Source of the DNA: Pseudorhodobacter ferrugineus DSM 5888
Lineage (GTDB): Bacteria; Pseudomonadota; Alphaproteobacteria; Rhodobacterales; Rhodobacteraceae
Direction of reading: 5' to 3'
NCBI RefSeq assembly: GCF_000420745.1
Contig: NZ_ATVN01000023.1
Span: 1 to 48,622, forward strand
Length of the DNA stretch: 48,622 nucleotides
Under the pieces are notes generated by a model, which worked only from the letters and a program-made list of their open reading frames with translations, was not told the origin of the DNA and did no database searches. Position numbers and translations under genes: made by a program. This document shows positions 1-48,622 of the stretch, piece by piece (positions within the stretch are counted from its first letter, which is position 1; each line of letters begins with the position of its first letter).

Positions 1-236
1 GCAGTCCGGCGCTCTTTGCGTGATTTGCGCTGATCCGAAACAAGCCATGCTGTCAGCTGAGTGACATACGGATCCAGCTTGCTCGGACGATCCGGCGTCT
101 GAAACGCTGGCTCAACAATCCCCTCCCGCAAATACTTCTTGATCGTGTTGCGCGAGATGCCCGTGCGCCGCGCGATCTCGCGAATGGGCATCTTCTCTCG
201 CAGCGCCCATCCCCGGATAACTTTTAAAAAACTCAT
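1..236 (-). CDS. istA: IS21 transposase IstA, N-terminal part
   Basis: The visible 78 residues begin MSFLKVIRGWALREKMPIRE and continue with a helix-turn-helix of the kind IARRTGISRNTIKKYL, the DNA-binding head of IS21-family IstA transposases. The start is the ATG at 236-234. The catalytic DDE domain lies outside the window. IstA cuts and joins the IS ends with help from the IstB ATPase, whose C-terminus is seen at the other end of the window in a second IS copy. The frame is open to the edge, so nothing suggests decay. Confidence 0.88.
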   Translation of the reverse strand, partial: MSFLKVIRGWALREKMPIREIARRTGISRNTIKKYLREGIVEPAFQTPDRPSKLDPYVTQLTAWLVSDQRKSRKERRT

Positions 237-289
237 GTCTATCACTCCAAGTGCCCCCAGCTGATTCAAGCTGAGGCAAGGTTGCACAT

Positions 290-310
290 GGGTCAGTTCT
301 CAGTGACAAT
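290..310. repeat. Internal copy of the IS21 terminal repeat
   Basis: This 21-base segment (GGGTCAGTTCTCAGTGACAA plus T) repeats exactly the core of the outer IS end at 324-344, with a 34-bp period. Paired end repeats are expected IstA binding sites. Confidence 0.85.
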
Positions 311-323
311 TTTTGCTGTTGCC

Positions 324-349
324 GGGTCAGTTCTCAGTGACAATCAACA
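324..349. repeat. IS21 terminal inverted repeat, left copy
   Basis: This 26-base end finishes in CA at 349 and is the exact reverse complement of 48284-48309. It defines the boundary between the IS and host DNA. Confidence 0.9.
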
Positions 350-889
350 ATTCGGAATTTGCAGTCGAAGATGCCGGAAGAATGCGACATTGGGATCGGC
401 GGGCAAGGGGGCCTCGGGCTCTGCTGCGCCCTCTACAATGGCTTCACCTTCTGCTGGAATCGGCAGGTCGAGGAGGTCGCCGACCCCAGAGAGAGCGGGC
501 GCATATTCGATTCTTGCAATAGCAATTCTGCAGTCCGGGTCCAGATCAATGATAAAGGGTGAAAGCGGCCCAAGGTCTCCGGCCGCCTCGTAGCTGAAAG
601 TGAGATCCAGCGAAATAGTGGGCAGCGCATCCAGCAGGACACTTGCCGGTGCATTGTCTTGAACTCGCTGTGTTCGGCATGAGATAAAAGCGGCGCGAAG
701 CGATGCAGAAAAATCCTCAAGCCGGAATTGCCCGGCCTTGTCGCCAATAAAGCGGTCTAGCACCTCGGTCAGCGATGTTTTCCCGCTGTTATTGCGACCC
801 ACGATCACCGTTGAACTGGCCTCGACCGAAATTTCGACATCTTCAAGAAGCCTGAAACCACGCACATTTATTCCGGTCAGTCTGATCAT
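344..889 (-). pseudogene. OLD/RecF-like AAA ATPase, truncated by the IS insertion
   Basis: The remaining ~180 residues start MIRLTGINVRGFRLLEDVEI and carry a Walker A of the form GRNNSGKTSL. This is the head of ABC-type ATPases of the OLD nuclease/RecF/SMC-like group. The gene runs into the IS at 349, and its stop codon (346-344) lies inside the IS terminal repeat. The Q-loop, signature, Walker B and any Toprim nuclease domain are missing. Family members are usually several hundred residues, so this is a broken gene. OLD-type proteins often act in phage defence; the original role here cannot be told. In-frame upstream starts exist at 913 (ATG) and 931 (TTG). Confidence 0.75.
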
Positions 890-926
890 AAAATTACCCG
901 CTTTAACATTCATGGATTGATGCCCG

Positions 927-939
927 CTCAACCGTTGAG
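927..939. promoter_or_regulatory. Small perfect inverted repeat ahead of the ATPase gene
   Basis: CTCAAC-C-GTTGAG is a perfect 6-bp dyad just upstream of the likely ATPase start and overlapping one alternative start. It could be an operator or, with the T-rich stretch about 10 bases later on the plus strand, a weak terminator. Neither is demonstrated. Confidence 0.25.
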
Positions 940-967
940 TGTCACCATGTTTTTTTAATCGTGCTTC

Positions 968-1204
968 CTAATTTTCCAACGTTGTCCTCGCCGTCAAAGC
1001 CTGAAGCTGCATCTTTGCCTGTCCGTCTTCTGTCCGAAAATGCACCCATGCCAGTTGCGGTCGATGGCTGCCCCGCATCAAGGACTTAGACGGGACAGAA
1101 CCCCATGCCAAAACCTTTGCAGTTTTGGGAAGTTTTCGCCAGCGATGTGGCCCTGACAACTGTAACTTTGCCTGATTCGGATTCGGGTTCTTCGTGATGA
1201 GCAC
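968..1204 (-). CDS. Small hypothetical ORF after virD4
   Basis: A 78-codon open frame begins with GTG 8 bases after the virD4 stop and ends at 968, filling the space before the broken ATPase. The product is basic and rich in Gln, Lys and Arg, with no signal peptide, membrane segment or recognised motif. Its position suggests it is the last cistron of the secretion operon, but the frame could be open by chance. No function is proposed. Confidence 0.3.
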   Translation of the reverse strand: MLITKNPNPNQAKLQLSGPHRWRKLPKTAKVLAWGSVPSKSLMRGSHRPQLAWVHFRTEDGQAKMQLQALTARTTLEN

Positions 1205-1212
1205 GATCGCAG

Positions 1213-3204
1213 CTATGCCTCTTGTGCCTGAAGGCTGACGGTGAACTTGTTCATCCGGGCTACCGAGATTGTCGCCGACGGTTTCAAGGCATCCAGACCA
1301 ACTTCGGGCTCAGCGACAGCCTCGGGCGGACCCGCTGTGAGAGCCACTTCGGACTCGAATTCCGCCTGCGCTGCGTCCTGCAAAACTTCCTCCCGCGCCA
1401 CAATTTCGGCCGCCAGCTTCGGCTCCGGCTCGACGGGGGCTACTGCCTTTGCTTTCTCCGGCCGCACGAAATCCACCACCACCCGTTCCGCAACTCGCCG
1501 CTCCAGCGCTTCCAGCCGTTCGGTCAACACCTGAACCGAGGCTCCTTCTTTTGACGGATAGGGCAGGACACCCTTCTGGGCCTCGAACAACTTCCTAAAC
1601 GTCGGATCTTGGAAATACACAATCCGATGCACCAGAAGGGGGTTTTGCCGTTCTGGGATCAGGATCGCCAGATCCGGGTTCAAACGCCGAACTTCATCTG
1701 GCGTCAGCAGTGGCCGTTCCTCCATTCGCCGACTGACCGAGCGCCGCTGCATGAAGTCCCGATCCCGCGACACGCTGTCCGATACCGAAAGCTTGGTGGT
1801 TTTACCCAAAGCGTCTGAGATTTCCCCGGCAGTTTTCTTGTCGTTGGCGGCAAGGTAGAGTTTCATGCCTGCAGCAGATTCAAGCGACAATCGAACATTT
1901 TCGCCATAGATGTTGTCGAGGCCGGGGATCGACTGTGTGATAATCGAAACCCGCGCGCCGTGACCGGCCAGCTGCTTTAGCGCCTGCTCAACAATGGGCA
2001 TCGGCCCCAACTGGTCGAATTCATCCAACATGACCATCACGGGCCAAGGCTCCAACTTTGGGTCGGGCAAGGTCGACCGCATGGTGGCGATCAACTCCCC
2101 AAAGAACAGCCGAACCAGTGGCGACAGCGTGCGGATATCGTCGGCGTTGACGACGACGTAGATCGACATCGGGCGTTTACGCAGATCGGCGAAGGAAAAG
2201 TCGTTTCCGGATGTCGCGCGGTCCACGGCCGGATTGTTCCAAAGCGTCATACCCGCGCCGCCCAAGACCGAGGCATGCGAGGAAAGAGTGCGGTCGGAAT
2301 AGCCCGCGAACTTGCGGAAGGTCTGGGCGGCGTTGGGATGTTTCACTTCCTCGGCATGCTCGCCGTACACCGCTTGCGTCGCACCGCGCCCGAAGAGGAT
2401 GCGGCTGATTTCTCCGATAGTGGGTTTGCCCCGCTCAATGGCCAGAAGACCTGCGGCGACGTAAAGCTCGCGCCCTTCTGTCAAAAAGTCCCCGGCAGTG
2501 CCTTTGTCGGAAACGGTCAAAAAGTAGTCCGATATCTTGGCCAATTCCGTATAGCGTTGTTCGAGATTTGCAATCCGTGCCACGCGCTCGAGCGGGTTGT
2601 AGCGATGGGTTGGATGCTCAAAATCAAAGGGCGAGAAACGATAGACCGCGTCGCCCTCCGATTGGCGATGCCGGGATGTGGCCTCAAAAATCTCGCCTTT
2701 GACGTCAAGAATGACGACGCTGCCGTTGAAGAGAAGGGTGTTCGGGATGACATACCCCACGCCTTTGCCCGCGCGGGTTGGGGCCACAACGAGGCAATGC
2801 GGGAATTTCTGGAACGTGGCGCTAACGTAGGGCGCGGATTTCGCGGGGGCGGCGAGCTTGCCGAAGACGAGACCTGCGCCCAAAGGCTGCAGAAGACCAT
2901 TTGCCTTCATCTGGGCCCGTGCTTGGAATTTTGACTGACCATATTCGGTGAGTTGCTGGCGGAACGTCAGGGCAACGGCCGCAATCGTGAAGAGGCCGGT
3001 TGAACCGCCGACGATCTGCCAGGGCAGGACCCAAGGCACGGACGTCAACCGGTCAAAACCTGGAAACTCTGCCAAGAGCACGAAAAGACCTGTCGCATTC
3101 GGATCGCGCCCGAGGATCAGGTTGAGAACGAGTCCCCCAGCGATAAGGCCGACGAGCAAGCCTGATGTGAGGCCAAGCGGCAGCAACAGTGCAATACGCT
3201 GCAT
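1213..3204 (-). CDS. virD4: VirD4/TraG-type type IV coupling protein
   Basis: This is the ATPase that brings relaxase-DNA to the secretion channel at the inner membrane. The 663-residue product has two N-terminal membrane segments (about residues 5-33 and 60-82), then the cytosolic motor with Walker A APTRAGKG near 142-149 and Walker B VMVMLDEFDQLG near 395. The C-terminal 100 residues are acidic and Ala/Pro-rich, which is common and variable in the family. The ATG at 3204 is preferred because a GAGAG ribosome site sits ahead of it; an in-frame TTG at 3210 would overlap the previous stop. It is the last clear gene of the operon. A coupling protein normally implies a relaxase, but none is in the window. 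Confidence 0.93.
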   Translation of the reverse strand: MQRIALLLPLGLTSGLLVGLIAGGLVLNLILGRDPNATGLFVLLAEFPGFDRLTSVPWVLPWQIVGGSTGLFTIAAVALTFRQQLTEYGQSKFQARAQMKANGLLQPLGAGLVFGKLAAPAKSAPYVSATFQKFPHCLVVAPTRAGKGVGYVIPNTLLFNGSVVILDVKGEIFEATSRHRQSEGDAVYRFSPFDFEHPTHRYNPLERVARIANLEQRYTELAKISDYFLTVSDKGTAGDFLTEGRELYVAAGLLAIERGKPTIGEISRILFGRGATQAVYGEHAEEVKHPNAAQTFRKFAGYSDRTLSSHASVLGGAGMTLWNNPAVDRATSGNDFSFADLRKRPMSIYVVVNADDIRTLSPLVRLFFGELIATMRSTLPDPKLEPWPVMVMLDEFDQLGPMPIVEQALKQLAGHGARVSIITQSIPGLDNIYGENVRLSLESAAGMKLYLAANDKKTAGEISDALGKTTKLSVSDSVSRDRDFMQRRSVSRRMEERPLLTPDEVRRLNPDLAILIPERQNPLLVHRIVYFQDPTFRKLFEAQKGVLPYPSKEGASVQVLTERLEALERRVAERVVVDFVRPEKAKAVAPVEPEPKLAAEIVAREEVLQDAAQAEFESEVALTAGPPEAVAEPEVGLDALKPSATISVARMNKFTVSLQAQEA

Positions 3205-3206
3205 GA

Positions 3207-5396
3207 TCAAAACTCTCTGTGGTGGTCATGGGCGCGGTTGCGGTCGCGCGCATGCTCAGGCGGGCGTTCATGCCCATGGGCAAGGGCTGCAAATTTCTGC
3301 TCGGCTGCTTCTGCTTCATGGGAACTGAGACCAAGCGCGGGATGTTCTTTCGCCGCTGAGACCACCGCAAGTGCCACTGCCTGCCGGGCAGTGGGGTCGG
3401 GCACATCCCTAGCAAGTGCCTCGGTGCGGCCTGCGGCGATGTCTTTCAGGATCGACGCGCCATAGCGTTCTGTCATCGCGTCCGCAAAATCGCGCGCCTG
3501 ATCTTCGTTGCGGAAGGTGACCGAGCCTTGCTGTGCCTGCACCGAAGCAAGCTTACCCAAGGCCGCGACCAGTAGATCAGGGCCTCGTGCCACCTCAATC
3601 GTGCGCGCAGAATGGATCAACTCTGCGGCCCGCTCGTAAAAGTTGTCAACGAGCTCTGCCGCGCGGCTTCGGGCAGTATTGTCGCCCATATCAAGCCGAT
3701 GGCGGGCCGCAACCTCCGCAATGTCGGACTTCACCCAGCCCTCTTCTTGATGGGCGTTGGCGGCACCTACAATGAGACGCAGCCCCAGTTTGGATCCGTC
3801 GATCCCAGCCTCAATGGCTGCAGCTTGCAGACCCGCTTTGAGGTTTGTGCGGGTGTCATTGCTCAGATCTATTTCCTCGGCGCCCACCATCATTGATGTT
3901 GCGCCAAACGCCGTGCTGTAAAGGGTTGAGCGCGGTGGGGCCTCAACTGCTTCGCGCTCCTTGTCGAGACCAAAGGCTGCGGCGGCGTCTTTGGCAATGC
4001 CTTGCATTTCTGTGCGTAGATCGTCCTGCACGTCCCAAGGCAGACGGTCGATCTGGGCACTCGATTGCTCCACCCAAGTAGATATAGCCCGCGCCGGGTC
4101 CGCGGCGAAGTCTGCGCGTTGCCGTTCTTCTGCGGCATAGGCTGCAATTACAGGACTTTGCGCCAGGTGTGTGGCCAAGGCCTCGCTCAGCGGCCCCTCA
4201 TCAGGAAACTTGGCCAGTATCTCCGACCCGCCATTTTGGGCATAGGAGGTCACAACCAAAAGCTCGTCCGGCAGAAATCCACTGGAGTCTGCGCCATCGA
4301 TGAACCTCCCCGTGCCAAGCGCCTCATTCGCGTCGGGAATATGCGCTTTAACCAATTCCCGGAACTCTGGATCAGCGATCAGCCTCTCGGCCAGATCCCG
4401 CGTGTCGGCATCATCGCGCCCCAAGGTCAGAACCAGTTGCGCATCCTCGCCTGCATAGATCGCAGTTTCCGGGCGAGGAAACTCGGGTTGCTCGCGATGT
4501 TCAATGATAAGTCCAGTGGGGGCGGGCTCGGGTGCGTCCAACAAATCGCGATCCATCTCTGCGGCGCGATTTACTGCCACCTCGAGCCCTTTCTCGCCGC
4601 CCTCGTAGAAATCCCAAGCGTGACGCAAGGCGTCGCGGGAATTTGGGAAGCTCATTTCCGAGATGGTGATCTCAACCTCTCCTCCCGGCAAATGCGCCTC
4701 ATATCCCGTGTGCATGCCCTTCTCTGTCGCGACAGCCACAGGCCGCAGCTCGACATTTGCATCGGTGGTGACCCAGTCGCCTGCGGCGATGATGGCTGGT
4801 TTGTCACTGGCGGCGGCATCCGGTTGCGCCATTTCGCGATCCGCGCCTGCATCCCTGGCCTGCACTGCTGCTTGCAGTTTTGGACCGGGTGCCACTTCGT
4901 CTGTGTGCTCGGCCCAAAGGGCCGCTGCCTTTTCCGGTTCGCGGCGCGCGAAGGCTTCCAGATCATCTTTCACCCTGGCATCGAGCCGCTCAATCACATT
5001 TTCCCCGTCCTTGCTCCAGTCGACCTTGCCGAGCCGTTCCATTAGCGAGGCCTCCATCGCATTCAGGAACCCCACGCGAAACTCTGCGTCTGGCGCATGC
5101 GAGTCCGGCAAGCTCTTGAAATAACGCGCCTCGCCGCCCTCATGGACCCCGTGGATTTCTGTCCGGGCCATAGTGCGTGCAGAATTGCCATCAATGTGAG
5201 CCACCGAAGGCCGCTCTGCGGGATCGGCACGGAAGAAGGCCTCTCCTGCCAAGCGCGGGTCTTCGAATTCTTGCGCCTCGCCTGACCGGCTCTGGTACAA
5301 GGAAAAGTACTCTTTTGGGCGTAAGGCGGCCGGATGCTCCGTCTCTGCGCGGTCAGTTTCTGGGCGGGCTTGCCCTGCATTAAATACGTTTTCCAT
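3207..5396 (-). CDS. Large unknown protein between virB11 and virD4
   Basis: The 729-residue product is cytosolic by appearance: no signal peptide or membrane helix, strongly acidic and Ala/Glu/Arg-rich. Short recognisable blocks include a Tyr-Phe-Ser-Leu-Tyr segment near residue 30, a segment near 205-265 that looks like an independent small domain (GYEAHLPGGEVEITISEMSF), and a C-terminal helical part ending in a His/Arg-rich tail. The composition resembles the multi-domain 'large polyvalent protein' modules found on conjugative elements, but no named domain can be assigned by eye. It lies in the operon with its stop touching the virD4 start, so a job in DNA processing or substrate delivery is likely. 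That is inference from position. Confidence 0.7.
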   Translation of the reverse strand: MENVFNAGQARPETDRAETEHPAALRPKEYFSLYQSRSGEAQEFEDPRLAGEAFFRADPAERPSVAHIDGNSARTMARTEIHGVHEGGEARYFKSLPDSHAPDAEFRVGFLNAMEASLMERLGKVDWSKDGENVIERLDARVKDDLEAFARREPEKAAALWAEHTDEVAPGPKLQAAVQARDAGADREMAQPDAAASDKPAIIAAGDWVTTDANVELRPVAVATEKGMHTGYEAHLPGGEVEITISEMSFPNSRDALRHAWDFYEGGEKGLEVAVNRAAEMDRDLLDAPEPAPTGLIIEHREQPEFPRPETAIYAGEDAQLVLTLGRDDADTRDLAERLIADPEFRELVKAHIPDANEALGTGRFIDGADSSGFLPDELLVVTSYAQNGGSEILAKFPDEGPLSEALATHLAQSPVIAAYAAEERQRADFAADPARAISTWVEQSSAQIDRLPWDVQDDLRTEMQGIAKDAAAAFGLDKEREAVEAPPRSTLYSTAFGATSMMVGAEEIDLSNDTRTNLKAGLQAAAIEAGIDGSKLGLRLIVGAANAHQEEGWVKSDIAEVAARHRLDMGDNTARSRAAELVDNFYERAAELIHSARTIEVARGPDLLVAALGKLASVQAQQGSVTFRNEDQARDFADAMTERYGASILKDIAAGRTEALARDVPDPTARQAVALAVVSAAKEHPALGLSSHEAEAAEQKFAALAHGHERPPEHARDRNRAHDHHREF

Positions 5397-5459
5397 TGAT
5401 GTACCTGTGACGCGGGCAAAGAGCCGGAAAAGAGAGAAGAAAAGGAACGGGCTTTGGCG

Positions 5460-6446
5460 CTAGTCGTCGAGACCCGGAAAATACATCTCCATGATCCCGC
5501 GCTGATCGCCGATGCGGCCCATTTGCAAGATCACATCGATTGAAGTCTGCAGGTATCGGATCACTTCGCCGAAACTGAGCTTAGTGCCTTGGGCCATGAC
5601 GAGGAGCGCCAAGCGGTCCATGGCTTTGCGTGCGGAATGCGCATGGAGCGTGGTGAACGACCCCGAATGCCCGGTGTTGATTGCATCGAGAAACGTCGCG
5701 GCCTCAGACCCGCGCAATTCGCCGAGGATAATCCGATCTGGCCGCAGGCGCAGCGTCGCTTGCAAAAGCTTGTCGGCGGACCGAGGCGATCGCTCATCCC
5801 GCTGGGCGATCAAGCTGACAGTGTTGGGCTGGCCGGGCAGCAATTCCAGGGAGTCCTCGATGGTGACAATACGTTCATCCGGGGCCACCATTTCCAAGAG
5901 CTTGCGGCCAAGTTCGGTTTTGCCAGTCGAGGTGCCACCAGACACGATGACGTTGAGGCGTTCGCGCACGAGGGTTTGAAGGAATGCATCAACATCGACC
6001 CCTTCAGATTTGGCGCGAATGCCTGCAACCATCGCCCGCCGCTCCTCCTCCAAAGAACGTTCTTGCCCGCGCAGAAAGCTGAAGGCGCGGGCGGGCCGCC
6101 GTGCATCCCCGATATGTGAGCGAAACATGCGGATGCCGATTACCGTGCCACTTGAGACCGCCGGGGTGCCAACGACCTGACAGCGCAGCATCAAATCGCG
6201 GTAGCGCACAGCCGCCGAGACAAGTGGGGCGGCATCGGTAAAGGTGTTGGACGTTGAGTTGGCAATTTGGGAGGCGAGATCACGGACCTGACGCGCGGGC
6301 AGGGCGGATAGATCGCTCCGCGTCATGTGAATCTGCCCCAACCGCTCGATCCAAATGCTGCCATCTGCATTGATCGCGATTTCCATGACGGCAGGATCTA
6401 CAAGAACTGCATCCAGCTGGCCAAGATAAGTGTCGAGATAGCTCAT
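5460..6446 (-). CDS. virB11: VirB11 secretion ATPase
   Basis: VirB11 is a hexameric ATPase at the base of the channel that switches the machine between pilus assembly and DNA transfer. The 328-residue protein has the N-terminal domain followed by Walker A GGTSTGKT (170-177), an Asp box with ITIEDSLEL-like sequence near 197, Walker B RIILGELRGSEA (233-244) and a His box GHSGSFTTLHAHSA (254-267). All motifs are intact and the length is normal. The ATG overlaps the virB10 stop as TGATG, indicating translational coupling. Confidence 0.95.
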   Translation of the reverse strand: MSYLDTYLGQLDAVLVDPAVMEIAINADGSIWIERLGQIHMTRSDLSALPARQVRDLASQIANSTSNTFTDAAPLVSAAVRYRDLMLRCQVVGTPAVSSGTVIGIRMFRSHIGDARRPARAFSFLRGQERSLEEERRAMVAGIRAKSEGVDVDAFLQTLVRERLNVIVSGGTSTGKTELGRKLLEMVAPDERIVTIEDSLELLPGQPNTVSLIAQRDERSPRSADKLLQATLRLRPDRIILGELRGSEAATFLDAINTGHSGSFTTLHAHSARKAMDRLALLVMAQGTKLSFGEVIRYLQTSIDVILQMGRIGDQRGIMEMYFPGLDD

Positions 6447-7750
6447 CAGTAGAACTCGATGTCAGCATCAACGCGGACCATCACCACGGCCCCTTGATTG
6501 ACGCTGATGGTGGGGGGAATGCTGAGATAATCGGCCATGACGGTGTTGACCGCCTCGCCGAGATCATTGCCGACGCTTTCGGCTGTATCCGATGCCGTTT
6601 GATTGCTGTCGTATTTCGCGGCGGCGATGGCTGGGACAGCGCCGATCACAGAAATCAGCGCGGCCGTGCCAAAGCGTTGCAGAAAATGGTTGCGGACCTT
6701 ACCGGACAGACCCGAGCGCCCCATGCGGTCAGTGCCATAGGCAGCAAGGCTGACGGACTGGCCATCTGTTGTGACCAACCGATCCCAAGCAATCAGCACA
6801 CGTCGCTGGCCGGGAGAGACATCGCTATCGTAGCGCCCGAAGAGGCGCGAGCCACGCGGGATCAACACCTGGCTCATATCGAAGGACCAGACATCATGGC
6901 TGACGATGGCCGCAACATTGCCGGATAGATCAGTGCTGAGTGCCGTTTCAAGTGAGGCCTCGATCAACGTGCCTTGCATTATGGTGTTTGCCGGATTGGC
7001 GATCACTTCCGCTTGCCGAATGTCAGCCGCTTTGGCACTCGCCCGGCGGAAGGCATCATCTACCGTTCCTGCACTGCCAGACGTTGCAGCCTCTCCAGTC
7101 CCGCCCGCATCCAAGCTTGAGCGTAGGGCTACCATATCCGAATGGATCTGCGACTGCTTCAAGGCTTCAGCCTCCTCGCGACGTCGGGCCAATTCCGCTT
7201 CCCGGGCCTTTGCTGCGTCAGCGGCCGGGTCGCCTGCGATCAAAGCTTGGGTGTCTAGTTCGGTCTGCAGGCGGATATTTTCGCGCTCAAGCTCCGAAAG
7301 GGCCGCTTCGCGCGCTCTCGCGTCGGCATCCAAGCTATCGACTTGCGCCTTTAGGGCTTGCAGACCAGCCTCGTCCAAAACTGTCACAGGGTTCGCCTTG
7401 AGATCAGCGATCTGGGCATTCAACCTATCCACCTCGGCTTGAAGCCGGTCTTCCTCGCTTCGATCAACGGGGGCGGATGCAAGCTGCGGTTTGGCTTTTG
7501 TGATGCTGAACCCGTCTGTGCCGGTTCCATCCCCTTGGAAATCACTGACCGAGGCGGTTTCAATGGCGGGTGCTGCGGCAGGAGCGTCGGGTGCAGCAAG
7601 CACGAGCCAGGCCCCGACGCCGACACCCGCGACAGCAGTAACGGCGGATAGAGCATAGGGGTTGATGCCGCGCCGGCGTTTTGGCGCATCAGTTGGTTTT
7701 ATACGCGCCATACGAGCTGAGAGTTTGTCGCTTTGAGCCTCGTCATTCAT
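6446..7750 (-). CDS. virB10: VirB10 channel scaffold protein
   Basis: VirB10 spans both membranes and links the inner-membrane motors to the outer-membrane pore. The 434-residue protein has a short cytosolic head, one membrane helix around residues 30-52 (NPYALSAVTAVAGVGVGAWL), a long coiled-coil, Glu/Ala-rich periplasmic stretch about 100-220 and the conserved C-terminal TrbI-like barrel domain. The start at 7750 gives an ATGA overlap with the virB9 stop. An upstream in-frame start at 7810 would overlap virB9 by about 60 bases and adds an Arg-rich leader without family character, so it is rejected. Confidence 0.93.
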   Translation of the reverse strand: MNDEAQSDKLSARMARIKPTDAPKRRRGINPYALSAVTAVAGVGVGAWLVLAAPDAPAAAPAIETASVSDFQGDGTGTDGFSITKAKPQLASAPVDRSEEDRLQAEVDRLNAQIADLKANPVTVLDEAGLQALKAQVDSLDADARAREAALSELERENIRLQTELDTQALIAGDPAADAAKAREAELARRREEAEALKQSQIHSDMVALRSSLDAGGTGEAATSGSAGTVDDAFRRASAKAADIRQAEVIANPANTIMQGTLIEASLETALSTDLSGNVAAIVSHDVWSFDMSQVLIPRGSRLFGRYDSDVSPGQRRVLIAWDRLVTTDGQSVSLAAYGTDRMGRSGLSGKVRNHFLQRFGTAALISVIGAVPAIAAAKYDSNQTASDTAESVGNDLGEAVNTVMADYLSIPPTISVNQGAVVMVRVDADIEFY

Positions 7751-8463
7751 TGGAGGGCTCCTGGTTCGGCCGTCACGCAAACATAGTCGTCGCCATAGCG
7801 CAGCACCCAACGCTCGGACCGCGTGCTGACGGTAATGGTGGTGCCGCGCACAGCAGAATTGACCGAATATTCCTGGCCCTTGTCATCCGCGCGGAAAATC
7901 GTAGGCATGGGTGCGCCCGGCGGGATTAAAAACATCGTTCTGCGCCCATCATCCGAGATAGAGATCGGTGTAAAGGCTGGCAGCTTTTTGCGCTTTTTCA
8001 TAACCTTATAGGTCATGGGTTGGACGGGTGGGATTTCAGAGGCTGTCTGCTTGGCCCCACTTGCTCCCGGTACGGTGAATTTCACCGAATAGTTCGGATT
8101 GCCTTTGGCACTTTCAGAGACCTGCAAGAAGTAGATGTTGCGCTGGGTCTCAACCGTGAGGTTTGTCGAGGCCCCTGCAACAACGGGCTTGATGATGAAA
8201 AGGTTTGGCCGCTCCAATTTATCGATCTTGAAGCTTTCGAGATCACCGATGGCGATGGACTGGATTTTCTCACCGGCACCCAATTCGACAAGGGTCACAG
8301 CGCGAAGCCGTGTGGTGATCCGGTAGACTTGGCCTTCTTGATAATTTGCATAAGTCACCCGCGCATCGCGACTGCCGGATTTGGGGGCGGTTTCGGCAAA
8401 AGCGGGCAGGGCGGTGAGACTGGCCAGTAATCCCAAGGCAGCAATTGTCATGTGTGATGTCAT
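7747..8463 (-). CDS. virB9: VirB9 outer-membrane core protein
   Basis: VirB9 joins VirB7 and VirB10 to form the outer-membrane core complex. The 238-residue product begins with a Sec signal peptide (MTSHMTIAALGLLASLTALPAFA, cut after AFA) and shows the N-terminal beta domain and a C-terminal TrbG/VirB9 domain with the conserved RYGDDYVCV-type ending. It follows the virB8 stop by one base and overlaps virB10 by four, so the three are tightly coupled. Confidence 0.93.
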   Translation of the reverse strand: MTSHMTIAALGLLASLTALPAFAETAPKSGSRDARVTYANYQEGQVYRITTRLRAVTLVELGAGEKIQSIAIGDLESFKIDKLERPNLFIIKPVVAGASTNLTVETQRNIYFLQVSESAKGNPNYSVKFTVPGASGAKQTASEIPPVQPMTYKVMKKRKKLPAFTPISISDDGRRTMFLIPPGAPMPTIFRADDKGQEYSVNSAVRGTTITVSTRSERWVLRYGDDYVCVTAEPGALQ

Positions 8464-8464
8464 C

Positions 8465-9145
8465 TTAGCCCTCTTGAGCTTGCAGGGTTTCGGCGGTGAT
8501 GCGGTAATTGGTCACCAAGAACCCGGTCGGGTTTTGCCAAACGAGATCGAGTGCTGTTTGTTTGGAGGGCTCAAAGCGATAGGTGACGGTCGCTGTGAAC
8601 TTACCCTCACGGTCTGGAATGCCCTCGCCGTCAGAGACCCAGGTCTTGGTAAAGCGCACTTGTGCTGTGGTGTCGGTGACCGGCGTGATCGACAGTATAT
8701 CAACGACAACACGCCCACTCTGGCCGTAAAGCTTTGGCGGGTAGTTGGCGTTTCCTTCGGTCCAGAGGCTTACAAGGCCTTGGCGTGCATTGGCCGCAGA
8801 CCAAGTGTAGGCGCGTAAGATACGGGCCTCATTGTCGTGTTGATCATAGGTTTCGCGGTCGGTGACATAGGCGAAAAGCAGGCTTTGTCGGATCGCTTCA
8901 GCCTGTTCGATCCCGGCTTTTTCCACCGCGACCACGCGTTCAGCCACACCAGTGTCTTTGTCGACGATGGCCAGAAAGGCTTCGGTCTGTTTCAAAGGAA
9001 GCATGACGGCGACGGCAATCATCCCTATGAGGCCAATGGCCAGTCCGCCACCTGCAATTGCGTAAGCAATGCGCTCGCGCTTTTTGACGCCAAAGAACAT
9101 CTCAGCCTCAATAAAGCTTCTCAATTCAGGGGATGAACCTGTCAT
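8465..9145 (-). CDS. virB8: VirB8 assembly protein
   Basis: VirB8 is a bitopic inner-membrane protein that nucleates assembly of the channel. The 226-residue product has a short cytosolic head, one membrane helix at about 26-50 (IAYAIAGGGLAIGLIGMIAV) and an NTF2-like periplasmic domain with the family's WTEGNANYP and VRFTKTWVSDG stretches. A GGAG ribosome site lies 7 bases ahead of the ATG. The length is typical and all parts are present. Confidence 0.93.
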   Translation of the reverse strand: MTGSSPELRSFIEAEMFFGVKKRERIAYAIAGGGLAIGLIGMIAVAVMLPLKQTEAFLAIVDKDTGVAERVVAVEKAGIEQAEAIRQSLLFAYVTDRETYDQHDNEARILRAYTWSAANARQGLVSLWTEGNANYPPKLYGQSGRVVVDILSITPVTDTTAQVRFTKTWVSDGEGIPDREGKFTATVTYRFEPSKQTALDLVWQNPTGFLVTNYRITAETLQAQEG

Positions 9146-9190
9146 AGTCTTGCTCCGAAAAAAGGGGAATTACGCGGGTATCGGGCGGCG

Positions 9191-10192
9191 TTAGCTGTCG
9201 CGAAGAAACTGAGAGAAGCGCTGCCTTGTAGCGTGGCCACGCTCAGCATCTGAGCGGGCTTGATCGCGCAGATGATGGTGCTCGGTTTTGCCGCCATGCA
9301 TCATCCCCGAGCGAAACTCGTTCATCCGCCGCGACGTATAGTCGGAGGTTTTTTCCAGCGGTTTGCCAGCAATGCGCAACGCTTGCGGCGCAAAACCAGC
9401 CAGACTTATCTGCCCGGTGATATGCGTGACGGCATTCGGAATCGACATCAGCGCAAAGATGCCCACGAAAACGATAACAAAGAAACCGAGGATTGATCCT
9501 AGATCAGTGACATCCGTTGCCTTTTTGAAGACGTCGTGAGCAACCGTAACAACGGCGACGATTACCCCGGCAGAGGCGACCGGATACATGAGATAGCCAA
9601 TCATTGCAGAGAGCCAAGCTTCAAAGATGCCCTTGGTTTTGTCAAAGATCGTGGCGCCGATGGCGATGGGGGCCACGCCCAGGAGAAAGGCGATCATTAA
9701 CTTGGAGAAGCCTACGATGAAGACATAGACAGCCATGAGGATTCCAAGAACGACATAGAGGACTGCGGCAACAAATCCCCGCATAATTGAAGACATGGCA
9801 GAGGAAACAGAGTCCACGTTTCCGGCCATCATATTCGCCATGTCATCCATTGCTGCAGTGGCTGATGTTCCAACACCACTGCCACCCATTCGGAAATATT
9901 CCAGCGCGAGATCGCCTAGGCCATTGCTCAATGCTTGGTAAATTTCGACAAAGTTCATCCACGAAAGGCCAAACATCAGCACCATGGCGATCCGAAACGA
10001 CAGTTGCACCGCATCTCGCATGGCAATGCGATAGACATTCAGTGCCATATTGATCCCGACGAGCACAAGAAGCAGGGTCAATAGGCTAGTGTAGATCGGC
10101 GCGATTGCACGGGCAGTTGTCTCGAAATACTGTTGGCCAACTGCGGCTATAGCACCATCAAGCGTTGCCAAAATGGTCGAGACGCTATCCAT
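9191..10192 (-). CDS. virB6: VirB6 inner-membrane channel protein
   Basis: VirB6 is the polytopic inner-membrane part of the DNA path. The 333-residue product has about six hydrophobic segments with a large periplasmic loop, then a charged His/Arg-rich cytosolic tail. The start at 10192 overlaps the previous stop as TGATG; a longer in-frame start at 10210 exists but would overlap the upstream gene more. The membrane pattern, length and place between virB5 and virB8 identify the gene. Confidence 0.9.
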   Translation of the reverse strand: MDSVSTILATLDGAIAAVGQQYFETTARAIAPIYTSLLTLLLVLVGINMALNVYRIAMRDAVQLSFRIAMVLMFGLSWMNFVEIYQALSNGLGDLALEYFRMGGSGVGTSATAAMDDMANMMAGNVDSVSSAMSSIMRGFVAAVLYVVLGILMAVYVFIVGFSKLMIAFLLGVAPIAIGATIFDKTKGIFEAWLSAMIGYLMYPVASAGVIVAVVTVAHDVFKKATDVTDLGSILGFFVIVFVGIFALMSIPNAVTHITGQISLAGFAPQALRIAGKPLEKTSDYTSRRMNEFRSGMMHGGKTEHHHLRDQARSDAERGHATRQRFSQFLRDS

Positions 10193-10680
10193 CAAAATGG
10201 CCCGCCACACATTGTTTCAGCAACAGCGATGAGTTCATCAGCCACGTTTGAGATTGATTCAGTGTCAGCCCAGCTCAGAAGCTTAGTGTTGCTTTGCTCG
10301 CGAAGCTTTTTGGCGATCGGCTCTGACTTGCCCCAAGACGCGACCTTTCCGGCACATGAACAATCTTTGTTTTCGATGACGTTTACAGCTCGCACATAAC
10401 CAAAGATGTCACGATAAGCCCGAGCTTCAGGACCTTTCTGGCTTTGTACATATTCATGTGGCCAAGTTGCGCGGCAAGACCGCCATTCCTCGTTCACGGC
10501 ACCTTCAATGGGTCGTACATCATCGGGCACTGTAACCTTTGGCAGCACGTTCAAAAATGCCTCTTCTTGGGCTGGATTCGCTGGGACAGGGGTTTGAGCC
10601 ATGCTCGGCCCACCAAAAGCGACAAGAGACACCATCGTGAGAGCCAAGATTGTGGTGGGTTTATTCTTTGACATGGTCAT
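10192..10680 (-). CDS. Small secreted protein between virB5 and virB6, entry-exclusion candidate
   Basis: The 162-residue product has a signal peptide (LALTMVSLVAFGGPSMAQ) and a mature part with six cysteines, in the clusters SC, DCSC and MC. No named domain is recognised. In many VirB operons the gene between virB5 and virB6 encodes a small VirB7 or entry-exclusion protein. Because a better VirB7 candidate lies at 12594-12776, this gene is a candidate for exclusion or for a periplasmic accessory factor; this is positional inference. It overlaps virB5 (ATGA) and virB6 (TGATG), so it is an integral part of the operon. Confidence 0.75.
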   Translation of the reverse strand: MTMSKNKPTTILALTMVSLVAFGGPSMAQTPVPANPAQEEAFLNVLPKVTVPDDVRPIEGAVNEEWRSCRATWPHEYVQSQKGPEARAYRDIFGYVRAVNVIENKDCSCAGKVASWGKSEPIAKKLREQSNTKLLSWADTESISNVADELIAVAETMCGGPF

Positions 10681-11474
10681 TTCTCTCCAAGGACCTTTAT
10701 GAACTTTTGTTCTTCGGCGGCGGTGGCTGCGTCCATGACGCCGGCCTCACCCATGCCCATCAGCTGGGCGGATTCCATATTCCAGATATTGGCAAGCGCA
10801 ATAGACAGCTCCGCCGTCACGCGGGTGTTCAGATCAATGGCCTCTTTCATCCCTTCGGTGCCGGGAATTGCCTGAACGAGATCATTTACTCGACCAAGGC
10901 TTTCGGACGCCTTGACGGAGGAGGTTTCAGCGGCGGCGGAGAGAAATGCGGCGGTATTGGCCTGTGTGCCGATCCGGGCGGCCCCTGGGTTTTCGCTCTT
11001 GGCGAGCGCATCGACGGTTTTCACATCAAGGCCAACGGAGGTGAAAAACTCAGAAACATAGGTTTCGGCAGGCTTGCCCCCGACTTTGCCAGAAGTGGTC
11101 ATGCTGGAATAACTGCCATCCTTCGCGGCCAAGAGCCCGCCAGTCAGATTATTCACATCAGGCAAGATATCATCGAAAAACGTCTTGGGATCCGGAATGC
11201 CGAGGGCCTCCAGCGTCAGTCCTTCCTTCAACGCCTTCAATTGCTGTTCTAAAAGTAGGATCTGCTGGATCTGCTTCAGAATCTGATCATCGAGTTTCAA
11301 ATTGGACGCAATCTGCTCTTTTACCTGCAGCTTGGCCTCTGTCAGAACCTCACCAAGCTTCAAAAAGCTTTTGATGTCAAAAATAGGAACGCCTTGTGCA
11401 AGCGAAGGGATTGGAAGGATGAGTGTAACAGACAGAATGAAAGGTGGGAGACCCCGTAGGAATTTGCGGATCAT
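10677..11474 (-). CDS. virB5: VirB5-type minor pilin
   Basis: VirB5 is exported to the periplasm and caps the T-pilus. The 265-residue protein has a signal peptide ending AQG near residue 27, a long helical bundle with heptad-rich stretches (about 50-90) and a C-terminal helical region from about 205. Its start overlaps the upstream gene's stop as ATGA. Both ends resemble the ends of the upstream transglycosylase protein (AQGVP near the signal cleavage site; EAIDLN and FIKVL at the end), suggesting the two genes share ancestry. Confidence 0.85.
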
Positions 11475-12613
11475 TCAGTATTTGCCCCTACTTTGATAAA
11501 TGTTGCGTCGGTAGCATAGGCCTGCAGCCACAGTGCGTAGCGCGCTTGATCGACGCGTCCCCGGGCTGCCTTGACCCGGTTGACCATCAGCGCAATCCGC
11601 ACGGCCTCGGCTCGCGCATAGCTGTTGAGGTCCAGCGCCTCCTTGGCGGATTTGGTGGTCGGAATGCGCTCGATGATGCTGCGCAAGCGCTTTAGCGATG
11701 TTTCAATCTCAAGACTGGCCTGCATGCCATAATGCAGCCCTGCGTCCGAGATATTGCTGGCCTCAGATATTGCCATGTCTCGCGGATCAAACGTGCCGAC
11801 TTGATCAATCCCACTGATCCGACCCGCATAAGCGTTAAAGAAGCTCGTGATCCGAACCACGTAACCTTGGGTTTCCTTATAGGGTGGGACGCCACCGTAT
11901 TTGATCACAGCACCGGGCCCAGCGTTATATGCGGCCAAAGCAAGAGGGACGGAGCCAAATCGATTGAGTTGCGCCAGAAAATACCGCGCCCCGCCATCAA
12001 GCTGCAGCATTGGATCATCATAGTAGGCGGGGTAGATGCCCAGATCTTTTGCAGTTCCCGGCATAACTTGGGTAAGCCCAAACGCTCCTACGGGACTGCG
12101 CGCTCCGATGGAAAACCCAGATTCCTGCTTCACCAGGCTTTGGAACCAGATGCGGAACTCGACCGCGCTTAAGCCGGCCCGCGCAAGACCGGGATGCCCC
12201 GCATATTTGCGAGCCGTGGCGACAATCATTTCCTCAACGCTGGTCTTGGCATCACCAAACAGCCGCGCGGCATAGGGATTTTTGTCGTCAACTGCATAGA
12301 GGACCTTCGCCTCTGCACCGGGAAGTGTTTCCAGATTGCCGATCCACGGCGTTTTGCCGGTCATCATCGCCAATGTGGCGTCCAGAGCATCAAGTTGATC
12401 TTGATGCAGCGCATCGATGCGACGCTTTTTGTCGGCTTCAAGTTCGCGCGCGCCGGTCAGCGTTGTCATCTGCGCAATCTCAAGAATGTGCTGAAACAAT
12501 GCTTTCGTATCCAAGCCAGGCACACCTTGTGCCGCCGCTGCAAAAGGCAGCGCCGTAACGGCCATCAACAGCCCGCAAAGAAAATATGAAAACCTATCGG
12601 CAGGGCGAGACAT
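11471..12613 (-). CDS. Lytic transglycosylase domain set inside a VirB5-like frame
   Basis: The 380-residue secreted protein carries a goose-lysozyme/SLT-type transglycosylase domain from about 125 to 275, with the catalytic Glu at 164 in VKQESGFS, then [13 protein letters not shown] and [13 protein letters not shown]. It would open peptidoglycan for the secretion channel. The ends do not belong to a normal SLT protein. Residues 28-80 ([20 protein letters not shown], then a charged helix) and 315-380 (EALDLN ... FIKVG) mirror the start and end of the neighbouring VirB5. The simplest reading is a VirB5 paralogue with an SLT domain inserted. A separate VirB1 exists at 15718, so the operon has two cell-wall hydrolases. 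Confidence 0.88.
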
Positions 12614-12776
12614 GAGTGTCTGTTGCCAAGTTTGGGCCAGTGCCCATTGTAGAGACCACGGTGTTAGAGCCTGCAGTACTCCAGCAATTGGTCTTGGTGA
12701 TTGGCACTTCCGCGCAAGCAGACAGGGTCAGAGCGCTGAATCCTATAATAGTAATTATGTAATATATTGATTTCAT
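12594..12776 (-). CDS. virB7: VirB7-like small lipoprotein
   Basis: The 60-residue product starts [20 protein letters not shown] and has a lipobox LSAC at residues 18-21, so it should be lipid-anchored. The short mature part is Thr/Ser/Gly-rich with two more cysteines. Size, lipobox and place within the virB operon fit VirB7, which anchors VirB9 in the outer membrane, though the sequence itself is too short to prove it. The ATG at 12776 follows the virB4 stop by 7 bases; the longer open frame upstream to 12833 overlaps virB4 and is unlikely. The end overlaps the next gene by 20 bases. Confidence 0.7.
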
Positions 12777-12783
12777 TAGGTAA

Positions 12784-15126
12784 TCATTCCTTCCAGAATT
12801 TGGACCGTGACGCATAGTCGGCACCAAAGGCATTCAAACCAGCCTGACCACCGCCGAGGGCAGTCAAAAGTGGCCCCAAGGCTTTGAGATCGACATTCAG
12901 AACTGTGGAGCTGCGCGGGTTGCGCGACAGCACCATACGTTGGCCCGGGATCGGGCTCAGGACAAAATCCAACTCGCCATCGGTCAGGCGGAACCCGTCA
13001 TAGTCTGAGACCGCCGCCTCGCCATTGGGAAAGAGCAACTGGTTTGGCAGGGCTTCCAGGATTGAGCGGGCTTTTGATCCCCGGATCTGGCTCGGGAACT
13101 GGGTCATCATCACCACGACGACGTTCTTCTTGCGCGCAGTCACCAACCATTCGGCGAGCTTCTTGGCGAAGTATTCGTCGTCAAGAACTTTCCAAGCTTC
13201 ATCAATCAGGATCAGCGTCGGGCGCTTTTCCTCGATCAGCATCTCAATGCGGCGGAAGAGATAGCCAAGGATTGCAGTGCGCTCGGTGCCAAGGTCGAGG
13301 ATTTCTGTAAGATCGACGGCTGTCACGTCGTGGCTGGTAAAATCCACCACGGGCTCGTCGGCTTCGCCAAAGACCCAGCCATAACGGCCCTCCGGCCCCC
13401 ATTCGCGCAAGCGCTGCGCCAGATCGAGGCCATCCCCGACATCACCAAAGAGCTCTTGAAACGCCCGAAAATTCCGCAACCCAACGCGCGCTTTGCCGTT
13501 TTGGGCAATGGCCGATTTGAGCGCTTCTGATTGCAACGGCGACAGTGGTCCACTGCGCTGCTCTAAAAGTGCCACCAGCCAATCCAAAAACCACGCCTCG
13601 CCACGCTCGCCGGATTCAGTGGCAAGCGGGTTTAACCCCGTTGGACGCCCGGCGCGAATTTCGGCGTAGCGACCACCAAGCGCGTGAACTGCCATCTTCA
13701 GCCCCGCTTCCTTATCAAAGATGATGGTTCGGCCGCCTGCCCTTTGGGCTTGCGCAGCCAAGAAGGCCACCGTCGTGGATTTCCCGCCGCCAGATTTGCC
13801 CAGAACGAGTGTGTGGCCGTTGGTGGGTTCGGCTTTGGGATCGCCTGGCTCATGAAAACTGAACCGATGCAGCGAACCTTGCAGCGTCTGAAACAGCGTG
13901 ATCGGTGTGCCCCACGGCAGACGCGCAGGCTCTGTCCCGGTGTCAGCTGCATGCAGGGCTGCCATATCGGCGAAATTGATCGATGATACGGTCATGTCGC
14001 GCGCGCGATACGCCATATTGCCGGGATGCATGGAAAACAGACCTGCTTCGAGCGCCGTTGTTTCTCGCACCAGCCGCATACCGTTCTGATGCGCGATGCC
14101 GCGGATGCGCGCGACTTCAGTATCTAGAGCAGTTTGGCCCTCTGCAAAAATGGTAATGGTCATCTGATGCAGACCAAAACCCAACTCGCCGCTTTCAGCC
14201 TTGTCGGCGGCCTCGAAGAGCTGCGCTTCGACCGTTGCGGCGATGTCTTCGGCAGCGCGCATCTGTGTCACGCGGCGCTTGACGCGCTCGGTGATGCTGC
14301 CGCGTTCAATCGGCGTATAGCTATGGGTGATGATGGTGTCACGGCTCGCGCCGAGCGCATCAAGCATGCCGGGCCAAGTTGAGGTGGCATAGGATTTGAC
14401 ATAGAGGACCGCGCCAACGCGTGGTGTGTCAGTGCCCTCTTCCACGGTGAACTGCGCTTTTTCAAAGCGGATTGCGGCCCCGGCGGCATCTTCCGCGAGG
14501 AGGCCGAAGGGGCTGCGCGGCACAAGGCGAAGCTCGCCCGTGAGAAGGGACGCATAAAACCCGATGAGGCTGCCGTCACTGATTTTGAGTCGGTGGCTTT
14601 TTGCGCCAAGCCCGGTCTCCAAGATCGAGACCACTTCGTGGAGTTCCTCAAGCCGCCGATCGGTATCCTCGCCCCAGATCTTTGCAGCGGCCTTGCCGAA
14701 CAGAGGCACGGCAAGCGGTGCGGTTCGCTGCCGCACCACGGTCAGGATCAGCACTGACTCTTGCAGGTTGCGGCGGCCGAGATCTTGTCCCCAAGCTTTG
14801 TCGATATCCGCGGCAAAACTTTGACCGTGGATCGGCTTTAGTCCAGTCTCGGCAGGACGCATCATGCGGTGCAAATAAAAGGTGAAGCGCTCATCCAGCG
14901 TGTCCAAGAGATGCGCTAAGCCTGCACGTAAGGCCGTGATTGCGGACGCTCCCGTGGTTACCCCGTCGATACCAGTGATTTCCAACGAGATCATCAGCGC
15001 ATTGTCCCGTGTGCGCACGGTCTCATCATCAATCTCGATGACATAGGGCAAATGCGCATAGAGTTTTGGGTCCGCCGGGATCAATGCCCGCGCCCTGCCC
15101 CGCACGCCGTCCCGCTCAAGAAACAT
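12784..15126 (-). CDS. virB4: VirB4 secretion ATPase
   Basis: VirB4 is the large ATPase that drives pilus biogenesis and substrate transfer. The 780-residue product has the N-terminal VirB4/CagE domain, Walker A LGKSGGGKST (442-451), Walker B TLILIDEAW near 633 and the RAAA-like arginine finger region beyond it. Length and motifs are complete. The gene overlaps virB3 by 11 bases. A diverged copy of its last ~50 codons and the following intergenic bases occurs at 20626-20817. Confidence 0.95.
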   Translation of the reverse strand: MFLERDGVRGRARALIPADPKLYAHLPYVIEIDDETVRTRDNALMISLEITGIDGVTTGASAITALRAGLAHLLDTLDERFTFYLHRMMRPAETGLKPIHGQSFAADIDKAWGQDLGRRNLQESVLILTVVRQRTAPLAVPLFGKAAAKIWGEDTDRRLEELHEVVSILETGLGAKSHRLKISDGSLIGFYASLLTGELRLVPRSPFGLLAEDAAGAAIRFEKAQFTVEEGTDTPRVGAVLYVKSYATSTWPGMLDALGASRDTIITHSYTPIERGSITERVKRRVTQMRAAEDIAATVEAQLFEAADKAESGELGFGLHQMTITIFAEGQTALDTEVARIRGIAHQNGMRLVRETTALEAGLFSMHPGNMAYRARDMTVSSINFADMAALHAADTGTEPARLPWGTPITLFQTLQGSLHRFSFHEPGDPKAEPTNGHTLVLGKSGGGKSTTVAFLAAQAQRAGGRTIIFDKEAGLKMAVHALGGRYAEIRAGRPTGLNPLATESGERGEAWFLDWLVALLEQRSGPLSPLQSEALKSAIAQNGKARVGLRNFRAFQELFGDVGDGLDLAQRLREWGPEGRYGWVFGEADEPVVDFTSHDVTAVDLTEILDLGTERTAILGYLFRRIEMLIEEKRPTLILIDEAWKVLDDEYFAKKLAEWLVTARKKNVVVVMMTQFPSQIRGSKARSILEALPNQLLFPNGEAAVSDYDGFRLTDGELDFVLSPIPGQRMVLSRNPRSSTVLNVDLKALGPLLTALGGGQAGLNAFGADYASRSKFWKE

Positions 15127-15382
15127 GACGCCGCCCTTTGCGCAAAATGGCGAGGGGCGTGACTTGCATCATAACGGCAAAGACATGGTGGCCGTTTGGA
15201 TTGACCCGTGTCGCGATACGAGCCAACCCGTACCAGACCGGAGCCGTCAGAAACCACCAGATCACTTTGAACAGAATGAAAGGAAGCACGGTCATGGCCC
15301 CCACGGCCATGGCGTAGGGCATCGGAAGCCCCAAAAACTTTGCCTGCCGTGAGAGGCCAAGGATGACCGCGCTTTTTTCCAT
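15116..15382 (-). CDS. virB3: VirB3 inner-membrane protein
   Basis: The 88-residue product has two adjacent hydrophobic stretches (about 18-45 and 60-75) and a basic end, the usual VirB3 form. VirB3 works with VirB4 at the inner membrane in pilus assembly. Its place between virB2 and virB4 and its overlap with virB4 support the call. Confidence 0.88.
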   Translation of the reverse strand: MEKSAVILGLSRQAKFLGLPMPYAMAVGAMTVLPFILFKVIWWFLTAPVWYGLARIATRVNPNGHHVFAVMMQVTPLAILRKGRRHVS

Positions 15383-15397
15383 GATGCTTTCCTCGCC

Positions 15398-15697
15398 TTA
15401 GCTAAACGACGAGCGCAGGTTTGCGACAATGGCGGGGCCTGCAAAAACCAGGAAGGCGCCGACCACGACCAGTGCCACCCAAGCCCAAGAGATGCGGTTA
15501 AACGCCGCGAGAAACCCGGTGACGACAAAGGCAATGCCGAAGAAGGCAGTCGCGAGCGTGCCCCGGAAGGACGCAAGTATTCCGGTGGCCACGGTTTCTG
15601 CTTTGGTAAAGACGACCTGCGCTAGGGCGGGTTCGGCATGGGTGAGAACGACAAGCGTGGCCGCCAGGGCCAGCGTCAAAGCTGGAGAGAGTTGCAT
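15398..15697 (-). CDS. virB2: VirB2 major pilin
   Basis: The 99-residue propilin has a signal peptide ending ALAQ near residue 27, then two hydrophobic helices (about 48-68 and 71-92) separated by a short polar turn, as in VirB2/TrbC pilins. It would be processed and polymerised into the conjugative pilus. An AAGGAA ribosome site lies ahead of the ATG. Confidence 0.88.
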   Translation of the reverse strand: MQLSPALTLALAATLVVLTHAEPALAQVVFTKAETVATGILASFRGTLATAFFGIAFVVTGFLAAFNRISWAWVALVVVGAFLVFAGPAIVANLRSSFS

Positions 15698-15717
15698 GAG
15701 GATTTTCCTTGGGGGGT

Positions 15718-16371
15718 CTAGAGGTCTGCGAGGATACGGTCGTAAGCCGCCATTACTTTCACGATGTGATTGCGGGTCTCAGTATAGGGCGGCACACCGC
15801 CATATTTGCGCACGGCCTGTGGCCCGGCATTATATGCGGCGAGAGCCAGCGTCAGGCTCTCAAAACTGTCCATTTGCTCGAGCAAATAGCGGGCACCACC
15901 ATCGAGGTTTTCCAGCGGGTCAGATGCATTGACGCGTAAATACTTGGCGGTGTCTGGCATGAGTTGTGCAAGGCCTTGCGCCCCGACCCGGCTAACCGCC
16001 CGTTGGGTGTAATTGCTCTCGACCTTGATCATCGCTTGAAAAAACGCCGCCCATTGCTTTGGGCTGAGATCCAATCGCGCAAGCGCCGGGTGATCTTGAT
16101 ACCGTGTTGCGATCAATCGGATCGACGGCAAGACGGCCGTCGGTACCGCAACGCTCCGAGAGCCGAGCGCGGCAGTGGCGCCAAGACCACCCGCCTTCTC
16201 GTCTCGGGAACTTTCCACTGGTTTTTTCTTGGCCGGAACAATCAGATGCCCCTGCCCGTCATAGCGCAGAACTACAGCGTCATAGGAGGCGAGCTGAACA
16301 TCGCCGCCCTGCCCCGGATTATTCCAGCGAATCACGTCCGCCTGGGCGGCTCCGCATACCGGTGCGGACAT
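15718..16371 (-). CDS. virB1: VirB1 lytic transglycosylase, start uncertain
   Basis: The product carries an SLT domain in its C-terminal 150 residues: KVESNYTQRAVSRVGAQGLA with the catalytic Glu, then LMPDTAKYL and [13 protein letters not shown]. It clears peptidoglycan for the channel. The start is a problem. A good signal-peptide core (STCLLSLAMSAPVCGAAQA) begins upstream of the ATG at 16371, but no ATG, GTG or TTG lies just ahead of it. The next in-frame ATG (16506) would overlap the preceding gene by 188 bases. A rare start codon or a longer overlap is possible. 16371 is the conservative start. Confidence 0.8.
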   Translation of the reverse strand: MSAPVCGAAQADVIRWNNPGQGGDVQLASYDAVVLRYDGQGHLIVPAKKKPVESSRDEKAGGLGATAALGSRSVAVPTAVLPSIRLIATRYQDHPALARLDLSPKQWAAFFQAMIKVESNYTQRAVSRVGAQGLAQLMPDTAKYLRVNASDPLENLDGGARYLLEQMDSFESLTLALAAYNAGPQAVRKYGGVPPYTETRNHIVKVMAAYDRILADL

Positions 16372-16657
16372 CGCCAGCGATAAAAGGCACGTCGAGATGA
16401 TCGAGATTGAGTTTGCCGAACGCCAGCCCGAAGAGGCCGATTGACGAATTGACGATCCGCTCTCGGGCAAGGGCCGTGACCAGCATAAAACGCTCGCCAC
16501 TCGCATTGACGACGTAAAACAGCCATTCGCCCGAGAAGCGTTCATCGGGGTTTGGCGCAGTGACACACTCGATCTCAACTGTCGCTCCGTCCTTGGCGGC
16601 CAGGCTGCGGAAATCCCGCTCCAGCAAAACTGGTAATGCACGCCGTTTCATAGTCAT
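16319..16657 (-). CDS. Hypothetical protein, first gene of the virB operon
   Basis: The 112-residue product starts MTMKRRALPVLLERDFRSLA after a GAGGGG ribosome site. It shows a compact alternating beta-type pattern (ATVEIECVTA ... GEWLFYVVNASGERFMLV) and ends Arg/Gly-rich. There is no signal peptide or membrane helix. No family is recognised. It precedes virB1 and overlaps its beginning, so it is probably co-transcribed with the secretion genes and could be a regulator or cytosolic accessory factor; that is inference. Confidence 0.65.
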   Translation of the reverse strand: MTMKRRALPVLLERDFRSLAAKDGATVEIECVTAPNPDERFSGEWLFYVVNASGERFMLVTALARERIVNSSIGLFGLAFGKLNLDHLDVPFIAGDVRTGMRSRPGGRDSLE

Positions 16658-16728
16658 GGGGTCCCCTCGGATGGTTCTGTTGGGGTCGTTGTAACGCAGA
16701 TTTTTCCGTGCAGCGATGCCTAACAGAA

Positions 16729-16758
16729 TTTATGTTGCATTCAATATAAAAATGACAA
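16729..16758 (-). promoter_or_regulatory. Possible promoter of the virB operon
   Basis: On the minus strand TTGTCA (16758-16753) and CATAAA (16734-16729) are 18 bases apart in an AT-rich patch about 70 bases upstream of the first gene. The match to a sigma-70 promoter is moderate. No operator is evident. Confidence 0.35.
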
Positions 16759-16916
16759 ACACACTGATTTAAGTTGATACGAAGGCCGCTGATCCAGTCG
16801 TTCTTGATTGGAAACCGCGCCTTCAACGTTGTCATGCGAGGCGGTGGACCTGTGCGAAAGATGTGCTGGAATTTATGAGTGGCCAAGAAAATAAGGGTTT
16901 TGAGACGACAGTGTTT

Positions 16917-17240
16917 ATGGATTCACGCGCGTTGAGGCCCAGATTTTCGCGCATCTGCAGTGCATTAGGGATTGCTGGCATTTGTCTTAGCTTGGCGAGC
17001 CGCGCGGCCTTCGCACAACCTGAAGTGATTCTCTGCCTTGCCCCTGCAGTGCCTATCACGGCTTTGCCGGAGGCTGTTCTTGCCGAATACCGCGCAGAAA
17101 TCAGCGCCGAGTTCGAAGCCTATTTTTCAACGGTGAGCGACTACATCGCCTGCCATGACGAAGAGCGTGCGCGTGTACTGGCCGAGGCGAATGCCGCGAC
17201 CGCCTCCTACGCTTCGTTTCTTCAAACACCCTCAAATTGA
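16917..17240 (+). CDS. Small secreted hypothetical protein
   Basis: The product (~107 residues) has a basic N-terminus and a signal peptide ending AAFAQ near residue 36, then a short helical mature domain with two cysteines (ILCLAP and YIACHDE) and an Ala/Glu-rich end. It is divergent from the virB operon and lies directly upstream of another secreted unknown. No family is recognised. Other in-frame ATGs occur at 16863 and 16875; 16917 gives the best signal peptide. Confidence 0.6.
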   Translation: MDSRALRPRFSRICSALGIAGICLSLASRAAFAQPEVILCLAPAVPITALPEAVLAEYRAEISAEFEAYFSTVSDYIACHDEERARVLAEANAATASYASFLQTPSN

Positions 17241-17252
17241 AAAGGACACTCC

Positions 17253-17891
17253 GTGAAGCCGCTTCTCCTTGCCCTATTGCTAAGCCTTGGATTTTCTACT
17301 GCCGCTGTGCAACCCGCCGCCGCTTACCCGGTCGATTGCGCCATCCTCTTGTGTTTGGCGGGCGGATGGCCCGGTTCCGCCGAATGCAGCCATGCGCGTG
17401 CGGTCTTTATCCGCCGCATCACACCTTGGCCTATAGAGCCGCCGCTGCAAATCTGGAATTGCCCGATGCGGGTGGGTTATCCGAAACCGACAGATTTGGA
17501 ACGGCTATTTGATATTCGCGCGAATGCGCCAAAGCCAGAATGGTCTTGGCGATTTCCGACCAGAGAGGTTCCCGTGCAACGCGTTGCCAATCAGGCCGAT
17601 GTCGACATCTCTGATCCCGCCTTTGATTTTGTTCGCTCCATCAAGGTTTTTGAAATCACATTCCAGATGCAGCGCAGTGGTGATGACAATTGCAGCAGTT
17701 CAGCTGCTTTCTATGAGGGTAGCTACGGGTCCCAAGGCGATTATCAGCGCAAGCGAAGTGACCCAAGTGCTGTACCCGCCGCGTCGGACTTCAGGATGCC
17801 GGTCGAATGTCGCAACTACCGCTACCGATCCGTCTTTGTCGAATGGCGCGATTACATGGGCAGCTATGGCTCAGAGGAGGTCCACTATTAG
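17253..17891 (+). CDS. Secreted Cys-rich hypothetical protein beside the T4SS
   Basis: The 212-residue product starts with GTG behind an AAAGGA ribosome site. It has a signal peptide ending AAAYP near residue 25 and then the segment VDCAILLCLAGGWPGSAEC, with further cysteines to a total of seven. The mature part contains an aromatic block (WPIEPPLQIWNCPM) and a C-terminal Tyr-rich region. The even spread of cysteines suggests a disulfide-bonded periplasmic or surface protein. I recall proteins of this look beside VirB operons on alphaproteobacterial plasmids, but give it no function. Confidence 0.75.
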   Translation: MKPLLLALLLSLGFSTAAVQPAAAYPVDCAILLCLAGGWPGSAECSHARAVFIRRITPWPIEPPLQIWNCPMRVGYPKPTDLERLFDIRANAPKPEWSWRFPTREVPVQRVANQADVDISDPAFDFVRSIKVFEITFQMQRSGDDNCSSSAAFYEGSYGSQGDYQRKRSDPSAVPAASDFRMPVECRNYRYRSVFVEWRDYMGSYGSEEVHY

Positions 17892-18065
17892 GCCCTACCT
17901 GAATTCGAGCAAAATAAGCCCATAGCGCGAGACGATCTCACCCCCAGAAACCAAAACGACGCCAGACCATAGGTCCGACGCCGGTTCAGAAACGCTTTGC
18001 ACCGCATTTCTAACCGAGCTTTTGGACCCCTTCAACTCCTAGATCACTCTGGGAGACGAAAAATT

Positions 18066-18149
18066 ATGGCCGAATGGTTTGGCGTCTCACTTCAGAAAGC
18101 AGACGACAATGAGCCTCACAACCGGCGCCCTACTTCGCCGCATCACTGA
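18066..18149 (+). other. Possible 27-codon upstream ORF
   Basis: A short frame beginning MAEWFGVSLQKADD has the best ribosome site in this stretch (GGAG, 10 bases ahead) and overlaps the start of the next gene in another frame, ending at 18149. It could be a leader peptide coupling translation to the next gene, or chance. Confidence 0.2.
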
Positions 18150-18948
18150 AACCGATCTCTCGGTGTCCGCCCACAAACTTGCCACGATTATTCTCGACGG
18201 GATTGCTTGGAAGGATGGCTACAACGGCCTTCCGCGTGGCACTGCGGCCTTTACGCTTGCCTCATTGGCAGAGCGCATGGGCATCTCGCGTCAGTACCTG
18301 TCCAATTTACTTGGTGAGCTTGCTGCCTCTGGGCTTCGCTTGGAACGGCGCAAACCGCATGGCAAATATGCGCCGTGGCTGTTCCGGTTTGGCGAGAAAA
18401 CTCGCGAGAGATCACAGGATGTGGTGTCATCAGGCCACGACACATCACTCTTTAAAGAAGACTCTCACAAAACTATATTTGCAGGAAAGATAGATATCGG
18501 GGGAACGCAAAGCGTGTTTCAGACCCGGTGGGCCGGGCTGATCAAGGCGGCTAAAACCGCCCTGCCCTGCTGGAATGTTGATACGCAGGTGATTTGGGAA
18601 CGGTTTATTGCGTTCAATCGGCAACGAGGGAATGCGAGCGTGCCAGCGGGGTATTTGTTGGGGTTTATGCGGCGGTGGCGGCATGCGCCAAAGGCTGCTC
18701 ATGAAGAGGTGAAGGTGCCGGAAACAGCCGTTTCCGTTGATCCGGTGCAGGCTGAACTCACAGAATTGATTAGCGCCGCACCGGTTAGAAATAGGCAGTT
18801 TCACGAGGCGGATTTGTGCCGATTGATCGGCCAAGCTGCTTATCAAGCTCGCGTCCACGAGGTCGTAAAGCAGTTCGGCTGCCCGAGGTTCACTGCAACT
18901 CTTGCTGTGCATGGGCAAGCGGTCTTGGTCGGGGAGATTTTGCGGTGA
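18109..18948 (+). CDS. Winged-helix-like DNA-binding protein
   Basis: The 279-residue product starts MSLTTGALLRRITETDLSVS. Its first 95 residues look like a winged helix with recognition helix SLAERMGISRQYLSNLLGEL, followed by a wing (RRKPHGKYAPWLFRF). The rest is helical and less ordered. This layout is found in plasmid regulators and some replication initiators; the initiator reading cannot be confirmed because no iteron array is visible nearby. Upstream in-frame TTG (18079) is an alternative start. It ends 51 bases from the convergent Fic gene. Confidence 0.6.
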   Translation: MSLTTGALLRRITETDLSVSAHKLATIILDGIAWKDGYNGLPRGTAAFTLASLAERMGISRQYLSNLLGELAASGLRLERRKPHGKYAPWLFRFGEKTRERSQDVVSSGHDTSLFKEDSHKTIFAGKIDIGGTQSVFQTRWAGLIKAAKTALPCWNVDTQVIWERFIAFNRQRGNASVPAGYLLGFMRRWRHAPKAAHEEVKVPETAVSVDPVQAELTELISAAPVRNRQFHEADLCRLIGQAAYQARVHEVVKQFGCPRFTATLAVHGQAVLVGEILR

Positions 18949-18999
18949 AGCTTGATAGAGATCGCATCAAACCTTTTGGATATCTTCCATTGATATCGA

Positions 19000-20148
19000 T
19001 CATCTTTGCATGTCAATGCCGTCTGCGGGGGGCTGCATTAGAGCCCTTCTTGCGCAAAGCCAATAGCGCGTATGCCGCCGTTCACCGGTTCGTCTGAGCG
19101 CGCCCTTCTCGACGAGGTCCTGCAGGTCCCGGGTTGCGGTCGCGCGCGAGGTGCCTGTGATCTTGAGGTAATTCTCGGCGCTGAGCCCGCCTTTGAAGCC
19201 AGCGGGACCTTCACGGAACATCCGTGCGATAGCTTTTTCCTGGCGATCGTTCAACTGATCGCGGTGCCGGTCGTAAAACTGCGCCTTGCTGATGAAAAAC
19301 CCGACACGGTCGAGCGTGACCTGTTGGGCCTTCAGGACGATCTCGGCGAACCAGACGAGCCACTCTGACACGTCCAGCGTCTTTTGATGGAACTCGAGCT
19401 GATCGTAATAGGCCTTGCGTTCTTTCTCGATGGTGAAGGCAAGCGCTATGAGGCTCGGTTGGCCAATGTTCTGCGCCAATGACTTTTCAGCCAGGGCGCG
19501 GCCCAACCGGCCATTGCCATCCTCGAAAGGATGGATGCTCTCAAAGTATAGGTGACTGAGCCCCGCACGTGTCAGGCCTGGGAGCGGTGTTGCGCGGCCG
19601 GGTCCGGTCTTGTTGAACCAGTCAACGTAGCGCTCCATTTCGGGCATGACTTGAACGGAGGGAGGCGCTTCAAAATGGATTGTCGGTCGATCAAGGCGGC
19701 CCGAGACGATTTGCATTGCCTCGGAGTGCTGGCGGTACTCGCCAATGCTCTCCAACCGGCGATCATGGGACAGAAGCATGTGGTGCCAGCGAAACAGGGT
19801 CTCGTGGTCGAGCGGATCCGCAAAACCCGAATAGAGGTCCACCATCATTTCAGCCACGCCCTGCTCACGCGGTTTGGTCGGGTAGCTGTCGGGGTCCAGT
19901 CCCATCTGGCGGCGTAAAGACGACTGTACGCTCAATCGATCGAGGATTTCGCCCTCAATGGCACTGGTTTGCATCGCTTCGTCGCTCAGAAGTTCGATGC
20001 GCAGTTGCTCGCGATCAGGTTGGCTGACATGATGCACGGCACCGACGATCTCGCCGGAGGACAGCAGAAATTTCTGCTCGAACGTCTCCAGAGTGGAGGC
20101 GTCATACCGGAAATCCGGCCAATCAGGTAATGTCCAGTTCCAGGGCAT
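19000..20148 (-). CDS. Fic-family AMP-transferase with built-in inhibitory helix
   Basis: Fic proteins transfer AMP from ATP to hydroxyl side chains of target proteins. The 382-residue product opens with a DUF4172-like segment (MPWNWTLPDWPDFRYD), then an inhibitory helix with TSAIEGE at 61-67 matching [S/T]xxxE[G/N], the Fic core HPFEDGNGRLGR with His206, and a C-terminal winged helix. All catalytic residues are present, so it should be active once the inhibitory Glu is displaced. No antitoxin gene is adjacent, as expected for this self-inhibited class. The target is unknown; stress-response or addiction roles are possible. Confidence 0.9.
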   Translation of the reverse strand: MPWNWTLPDWPDFRYDASTLETFEQKFLLSSGEIVGAVHHVSQPDREQLRIELLSDEAMQTSAIEGEILDRLSVQSSLRRQMGLDPDSYPTKPREQGVAEMMVDLYSGFADPLDHETLFRWHHMLLSHDRRLESIGEYRQHSEAMQIVSGRLDRPTIHFEAPPSVQVMPEMERYVDWFNKTGPGRATPLPGLTRAGLSHLYFESIHPFEDGNGRLGRALAEKSLAQNIGQPSLIALAFTIEKERKAYYDQLEFHQKTLDVSEWLVWFAEIVLKAQQVTLDRVGFFISKAQFYDRHRDQLNDRQEKAIARMFREGPAGFKGGLSAENYLKITGTSRATATRDLQDLVEKGALRRTGERRHTRYWLCARRALMQPPADGIDMQR

Positions 20149-20429
20149 GAGTTATAAGCATCCTTTCTATAACTCACATATAGACCATTTTTGATGCATA
20201 GAAGTCAATGCTATCGCTCAGTTGCGGCGTGTGGCGCGCTCCCTGCCAAGGTCGAAACCGGCTTCGGCGTTAGACGTTCTCAAGTGACAGCAGTTTGCTG
20301 CGCTCGCTGCGTAATTGTCGAAAAACTGGACGCTCTCAAGCTACCCCGAGGTTTACGACGTAACCTTCTGCAGCGCCAATATCGAGCGACGCCAGCTTTG
20401 CTGGTAAGCCGCAAATAGTTCTCTTGGTG
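20149..20429. other. Non-coding stretch upstream of the Fic gene
   Basis: Apart from the AT-rich region just ahead of the Fic start (20155-20190), which probably contains its promoter, I see no credible gene here. The open frames are short and show no family character. The stretch leads into IS debris. Confidence 0.5.
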
Positions 20430-20611
20430 CGGGCCACACCCAGATCACTGACTATGTTTCCATGGAGCGTACGCGACAGAACATCAACTCGCCTAAGCTC
20501 GCGCTCGCTCATCATGACCCATCCCATGTGTATCCTCCAACGCGCCGAGATGGCGACACAGGGAGGGTGACACTTTAACTTTGCTCACAGGGGACATTCT
20601 AACTTTGCGGC
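20430..20611 (-). mobile_element. Remnant of an ISNCY-like insertion sequence
   Basis: On the minus strand a frame beginning MGWVMMSERELRRVDVLSRT resembles the N-terminus of ISNCY/IS1202-type transposases, then loses similarity after about 25 residues. Ahead of it lie terminal-repeat-like words, AACTTTGCTCACAGGGGAC followed by a second AACTTTGC. Only the 5' end of the element survives. It abuts the virB4 remnant, marking this as a recombination scar. Confidence 0.5.
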
Positions 20612-20625
20612 GACAAAGCCCAACC

Positions 20626-20817
20626 CTATAATCAAGGTTATGTAATATATTGATTTTATTTGATAATCGTTCCTTCCATAAATTTGGCCGTGAAGCATAA
20701 TCGGCCCCGAAGGCATTCAGCCCGGCCTGACCGCCGCCAAGGGTCGCCAAAAGTGACCGCAAGGCTTTGAGATTGACGTTGAAAACTGTGGAACTGCGCG
20801 GGTTACGCGACAGCACC
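20626..20817 (-). pseudogene. Fragment of a second virB4 (3' end) with flanking bases
   Basis: This 192-bp stretch aligns without gaps to 12743-12934, the last ~50 codons of virB4 plus the space before the virB7-like gene, at an offset of 7883. Hand alignment gives roughly 80-85% identity. The encoded tail LNAFGADYASR is kept, but the stop codon is changed (TGA to CGA). The divergence means it comes from another VirB-type system rather than a recent duplication. Homology ends at the cusA stop codon. Confidence 0.85.
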
Positions 20818-23800
20818 TACCGGGCAGTCTGCTCAAACGGAAAATCTGATGCCGCGCTCGTTCTTTTCAGACCCCAGCCTTTGATGATGCCATAGACGGC
20901 GGGAATGACGATCAGAGTAAGCAAGGTTGACGATACCATTCCGCCGATCATCGGCACGGCGATGCGTTGCATGATTTCCGATCCTGTGCCATGCGCCCAG
21001 AGGATCGGCATCAGGCCCGCCATTATCGCGACCACAGTCATCATTTTGGGCCGTACACGGTCCACCGCACCGACCATGATTGCCGCGTAGAGCTCGTCGC
21101 GGGTCAAATCGCGGCCTTTGCACCGTTCGCGTGCCTCGGTCAGTGCCTGATCGAGGTATATCAACATAATCACCCCGGTCTCTGCCGCCACGCCAGCCAG
21201 CGCGATAAAGCCTACTGCCACCGCAACCGACATATTGAAGCCCATGAACCACATCAGCCAGATGCCTCCGACCAGTGCAAAGGGCAATGACAGCATGACG
21301 ATCAGGGTTTCCGTCAGGCGGCGGAAGTTGAGGAAGAGGAGCAAAAAGATCAGCGCCAGCGTCAGCGGCACCACAATGGCAAGCCGTTCTTTGGCGCGTT
21401 CGAGGTATTCGAACTGCCCGCTCCAGCCCAGCGAATAGCCTTGCGGCAAGGTTACAGATGCGGCCACAGCCGCCTGCGCTTCTTCAACAAAGCCGCCCAA
21501 ATCACGGCCCGCAATATCAACGAAGATATAGACCGCCAACTGTCCGTTTTCGGTGCGGATCGAGGTGGCCCCACGTGTGCGCTCGATTTTTGCCACATCG
21601 CCCAAGGGTATGGTGCCGCCGCCAGGCAGCGCCACTTGAACCTCGCGCCCGATCGCTTCCGGGTCTGACCGCAGGGCCGCCGGATAGCGGACGGCGACAT
21701 CATACCGCTCGCGCCCCTCGACCGTTTGGGTGATCGCTTGGGCCCCGAGTGCCATGCCGATCACGTCTTGTACATCCTGCACAGACAAGCCGTATCGACC
21801 AAGAGCGGCGCGGTCAGGGGTGATATCAAGATAGTAACCGCCGATCACCCGTTCGGCATAGGCGCTGGTTGTGCCGGGAACCGTGCGCAACACAGCCTCG
21901 ACCTCACGCGCGACCTTTTCCATCTCGGTCAGGCTGGTGCCATAGACCTTGATGCCCACAGGGGTGCGGATACCGGTGGACAGCATGTCGATGCGCGCGC
22001 GGATTGGCATGGTCCACGCATTCGACACGCCGGGAAATTGCAGTGCCGCGTCCATTTCTTGCCGCAGGCTTTCGGTGGTGACACCGGGGCGCCATTCGGC
22101 CTCGGGGCGCAGTTGAATGATAGTTTCGAACATTTCTGTCGGTGCGGGGTCGGTGGCAGTCAAAGCGCGGCCTGCCTTGCCGAAGACCGTTAGCACCTCA
22201 GGGAAGGTCTTGATGATGCGGTCTTGCGTCTGCATCAGTTCGGCCGCTTTTGTGACCGATAGCCCCGGCAAAGTGGTCGGCATATACATCAGAGTGCCCT
22301 CGTTTAGCACCGGCATGAATTCGGACCCTAGCTGGCGCGCAGGCCAGATGGTGGCGACAAGTGCCGCGAGGGCCACGATAATCGTTAGGCTTTTAGCCTT
22401 CAGAACGGCTTGAATCACTGGACGGTAAATCGCGATCAAGGCCCGGTTTACAGGGTTTTTGTGTTCCGGGATGATCCGGCCCCGCACGAACACCACCATC
22501 AACGCTGGCACCAGCGTTACCGACAGGAACGCCGCTGCAGCCATAGCAAACGTCTTGGTATAGGCAAGCGGGCCGAACATGCGGCCTTCTTGCCCTTCCA
22601 GCGAAAAGATTGGCAAGAACGACACGGTGATGATCAAAAGGCTGAAGAAAAGCGCAGGACCGACTTCGGTAGCCGCCTCGATCAACACCTCGGTGCGGGG
22701 CTTGTCAGGGGCGGCGCGTTCCAAGTGTTTATGCGCGTTTTCGATCATCACGATGGCCGCATCGATCATCGCACCGATGGCAATGGCGATGCCGCCAAGG
22801 CTCATTATGTTCGCGCCAATCCCAAGGAATTTCATCGCAGTGAAGGCCATCAGCAACCCAACCGGCAGCATGATGATCGCCACCAAGGCAGAGCGAAAAT
22901 GAAGCAAAAACACGATGGTCACGAACGCGACGACTAGGCTCTCTTCCAGTAGCGTCGTCTTTAGCGTCTCGATGGCTGACAGGATCAAATTTGAACGGTC
23001 ATAGACCGGTACGATCTCTACCCCTTCGGGCAGGCTTTGGGCGACCACGTCCAACTCGGCCTTGGCGTTCTCGATCACATCCAGCGCATTGGCCCCGACC
23101 CGTTGCAACACGATGCCACTTGCCACCTCGCCCTCGCCGTTCAACTCGGCGATGCCGCGGCGTTCATTCGGAACGATTTCGATTCGCGCCACGTCTTTTA
23201 GGCTGATAGGCACGCCGCCGATGCTGCGCAGCGTGATGTTGCCAATATCTTCGATTCCCGAAAGATAACCGCGGCCGCGCACCATGAATTCGAATTCGGC
23301 CAGCTCTACCGTGCGCCCGCCGGTATCCATATTGCTTTCAGAAATAGCCGTGCCGATGTCGGACAACGTAATCCCTTGCGCCCGCATCCGTACGGGATCG
23401 ACTGTCACCGAGTATTGCTTGACGAAACCACCAACGCTCGCAACCTCGGAAACGCCTTCGGCCCGACTTACGCCAAAGCGCACGACCCAATCTTGCAAGG
23501 ATCGCAATTCTGCAAGCGACAAGTTTTCGCCTGTGATTGCATATTGGTAGACCCAGCCCACACCCGTCGCATCGGGGCCAAGAGCGGGCGTCACCCCGTC
23601 AGGCAGGCGGGCCGCAGCGGCGTTGAGGTATTCCAAAACGCGGGATCGCGCCCAATAGGGGTCAACACCGTCCTCGAAAATGATGTAAACGAACGAGATA
23701 CCAAAGAATGAAAACCCCCGCACCACGCGTGATCGTGGCACCGTCAGCATGGCCGAGGTCAGCGGATAGGTCACCTGATCTTCGACCACTTGCGGGGCCT

Positions 23801-23966
23801 GACCCGGATAGTTGGTCAGCACGATCACCTGCACATCCGACAGATCGGGGATGGCGTCGATTGGCAACGTGCGCAGCGACCAAACCCCGGCCGCGACAAT
23901 CAAGGCGGTGGCAAAGAACACGAGCACCAGATTGCGGGCCGACCATGTGATGATACGCGCGATCAT
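20817..23966 (-). CDS. cusA: CusA/SilA-type Cu(I)/Ag(I) RND efflux pump
   Basis: CusA is the proton-driven inner-membrane pump of a tripartite system that moves Cu(I) and Ag(I) out through CusB and an outer-membrane channel. The 1049-residue product has the twelve-helix RND layout and the proton-relay helix with AIGAMIDAAIVMIENAHK. The three methionine sites known from E. coli CusA are recognisable: LMYMPTTLPG, DPAPTEMFETI and RIDMLSTGIRTP. This supports monovalent copper/silver over Zn/Co/Cd. It overlaps cusB by four bases. No CusC or CusF gene is adjacent. The stop codon coincides with the edge of the virB4 remnant. Confidence 0.93.
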   Translation of the reverse strand: MIARIITWSARNLVLVFFATALIVAAGVWSLRTLPIDAIPDLSDVQVIVLTNYPGQAPQVVEDQVTYPLTSAMLTVPRSRVVRGFSFFGISFVYIIFEDGVDPYWARSRVLEYLNAAAARLPDGVTPALGPDATGVGWVYQYAITGENLSLAELRSLQDWVVRFGVSRAEGVSEVASVGGFVKQYSVTVDPVRMRAQGITLSDIGTAISESNMDTGGRTVELAEFEFMVRGRGYLSGIEDIGNITLRSIGGVPISLKDVARIEIVPNERRGIAELNGEGEVASGIVLQRVGANALDVIENAKAELDVVAQSLPEGVEIVPVYDRSNLILSAIETLKTTLLEESLVVAFVTIVFLLHFRSALVAIIMLPVGLLMAFTAMKFLGIGANIMSLGGIAIAIGAMIDAAIVMIENAHKHLERAAPDKPRTEVLIEAATEVGPALFFSLLIITVSFLPIFSLEGQEGRMFGPLAYTKTFAMAAAAFLSVTLVPALMVVFVRGRIIPEHKNPVNRALIAIYRPVIQAVLKAKSLTIIVALAALVATIWPARQLGSEFMPVLNEGTLMYMPTTLPGLSVTKAAELMQTQDRIIKTFPEVLTVFGKAGRALTATDPAPTEMFETIIQLRPEAEWRPGVTTESLRQEMDAALQFPGVSNAWTMPIRARIDMLSTGIRTPVGIKVYGTSLTEMEKVAREVEAVLRTVPGTTSAYAERVIGGYYLDITPDRAALGRYGLSVQDVQDVIGMALGAQAITQTVEGRERYDVAVRYPAALRSDPEAIGREVQVALPGGGTIPLGDVAKIERTRGATSIRTENGQLAVYIFVDIAGRDLGGFVEEAQAAVAASVTLPQGYSLGWSGQFEYLERAKERLAIVVPLTLALIFLLLFLNFRRLTETLIVMLSLPFALVGGIWLMWFMGFNMSVAVAVGFIALAGVAAETGVIMLIYLDQALTEARERCKGRDLTRDELYAAIMVGAVDRVRPKMMTVVAIMAGLMPILWAHGTGSEIMQRIAVPMIGGMVSSTLLTLIVIPAVYGIIKGWGLKRTSAASDFPFEQTAR

Positions 23967-25399
23967 TTGACTGCTTCCGGTGTTGCCAGCGTCGCGAGTG
24001 CGGCGTTCAGGTTGCTTTCCGCGTCGATCAGGAATGTCGCCGTTGTGACGATGCGGTCACCTTCATTGATGCCTTCGCGGATTTCTACCATTCCGGCACC
24101 TTGCCGTCCCAAGACCACATCTTGCGGTGCAAACTTGCCCTCGCCCAGATCGCGGATAACGACTTGGCGGTCGCCGGTATCAATGACCGCTGATTGTGGG
24201 ACTTGTACCACCGGCCCATCGTCGCCCGTAGCAAGCGTGACATCGGCAAACATGTTGACCAGCAAGCGCCCGTCAGGGTTGGCAAGGTCAATGCGAACAC
24301 GGGCTGTGCGTGTCTGCATGTCCACCTGCGGATAGATCTCGTCTATGACCCCGGAAAAGGTTTCGCCGGGCAGACCAGTGAAAGCGATTGTCGCCATGTT
24401 TCCGCGCCGAAGCCCTTTCAAGGCGCTTTCCGGTACATCGGCCATGACCCACATCACCGACGTGTCAGCGATGCGGAACAACGCCTCGCCCGCGGATGAC
24501 ATCATGCCCTCGACCGCCATCCGGTCCAGCACGACACCAGAACGCGGTGCCAACAGCGCGATGTTCACCGGCGCGCGCCTGTCAGTTGCAATTTGGTCGA
24601 TAACCGCCGCAGGAACACCCAGATTTGCCAATCTTTGGCGGCTACCTTCGGCGCGCCCACCGTCATTGCGCAGATCCGAGACATAGAGCGCCGCTGCAGC
24701 AGCTATTTCGGGTGAATACAGCATCGCCAACGGCGCGCCAGCCACGACCATTGATCCGGTCGTCACATCCTCGACCGTCTCAATAAACGCATCAGCGCGC
24801 AATGAGATGACACTGACCCGACGATCGTCCAACACCACTATTCCCGGCGCGCGGATCGTCATAGCCATCGGCTCCAACACCGCGAGTGCTGTGCGCACGC
24901 CGGTCCGTTGCAACTTACCCGGCGATACGGTCACTGAACCCGCATCACTTGCCTCGTCAGCAAAGACGGGAAGATAATCCATTCCCATCGAATCGAGCTT
25001 TGGCACCGGAGAGGTATCTGGCAGGCCCATTGGGTGACGATAATAAAGTATCTTGCGCGGCGCGCCGTCGGCCGCGGCAAGAGGAGCTGCGGCCGGATCG
25101 AATGACACATCTTCGCTTGCCAGCACGGGCAAGAACGCGCGACCATCGACGGCGTTTTTCGGCACGGCCGACCACTCGGCCAAGCCGTCGGGATGGCGGT
25201 AATAGATGATGGGGCCAGCCGCTTCTTTGGCCGTGGCTGGCATCGCTTCCGCGTCCAGTCCGGTCCATATCACAAACTGCACCTGTGCCGCATCCGTTAG
25301 CATCGCAGGCGTCCAACCTTTGCCCCCGGCTGCAAGGCCCATCCATCCGGTTATGCCGCCGACGAAACCAAGCATAACCAGCTTTCCAAACACGCTCAT
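23963..25399 (-). CDS. cusB: CusB-type membrane-fusion protein with two heavy-metal-binding domains
   Basis: CusB bridges the pump to the outer-membrane channel. The 478-residue product has an N-terminal membrane anchor, two copies of a short metal-binding domain (about 63-98 and 114-148), and the usual barrel-sandwich/beta-barrel adaptor parts from about 160. The second domain keeps the family pattern YRHPMGLPDTSPVPKLDSMG. The first (YRHPDGLAEWSAVPKNAVDG) has lost its methionines and may not bind metal. The start overlaps the upstream stop as ATGA. Confidence 0.92.
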   Translation of the reverse strand: MSVFGKLVMLGFVGGITGWMGLAAGGKGWTPAMLTDAAQVQFVIWTGLDAEAMPATAKEAAGPIIYYRHPDGLAEWSAVPKNAVDGRAFLPVLASEDVSFDPAAAPLAAADGAPRKILYYRHPMGLPDTSPVPKLDSMGMDYLPVFADEASDAGSVTVSPGKLQRTGVRTALAVLEPMAMTIRAPGIVVLDDRRVSVISLRADAFIETVEDVTTGSMVVAGAPLAMLYSPEIAAAAALYVSDLRNDGGRAEGSRQRLANLGVPAAVIDQIATDRRAPVNIALLAPRSGVVLDRMAVEGMMSSAGEALFRIADTSVMWVMADVPESALKGLRRGNMATIAFTGLPGETFSGVIDEIYPQVDMQTRTARVRIDLANPDGRLLVNMFADVTLATGDDGPVVQVPQSAVIDTGDRQVVIRDLGEGKFAPQDVVLGRQGAGMVEIREGINEGDRIVTTATFLIDAESNLNAALATLATPEAVK

Positions 25400-25794
25400 G
25401 GCAACACCTCGATCACAATCTGCGCCTGCACCGTCTCCGCCTCACCCTGAACCTTTGCTGCGACGGAAAAGCGCCAGTTGCCGTCCATCGTCAGATCGGT
25501 GGAAAAGCGGTAGTGACCGGGTTTTTCGATTGGCAATGCCACTATGGGCGTCGTCATAGTCTCCATGCCGTCCGGTTCCATATCCATCCGCGTCGCAAAA
25601 AGGATGGCCCCGTCGACTGGCGTGTTGGTGCGGGTGTCGATCAGGGCCACATCCAGAATTGCTCCGTTGCCGAACGGATACTTGGTTTGGGCAAGGACAA
25701 GGGAATAATCAGACGCGGCCGCCTGCGCCATCGGCACAGAAAATTGGGCCGCAACCACAAGGGCCGCAAGAAAGCGGGGCAATAAATGGAACAT
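25396..25794 (-). CDS. YtkA/FixH-like periplasmic protein of the Cus operon
   Basis: The ~132-residue product has a signal peptide (LPRFLAALVVAAQFSVPMAQ) and a single beta-sandwich domain with GAILDVALIDTRTNTPVDGA, a Met-rich loop (TRMDMEPDGMETMTTP) and a GHYRFSTDLTMDGNWRFSV block. That pattern fits the YtkA/FixH-like group often encoded beside metal RND pumps. The Met-rich loop could bind Cu(I). It may substitute for the absent CusF chaperone; that is inference. The start at 25794 is chosen for the signal peptide. Confidence 0.75.
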   Translation of the reverse strand: MFHLLPRFLAALVVAAQFSVPMAQAAASDYSLVLAQTKYPFGNGAILDVALIDTRTNTPVDGAILFATRMDMEPDGMETMTTPIVALPIEKPGHYRFSTDLTMDGNWRFSVAAKVQGEAETVQAQIVIEVLP

Positions 25795-25906
25795 GACAGA
25801 CCTGTAAATTTGGACAAAGGGGGTCGCCGACACTTGGAGCGTATCCCCGAAAGGAACCTACCCCAGATCAACGTGCAGCTTTGGGGCGCGCGAAGCACCC
25901 CACCCT

Positions 25907-26224
25907 TCATGCCTTCGGTGGTCTTCTCAGGCCGTTGTCCATGTACTGAAGACTATCCGTTAGCCCAACAGTCAAAAAGACCGCAATCTTCGAAGTTGGA
26001 AAAAACTCCAAGACGGCCAGTTTCTTGCTTTGAACCGATGACACCGCACGGCATTGCATCGTGGACACGCACGCGGCATCACATTCCGGCAAATCTGGGC
26101 AATCACTTGGGCAGCAATCATCCTGCATGGTTATCATGACCGCTGCACTTGCGGTTGAAACATGACTCAGGCTGGTCTGCACCAAAAAAGCGCCGACCAG
26201 CAATCCAACTAGAAAAAGGCGCAT
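25907..26224 (-). CDS. Small Cys-rich secreted protein I
   Basis: The ~105-residue product has a signal peptide (MRLFLVGLLVGAFLVQTSLS), then a cluster of cysteines in DDCCPSDCPDLPECDAACVS and MQC, a second hydrophobic stretch, and an end with PPK. The Cys cluster suggests metal binding or disulfides. A second protein of the same plan, ending in PPK with a Cys cluster in the middle, lies at 38276-38629 in the other copper operon, so both probably belong to one uncharacterised copper-associated family. The gap to the next gene is 112 bases and to the previous gene 130 bases, so it may have its own promoter. Confidence 0.65.
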   Translation of the reverse strand: MRLFLVGLLVGAFLVQTSLSHVSTASAAVMITMQDDCCPSDCPDLPECDAACVSTMQCRAVSSVQSKKLAVLEFFPTSKIAVFLTVGLTDSLQYMDNGLRRPPKA

Positions 26225-26354
26225 CTTTATCCACATCAAATTGATATGAAGTAAATGTAGAACGACGACAATACACAATTCGTTGAGCTTTTGTGCCGAA
26301 TTTCATGATGGTGGCAGCACCCACAAGGCCATTTCAAGAACGCATGGCGTTCGT

Positions 26355-26822
26355 TCACGCAGCCTCATAGCGCGAGAAGACTTCGGTCGTGCCATCGCGC
26401 CGGATCAGAAACACATCGTATGCTTCGCGCTCGTTATCCGGCCCCATTCCCGGTGAGCCGTAGGGCATGCCAGGCACGGCCAAACCTATAGCATCGGGGC
26501 GCTCGACCAGAAGGCGGCGGATATCAGACGGTGGCACATGGCCTTCAAGCATATACTGATCAATCCGACCAGTGTGGCATGAGATCATGTCTTGCGGGAT
26601 GCCGTTGTCCGATTTGTAGCGCATCAGCAATGTTCCAAGGCTGTCCTCGGTGGTGACAGTAAAGCCCTCAGCCTGTAAAACATCGACCCAAGCCGAACAG
26701 CATCCGCAGTTTCGATCTTTGACGACATGGATGGAGGCCTCTGCCGCAAAGGCTGGGCGGGCAATGGCTGTGGCTCCGGCGGTCAGCATCAGGTGGCGGC
26801 GTGTCAGGGTGGTGATGGTCAT
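26355..26822 (-). CDS. DUF411 metal-binding protein I
   Basis: The 155-residue product has a Tat/Sec-like leader (RRHLMLTAGATAIARPAFA) and the DUF411 hallmarks: CGCC near residue 40, SCHT near 84 and GMPYGSPGM near the C-terminus. The family is periplasmic and regularly sits in copper-resistance loci; a copper-binding role is inferred from context. AAGGAG ahead of the ATG at 26822 decides the start. It is the last gene of the tightly packed cadA operon. A second DUF411 gene is at 36253-36708. Confidence 0.88.
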   Translation of the reverse strand: MTITTLTRRHLMLTAGATAIARPAFAAEASIHVVKDRNCGCCSAWVDVLQAEGFTVTTEDSLGTLLMRYKSDNGIPQDMISCHTGRIDQYMLEGHVPPSDIRRLLVERPDAIGLAVPGMPYGSPGMGPDNEREAYDVFLIRRDGTTEVFSRYEAA

Positions 26823-26835
26823 GGTTAGCTCCTTT

Positions 26836-27435
26836 TCATGCAAAAATACGGCGTAGTTTTGGGACAGCGAAACGCCGGTCCTCATGAAAGTCAATAATGC
26901 TGGCAAATTGTCCGTTGGCATAGAACAGGAAAACACCCGCAGTGTGGTTCATCGTATAGTCGCCGTCTCCGGCAAGCACTTTCTCAAAGCTGACGCGAAA
27001 ATCAGTGGCCGCGCGGGCAGTCTCGCGCAAACTGCCAGTAAGGCCTATGATGCGCGGGTCGAAATTGGATATGTAATCTGCCAGCACCTCCGGTGTGTCA
27101 CGCTCGGGGTCGACTGTGATCAGGGCAACCGTCAGCCTATCGGCGTCTGCGCCAAGCGCTTCCAACCAGTCAGCTATATCAAGCAGCGTCGTTGGGCAGA
27201 CGTCGGGGCAGTAACTAAAGCCAAAAAACACCATTGCAGGGCGTCCTCGCCAATCTGCGGGTGTGACCTCCTGCCCGACGTGATTGGTCAGACGCCAGTC
27301 CATTGATGTCAGTGGCAATGGTAATAGCGGGTTAGGAACGGCGCGGTTGCGCGTCCTCCACGCCCCCAGCCCTAGCATGAACGCCGAAGCTCCGGCCACA
27401 CCGGCAAGGGACAGGATTATTTGGCGTCGTCGCAC
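26836..27435 (-). CDS. SCO1/SenC-family copper protein I
   Basis: SCO proteins deliver copper to cytochrome oxidase CuA or act as thiol reductases. The 199-residue product has an N-terminal membrane anchor, the CPDVC motif within FGFSYCPDVCPTTL, and the later His in MNHTAG, the three metal ligands of the family. It overlaps the PCuAC gene upstream. A second SCO gene lies two genes upstream; the two differ widely, so they are not a recent duplication. Confidence 0.92.
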   Translation of the reverse strand: MRRRQIILSLAGVAGASAFMLGLGAWRTRNRAVPNPLLPLPLTSMDWRLTNHVGQEVTPADWRGRPAMVFFGFSYCPDVCPTTLLDIADWLEALGADADRLTVALITVDPERDTPEVLADYISNFDPRIIGLTGSLRETARAATDFRVSFEKVLAGDGDYTMNHTAGVFLFYANGQFASIIDFHEDRRFAVPKLRRIFA

Positions 27436-27887
27436 GCCGCCCCCTTTGCCCGCATCGACAGAATATCTACGGTGACATCAAGGTTGCCAGCCTGCTCGAA
27501 CGTCAGGGTGATGGGAAAGGTTTGGCCTTCGACCAGTGGATCGGTCAGGCCCATGAGCATCCCGTGAAATCCTCCCGGAGACAGAGCCACAGTTTGGCCT
27601 GCTGGAACGGGAATTGACGCAGCATGGGGCATCGCGGCGACACCATCTGTGACAGTGGTTTCATGCAGCATCGGCATGCTGGCCGCCGGTGTCGTGAGGC
27701 CAAGCAGGGCGTCATCCATCGCGCCGCTGTTGGTGATCTCCAGATACAAAACCGCTGGGCGCCCCGTTCCGATAGAGGCACGGGACCAAGCCTGTTGGAC
27801 GCTGATATCGCCGCTCGTAAAGGTTTCACAGGCTTGCGCCATTGGGGCCGCCAACAAAAATGCCATTGCAGGAAGGAGATTTTTCAT
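27417..27887 (-). CDS. PCu(A)C periplasmic copper chaperone
   Basis: PCuAC proteins carry Cu(I) in the periplasm, often to SCO or CuA. The 156-residue product has a signal peptide ending AQACE near residue 20 and the Met/His ligand pattern: PMLHETTVTDGVAAMPH, then GGFHGMLMGL. It is sandwiched between two SCO genes, which fits a chaperone relay. Confidence 0.92.
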   Translation of the reverse strand: MKNLLPAMAFLLAAPMAQACETFTSGDISVQQAWSRASIGTGRPAVLYLEITNSGAMDDALLGLTTPAASMPMLHETTVTDGVAAMPHAASIPVPAGQTVALSPGGFHGMLMGLTDPLVEGQTFPITLTFEQAGNLDVTVDILSMRAKGAACDDAK

Positions 27888-27890
27888 GTG

Positions 27891-28481
27891 TCAGAACCTC
27901 GATTTCAGATCGGAAAGAATGGCATCGGCAGGGGTGCCATAGTCGAATTGGCGCAACCAATCACCCTTCGGGCCGATAAGGTAAAGGGCTGCACTATGCG
28001 ACATGGTGTAGCCATCGGTAGCATCTGTCGCGTCCTCGCGCTCAAAGAATGTCTTGAAACTCTCCGCTGCTGCCCGCGTGGCCTCTGCATCACCCGTTAG
28101 CCCCAGAATGGCGGGGTGAAAGGCATGGGCAAAGGTGTCAATTCCCAACCTACGGTCACGTTCGGGATCAATCGAGATGAAGATGGGTTGCACCTTTGCC
28201 GCAGCATCGCCCAGATCGTCCATCACCTGTGCTACCTCGGACAGCGTGGTCGGACAGACATCAGGGCAATTGGTAAAGCCAAAGAACACCAGTTGAAACT
28301 TGCCTGCGAATTCGTCTGTTGTGCGAAGCTGGCCTGCGCCATCGGCCAGAAAAAATTCAGACCTAAACGTGGTTTCATGGGTTTGTGTGTTCATTTGGGG
28401 CCGCAGAATGAAGGCGCCATAGGCCAGGGCCGCAAGCCCGGCCATGACCCAAAGCCCGATCTGTATATGTCGAAGCCTCAT
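27891..28481 (-). CDS. SCO1/SenC-family copper protein II
   Basis: The 196-residue product has an N-terminal anchor (LWVMAGLAALAYGAFIL), FGFTNCPDVCPTTL with the Cys pair, an IDPERD motif and the ligand His in MSHSAALYL. All SCO ligands are intact. It follows dsbA by 34 bases and precedes the PCuAC gene by three, so the copper-delivery genes and the Dsb genes share a transcript. Confidence 0.92.
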   Translation of the reverse strand: MRLRHIQIGLWVMAGLAALAYGAFILRPQMNTQTHETTFRSEFFLADGAGQLRTTDEFAGKFQLVFFGFTNCPDVCPTTLSEVAQVMDDLGDAAAKVQPIFISIDPERDRRLGIDTFAHAFHPAILGLTGDAEATRAAAESFKTFFEREDATDATDGYTMSHSAALYLIGPKGDWLRQFDYGTPADAILSDLKSRF

Positions 28482-28515
28482 AGACGGCAGTCTCCATTAG
28501 CGTTTGTGATTGCAA

Positions 28516-29178
28516 TTAGCCTGCTTGTTCCACGGCTAGCCGAATGTCGGCAATCAGAGTATTGGCGCTGAAATTTTCTAGCCGCTTGCCATTCAGGAAA
28601 AATGTGGGGGTCTGGCGGATATTCAACGTCTCGACATCGGCGGCGTCCTGGTTCAGCACAGCGGTGGTGCCGGGAAACAGCATGTCGCCCTCGGCTTTGT
28701 CCAGATCAAGGCCAGCAGCCCCGGCGATTTCCCATGCCACATCCAGCGCAGGCGCGCCGTGAACAGCCCAGCCTGGCTGCTCTTCCAGCAAAGCGTCCAA
28801 AACAGGCTCGAACAGATCCTGACGCCGCGCGGCTTCCAGCATCCGCACGACCTCATCTGACCCTTCGTGAAACACGGTGTAGCGCAACACAATTCGCAAC
28901 TGCGTCGGGAATTCTTTGCGCAACTGCTGCAACACGGGGTGATAGGCGCGGCACGCCTCACAGGACGGGTCGAAAAACTCGACCAGCGTCACAGGGGCAT
29001 CGACCGGGCCAAGGATGGGCGAATAGGGCCGGATCAGAACAGCGTCATCGGAAATAGGGGCTGTTGCTGCGGCAAGGGCGGTGTCACGTTGACGCTGACG
29101 GGTGACGTAAAACGCGCCGCCACCAAAGGCGACCAGGCCCAAAGCGGTCGAGCCGATAACAAAAGCGCGGCGGTTCAT
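28516..29178 (-). CDS. dsbA: DsbA-family thiol oxidoreductase
   Basis: The 220-residue product has a membrane/signal segment (about 5-26), then a thioredoxin fold with active site CEAC in FFDPSCEACRAYHP (near 71) and the cis-Pro loop QTPTFFLNG near 200. It would oxidise or rearrange thiols of periplasmic proteins. It overlaps dsbB by an ATGA, forming a matched pair. The CxxC differs from the CPHC of classical DsbA, so the redox bias may differ. Confidence 0.88.
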   Translation of the reverse strand: MNRRAFVIGSTALGLVAFGGGAFYVTRQRQRDTALAAATAPISDDAVLIRPYSPILGPVDAPVTLVEFFDPSCEACRAYHPVLQQLRKEFPTQLRIVLRYTVFHEGSDEVVRMLEAARRQDLFEPVLDALLEEQPGWAVHGAPALDVAWEIAGAAGLDLDKAEGDMLFPGTTAVLNQDAADVETLNIRQTPTFFLNGKRLENFSANTLIADIRLAVEQAG

Positions 29179-29618
29179 GCGCGGGTTCCTTTCAGTAAGC
29201 TAAGATTGGCCAGGATGGCCGCAAAAGCGATGGTTGATAGATAGGGCAAGGGCATCCCAAGGACCACCTGCGCCTGATCCGTGCAGGAAGGACCTGATGC
29301 GGTGCAAGGTACGATGGCGGCAGGGATCAGCCCAGCATAAAGCCCACTATGCCAAAGTGCCAGTGCCAGTCCCGCCAGTGCGAGGGGCAGCGCGTATATC
29401 CGCACTCCGGTATCACCACGCAATGTGGCTATCCCCAAAAGCGGCACCAAAGGAAACATGGCGATGCGCTGATACCAACACAGAGTGCAGGGCATCTGGC
29501 CCAGCACCTCACCGATGAACAGCGCAGCCAAGGTGGCGACAAGGGCAATCCCGAAAGCTACCGCCAGCGCCCCTTCCAAACGGAAAGTTGTAAGGTCTCC
29601 GTTTTCACGCATCGGCAT
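29175..29618 (-). CDS. dsbB: DsbB-family disulfide oxidase
   Basis: The 147-residue four-helix membrane protein has both DsbB cysteine pairs: CTLC in QMPCTLCWYQR (near 42) and the periplasmic pair in VPCTASGPSCTDQ (near 105-112). It re-oxidises its DsbA partner with quinones. It overlaps the upstream lspA fusion by 14 bases. Confidence 0.9.
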   Translation of the reverse strand: MPMRENGDLTTFRLEGALAVAFGIALVATLAALFIGEVLGQMPCTLCWYQRIAMFPLVPLLGIATLRGDTGVRIYALPLALAGLALALWHSGLYAGLIPAAIVPCTASGPSCTDQAQVVLGMPLPYLSTIAFAAILANLSLLKGTRA

Positions 29619-30702
29619 TCTCCTGCTCAGGCGCCTTACGCAGCATTGCCAAAATCAATGCCACCGCCCCAAGACTGATCGCCACATCAGCCATATTGAA
29701 TGTCGGCCAATGCCACGCCCTCCAATAGACGTCGAGAAAATCTGTAACCATGCCTTGCCGCGCCCGATCAATGATGTTCCCGAGCGATCCACCGACAACC
29801 AGAGTCAGCCCCAGCCGTTCCCATCGGTTGTTCGTCCGCAGCGCCATGATGGCGATGCCCAGGGTCAACGCACCGGTCAGGGCAATCATGGCCCATGGCC
29901 TGCCTGCCATGACCCCGGACAACAAGCCAAAACTGGCACCTTCATTAAAGCCAAGAGCGAGATTAAACCCTGGCGAGACAGGATAGACATCCCCTTGCGT
30001 CAACCACACAAGCGCCATGAGCTTTGTGATCTGATCAAAAGCGACCACACAAAGCAGAACAAGACCCATCGCAAAACGCGTTTCCGGAATCTCTGCCCAC
30101 AATCCGATCCAGCGTGGAACATCCTTGCAATATGTCAGGTAGGCCTGCCCAAGTGTGCGGGCCAAAGCAGCTTCCTCTGATCGGATTTGCAGGCTGGCCG
30201 AGGTCAGGAATATCACGACAGCCGCCGCGGTCGGCAGCGCAGGGATTGCCAGTGCCACACCAGCCAATAGCAAAGCCTGCCCCAAAAAAGCAGGGTTGCG
30301 GCTGATGCGAAACAACCCGGTTTGTACCAGCGCCCCGGTATCGGCCTGAGGAACACCTACCCGCCAAGATGCCCCCATCGACCTTTGGGCCGCAAAGGCG
30401 ACCATCGTGCCAACTGCGGAGACGCATATCCCAATAATGCTAAGGGCGGCAAACGCGCCTTCGGTCCACAGCGGGTCGGCCTTGTGCAAGGCCGGAACTG
30501 CCAGCCAGAGCATCGGTCCAAAGCCCGCCAACACAAAGGATGAGCGAAAACCAAGCGCAGCGAGGCGATCTTGGCCTTTGGCCTTGTCAAACAGCCAGAC
30601 CGATTGTCCGATCGCGCGTGAGGCATTTGCATTGCCCCAGACAAACAGGGCCAGATATCCCGCCAACACGGCAAGGGCGGCCCAACCAAACAGCGATATC
30701 AC
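29605..30702 (-). CDS. Fusion: isoprenylcysteine-methyltransferase-like domain + signal peptidase II (LspA)
   Basis: The 365-residue product joins two membrane enzymes. Residues ~1-200 look like the ICMT/PEMT methyltransferase family (GLFRISRNPAFLGQALLLAG, then EEAALARTLGQAYL and VPRWI). Residues ~205-365 are signal peptidase II, which cuts lipoprotein signal peptides after lipid attachment: FNEGASFGLLSG, then GNIIDRARQG and FNMADVAISLG, holding both catalytic Asp residues. No stop or frameshift separates the halves. LspA is known beside Cd/Zn/Pb pumps (pbrC-type genes) and methyltransferases of this family also occur there, so both roles may concern cadA-linked stress. The GTG start has GGGAGG ahead and begins one base after the cadA stop. 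Confidence 0.88.
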   Translation of the reverse strand: MISLFGWAALAVLAGYLALFVWGNANASRAIGQSVWLFDKAKGQDRLAALGFRSSFVLAGFGPMLWLAVPALHKADPLWTEGAFAALSIIGICVSAVGTMVAFAAQRSMGASWRVGVPQADTGALVQTGLFRISRNPAFLGQALLLAGVALAIPALPTAAAVVIFLTSASLQIRSEEAALARTLGQAYLTYCKDVPRWIGLWAEIPETRFAMGLVLLCVVAFDQITKLMALVWLTQGDVYPVSPGFNLALGFNEGASFGLLSGVMAGRPWAMIALTGALTLGIAIMALRTNNRWERLGLTLVVGGSLGNIIDRARQGMVTDFLDVYWRAWHWPTFNMADVAISLGAVALILAMLRKAPEQENADA

Positions 30703-30703
30703 G

Positions 30704-32971
30704 TCAACCCTCCCGCTCAGGATTAAAGCGCAGCAGGCGAAGCGCGTTCAGGGTAACCAGCACGGTGGCACCGGTATCAGCCAGAATGGCGATCCACAGC
30801 CCAGTAATTCCCAACACGGAGGTCACGAGAAAGACCGCCTTCAGCCCCAGCGCCAGTGTCACGTTCTGACGGATGTTGGCCATCGCCGCCCGCGCCAGGC
30901 GGATTTGCGCAGGCACATCCGTCACCCGGTCGCGCAGAATGGCGGCATCTGCGGTTTCCAGCGCCACATCGGTGCCCGACCCCATCGCTACGCCAACAGA
31001 CGCCTGTTTCAGCGCCGGCGCGTCATTGATGCCGTCACCAATCATCATCACATGACCGGTCTCACCCATCTTCTTGATCGCCGTCAACTTGTCCTCGGGC
31101 ATCATTTCCGCCTGAAACTCTATGCCGAGGCCGCCCGCAATAGCCGCTGCGGTGCGTGGGTTGTCGCCTGTCAGAACCACTGGGGTGATCCCCATGGCGC
31201 GCAACTGGCGCACCGCATCAGCGGCATCGCTGCGCGGCTCATCACGCAGCGCAAACAAGGCCAGCGGCTCGCGGGCGCGGTAAAGCACAGCAACCGTCTT
31301 TCCCTCTTCCTCCAGCGCTGACGCCTGGCGCAACCCGATCCCGTCCAGACCACCTTGCTCCATTGCATATTTGGGGTTGGTGACCCAGACGGATGCACCG
31401 TCAATCACCGCCTCGACCCCTTTACCTAGGATCGCACGGGCGTCCTGCGCCGCCAAAACAGGGGCATTCGCTTCCCTAGCCTTGCCGGAAATCGCCAAGG
31501 CAAGAGGATGGCTGGACCCTGCTTCAACCGCTGCGGCAAGCGACAGCACAGCGCTCCCATCCAGCGCGCCCAGTGCCACCACATCCGTCACCACAGGGCG
31601 GCCATGCGTCAGAGTGCCGGTCTTATCAAAGGCCACATGTGTGGTCTTGGCGGCGGCCTCGATCACCGCCCCGCCTTTCATCAACAGCCCCTTGCGCGCA
31701 CCTGCAGACATCGCCGAGGCAATGGACGCAGGCACCGAAATCACCAGCGCACAAGGGCAACCGATCAGCAAAAGCGCGAGGCCGCGATAAACCCATGTGT
31801 CCCATGACTGCCCAAACATGAGGGGGGGCACGAGGATAACCAGCAGCGCTACGCCTACGATTGCAGGCATATACCAACGGCTGAACCGATCGATGAACCG
31901 TTCTGTCGGCGCGCGGGCCTCCTCGGCCTCTTCCACCAATTGGATAATGCGGGAAATTGTGTTGTCTTGTGCAGCTTTGGTCACTCTCACGCTCAAGGCG
32001 GCCTCGGTATTGATGGAGCCTGCAAAGACCGCATCGCCTGGCCCCTTGGTGCGCGGCACGCTTTCGCCCGTTACCGGGCTTTCATCGATGCCACTTGTGC
32101 CCGATGCAATCTCACCATCCGCTGGGATGCGATCACCGGGACGCACCAGAACGATCTGGCCCACAGTCAGGGTTTCCGCGGGAACTTCACGGGTGGTGCC
32201 ATTTTCCTCCAGCAGCGCCGTTTTGGGCACGAGATTGGCCAATGCACGAATGCCGTCACGCGCTTTGTTGGCCGCAACGCCTTCCAGCACCTCGCCCACC
32301 GCAAACAAAAAGACCACCAGCGCCGCCTCTTCCGCCGCGTTGATGAACAGCGCGCCTATGGCGGCAATGGTCATCAGGCTTTCGATGGTAAAAGGTTGGC
32401 CGACGCGCAGCGCGGCAAAGGCCCGTTTGGCCACTGGGGCCACTCCGATGAGGCAGGCGATGAAAAACGCCCAATAGCCGATCTCAGACGAAGTCAAAAG
32501 TTCGATGCCCCAGGCGACCACCAAAAGAATGCCGGTCACGATGACCAGTTGGCCCTTGGAGGTCTGATACCAACGCTTGCCCCTGTCGGCGGGGTCGTCA
32601 TGCACATGGCCTGCACTGCCGTGGCCCGCATCAGGGCTGGATTTGGCGTCATGGTCATGGCCGTCGTGATCGGAATGATCCTGCGCACCTGCCTGCTCGG
32701 GCATCACAAACCCCTTCCGCGCGGCGGCCTCGCCCTTTGGCGCAATGCCGTAGCCAAGTGATTTGACCGTCGCCTCAATCCGCCCGCGGGGGGTTTGCGC
32801 CTCATCCAGTGTCAACCGCAGGCGTTCGGTCATCAGTGCCACACTGATATCAGAAACCCCCGGCAGCCGCCCCACCGCATCCTTGATCTTGTTGGCACAA
32901 GATCCGCAGTCCATGCCCGAAACGGTCCATTCGCAACTGCTGTCGGTTTGTTCAACGGGTGGCGTGGTCAT
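30704..32971 (-). CDS. cadA: CadA/ZntA-type P1B heavy-metal ATPase
   Basis: The 755-residue pump uses ATP to export Zn(II), Cd(II) or Pb(II). In order: an HMA domain with MDCGSC (residues 20-25), a His/Asp-rich linker (about 95-130), the CPC transport motif in LIGCPCALVISVPASI, phosphorylation site DKTGTLTHG, and GDGINDAPALK. The CPC context and His-rich linker favour Zn/Cd over Cu(I). The longer frame to 33034 is rejected because the ATG at 33016 lies in the MerR-type promoter; ATG 32971 has GGAG seven bases ahead. It heads an eight-gene run to 26355 with gaps of 34 bases or less. Confidence 0.93.
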   Translation of the reverse strand: MTTPPVEQTDSSCEWTVSGMDCGSCANKIKDAVGRLPGVSDISVALMTERLRLTLDEAQTPRGRIEATVKSLGYGIAPKGEAAARKGFVMPEQAGAQDHSDHDGHDHDAKSSPDAGHGSAGHVHDDPADRGKRWYQTSKGQLVIVTGILLVVAWGIELLTSSEIGYWAFFIACLIGVAPVAKRAFAALRVGQPFTIESLMTIAAIGALFINAAEEAALVVFLFAVGEVLEGVAANKARDGIRALANLVPKTALLEENGTTREVPAETLTVGQIVLVRPGDRIPADGEIASGTSGIDESPVTGESVPRTKGPGDAVFAGSINTEAALSVRVTKAAQDNTISRIIQLVEEAEEARAPTERFIDRFSRWYMPAIVGVALLVILVPPLMFGQSWDTWVYRGLALLLIGCPCALVISVPASIASAMSAGARKGLLMKGGAVIEAAAKTTHVAFDKTGTLTHGRPVVTDVVALGALDGSAVLSLAAAVEAGSSHPLALAISGKAREANAPVLAAQDARAILGKGVEAVIDGASVWVTNPKYAMEQGGLDGIGLRQASALEEEGKTVAVLYRAREPLALFALRDEPRSDAADAVRQLRAMGITPVVLTGDNPRTAAAIAGGLGIEFQAEMMPEDKLTAIKKMGETGHVMMIGDGINDAPALKQASVGVAMGSGTDVALETADAAILRDRVTDVPAQIRLARAAMANIRQNVTLALGLKAVFLVTSVLGITGLWIAILADTGATVLVTLNALRLLRFNPEREG

Positions 32972-33015
32972 ATCTGTCTCCGGTCTGGTCAAGGCATTGC
33001 TCTTATTGATTCCCA

Positions 33016-33046
33016 TCTCTAATGTCTCTAGCAACTAGAGGTTCAA
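33016..33046 (-). promoter_or_regulatory. MerR-type promoter and operator for cadA
   Basis: Minus-strand TTGAAC (33046-33041) and TAGAGA (33021-33016) are 19 bases apart, the long spacer MerR activators correct by twisting DNA. Between them lies a perfect dyad CTCTAG-TTG-CTAGAG (33040-33026). The regulator gene begins 10 bases away in the other direction. Confidence 0.8.
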
Positions 33047-33056
33047 GAGGTTTTTT

Positions 33057-33494
33057 ATGCTGACCATCGGAAAGTTAAGCAGGACTGCCGGCGTCAAAGT
33101 GCCGACGATCCGCTATTATGAAGAAATCGGTCTGCTGCCCGAAGCGGAACGAAGCGCCGGAAATCAGCGGCTTTATGGCACCGCCACAATGGACCGGCTG
33201 ACCTTCATCCGCCATGCCCGTGAGCTGGGCTTCACGCTGGAGGCCATCCGCGATCTGCTCAGCCTGTCCGATACCCCCGATCAATCCTGTGCGGCGGCGG
33301 ATCAGATCGCAAAGGCACAACTTGTCGCCGTGCGTGACCGCCTTGCCCGCCTGCGCGCCTTGGAAATCGAGTTGGAACGTATGATTGCCCAATGCGCCCA
33401 TGGCACCATCGCCGATTGCCGCGTGATTGAGGTGCTGGGGAACCATGATCTGTGCGGCCATGCGCATAACGCGTCGGATCACCCATCCCTATAA
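33057..33494 (+). CDS. MerR-family metal regulator, CadR/ZntR/PbrR type
   Basis: The 145-residue product has the MerR winged helix (LTIGKLSRTAGVKVPTIRYY), the long dimerisation helix, and a C-terminal metal loop with QSC (near 79), QCAHGTIADC (near 112-121) and a tail NHDLCGHAH. This Cys layout matches Cd/Zn/Pb sensors, not CueR. It should sense the divalent metal and switch on cadA from the shared 19-bp-spacer promoter. An AAGAGG ribosome site precedes the ATG. It ends two bases from the convergent DedA gene. Confidence 0.92.
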   Translation: MLTIGKLSRTAGVKVPTIRYYEEIGLLPEAERSAGNQRLYGTATMDRLTFIRHARELGFTLEAIRDLLSLSDTPDQSCAAADQIAKAQLVAVRDRLARLRALEIELERMIAQCAHGTIADCRVIEVLGNHDLCGHAHNASDHPSL

Positions 33495-33496
33495 CG

Positions 33497-34063
33497 TCAG
33501 CCGACCGTCCGCGAGAGCCGCCGCCATCCCAGAATAGCAAGGCCGAGAAAAACCAAAAGCAGCACGATGCTGAAGGTGCCCCACCCGTCAACCACCGCAC
33601 GCTCAATCGCGGCGCCAAGGTAATATCCAGCACCCACCAACAGCCCCGTCCATAGCAAAGCCGAGGAAGCATTCAACACCGTAAACACCGGCCACTTCAT
33701 TTGCGTCAGACCCACAGGCAGCGCCCCAATTGTGCGCATTCCCTTGGGATAACGATAGATGAAGATATAAGCCCAGCCATAGGCATCCAGCATTGATTCG
33801 GCTTTGCCCATCAGCGCCAAAAGACGCGGCCGTGACGCCAGAAAGCCTGCGCCAAACCGCCGCGCCACGGCAAAGCGCAATTCATCACCCAAATAGCCAC
33901 CCGCAAATGTCGCAACCGCGACCAGTGCGACATCCAGCGCCCCGGCTTGCGCCGCATACCCCCCGAACAACGGCAAAGACCCGCTTTTCAAGGCGCAATA
34001 GCCAAAAAGCAGCAGGTAAACCAATGTGCCATACTGCGAAATCAGAGAGATAATAGCTTCCAA
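33497..34063 (-). CDS. DedA/VTT-domain membrane protein
   Basis: The 188-residue product has the DedA pattern: an N-terminal re-entrant segment, GGYLGDELRFAVARRFG, then FIYRYPKGMRTIGALPVGLTQM and C-terminal membrane helices. DedA proteins include undecaprenyl-phosphate and phospholipid flippases and are often linked to envelope stress. It is last in the 38629-33497 operon, 267 bases after the previous gene, so it may have its own promoter. Confidence 0.88.
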   Translation of the reverse strand: MEAIISLISQYGTLVYLLLFGYCALKSGSLPLFGGYAAQAGALDVALVAVATFAGGYLGDELRFAVARRFGAGFLASRPRLLALMGKAESMLDAYGWAYIFIYRYPKGMRTIGALPVGLTQMKWPVFTVLNASSALLWTGLLVGAGYYLGAAIERAVVDGWGTFSIVLLLVFLGLAILGWRRLSRTVG

Positions 34064-34329
34064 GAAAAACGATCCTTTAGGCGAAAGTTTTGTTGAGTGG
34101 CCGATGCTTATGGATCATGTAGCGTTCTGCCCTCAGCGTTAGATACATAGCGGACCCGCGCGGTGATGGCATTGGCGAACAATGATCTTTTTTGGAAATA
34201 TACGCCCCTCCCCTCGGAATAGATCAATATGAGCCAGCATGCCTGTGGAGGTGAAGCCGAGCATCAGGAGCGAGCCGATGCTGCCGGTCCAGCCGAGAAT
34301 TCGGCAAAGATGCTATACCGCAAAACCCA
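34064..34329. other. Intergenic stretch with a possible gene remnant
   Basis: On the minus strand a ~55-codon frame without a good start encodes GWTGSIGSLLMLGFTSTGML and then polar sequence, reading like a broken membrane protein. It has no recognisable family. A promoter for the DedA gene may lie near 34070-34110. Confidence 0.25.
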
Positions 34330-34821
34330 TCATTGATTGCATTTGTCATTAAAGGTCTGTCCTGCCCACCAGAACGCGACCAAGGGAATAACAATCCATT
34401 GCAAAACCGGCGACAGGCCCGCATCGAGGAACGGAATGATCGGCATCAAATCTGAATAGGCCCAAGCTTCGCGGATCGTGATATTGAGCCATTCGCTGAA
34501 GAAAGTATATCCCAAGCCGAAAGCTACAGTCAAAGCTCTTACGGAACGCCGCGTCGCAGCGAAATAGGGCCAGCCTTTGCCTATCAGTATCAAGACGAGC
34601 ATCAGTGTGCTTAGGGCGATCAGGATATCCCCACCCGTGCAATGAACGGCCGCAAAGACGATCTCCTTCCAACTGCCCGCGGTCCAAATCGTGTAAAGCG
34701 GCATGTGTGCAAACTCCCAGATCAGATTGGCTGGGATGATCACTGAAAAATATCGACGAACTGCGGTTAAAGAAATCGCGTCCGTCAACGACGGCATGAC
34801 GCCTATTGTGGGATCGCTCAT
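34330..34821 (-). CDS. Unknown multi-pass membrane protein
   Basis: The 163-residue product has four to five membrane helices. Polar residues sit inside or beside them in a way that looks conserved: NLIWEFAHMPLYTIW, VHCTGGDILIA and GYTFFSEWLNI. His, Glu and Cys in helices could bind metal or haem, but no named family is recognised. It lies between a TlpA-like thioredoxin and DedA in the copper operon. Confidence 0.75.
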   Translation of the reverse strand: MSDPTIGVMPSLTDAISLTAVRRYFSVIIPANLIWEFAHMPLYTIWTAGSWKEIVFAAVHCTGGDILIALSTLMLVLILIGKGWPYFAATRRSVRALTVAFGLGYTFFSEWLNITIREAWAYSDLMPIIPFLDAGLSPVLQWIVIPLVAFWWAGQTFNDKCNQ

Positions 34822-34861
34822 TGGCCCTCCTGGCTCGGTTTCCCATTTGGGTTGGCGATGT

Positions 34862-35374
34862 TCATTCTATAAAATCCCGCAAGAAGGACACCATCTTTGG
34901 ATCGTCCCATTTGGCCGGCCCGATCAGTCGCCCAAGCTCTTGCCCTTTATCGTCAATCAGGATTGTCGTCGGCAGGCCAATTGCGCGCAGCGCGGTCATC
35001 GACAACATGGTATTGTCGACATACATGGTAAGGTTATTAACGCCAATATCATTGTAAAAGCGTCGGACTGCGGGCGCACCTGCCCTGTCTATCGACAGAG
35101 CAACCACCTCGAAAACATCGCTCCCTAGTTCTGCCTGTAGCGCATCCAGCGTCGGCATCTCTTCTCGGCATGGAACGCACCATGTCGCCCACAGGTTCAC
35201 GAGGATGACCTTACCTCGAAAATCTTCCATATCTCCCCGACGGCCGTCTTCTGTCAGATAGCGCACATTGACGATCGGTTGTGGCATTGCACGGACAGCA
35301 AACCCTTGCGGTCCCGCGAACGCTATTCCAAAAGACCATGCCCATACAATCAGAGCCCGCGTAAAATGTTTCAT
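34862..35374 (-). CDS. TlpA/ResA-like periplasmic thioredoxin
   Basis: The 170-residue product has a signal peptide (about 1-22), a thioredoxin fold with active site WCVPC in VNLWATWCVPCREEMPTL, and the cis-Pro in GLPTTILID. It should reduce periplasmic disulfides, for example in cytochrome c or SCO-type proteins. It follows cytochrome c by about 100 bases. A 21-codon frame at 35371-35436 overlaps its ATG but has no support. Confidence 0.88.
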   Translation of the reverse strand: MKHFTRALIVWAWSFGIAFAGPQGFAVRAMPQPIVNVRYLTEDGRRGDMEDFRGKVILVNLWATWCVPCREEMPTLDALQAELGSDVFEVVALSIDRAGAPAVRRFYNDIGVNNLTMYVDNTMLSMTALRAIGLPTTILIDDKGQELGRLIGPAKWDDPKMVSFLRDFIE

Positions 35375-35473
35375 TGCGTTGGTCCCTTGGCAGTTTTGCG
35401 TTTCAAATTACGGATCGCCAGCAGAGGCACCAGCATGAGCTTGGGGGTTCATTCTTGCTTGCAGACTTCTGCG

Positions 35474-35899
35474 TCATGGTTGTACCTTCTCATCCGCTTG
35501 GCTGCGGCTTTCCTGCAATTCGCGGATCCGGTCGGGCCATGTGTTCTTGATAAAGGCCAAGATTTCCACAATTTCTTCATCCTTCAGCACTTCTTCGAAA
35601 CCGGGCATGTCGCTTTCATAGCCGTTCCCGACGATCGCCGCAGTTCCACGCTTTACGATGTCAGTCAATATGCGGTCCGAATGATGCCAAGTATGCCCCG
35701 ATGGGTCATGCGGTGGGGCGGGCAATCTGCCGTTTGGCAATCTTGAGCGCCACTCAGGCTGCCCCTCAAGGTTAGCACCGTGGCAACTGGCGCAGTTTTC
35801 TTGATAAAGGCGCGCGCCCGTGGGTATGTCGTTCTGCGCCGCAACCGGTAAGACCGTTGCGGTGAACAAAAATGCGGAGAGCCTAATGGTGTTTTTCAC
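35474..35899 (-). CDS. Single-haem class I cytochrome c
   Basis: The 141-residue product has a signal peptide ending VAAQ, one haem site CASCH near residue 37, and a likely axial Met in ESDMPGFEEVL near 106. The fold spacing is that of small c-type cytochromes. It could pass electrons to or from the multicopper oxidase upstream. The start is GTG behind AGGAGG. Confidence 0.9.
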   Translation of the reverse strand: MKNTIRLSAFLFTATVLPVAAQNDIPTGARLYQENCASCHGANLEGQPEWRSRLPNGRLPAPPHDPSGHTWHHSDRILTDIVKRGTAAIVGNGYESDMPGFEEVLKDEEIVEILAFIKNTWPDRIRELQESRSQADEKVQP

Positions 35900-36041
35900 T
35901 GCGCTTCCGCCTCCTTGTTGCGAGCCACCTACAGAGGATGAAAAATGCCACGAACAACGACAAGATAAGCAGGACGCAAACCGCCCAGGCCAATCCCATC
36001 ATCAACAGGCTGTCGCCGCTACTGGCACCTTCAATCCGCAT
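35883..36041 (-). CDS. 52-residue single-pass membrane protein
   Basis: This short frame starts MRIEGASSGDSLLMMGLAWA, has one membrane helix (about 11-38) and a strongly basic tail (CRWLATRRRKRSEKHH). It begins 12 bases after the previous small gene and overlaps the cytochrome c start by 17 bases, so it sits exactly in the operon spacing. The helix-plus-basic-tail form fits a small assembly or anchoring factor. No family is recognised. Confidence 0.55.
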   Translation of the reverse strand: MRIEGASSGDSLLMMGLAWAVCVLLILSLFVAFFILCRWLATRRRKRSEKHH

Positions 36042-36053
36042 CTCGGTGCCTTA

Positions 36054-36197
36054 CTATTTCCCGTCGTCCGAGCGGATGTATTTGACCAGTGCAATTGCCG
36101 CCAGCCCCAGCACCACCACAATCAGTAGCCAAACGAGACCCGTCGCAACAACCATACTGCCACCCATCATTCCACCGTCCATCATCATACAATTCAT
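36054..36197 (-). CDS. 47-residue Met-rich membrane protein
   Basis: The product starts MNCMMMDGGMMGGSMVVATG and continues with one membrane helix and a short basic end. Eight of the first 15 residues are Met or Cys, a pattern able to bind Cu(I). An AGGA sequence ahead of the ATG at 36197 supports that start over 36248. It lies between DUF411 and the 52-residue protein in the copper operon. A role in holding Cu(I) at the membrane is inferred. Confidence 0.7.
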   Translation of the reverse strand: MNCMMMDGGMMGGSMVVATGLVWLLIVVVLGLAAIALVKYIRSDDGK

Positions 36198-36252
36198 CCT
36201 TTTTTCCTGTGAAGCCGGTCTGGCGCGCAATTGCGCCAGACCGTGCAATTGA

Positions 36253-36708
36253 TCATTCGACCATGTAGACAGTCGGGCTCACACCTTTTTCGACAGCGAA
36301 CACTTTGAATGGCTCCTGTTTAGCGCCGCCCATACCCGGCGACCCCATCGGCATGCCCGGAAGCGTCACTCCGGCAATTTTTGGTCGCTCATCAAGAAGT
36401 TTTTTGACGGCGGCAATCGGAACATGGCCACTCACAGCATAGTCGCCCAGAAATGCAGTATGGCAGCCCTGAAAATCATCCGGGATACCTGCCTCGCGGC
36501 TGATTTGCGAAAGATCTTGGGTAGGTTTCACTTCTACCGTGAAACCGTTTTGGCGCAGATAGTCGGCGTAGTCTTCGCAACATCCACATTGCGGATTCTT
36601 GTAAAGCATGACCTCCTGCGCTGCCGTCGGTGCGGCATTCAGGCTCATCGCGAATATGGCGGCAGCACCAGCGGTGCCAAGGCTTGCAAACCCAAATATC
36701 TTTTTCAT
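36253..36708 (-). CDS. DUF411 metal-binding protein II
   Basis: The 151-residue product has a signal peptide ending APTAAQ, then NPQCGCCEDYADYLRQNG, GCHTAFLGDY and GVTLPGMPMGSPGM. It is the second DUF411 protein of the window and differs clearly from the first (26355), so it was not copied recently. It follows the multicopper oxidase by 38 bases. Confidence 0.9.
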   Translation of the reverse strand: MKKIFGFASLGTAGAAAIFAMSLNAAPTAAQEVMLYKNPQCGCCEDYADYLRQNGFTVEVKPTQDLSQISREAGIPDDFQGCHTAFLGDYAVSGHVPIAAVKKLLDERPKIAGVTLPGMPMGSPGMGGAKQEPFKVFAVEKGVSPTVYMVE

Positions 36709-36746
36709 TGGTTCATTCCTTCATGTGATCAGTGTTTTGTGGGTCT

Positions 36747-38186
36747 TCAAATTTTAGTGCTGCCGGAGGCGACGCGGACGACGCCCATCATGCCAGCTGC
36801 CTGATGTTCTAGAATGTGGCAATGGAACATCCAGTCTCCTGGATTGTCCGCCACAAACGCGATCTCAACCCGTTCCTCGGGGGCCATCATCACTGTATCC
36901 TGCCATTCGCGATAACGCGTTGGTTGCCCGTTGCGCGAGATGACGCGGAACGAATGCCCGTGGAAATGGATCGGGTGATGCCAGGCCGTGCGATTGTCCA
37001 TCTCGAACACGTGCGACGTTCCCTGCGGCAAAACCAGCAAGGGTTCCTTGATCGGACCTGTCGCCGCCCTGCCGTTAATGAACCAAATGTTGCCTTCGCG
37101 CATCTGGTCCATCATCGACCTCATGCTATTGCCCATCATCATCTGCCCCATCATTCCGCCATTGAAGACGATCTGATGCCGCTCAGCCGAGGCCATGTCA
37201 GGGTCGGCAAGCGGGTTAGGCTGCAGATCTATCGGCCAATCCGGCACCGTGTCCCGTAATCTGTCAGGCGCATAGACGAGATCGACCAGACGGTATTCCA
37301 ACCCTTGGTAGAAAATATCGGTGACAAAAGCCGCATCACCAGGCTTGCCGGTCATGTCGATCACCAAATCAACCCGCATCGCCGGGCCGATAAGCACGAT
37401 ATCGCCTTCTGGTGCATGGGGCGCCACGGGCTGACCGTCCAGCGCGACAATAACTGGCGCAAACGTCCCAAAATTTAACGCGAAAATTCGGGCATTGGCT
37501 GCATTGATCAGCCGAAGTCGGATGCGCTCTCCGGCCCGGACTGAAATACGTTCCGGTATTTGACCGTTTATAGTCACAGAATTCCCAATACGTCCGCCAT
37601 GCATGGCATCGGCCTGACTGCCGAAATCACCCACAATCTGCCCGTCGGGAGACATCCGCCAATCATCGAGCATCCAAGTCATGTCGCGATCCACGCGGAT
37701 CGGGTCCGTTTCCTCAACGATCAATGGCCCGGAAAGCCCGCGTCCGACCTGTTCCGAACTGCGATGGTGGGGATGATACCAGAACGTGCCAGCGTCGAGT
37801 GCATCGAATTCGTAGAGAAAGTCGCTGCCAGCCGAAATCGGATCTTGTGTCAGGAACGGCACGCCATCCATAGCATTCGGAGTCCGTATGCCATGCCAGT
37901 GGACCGTTGTGCCTTCATCCAACCCATTTTGGGCCAAAACACGAATACGGTCGCCCTGACGCACGCGGATTTCAGGGCCCGGAATAGATCCGTTGTAGCT
38001 CCAGACATCGGTCGGGCCATAAGGTGCTGGACGCAAGGCCGCCTGGCCGGACGCCGCGCGCAGCACGAACGGTTCGTCTGTCGGGCCTGCCATGGCTATT
38101 CGTGCAGGTGACAAAGCGGATATGGCTGTGAAAGCGGCACCAGTGCGCAGCACTTGCCGTCGTGAGATATTTCTGTTGAGCATCAT
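36747..38186 (-). CDS. Three-domain multicopper oxidase, CueO/CopA-like
   Basis: The enzyme probably oxidises Cu(I) to the less harmful Cu(II) in the periplasm. The 479-residue product has a twin-Arg leader (SRRQVLRTGAAF) and four copper motifs: TVHWHGIR, FWYHPHHRS, WHHPIHFHGHSFRV and MFHCHILEHQAAGMM. A Met-rich loop near 345-370 (NGGMMGQMMMGNSMRSMMDQ) resembles the substrate-Cu(I) region of CueO. The ligand set is complete. Confidence 0.92.
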   Translation of the reverse strand: MMLNRNISRRQVLRTGAAFTAISALSPARIAMAGPTDEPFVLRAASGQAALRPAPYGPTDVWSYNGSIPGPEIRVRQGDRIRVLAQNGLDEGTTVHWHGIRTPNAMDGVPFLTQDPISAGSDFLYEFDALDAGTFWYHPHHRSSEQVGRGLSGPLIVEETDPIRVDRDMTWMLDDWRMSPDGQIVGDFGSQADAMHGGRIGNSVTINGQIPERISVRAGERIRLRLINAANARIFALNFGTFAPVIVALDGQPVAPHAPEGDIVLIGPAMRVDLVIDMTGKPGDAAFVTDIFYQGLEYRLVDLVYAPDRLRDTVPDWPIDLQPNPLADPDMASAERHQIVFNGGMMGQMMMGNSMRSMMDQMREGNIWFINGRAATGPIKEPLLVLPQGTSHVFEMDNRTAWHHPIHFHGHSFRVISRNGQPTRYREWQDTVMMAPEERVEIAFVADNPGDWMFHCHILEHQAAGMMGVVRVASGSTKI

Positions 38187-38275
38187 CGCTTCTGCCTTGT
38201 TCTGAAAGTGTCGCGCTGGCCAAATTCGGCCAAGTCAACGGTCAGGCCTCGCCACGAGCGAGACCAAATTCAAAT

Positions 38276-38629
38276 TCAGATAGGAAGCTTGGGAGGGAAT
38301 GGGTCAAGCGAAGGGCTGACGCCGCGCGGGATCAAAGGTTCGTCAACCGAAACGATGAGACCAAATAGTATCGCAAATCGCCAAGAAGACGCTTGACCTA
38401 TGATCCCAGCCGTTCCCACTGAACCGCAAGGAACAGGACACCCACCCTCGCAAATTACGCCAGAAACATATCCCTCGGGACCGCACCCATCGCATCGCTG
38501 ATCTGCACTTCCGGCGGTATCCATATGCACCATGGCGATGTCAGCCATGCTCGCCGACGATCCCTTTGGGGCAATCACTGCACCGAAGGTCAGGGCTAGA
38601 ATCAAAGCAAGGCGAAGGACATGGATCAT
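38276..38629 (-). CDS. Small Cys-rich secreted protein II, first gene of the CueR-type operon
   Basis: The 117-residue product has a signal peptide (IHVLRLALILALTFGAVIAP), a Cys cluster (RCDGCGPEG, then CEGGCPVPCG), a second hydrophobic stretch and an end rich in Pro with PPK. The plan matches 25907-26224. The start is set at 38629, because the promoter -10 box covers the alternative ATG at 38638. Transcription would begin near the ATG itself, so the message may be leaderless. Confidence 0.7.
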   Translation of the reverse strand: MIHVLRLALILALTFGAVIAPKGSSASMADIAMVHMDTAGSADQRCDGCGPEGYVSGVICEGGCPVPCGSVGTAGIIGQASSWRFAILFGLIVSVDEPLIPRGVSPSLDPFPPKLPI

Positions 38630-38635
38630 AGAAGC

Positions 38636-38666
38636 CATATGCAGCCTTCCAGTAAGGGGAGGTCAA
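38636..38666 (-). promoter_or_regulatory. CueR-type copper-responsive promoter
   Basis: Minus-strand TTGACC (38666-38661) and CATATG (38641-38636) are 19 bases apart. The spacer TCCCCTTACTGGAAGGCTG closely follows the E. coli copA operator pattern, with CCTCC and GGAAGG half-sites. It drives the multicopper oxidase operon. No cueR gene is in the window, so the sensor must be elsewhere. Confidence 0.8.
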
Positions 38667-38667
38667 G

Positions 38668-38978
38668 CGATACTCTGTCACTTGGCCGTGATAACCTTCA
38701 ATTCCAGTGCTTATTCTTGCCTCTCTCATGTCGGAACCAATCACATTTTTTGGGCAGCTAGTCTTGGCCCCTCCCCCGCAAGTGAGTTCACGCGGGTTAA
38801 GCGGCGCACGTGTCCTGAGCCAGCACAGATCGTTACTCAAATGCTGCAAGGTGCCTAAGAGTGCCGATGGCAATTCTTGAAAAAGCAGTGAAGGTTTTCT
38901 GGCGCCCTTCGGTTTGGCATGGTCAACAATGTTGATTGCTTATACGCTGGCAAGTATCGATACTGCCTCGATTAGGGG
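38668..38978. other. Intergenic stretch upstream of the copper operon and downstream of mntR
   Basis: No credible gene is seen; the open frames here have no family character. One near-perfect palindrome, TCAACA-A-TGTTGA, occurs at 38923-38935 and could be a protein-binding site. No strong terminator was found. Confidence 0.45.
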
Positions 38979-39482
38979 CTAGTTGCTGCGCAATGCCTCG
39001 CCCATGAGGTTCCTGCGATCTACTCTCGACCCGTCTGCGAATGCTGCGAATAGCGCGAGCGTTCGATCGCTCACATGATGTTCAATCCCTTCGGCATCCC
39101 GTTCGGCGGTCTCTAAGTCGAGACCAAGGCTGAGAAGAAAGCGCAATACAATTTCATGCCTGTGGCGGCATTCTTTCGCCAGAGCGCGTCCCTCTTCAGT
39201 CAGAAAGACAGAGCGGTATTTCGCACGGGTAATCAGTCCTTCGCGTGCGAGACGATCGAGCGTCTTGGCAACGGTAGGTGCTGTAACCCCCATTTTCGTT
39301 GCAATATCAACAGGTCTCGCTTCGCCTTTCGCATAGATCAGCTCGGCAATCAGTTCGACATAGTCCTCCGCCAGTTCATTTCGTCGGGCCGCACGCACCC
39401 CGACAAAAGCTTCGGCACGGGAATCCACCGCGCGCTCGTCAGGCATGACGGCTTCTACTTCCTGATTATCATTCTTTTTCAT
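38979..39482 (-). CDS. mntR: MntR-family manganese-responsive regulator
   Basis: The 167-residue product closely follows E. coli MntR in order: RAARRNELAEDYVELIAELI, HTH VDIATKMGVTAPTVAKTL, and the metal/dimer region with RDAEGIEHHVSDRTLALFAAF. MntR (DtxR superfamily) binds Mn(II) and then represses uptake genes or controls export. It is divergent from the oxidase/ZIP operon, with a palindrome in the space between, so it very likely controls that operon and itself. Confidence 0.9.
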   Translation of the reverse strand: MKKNDNQEVEAVMPDERAVDSRAEAFVGVRAARRNELAEDYVELIAELIYAKGEARPVDIATKMGVTAPTVAKTLDRLAREGLITRAKYRSVFLTEEGRALAKECRHRHEIVLRFLLSLGLDLETAERDAEGIEHHVSDRTLALFAAFADGSRVDRRNLMGEALRSN

Positions 39483-39527
39483 CCGTTAAGCTTTGCATGA
39501 ATTGGATTGACAGGTAAAGGTGTAGAG

Positions 39528-39548
39528 TAGACAAGTTAGCCTTGTCTA
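39528..39548. promoter_or_regulatory. Perfect palindrome between mntR and the oxidase/ZIP operon
   Basis: TAGACAAG-TTAGC-CTTGTCTA has two perfect 8-bp half-sites. It lies 45 bases ahead of mntR and 49 bases ahead of the oxidase gene. A TTGACA at 39507-39512 may be the -35 of the oxidase promoter, which would put the palindrome over the -10. This is the likely MntR operator. Confidence 0.75.
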
Positions 39549-39597
39549 ACTTTTGATGCATAGACTTTAGCACTGCTCCCGCAAGGAAACCTGATTC

Positions 39598-40737
39598 ATG
39601 GCCGACGCTTCCAAACCCTCTCTTGATCCTTCGCGCCGCGCTCTGCTGGTTGGTGGCCTAGTGGCCGCAGGCGGAGCAGCCATCGCCGCTGGCAGTGCGC
39701 GCTCTCAAAGCGCAGCGGATCCTATGGCTGGTCACGATATGTCCACCATGCCGGCAGATCCATATGCTGCCCCAATGCAGGGAATGGCGCACGGCAACAT
39801 GACAACGGTTGGCTTGGTCGATCACAATCGAAACGGGTTTGATCCGACTGCCATGTTGACGGATTGGGAAAGGGGAACAACCGAGCTATTGCCTGATGGG
39901 AGAACGCTTCGAACATTCGAAGTCGATGCCATTGACAAGGAAATCGAGATTGCACCCGGCCTTTTCTTTCCAGCCTGGACCTTCAATGGCCGGGTCCCTG
40001 GTCCTGCCCTGAGGGCGAAGGAGGGCGAACGGCTTAGGATAGTCTTTCGCAACTTAGGCTCGCACCCACATTCCATGCACTTTCATGGCATCCATTCGGC
40101 GCGGATGGATGGTGTTCCTGGTGCTGGATTGATTGGTCCGGGCGAGGAGTTTATCTACGAATTTGACGCTAAACCTTTTGGTTGCCACCTTTATCACTGC
40201 CACGCCTTGCCCCTAAAGCGGCATATGCACAAAGGTATGTATGGTCTTTTCGTTATCGACCCCGATCCTGAGCGTCACCCCGAGAACGCGACCGTCGCGG
40301 CATCGCGCCTGCTTGGCAGCCCTGAGAATGCTCATTGGCAAGAGATGGCTATGGTGATGAACGCCTTCGACACTAATTTCGACGGCGCAAATGAAGTTTA
40401 TGCTGCAAACACTGTCGGCCAAGCCTACATGAATGAGCCAATTCGCATCGACAAATCGCGCCCAGTTCGCATTTACTTGGTGAACGTGACCGAATTCGAC
40501 CCGATCAATTCATTCCATTTGCACGCGAATTTTTTTGACTATTACGACACCGGAACCACGTTGACGCCAACGCTGCGCACCGTTGATCTGATCATGCAAT
40601 GTCAGGCGCAGCGCGGAATCCTTGAGTTCAGCTTCGCCGATCACGAAGATGGAATGTACATGTTTCATGCACATCAGTCCGAGTTCACCGAACTTGGTTG
40701 GGTTGGAATGTTTGATGTAAGGAGCTCTGCGAAATGA
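39598..40737 (+). CDS. Two-domain multicopper oxidase coupled to a ZIP transporter
   Basis: The 379-residue product has a twin-Arg leader (SRRALLVGGLVAAGGAAIAA), a Met/His-rich stretch after it (DPMAGHDMSTMPADPYAAPM), and copper motifs HSMHFHGIHSAR, GCHLYHCHALPLKRHMHKGMYG, SFHLHANFF and MYMFHAHQSEF. The length and motif spacing fit a two-domain multicopper oxidase. Substrate cannot be read from sequence; control by MntR and coupling to a ZIP protein point to Mn(II) or Fe(II). AAGGAAAC precedes the ATG, and the stop overlaps the ZIP start (ATGA). Confidence 0.88.
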   Translation: MADASKPSLDPSRRALLVGGLVAAGGAAIAAGSARSQSAADPMAGHDMSTMPADPYAAPMQGMAHGNMTTVGLVDHNRNGFDPTAMLTDWERGTTELLPDGRTLRTFEVDAIDKEIEIAPGLFFPAWTFNGRVPGPALRAKEGERLRIVFRNLGSHPHSMHFHGIHSARMDGVPGAGLIGPGEEFIYEFDAKPFGCHLYHCHALPLKRHMHKGMYGLFVIDPDPERHPENATVAASRLLGSPENAHWQEMAMVMNAFDTNFDGANEVYAANTVGQAYMNEPIRIDKSRPVRIYLVNVTEFDPINSFHLHANFFDYYDTGTTLTPTLRTVDLIMQCQAQRGILEFSFADHEDGMYMFHAHQSEFTELGWVGMFDVRSSAK

Positions 40738-41915
40738 ACGAGCAGGTTCAGCCAAAGCGCCCCGCACTGAGCCGCTTGCTGCTGGTGCTTGTGCCACTGG
40801 CAGCCATGCTTGGCATGTTCGTTTGGATTGCGTCGCTTGATCCCCTGCGCAGTTTCAACAATGGCGCGCCGCCTGTAGAGGCATTGACCGTGGAGCGGAC
40901 AATTCTGGACGAGACCGGGATCGGGCTTTTGGTCCGTGCCGGTGGTTCAGACGCCATGGTGATCGCCCAGGTGGCGGTGGACGACGCGTTCTGGACTTTC
41001 ACGCAGAATCCGCCCGGGCCGATCGTTCGTGGGGGTGCTGTGTGGATCCAGATACCCTATCCGTGGGTTTTCGGCGAGGCGCACGCAATTAATATGCTGT
41101 CTAATACTGGTGCTTCGTTCGAACATGAAATCGCTGTAGCTGTGCCAACACCAAAGGCCACGGTGGGTCAGCTTCGCCTTCAGGCATTAGTGGGAGCGAT
41201 TGTTGGGTTGCTGCCTGTGGCGCTAGGTCTGATGTTCTATCCGGCAATGCGAAGCGCCGGGCGTGTCGGGGTGAGTTTTCTTCTCGCGCTGACGGTCGGT
41301 TTGCTGACCTTCCTGCTCATTGACATGACGTCCGAGGCGTTGGAGCTTGCAGACCAGGCTGCAGCATTGTTCCAAGGATCGGCCATGGTCTGGCTGTCTG
41401 GGCTCGCGAGTTTCCTCATGCTGATGGCAATCGGACGCTGGCGCGGCACGCCGGAAGGGCTGGCGTTGGCATTTTACATTGCCCTAGGGATAGGCTTGCA
41501 CAACTTTGGCGAAGGGCTGGCGATTGGCGGCGCGTTTGCTGCCGGATCGGCAGGGCTCGGTACGTTCCTCGTTCTCGGCTTTGCTCTCCACAATGTTACC
41601 GAAGGGATTGGCATCGCTGCGCCGATGTTGCGGATCCGGCCGCCACTCTGGAGTTTTGCAGCCCTGACCCTTTTGGCGGGTGGCCCTGCCGTTCTAGGAA
41701 TGTGGGCAGGAAGTCTTGCATACGCTCCGCAATGGTCGGCATTGGCGATGGCCGTTGGGGCTGGCGCAATTTTGCAGGTTATGGTCGAGGTTACGGCCTA
41801 TCTGATGCGCCAGAGCAGCGACCGGCAAGCGGTGCTGTTTTCTCCCGCCGTTCTCGGAGGGTTTCTTGCGGGGCTCGGTTTCATGTATGCAACTGCTGCG
41901 CTGATCAAGGTTTGA
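40734..41915 (+). CDS. ZIP-family metal transporter with periplasmic N-terminal domain
   Basis: The 393-residue product has an N-terminal membrane helix (about 15-33), a ~110-residue periplasmic beta-rich domain, and then eight helices with the ZIP motifs GLHNFGEGLAIGG and ALHNVTEGIGIAAP, which carry the His/Asn/Glu metal ligands of helices IV and V. ZIP proteins move divalent metals into the cytoplasm. The extra-cytoplasmic domain is unusual and could dock the oxidase encoded just upstream. It is translated with that gene through an ATGA overlap. Confidence 0.88.
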   Translation: MNEQVQPKRPALSRLLLVLVPLAAMLGMFVWIASLDPLRSFNNGAPPVEALTVERTILDETGIGLLVRAGGSDAMVIAQVAVDDAFWTFTQNPPGPIVRGGAVWIQIPYPWVFGEAHAINMLSNTGASFEHEIAVAVPTPKATVGQLRLQALVGAIVGLLPVALGLMFYPAMRSAGRVGVSFLLALTVGLLTFLLIDMTSEALELADQAAALFQGSAMVWLSGLASFLMLMAIGRWRGTPEGLALAFYIALGIGLHNFGEGLAIGGAFAAGSAGLGTFLVLGFALHNVTEGIGIAAPMLRIRPPLWSFAALTLLAGGPAVLGMWAGSLAYAPQWSALAMAVGAGAILQVMVEVTAYLMRQSSDRQAVLFSPAVLGGFLAGLGFMYATAALIKV

Positions 41916-42041
41916 TCAACGCACGTTTTCTCCAGATCTCAACACTTCGGATCGTCTACGCGATAAAGCAATAAATGTGGATACTCTATGCCGCCACATT
42001 ATGATACTTGGCCAATGACCGAAGTTAAGGAACCTGCGCAC

Positions 42042-42344
42042 ATGGACAGCAACATCCCCGTCGTGACAAAACAAGTTCGGTCGATCGTACTTGTTTTCGG
42101 ACTTCTGGTACTTGCAGCCTGCTCCACGCCGATAAATCAGACTACCGATAAATCCACCGGGTTCCTCAAGGAACTGCCTGAAGGGGTCGCCCTGATTGCG
42201 GCACCCTATCAAAACCTTCAGGAGGTGATCTTGCAACCCGACGACGGGTGCTATTGGTATCGCCATTTCGGACCCGTCGAAACGACAATGCTTCCTTTAC
42301 TTACGGTCGATGGAAGACCAATCTGCACAAAAGTCGCAGGCTAA
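42042..42344 (+). CDS. Small lipoprotein
   Basis: The ~100-residue product has a lipobox LAAC after a hydrophobic stretch (SIVLVFGLLVLAAC), so it should be lipid-anchored. The mature domain includes PEGVALIAAPYQNLQEVILQ and a Cys pair (DGCYWYRHFG and PICTKVAG). No family is recognised. It converges on the L,D-transpeptidase. Upstream in-frame ATGs (41988) are possible, but MDSNIPVV at 42042 suits the signal peptide. Confidence 0.7.
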   Translation: MDSNIPVVTKQVRSIVLVFGLLVLAACSTPINQTTDKSTGFLKELPEGVALIAAPYQNLQEVILQPDDGCYWYRHFGPVETTMLPLLTVDGRPICTKVAG

Positions 42345-42472
42345 CAAAACCGTTTACTAGGCTATGCGCTGGCTTTTAAGCCGTGCATTCAGGTGTTTGA
42401 CACACGGAGTCGAGTTTACTCTGTAAAGGATGAACTTCCGCCGCGGTGCCACGCCCGCACTAAGACTTTTTG

Positions 42473-43135
42473 TTAGCTTGTCGTTAAACGACCTTCTTCT
42501 GCCGGATAAAGGTATGCTGTCACGCCGGTCTCAACTTGGTCGAACAGCGAATTTATGTGTGGCATGACCATACGCACACACCCGGAACTCGCCCGGTTAC
42601 CTATAGAACGCGGAAGCGGCGTCCCATGGATCCGCAAATAGGTATCACGATCACCCACAAACAGATACAGCGCCCGCGACCCCAAGGCGTTTGCCGGTCC
42701 AGGCTCCATCCCATCTGCGTATTTGGCATAGAGTTCGGGCTCACGTTCGATCATGGACTGCGTGGGGGTCCAAATCGGCCATTTTACCTTGCGTTTGATG
42801 GTATAAGTACCAGGCTCGTATAATCCACTTCGGCCAATGGCGACGCCGTAACGCATGGCCGTGCCATCGAACTGAATGTGATAAAGATACCGAGCAACGG
42901 CATCGACATGAATATCCCCCGGCACAAGCCCAGCACGCGCTTCTACCCGAGTTGGTAGCAAGCGCGGTTGCAATCCCCAAGGGTTGGTCGTCGCAGCATC
43001 ATAACCTGCTGGGGTAACGAGCGCATCCCAAGTCGCCCACTGATCTTCCATATGAGACGAGGCGAAAACCGGTGTTGCAATTGGCGACGAAAACAGCGCT
43101 GTTGCCGTTGCGATAAAATGGCGTCGTGTGAGCAT
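42473..43135 (-). CDS. YkuD L,D-transpeptidase I
   Basis: The enzyme makes 3-3 cross-links in peptidoglycan or attaches proteins to it. The 220-residue product has a twin-Arg-like leader (LTRRHFIATATALFSSPIAT) and the YkuD domain with RIHGTPLPRSIGN (His170) and ASSGCVRM (catalytic Cys186). All catalytic parts are present. The active-site cysteine is a known copper target in this family. Confidence 0.92.
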   Translation of the reverse strand: MLTRRHFIATATALFSSPIATPVFASSHMEDQWATWDALVTPAGYDAATTNPWGLQPRLLPTRVEARAGLVPGDIHVDAVARYLYHIQFDGTAMRYGVAIGRSGLYEPGTYTIKRKVKWPIWTPTQSMIEREPELYAKYADGMEPGPANALGSRALYLFVGDRDTYLRIHGTPLPRSIGNRASSGCVRMVMPHINSLFDQVETGVTAYLYPAEEGRLTTS

Positions 43136-43354
43136 GGGCGTCGCTTTCTCATCAATACTTGGAGCGTTACTTTATATTTTTCCGACGGGCTTTAAAGGTC
43201 AAGCAATACGGGACAGGTGTCCAGTCAAGTCTGTGTGACCATTGATGAAAGTTGAAAGCCTGCACACGTATTATGTCATTCTGACAATGCCGTGATGTGT
43301 CAAAGGATCTATTGCACCTAAAGAAACTAGAGCCCCTAAGCGTCTTTGCTCGAT

Positions 43355-44941
43355 ATGGAGGGTTTTCAAATTTCGGTCCGAATGGAAACACACAGACTTT
43401 GCAGCAAAACGCGTTTACAAAACTTGGCCAGTTTTGCTGTCTCCATTGCGGCGGGTGCATCCTTTGTCTTGGCCCTCCCGCCCTATTCGATTCTGCCGCT
43501 TGCGCTCATTCCCTTTGCGGTCCTGGCGGTGTTGTTGCGTGGTGTGTCCCCCCTCAAGGCGTTCAGTTTGGGATATGTGTTCGGCTTGGGTCAGTTCGTG
43601 CCAGGCCTTTTCTGGATCACCGAAAGCTTCCAGGTGGAGGCAGACCGGTTCGGATGGCTCGCCCTGCCCGCCGTGTTCGGACTTGCGATGTTGCTCTCAG
43701 CGTTTCCGGCATTGGCATGTGCTATCGCTACGCGCATGACGCGGGCCGGCCTACCGTCGGCGCTGTCGTTGGCATCAGCCTGGGCGGGAGCCGAGTGGCT
43801 GAGAGGGCATATTCTGACTGGCTTCCCTTGGAATCTAGCGGCCTATAGTCTGATGGACTGGACGGTGCTATCCCAAGCTGCTTCGTTGATCGGCAGTTAC
43901 GGGCTAGGGTTTCTGATCGTGCTAAGCGCAACACTCGCGGGATATACCTTTTGTCCCTCCGATCACCGTTTGCGCAGGCTCCGTGTCGCCGGGACGGCCG
44001 CAATCTTGATTAGCATATCTGGGTTCGGCATAATGCGGATAGCGGTCTCTACCCTGCCCCCAGAAGGTGGTACGCGCATCCGGGTTGTTCAACCGAACAT
44101 AGCCCAAAGCGCCAAATGGGATCAAGCTACCCGAGACGAGAACAAACAGCGGCTTATAACCTTGTCCGAACGCGCTGGATCGTTTGATCTTTTGCTCTGG
44201 CCCGAAACTGCTTGGCCAGGTTTTCTGGCAGAGGATGAGGGAGCACGCATTATATTGGCAAGCCTTCTACCGGAATCCGGCGTCTTGATCACGGGCAGTC
44301 CAGTGCAGGAAGAAACCGCAACCCGAACGACATACCGCAATGCCGTGCTTGCCATTGCCTCAGACGGAACGATTTTGGCGCAATACGCCAAACACCACCT
44401 CGTGCCCTTTGGCGAATATGTTCCCTTGCGCGGCATATTGCCCCTTCCGCGCTTGGTTGAGTCTCTTGGCGACTTTATGCCCGGCCCGGGGCCAAGCACG
44501 TTGACGATTGGGGTCGGCCTCCCCTTGGTTGGTGTTGCAATCTGCTATGAGGCCATTTTTCCAGGTCATGTCGTTGATGGCGCAACCCGACCGAGCTGGA
44601 TTTTCAACGCCACAAATGACGCCTGGTTCGGAACATCAATCGGGCCTTGGCAGCATCTGGCATCAGCGCGCATGCGGGCCGTTGAAGAAGGCCTTCCCCT
44701 TGTTCGTGCCGCAAACACTGGGATTTCTGTTGTGGTCGATGCGTATGGCAGAACAATTGCCATGATCGAGCTCGAAAGGTCAGGCATCATCGATGCGCGC
44801 TTACCCCGACCGCTTCCGCCAACACCCTATGCTCGTTTTGGTGACTGGACTGCAATAGCGTTGATCATGTTTGCATGGATCATCGCCGGATTGCGACTGC
44901 GGCTGCAAAAGCCAGCACGCCTGACAAGCATAATGACATGA
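43355..44941 (+). CDS. lnt: Apolipoprotein N-acyltransferase (Lnt/CutE)
   Basis: Lnt adds the third acyl chain to lipoproteins in the inner membrane. The ~528-residue product has an N-terminal block of membrane helices followed by a nitrilase-like domain with the Glu-Lys-Cys triad in LLWPETAWPG, YAKHHLVPFGEYVPLR and GVAICYEAIFP, and a last C-terminal helix. It appears intact. Lnt was first named cutE for a copper-tolerance phenotype in E. coli. The start may also be ATG 43382; neither has a strong ribosome site. Confidence 0.92.
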   Translation: MEGFQISVRMETHRLCSKTRLQNLASFAVSIAAGASFVLALPPYSILPLALIPFAVLAVLLRGVSPLKAFSLGYVFGLGQFVPGLFWITESFQVEADRFGWLALPAVFGLAMLLSAFPALACAIATRMTRAGLPSALSLASAWAGAEWLRGHILTGFPWNLAAYSLMDWTVLSQAASLIGSYGLGFLIVLSATLAGYTFCPSDHRLRRLRVAGTAAILISISGFGIMRIAVSTLPPEGGTRIRVVQPNIAQSAKWDQATRDENKQRLITLSERAGSFDLLLWPETAWPGFLAEDEGARIILASLLPESGVLITGSPVQEETATRTTYRNAVLAIASDGTILAQYAKHHLVPFGEYVPLRGILPLPRLVESLGDFMPGPGPSTLTIGVGLPLVGVAICYEAIFPGHVVDGATRPSWIFNATNDAWFGTSIGPWQHLASARMRAVEEGLPLVRAANTGISVVVDAYGRTIAMIELERSGIIDARLPRPLPPTPYARFGDWTAIALIMFAWIIAGLRLRLQKPARLTSIMT

Positions 44942-45193
44942 TCGGCTCGTTTTGAGAGCCTATGCACAATCTTTGCTGGCCGGGCAACACAACAAATGGC
45001 TCGAATCTGACCTTACGTCGGCTGGACCCCAGCCCACTTGGCCGCTAACGCCTTTGGCGATTGGCGGCTGGTTAGAACAGCCATCAGCCTGTTTTCTGTG
45101 CATCGGATTTTGAGTTGGCAACGCCTTTTTGAATGAGCTCTTGTCTGAACCTCGAAACATTGCGGTCCAAGACGCAACAAGCCATGCTTGGCT
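44942..45193. other. Intergenic stretch between convergent genes
   Basis: No gene is recognised between lnt and the second L,D-transpeptidase. A weak stem (AAGCC...GGCTT, 45179-45194 region) lies at the transpeptidase end without a T-tract. Nothing else stands out. Confidence 0.4.
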
Positions 45194-45700
45194 TCAAACA
45201 AAGATCTCAATCGGTGTCCCATCTCGTACCATCGCATAAATCTCTTCCATTTCGCGATCTGAAACCGAGATGCACCCCGCCGTCCAATCCGGCTTGATCG
45301 GATCGATGTTGCGCCTCCGCCCGCCGTGAATGAATATTTCGCCGCCAGGTTCGCGTCCTTGCGCTTTGGCGAAAGCGATGTCAGCCTCATTTGGATAGGA
45401 AATGCCGATGGAAAGGTGAAACAAGCTGTTCGGATTGCGCCGGTCAATGATGTATTTGCCTTCGGGTGTTTTGCCATCGCCTTCAAATTGCTTGTGTCCC
45501 ATCGGCGCAAAGCCAAGATCTGTTTTATAGGATTTAAGAACGCGATCACCGTTGTAAAGAAACAAACGTCGGTCGCCCTTGAATAATTGTATGCGGGTGA
45601 CTTCCGGGCCGTCATAGGTCCTGAACCTGCTATTGGCACAGCCGACCAAGCCAAGAGCAAGACTGCCTAGAACGACTACGCGGCGTGTCGCATGTTTCAT
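45194..45700 (-). CDS. YkuD L,D-transpeptidase II, lipoprotein
   Basis: The 168-residue product has a lipobox GLVGC (Cys21), so it is membrane-anchored, and a compact YkuD domain with EIFIHGG (His125) and WTAGCISVS (catalytic Cys143). It is a different subfamily from the enzyme at 42473. Start ATG 45700 has GAGGAG 5 bases ahead; an in-frame GTG at 45706 is less likely. The promoter region on the minus strand includes a TATAGC-like -10 about 45 bases upstream. Confidence 0.9.
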   Translation of the reverse strand: MKHATRRVVVLGSLALGLVGCANSRFRTYDGPEVTRIQLFKGDRRLFLYNGDRVLKSYKTDLGFAPMGHKQFEGDGKTPEGKYIIDRRNPNSLFHLSIGISYPNEADIAFAKAQGREPGGEIFIHGGRRRNIDPIKPDWTAGCISVSDREMEEIYAMVRDGTPIEIFV

Positions 45701-45980
45701 ATTCACTCCTCAATCCATTTGGGTCGGATTGCTATAAAGTACAGTTTTGTGACCAGTCCTGACAAATGTGAGATAAGCTCAATCACGGGCGTTGGCAAAA
45801 AGATAGCCTTGAGCTAGCGGCCTTGACTGCGGTCATGGAGAAATCCCGCGAGTTTTAGGGGTCCAGCAGATCATGGATTGCAGCCATCGGAAATCCACGC
45901 GGTGTAGGGTTGCGCAATTTGTCAGATGATTGGCCCTAGGGTGTAATGTTGTGGAGCGTTCGACGAAAGGAAGGAGGAGC
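45701..45980. other. Intergenic stretch between L,D-transpeptidase II and PBP2
   Basis: No gene or known repeat is recognised. The part near 45701-45760 probably holds the transpeptidase promoter. The remainder reads as unassigned sequence. Confidence 0.4.
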
Positions 45981-47921
45981 CTACCCATTCTTGCGCCCCC
46001 CATTTGTGTCAGGAGGTAAGATCAGGCTGCTCAACCGTTGCAAATCAGTGCTAATGCGCCCACGCTGATCAACTGGATAGGCCTCAGGAGTTGGCATGCC
46101 ACCATTCAGGTAAAACAACACGAGATCGCGCGCAATTGGAGCCGCCGCTGTTGACCCGCCGCCGCCATGTTCAACAAGGACTGATACTGCGATTTCAGGT
46201 TTGTCGAACGGAGCAAAGCCGGTGAAAAGTGCGTGATCGCGCCGTCTCCAAGGCAGATCCGCTTGGCTTCTGACACCGGCCGCGCGTTCAGAAGTTGTTA
46301 TACTGAATACCTGACTTGATCCTGTCTTGCCCGCCATGAATTGCCCTTCGGTCACGATCCGAGAGGCCTTGGCAGTTCCGCGACTAGAATTGACGACATC
46401 AAACATCCCTTTATGAACCAAGGCCAATGACGATGGCGTAAAGCCCATAGGCTCCATGTCGGGGTCTAATGAGCCAACCTGCGGCTTTACAATGCGCGGC
46501 ACCACCGCACGACCTGAAGCGACCCGCGCCGTCATGACCGCAAGTTGCATTGGTGTCGACAGAACAAAACCCTGCCCAATTGATGCATTGATCGTATCGC
46601 CAATCAACCAATCGCTGCCCTGCGTTTCTTGCTTCCATGCGCGGGACGGATTGAGTCCGGCTGACATCCCCGAGAACGGTAAATCAGGTTTCTGACCAAG
46701 GCCTAACCGCGTATTCATTGCGTTTAGGCCATCAATACCAACTCGCTGTGCCATCTCATAGAAGAATACATCACAGGATTCGCGCAGCGCGCCTTGCAGG
46801 TTCACGCGCCCGTGGCCGCCCCTTTTCCAACAGTGAAACCTCCGTCCCGCAATTTCGACGAAGCCAGGGCAGGTGACAGTATCTTGTTCTTTGACCACTC
46901 CGCCTTCTAGCGCGGCAAGAGCAAGCGACATTTTGACGGTCGATCCAGGTGGGTAGGCCCCTTGCACGGTTTTATCTGCGAATGGGCGATATTCAGAATC
47001 GCGGAGCGCACCGTAGTCACGCGACGATATTCCGTTTACAAACAGATTCGGATCAAATGAGGGCGCTGACGCCGATGCCAGAATATCACCATTACGAACA
47101 TCCATGACAACAGCAGCGGCGCTTTGGTCCCCCAATCGGGCCAATGTGAAGTTCTGTAGATGATGGTCGAGCGTCAGGTAAACGTCTTCACCCGCTGTTG
47201 GGGACGTTCGATTGAGATCGCGCATGACGCGGCCTGTAGCATTGACTTCAACTGCCAAGGTGCCCTGCAAGCCACGCAACTCTGTCTCGAACGCCTTTTC
47301 AACGCTGGTTTTACCAATTTTGAATCCCGGCAGCGACAACAACGGATCTTTGGTCTCGACAGCTTCCAAATCATTTGAACTAACACGCCCGACATATCCG
47401 ATCATATGCGCAAAATCAGGGCCAAATGGGTAGGTTCGCTGCAGTACCGTTTCAAGGTTTACGCCTGGAAGCGTAGGTGCGTTCACAGCTACCCGCGATA
47501 ATTCTTCCCATGTAATGTCTTCGGCAACGGATATCGGCACGAAGGCACTTGTTTTGCTACTATTGTTTAGGATTTCAGCGATATCATCATCGGAAATCGG
47601 CAACGCCAATTGCAATTGGCGAAGTACCGAGGCTAGGTCGCCTGCCTGCTCCCGTATTACGGTCACTTGGTAGGTGGGTCGATTATCAGCAAGAACATCG
47701 CCAAAACGATCAAGAATGCGCCCACGTACTGGCGCAATCAATTGCAGATTGATCCGATTGTTTTCGGCAAGCATGCGATACTGCTCGGCATCGCGGATTT
47801 GCATCTGGCGCATCCGCAAGCCTAGAACGCCAACAATAGCAACCTGGACGCCACCCATCACAAGCGCCCGCCTCGTTATACCTTTCTGGCTAATTTCCGC
47901 GGCTTGAATAGATCGACGCAT
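45981..47921 (-). CDS. mrdA: Penicillin-binding protein 2 (elongation transpeptidase)
   Basis: PBP2 cross-links peptidoglycan during cell elongation. The 646-residue product has a short cytosolic head, one membrane helix (about 20-38), the pedestal domain and a transpeptidase domain with STVK (Ser327), SCD (382-384) and KTG near 545. Cys351, Cys364, His370 and Cys383 sit at the positions of the structural Zn site described in Acinetobacter PBP2, here with two Cys in place of Asp. Chromosomes normally carry one essential mrdA, so this is likely an extra copy. GGAG precedes the ATG, which overlaps the upstream stop as TGATG. Confidence 0.93.
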   Translation of the reverse strand: MRRSIQAAEISQKGITRRALVMGGVQVAIVGVLGLRMRQMQIRDAEQYRMLAENNRINLQLIAPVRGRILDRFGDVLADNRPTYQVTVIREQAGDLASVLRQLQLALPISDDDIAEILNNSSKTSAFVPISVAEDITWEELSRVAVNAPTLPGVNLETVLQRTYPFGPDFAHMIGYVGRVSSNDLEAVETKDPLLSLPGFKIGKTSVEKAFETELRGLQGTLAVEVNATGRVMRDLNRTSPTAGEDVYLTLDHHLQNFTLARLGDQSAAAVVMDVRNGDILASASAPSFDPNLFVNGISSRDYGALRDSEYRPFADKTVQGAYPPGSTVKMSLALAALEGGVVKEQDTVTCPGFVEIAGRRFHCWKRGGHGRVNLQGALRESCDVFFYEMAQRVGIDGLNAMNTRLGLGQKPDLPFSGMSAGLNPSRAWKQETQGSDWLIGDTINASIGQGFVLSTPMQLAVMTARVASGRAVVPRIVKPQVGSLDPDMEPMGFTPSSLALVHKGMFDVVNSSRGTAKASRIVTEGQFMAGKTGSSQVFSITTSERAAGVRSQADLPWRRRDHALFTGFAPFDKPEIAVSVLVEHGGGGSTAAAPIARDLVLFYLNGGMPTPEAYPVDQRGRISTDLQRLSSLILPPDTNGGRKNG

Positions 47922-48280
47922 CAGCTTTCTCCTATCGTCGGAAAAATGTCGCTACGTTTCCGCCATTCGGTTCGGATAGCGAGGCACAGCAAGACAAAGC
48001 CAACTGCAGCGAGCCAAGGTCGAAGGGGATCGAACCAACGCAACAGCGCCTCGCTGCCAAAAATCAACATTAGAACCTTGTTGCAAGTCGGGCAGGCTAT
48101 CCCAAGAAATGACGCAACGCTGCCTATTCCGGCTTTCTTTGTTGAACAGCTTGGCTGGTGGATCGCTGTGAACACGCCTGCGAGGCTCGCGAAAATCAAA
48201 AGGTAGGGAAGTTCCCAGCCTGCTATCGGAGTCATTCTTGTAAATAGCGGATTTTGCCATATCGTCGTGATGGTCCCCAT
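47921..48280 (-). CDS. Small Cys-containing membrane protein, upstream region cut by the IS
   Basis: The 119-residue product has three to four membrane helices and three cysteines, one in HQPSCSTKK and two in GIACPTCNKVLML. Their CxxC layout suggests redox or metal chemistry. No family is recognised. The ATG lies four bases from the right-hand IS, so its own ribosome site and perhaps N-terminal codons were replaced by IS sequence. It is coupled to mrdA, so the IS may now provide the promoter for both. Confidence 0.65.
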   Translation of the reverse strand: MGTITTIWQNPLFTRMTPIAGWELPYLLIFASLAGVFTAIHQPSCSTKKAGIGSVASFLGIACPTCNKVLMLIFGSEALLRWFDPLRPWLAAVGFVLLCLAIRTEWRKRSDIFPTIGES

Positions 48281-48283
48281 CGT

Positions 48284-48309
48284 TGTTGATTGTCACTGAG
48301 AACTGACCC
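48284..48309. repeat. IS21 terminal inverted repeat, right copy
   Basis: This 26-bp end is the exact reverse complement of 324-349. Confidence 0.9.
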
Positions 48310-48356
48310 GGCATTGTCACCGCGATTTGACCCACCCATTAGTTATGTTCTCTATG

Positions 48357-48620
48357 TCATGATGGCGTCAATGCTGTTGCCTCCTTTCGCTTTTTCTTCG
48401 CTGTTTCGGAGCTGGCCTTGAAGCGGTAGCTGTCATTGCCAGTCTCGAGGATGTGGCAGCGATGGGGAAGACGATCGAGCAGTGCGGTGGTCATCTTGGC
48501 ATCGCCGAACACGCTGGCCCATTCGCTGAAGCTCAGGTTGGTGGTGATGATGACGCTGGTGCGTTCATACAGCTTGCTCAGAAGGTGGAAGAGCAATGCA
48601 CCGCCAGAGGCACTGAACGG
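48357..48620 (-). CDS. istB: IS21 helper ATPase IstB, C-terminal part
   Basis: The visible 87 residues include [54 protein letters not shown] and a Lys-rich end. This is the DnaA-like AAA+ C-terminal half of IstB, with sensor 1 (TTN) and the arginine-finger region (LLDRL). The Walker motifs lie outside the window. The frame is open to the edge. Confidence 0.9.
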
Positions 48621-48622
48621 CA

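Follow-up and report, generated by a model that had tools for sequence, protein, structure and literature searches.

A multicopper oxidase and ZIP-like transporter gene pair beside mntR as a probable manganese uptake operon

In the 48,622-nucleotide stretch of Pseudorhodobacter ferrugineus DSM 5888 DNA analysed here (the window), a two-domain multicopper oxidase (MCO) gene and a ZIP-like transporter gene adjoin mntR, and this MCO-ZIP operon probably serves manganese uptake. With moderate confidence, its sequence and surroundings point to a manganese-starvation operon, repressed by manganese, for the acquisition of Mn(II). Nramp and ABC systems are regarded as the main importers of manganese; if our reading is true, the pair would provide a third, copper-enzyme-assisted route in bacteria and archaea, tying manganese supply to copper and oxygen.

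The locus and its proteins

The initial annotation described mntR as divergent from a two-domain MCO gene that ends in an overlap with the start of the next gene, which encodes a ZIP protein with an extra periplasmic domain. The open reading frames lie where it had placed them (Table 1), the overlap is ATGA at 40734-40737, and the predicted model contains the extra domain. The same contig also encodes a three-domain MCO, a P-type ATPase and an RND pump. No Nramp was found in the window's own genome.

Table 1. Features of the mntR and MCO-ZIP locus in the window
Feature	Coordinates	Strand	Basis
mntR, DtxR-family Mn-type regulator, 167 aa	38979..39482	-	NCBIfam PRK11050
Two-domain multicopper oxidase (MCO)	39598..40737	+	Pfam Cu-oxidase_3 + Cu-oxidase_2
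ZIP-like transporter with extra periplasmic domain	40734..41915	+	Pfam Zip just under cut-off, predicted model
TTGACA, candidate -35 of the MCO-ZIP promoter	39507..39512	+	Alignment by eye
AAGTTAG-CCTTGT-CTAACTT, conserved putative MntR-type operator	39533..39552	none	Core kept across intergenic regions
8-5-8 palindrome, overlaps operator, not conserved	39528..39548	none	Window and L012 only

The regulator scores 197 bits against the curated model of E. coli-type MntR (cut-off 153), and its top PDB match is the MntR structure 2h09 (136 bits). Aligned to 1on1, it keeps the positions D8, E11, H77, E99, E102 and H103 (B. subtilis MntR numbering), which we take to be the metal ligands of B. subtilis MntR; the MntR of locus L185 likewise has Mn-type ligands.

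The two Pfam matches of the MCO correspond to two domains, with a twin-arginine motif (R13R14) and the T1 site in domain 1. The T1 residues H158, C201 and H209 and eight cluster histidines (the roles of these T1 ligands and trinuclear-cluster residues being assumed) are invariant in 44/44 MCO sequences, as are the acidic residues E299, D301 and E362 in the same set. The PDB matches are 7rab (545 bits), 3gdc (334 bits) and 3g5w (84 bits). These two-domain MCOs (7rab/7rac, 3gdc, 3g5w) have two cupredoxin domains, like the window MCO, with T1 in domain 1, and presumably represent 'type C'. A Met/His-rich stretch was also seen by eye in the window MCO.

The match of the ZIP-like protein to Pfam Zip (33.1-34.4 bits, E 4.5e-8) is significant, yet under the curated gathering threshold of 35.1. 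Its model consists of one N-terminal TM helix, a periplasmic beta-sandwich (about 47-135; its eight strands at 51-133) and a ZIP bundle (144-392), and has the ZIP fold of BbZIP with metal motifs in TM4 and TM5. Zip is its only Pfam match, and it is hence not an Ftr1-type permease. It differs from BbZIP and ZupT in its motifs HNFGEG and HNVTEG, where the proline of known ZIPs is replaced, in an invariant Q348 and in the additional TM helix and FlaF/FlaG-like beta-sandwich at its N-terminus. The HNxxEG metal-site residues are kept in relatives. The MCO and ZIP trees run in parallel (r 0.89 for 44 sequences, with no correction for species descent).

Operator and promoter

The initial annotation noted a perfect 8-5-8 palindrome between the divergent genes. 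The palindrome exists and is exact, but it is not the conserved site. A window-wide scan for 8-base arms with spacers of 0-11 gave 16 rows, some of them nested, of which the palindrome is one, so that by itself it hardly exceeds chance. Of the 49 related loci that have MntR, MCO and ZIP, only the nearest relative, L012, shares it, and it was rejected as the operator. In contrast, GTTAGN6CTAAC occurs with at most one mismatch in 39/40 distinct intergenic regions (mean 0.06 and maximum 1/40 in 100 shuffles). The likely operator is therefore the candidate MntR site at 39533-39552, which overlaps the palindrome without being equal to it.

TTGAC was found by eye in 38/39 box-anchored rows printed (of the 40 distinct regions, L034 was unmatched and left out), and in most rows the operator core overlaps, again by eye, the -10-like region of this conserved TTGAC-type promoter. 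In B. subtilis, MntR operators that lie over the promoter repress uptake genes (PMC11275975). A conserved core over the promoter, together with Mn-type ligands in MntR, argues for the manganese reading. The window's own promoter counts against it: the -10 element is poor, the spacing exceeds that of most relatives by one base, and an automatic promoter scan of the window did not report the TTGACA-type promoter. Elsewhere in the genome, a second perfect core match (C11:104960) lies ahead of an ORF that by eye has no metal link, and was taken as a probable chance match rather than a second operator.

Other MntR loci of the order link this arrangement to known manganese import. Of 47 such places 20 were fetched: Nramp is the neighbour in 10 and the gene for a metal ABC binding protein in four, while tblastn found neither in six. 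At three of the Nramp loci (L218, L219 and L232), MntR shares 74-83% identity with that of the window, the operator matches that of MCO-ZIP, and a 66-base block of the Nramp promoter shows 76-80% identity to its best match among the MCO-ZIP promoters. MntR-MntH (Nramp) import thus shares its regulator family with the window and, in these three loci, its operator and promoter type; the difference is that the window has an MCO and ZIP pair instead of the Nramp importer. Both the frequency of Nramp and the three matching promoters support the manganese reading, and on our best reading of these sequences MCO-ZIP would fill the place that mntH, under a close relative of this MntR and operator, holds in related genomes. 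The ABC neighbours count against it: three of the four are similar to the binding protein that the window's genome itself encodes, which scores 182 bits as AztC (zinc), its best model, vs 135 as the manganese-type MntC.

Distribution of the pair and its regulators

MCO and ZIP genes are adjacent in 74/79 genome loci, in 18/18 plasmid loci fetched across six phyla and, as homologues, in 20/20 fetched archaeal regions. Adjacency elsewhere is hence common, and the pair is a steady one. Its members at locus L088 are 46% (MCO) and 40% (ZIP) identical to the window's; the flanking ORFs there had no family matches. Full-length ZIP was found in 9/292 genomes, and all nine have MCO and MntR beside it, which again favours the manganese reading. 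A Rieske or plastocyanin gene lies downstream in some loci. Copper and other metal genes were observed near the pair in several loci.

Mn-type regulators or operators recur beside the pair in many clades, but not in all. MntR adjoins it in Rhodobacterales, a mur-sit-type operator precedes it in part of Rhizobiales, and MntR-like regulators accompany it in Deinococcus (where Nramp is also beside the pair), Halorubrum and some Nitrosopumilaceae-related archaea. The archaeal operator was found only at MCO-ZIP promoters in the six archaeal genomes searched, and its sequence (AAGTTAGCCTAGGCTAACTT) is identical to the window operator at 18/20 positions (counted by eye). This restriction, and the metal-site residues kept in both proteins, add to the case for manganese. 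TTAG-CTAA operators are general to the DtxR family, and similar operators in bacteria and archaea may therefore answer to different metals. A loose TTAG-CTAA pattern also matches Microvirga at one mismatch, and single weak matches therefore mean little. The palindrome in Peribacillus resembles what we take to be the B. subtilis MntR box.

Six Rhizobiales-type genomes were searched for perfect GCRAATGN5CATTYGC sites, presumably Mur operators. Three of them have only 2, 2 and 3 such sites, in each case one ahead of MCO-ZIP and one ahead of an ABC importer of Mn/Fe or Zn type; the third site in G296 precedes a sulfatase gene. On the other side of the importer's operator lies a Fur-family gene (tested in L130, by eye in L134), which we take to be Mur. 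This shared operator, like the MntR-like regulator and Nramp of Deinococcus, supports the manganese reading. By model, the importers are not clearly of manganese type (EfaA, Mn/Fe, 209-216 bits vs AztC, zinc, 202-205, all under cut-off), and these close calls make manganese slightly less sure and iron slightly more so. A Mur-type site was seen by eye in 10/23 upstream regions, and a perfect GCRAATGN5CATTYGC is missing from the whole genomes of L065 and L063; the site was hence rejected as a general rule where MntR/DtxR is missing.

The idea that MntR stands beside the pair everywhere was also rejected. Custom profiles found no MntR/DtxR in the flanks of 25 genome loci (L062-L080, L083, L086-L090). 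Neither a Mn-type regulator nor a box at one mismatch or fewer was found at 3/4 Rhodococcus, 3/3 cyanobacterial and one Cytobacillus plasmid loci; the plasmid box scan covered 230 bases, a range that falls short of where the longer L091 intergenic region begins. Rhodococcus opacus (L105) has a DtxR-type regulator, yet no box within the 230 bases scanned. Plasmid regulators served to build the profiles (L096, L099, L100, L104 and L105 for DtxR, L091-L093 for MntR), so their own matches are by construction. Such clades, and the 25 genome loci, count against the manganese reading.

Proposed function and alternatives

When the cell has adequate Mn(II), Mn-loaded MntR would occupy 39533-39552 and block the promoter. 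At low manganese, the MCO and the ZIP-like protein would be made; Tat would export the MCO to the periplasm, and its partner would bring in Mn(II). We infer both the repression and the import. The oxidase would work in the periplasm ahead of transport. In our preferred, unproven version it would oxidise the competing reduced ions Fe(II) and/or Cu(I), and the ZIP channel, though only modestly selective, would then admit mainly Mn(II); here too we infer the oxidase substrate. If true, this would account for a ZIP protein with an extra periplasmic domain. The suggestion in the initial annotation of an oxidase-ZIP pair for manganese or iron is partly supported: the two genes form a steady pair, here beside MntR, and the evidence points to manganese, with iron less probable.

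The claim that no system of this make-up had been described does not survive. In Nitrososphaera viennensis, MCO1 and an adjacent zinc/iron permease (NVIE_000600/NVIE_000590) were proposed to take up copper, and both rise under copper limitation (log2 0.81 and 1.33, respectively) (PMC7785015). By description, the likeness is that of a two-domain MCO beside a ZIP-type permease, as in the window; the difference is that the archaeal pair was read as copper uptake and ours as manganese. The words 'manganese' and 'DtxR' are absent from the main text of that paper, and among listings and abstract openings we found none describing an MCO-ZIP pair under manganese control. The MCO-permease pair is hence already known, and the manganese link is the new part. 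A more speculative reading, which we hold to be less likely than not, is that of an ancient cross-domain module for manganese acquisition: a copper oxidase in the periplasm would remove Fe(II)/Cu(I) and so serve as oxidative selectivity filter to a ZIP that imports manganese and is interchangeable with MntH. The MCO-permease pair of ammonia-oxidising archaea would then move from copper to manganese, as an importer of the latter.

Applied to the window, the N. viennensis proposal would have the oxidase turn Cu(I) into Cu(II) for import by the permease. The published response to copper limitation favours it (PMC7785015), and the further MCO, ATPase and pump genes of the contig, the copper and other metal genes near the pair in several loci and the Met/His-rich stretch of the MCO also fit a copper role, which counts against manganese. 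However, MntR/DtxR-type regulators adjoin the pair in many clades, a matching operator stands ahead of Nramp elsewhere, and the archaeal operator is confined to MCO-ZIP in the six genomes searched, and we consider copper uptake quite improbable. Much the same goes for import of Fe(II), or of divalent ions broadly with iron as the main cargo, regulated by manganese or iron status. DtxR-family regulators with a FeoA domain adjoin the pair in Deinococcus, Halorubrum and Arthrobacter, the best PDB matches of the Halorubrum regulator are 5zr4 at 143 bits ('metal-dependent transcriptional regulator') and 8pvt at 114 bits ('iron dependent repressor, putative'), with MntR at 68 bits, and the downstream Rieske or plastocyanin genes point the same way. 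Nevertheless, these three regulators prefer the MntR over the iron DtxR model (232 vs 99, 211 vs 94 and 181 vs 100 bits, respectively, all below cut-offs), and the ligands of the window and L185 MntR are of Mn type.

In yeast Fet3-Ftr1, a multicopper oxidase likewise partners a metal permease; the window differs in its two-domain MCO, its ZIP-like protein instead of Ftr1 and its Mn-type regulator. A similar coupling, in which Fe(II) or Mn(II) is oxidised to a trivalent ion and passed to the transporter for import, would suit the steady pairing, the parallel trees, the extra periplasmic domain and the invariant acidic residues of the MCO. We nevertheless regard it as unlikely: the ions carried by ZIP proteins are divalent, the metal sites in the HNxxEG motifs are conserved, and Zip is the permease's sole Pfam family. 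That family mostly imports, which also speaks against manganese export or detoxification with MntR as activator. MntR can switch on exporters, but such activation is described with four weak sites (PMC11275975). Export seems highly improbable here, as the pair has a single strong palindromic operator at its promoter, like that before Nramp in three loci.

Spread of the oxidase-transporter pair

The multicopper oxidase (MCO) stands directly before the ZIP gene in 74 of 79 loci, gathered from the best 80 of 94 ZIP relatives in the genome collection with a type of scan that reaches close relatives. In two further loci the ZIP is split or partial, with an MCO match upstream of it, and no MCO was found at three partial ZIPs; the exact ATGA overlap occurs in 61 of the 79 (counted from rows). 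The ZIP is also present in 147 plasmid records, of which 18 were fetched (Alphaproteobacteria, Cyanobacteriota, Deinococcota, Actinomycetota, Bacillota and haloarchaea), each with an annotated MCO directly upstream. With all 20 archaeal regions described below, the adjacency on which the initial annotation built its oxidase-transporter pair thus holds in other genomes. Tree distances of MCO and ZIP correlate (r 0.89, 44 sequences), a figure that includes shared species descent. MCO-ZIP is an accessory system, since the ZIP profile matches just 5/398 genomes of the phylum and the window ZIP 10/292 of the order, one match being a fragment in each case. At three Paracoccus-type contigs (L084, L085, L011), the 3' part of the ZIP gene (residues 216-393) overlaps a partial mntR-like frame and there is no MCO; these remnants look as if the operon had lost its interior.

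Operators and regulators

The 8-5-8 palindrome proposed by the initial annotation is exact in the window but fails as a conserved site: among 49 related loci, the closest relative alone has it. A whole-window scan gave 16 rows of such palindromes, some nested. The candidate operator drawn from conservation, AAGTTAG-CCTTGT-CTAACTT, overlaps this palindrome, starting five bases further on. If up to one mismatch is allowed, 39 of 40 distinct intergenic regions contain GTTAGN6CTAAC (mean 0.06 in 100 shuffles), a count from 49 loci that are related to each other and hence not independent. By eye, TTGAC is present in 38 of 39 printed box-anchored rows, and most rows have a GATTRT-like element running into the operator. 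In the window, the spacing between these elements is one base longer than in most relatives and the -10 is poor; this promoter is absent from the promoter-scan output. The perfect core TTAGCCN4CTAAC occurs twice in the window's own genome, with no evident metal gene at the second site.

In archaea, ZIP matches were found in 55 of 250 genomes of the phylum of Nitrosopumilaceae genome G669, 30 nearly full-length (>340 bits) and the remainder partial or general ZIPs. The 20 regions fetched (19 genomes, mostly picked among the best matches) all have an MCO adjoining the ZIP, the ZIP match in L200 being partial. Upstream of the MCO, AAAGTTAGCCTAGGCTAACTTT has a recognisable copy directly before a TATA-like stretch in all 18 aligned regions (by eye; L194 and L200 left out), and the best copies are identical to the window operator at 18/20 bases. 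Across six archaeal genomes, an 18-base pattern (up to one mismatch) matched at MCO-ZIP promoters only, including both promoters of a genome with two copies, and the reversed pattern gave no matches. The DtxR family as a whole uses TTAG-CTAA operators, so the likeness between bacteria and archaea may partly reflect the protein family. An MntR-type gene adjoins the pair in 5/20 regions; of the four checked, one passes the 138-bit cut-off of the B. subtilis-type MntR model, the scores running from 132 to 138.5 bits. Two archaeal copies have a ZnuA-family metal-binding protein or cation-efflux (CDF) gene as neighbour.

Mn-type regulators recur beside MCO-ZIP across many clades, though not in all. 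Within the order, MCO and MntR adjoin the ZIP in all nine full-ZIP genomes (of 292), and Phyllobacterium and Shinella plasmid loci carry an annotated MntR and TAGC-GCTA palindromes. In Deinococcus, Halorubrum and Arthrobacter, the adjoining DtxR-family regulators have a FeoA domain and score 232 vs 99, 211 vs 94 and 181 vs 100 bits with the Mn-type MntR versus the iron-type model, all below cut-off; the solved structures nearest the Halorubrum regulator are 5zr4 and 8pvt (putative iron-dependent repressor), ahead of MntR. Nramp, the mntH product, adjoins the Deinococcus pair, and AATGTTAGCCTTGGCTAACAAT and AAAAAGTTTACTTAAGGAAACTTTTT lie upstream of the Arthrobacter and Peribacillus pairs, respectively. 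Neither a Mn-type regulator nor the box at up to one mismatch was seen at seven loci: three from Rhodococcus, three from cyanobacteria and one from Cytobacillus.

Where Rhizobiales loci lack MntR, 10/23 upstream regions have a GCRAATGN5CATTYGC-type site before the MCO (by eye). Perfect sites were searched in six Rhizobiales-type genomes: those of L068, L067 and L075 have two, two and three, and in every case one lies ahead of the MCO and another ahead of a gene for an ABC binding protein (the third in L075 precedes a sulfatase gene); the Devosia genome of L071 has a single site, before the MCO; no site turned up in those of L065 and L063. This ABC binding protein gets 209-216 bits from the EfaA model (Mn/Fe) vs 202-205 from AztC (Zn), all below cut-off, so the model leaves its metal unsettled. 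Across the ABC-importer site lies a Fur-family gene in L130 (Pfam FUR, 131 bits) and L134 (by eye), a longer overlapping ORF being printed in its place in L129; from its position, we take this gene to be mur. In R. leguminosarum, Mur represses sitABCD and mntH in response to Mn (PMC5575495). Directly upstream of the window genome's own metal ABC operon lie TTGCGAAGCATTCGCAA and TGCGAACCGTTCGCA, of the operator type that some Rhizobiales have ahead of MCO-ZIP. The best model for this operon's binding protein is AztC (182 bits) and for its ATPase MntA (234); neither score reaches the cut-off.

Exchange with mntH

MntR occurs in 49/292 genomes of the order at 56 places, nine adjoining MCO-ZIP. 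Of 20 fetched from the other 47, ten neighbour Nramp and four a metal ABC binding-protein gene (three like the window genome's AztC/MntC-type protein, one like an Ensifer protein). At three Nramp places (L218, L219 and L232), MntR is 74, 83 and 83% identical to the window MntR, and a 66-base Nramp promoter block matches the best MCO-ZIP promoter at 80, 80 and 76% of positions; ungapped identity to the window promoter is 42, 53 and 44%, low because of the one-base shift there. Thus, the same kind of switch appears to drive MCO-ZIP in one set of genomes and Nramp in another, while G099 and G280 carry both systems.

Neither neighbour was detected by tblastn at the other six places. A general ZIP gene lies near one of them (L227). 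At three, a gene divergent from MntR encodes about 620 residues that include a MauG-like (di-haem cytochrome c peroxidase) domain, and its product may be a further redox enzyme controlled by MntR. TAGC-GCTA boxes lie near this gene in L221 and L223.

Coordinates of features in the window and in fetched loci
Sequence	Positions	Feature	Remark
Window	1213-15126	ORFs resembling conjugation genes	By eye only; sole ORF tested (3207-5396) without Pfam match
Window	20817-23966	RND efflux pump	
Window	30704-33016	HMA-type P-type ATPase	
Window	33057-33494	MerR regulator	
Window	36747-38186	Three-domain MCO	
Window	39528-39548	8-5-8 palindrome	
L122 (window genome)	3330-3406	Sites upstream of metal ABC operon	
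L185 (archaeal)	88-978	Neighbour of MCO-ZIP copy	
L188 (archaeal)	5120-6472	Neighbour of MCO-ZIP copy	
L221	4335-6188	MauG-like gene	Assigned by likeness
L223	1880-3733	MauG-like gene	43.6 bits
L229	4087-5967	MauG-like gene	44.6 bits

Function of the pair

The most economical reading is that MCO-ZIP acquires Mn(II) and is repressed by Mn-MntR. In B. subtilis, uptake is repressed through one operator lying over the promoter, and export is activated through several weak sites (PMC11275975). The oxidase may remove competing Fe(II) or Cu(I), take part in Fet3-like coupling or free Mn from a ligand; we favour the first, given that the ZIP keeps its metal sites and that Fe(II) is a natural competitor. 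A different metal has been proposed for Nitrososphaera viennensis, where a two-domain MCO1 beside a permease, as in the window, is suggested to supply Cu(II) for uptake by oxidising Cu(I), and where Cu limitation raises the permease by log2 1.33 and MCO1 by log2 0.81 (PMC7785015), whereas we read the pair as serving Mn. Since that pair was described earlier, the make-up is not new, contrary to the initial annotation, which knew of no such system; within the literature searched, this analysis adds the link to Mn regulators, the exchange with mntH and an operator common to bacterial and archaeal pairs.

By annotation, a third gene, downstream of MCO-ZIP, encodes a Rieske protein in Rhodococcus (L097, L106, L108), a plastocyanin-like protein in haloarchaea (L099, L104) and TatA in Bacillaceae (L098, L102), the last agreeing with Tat export of the oxidase.
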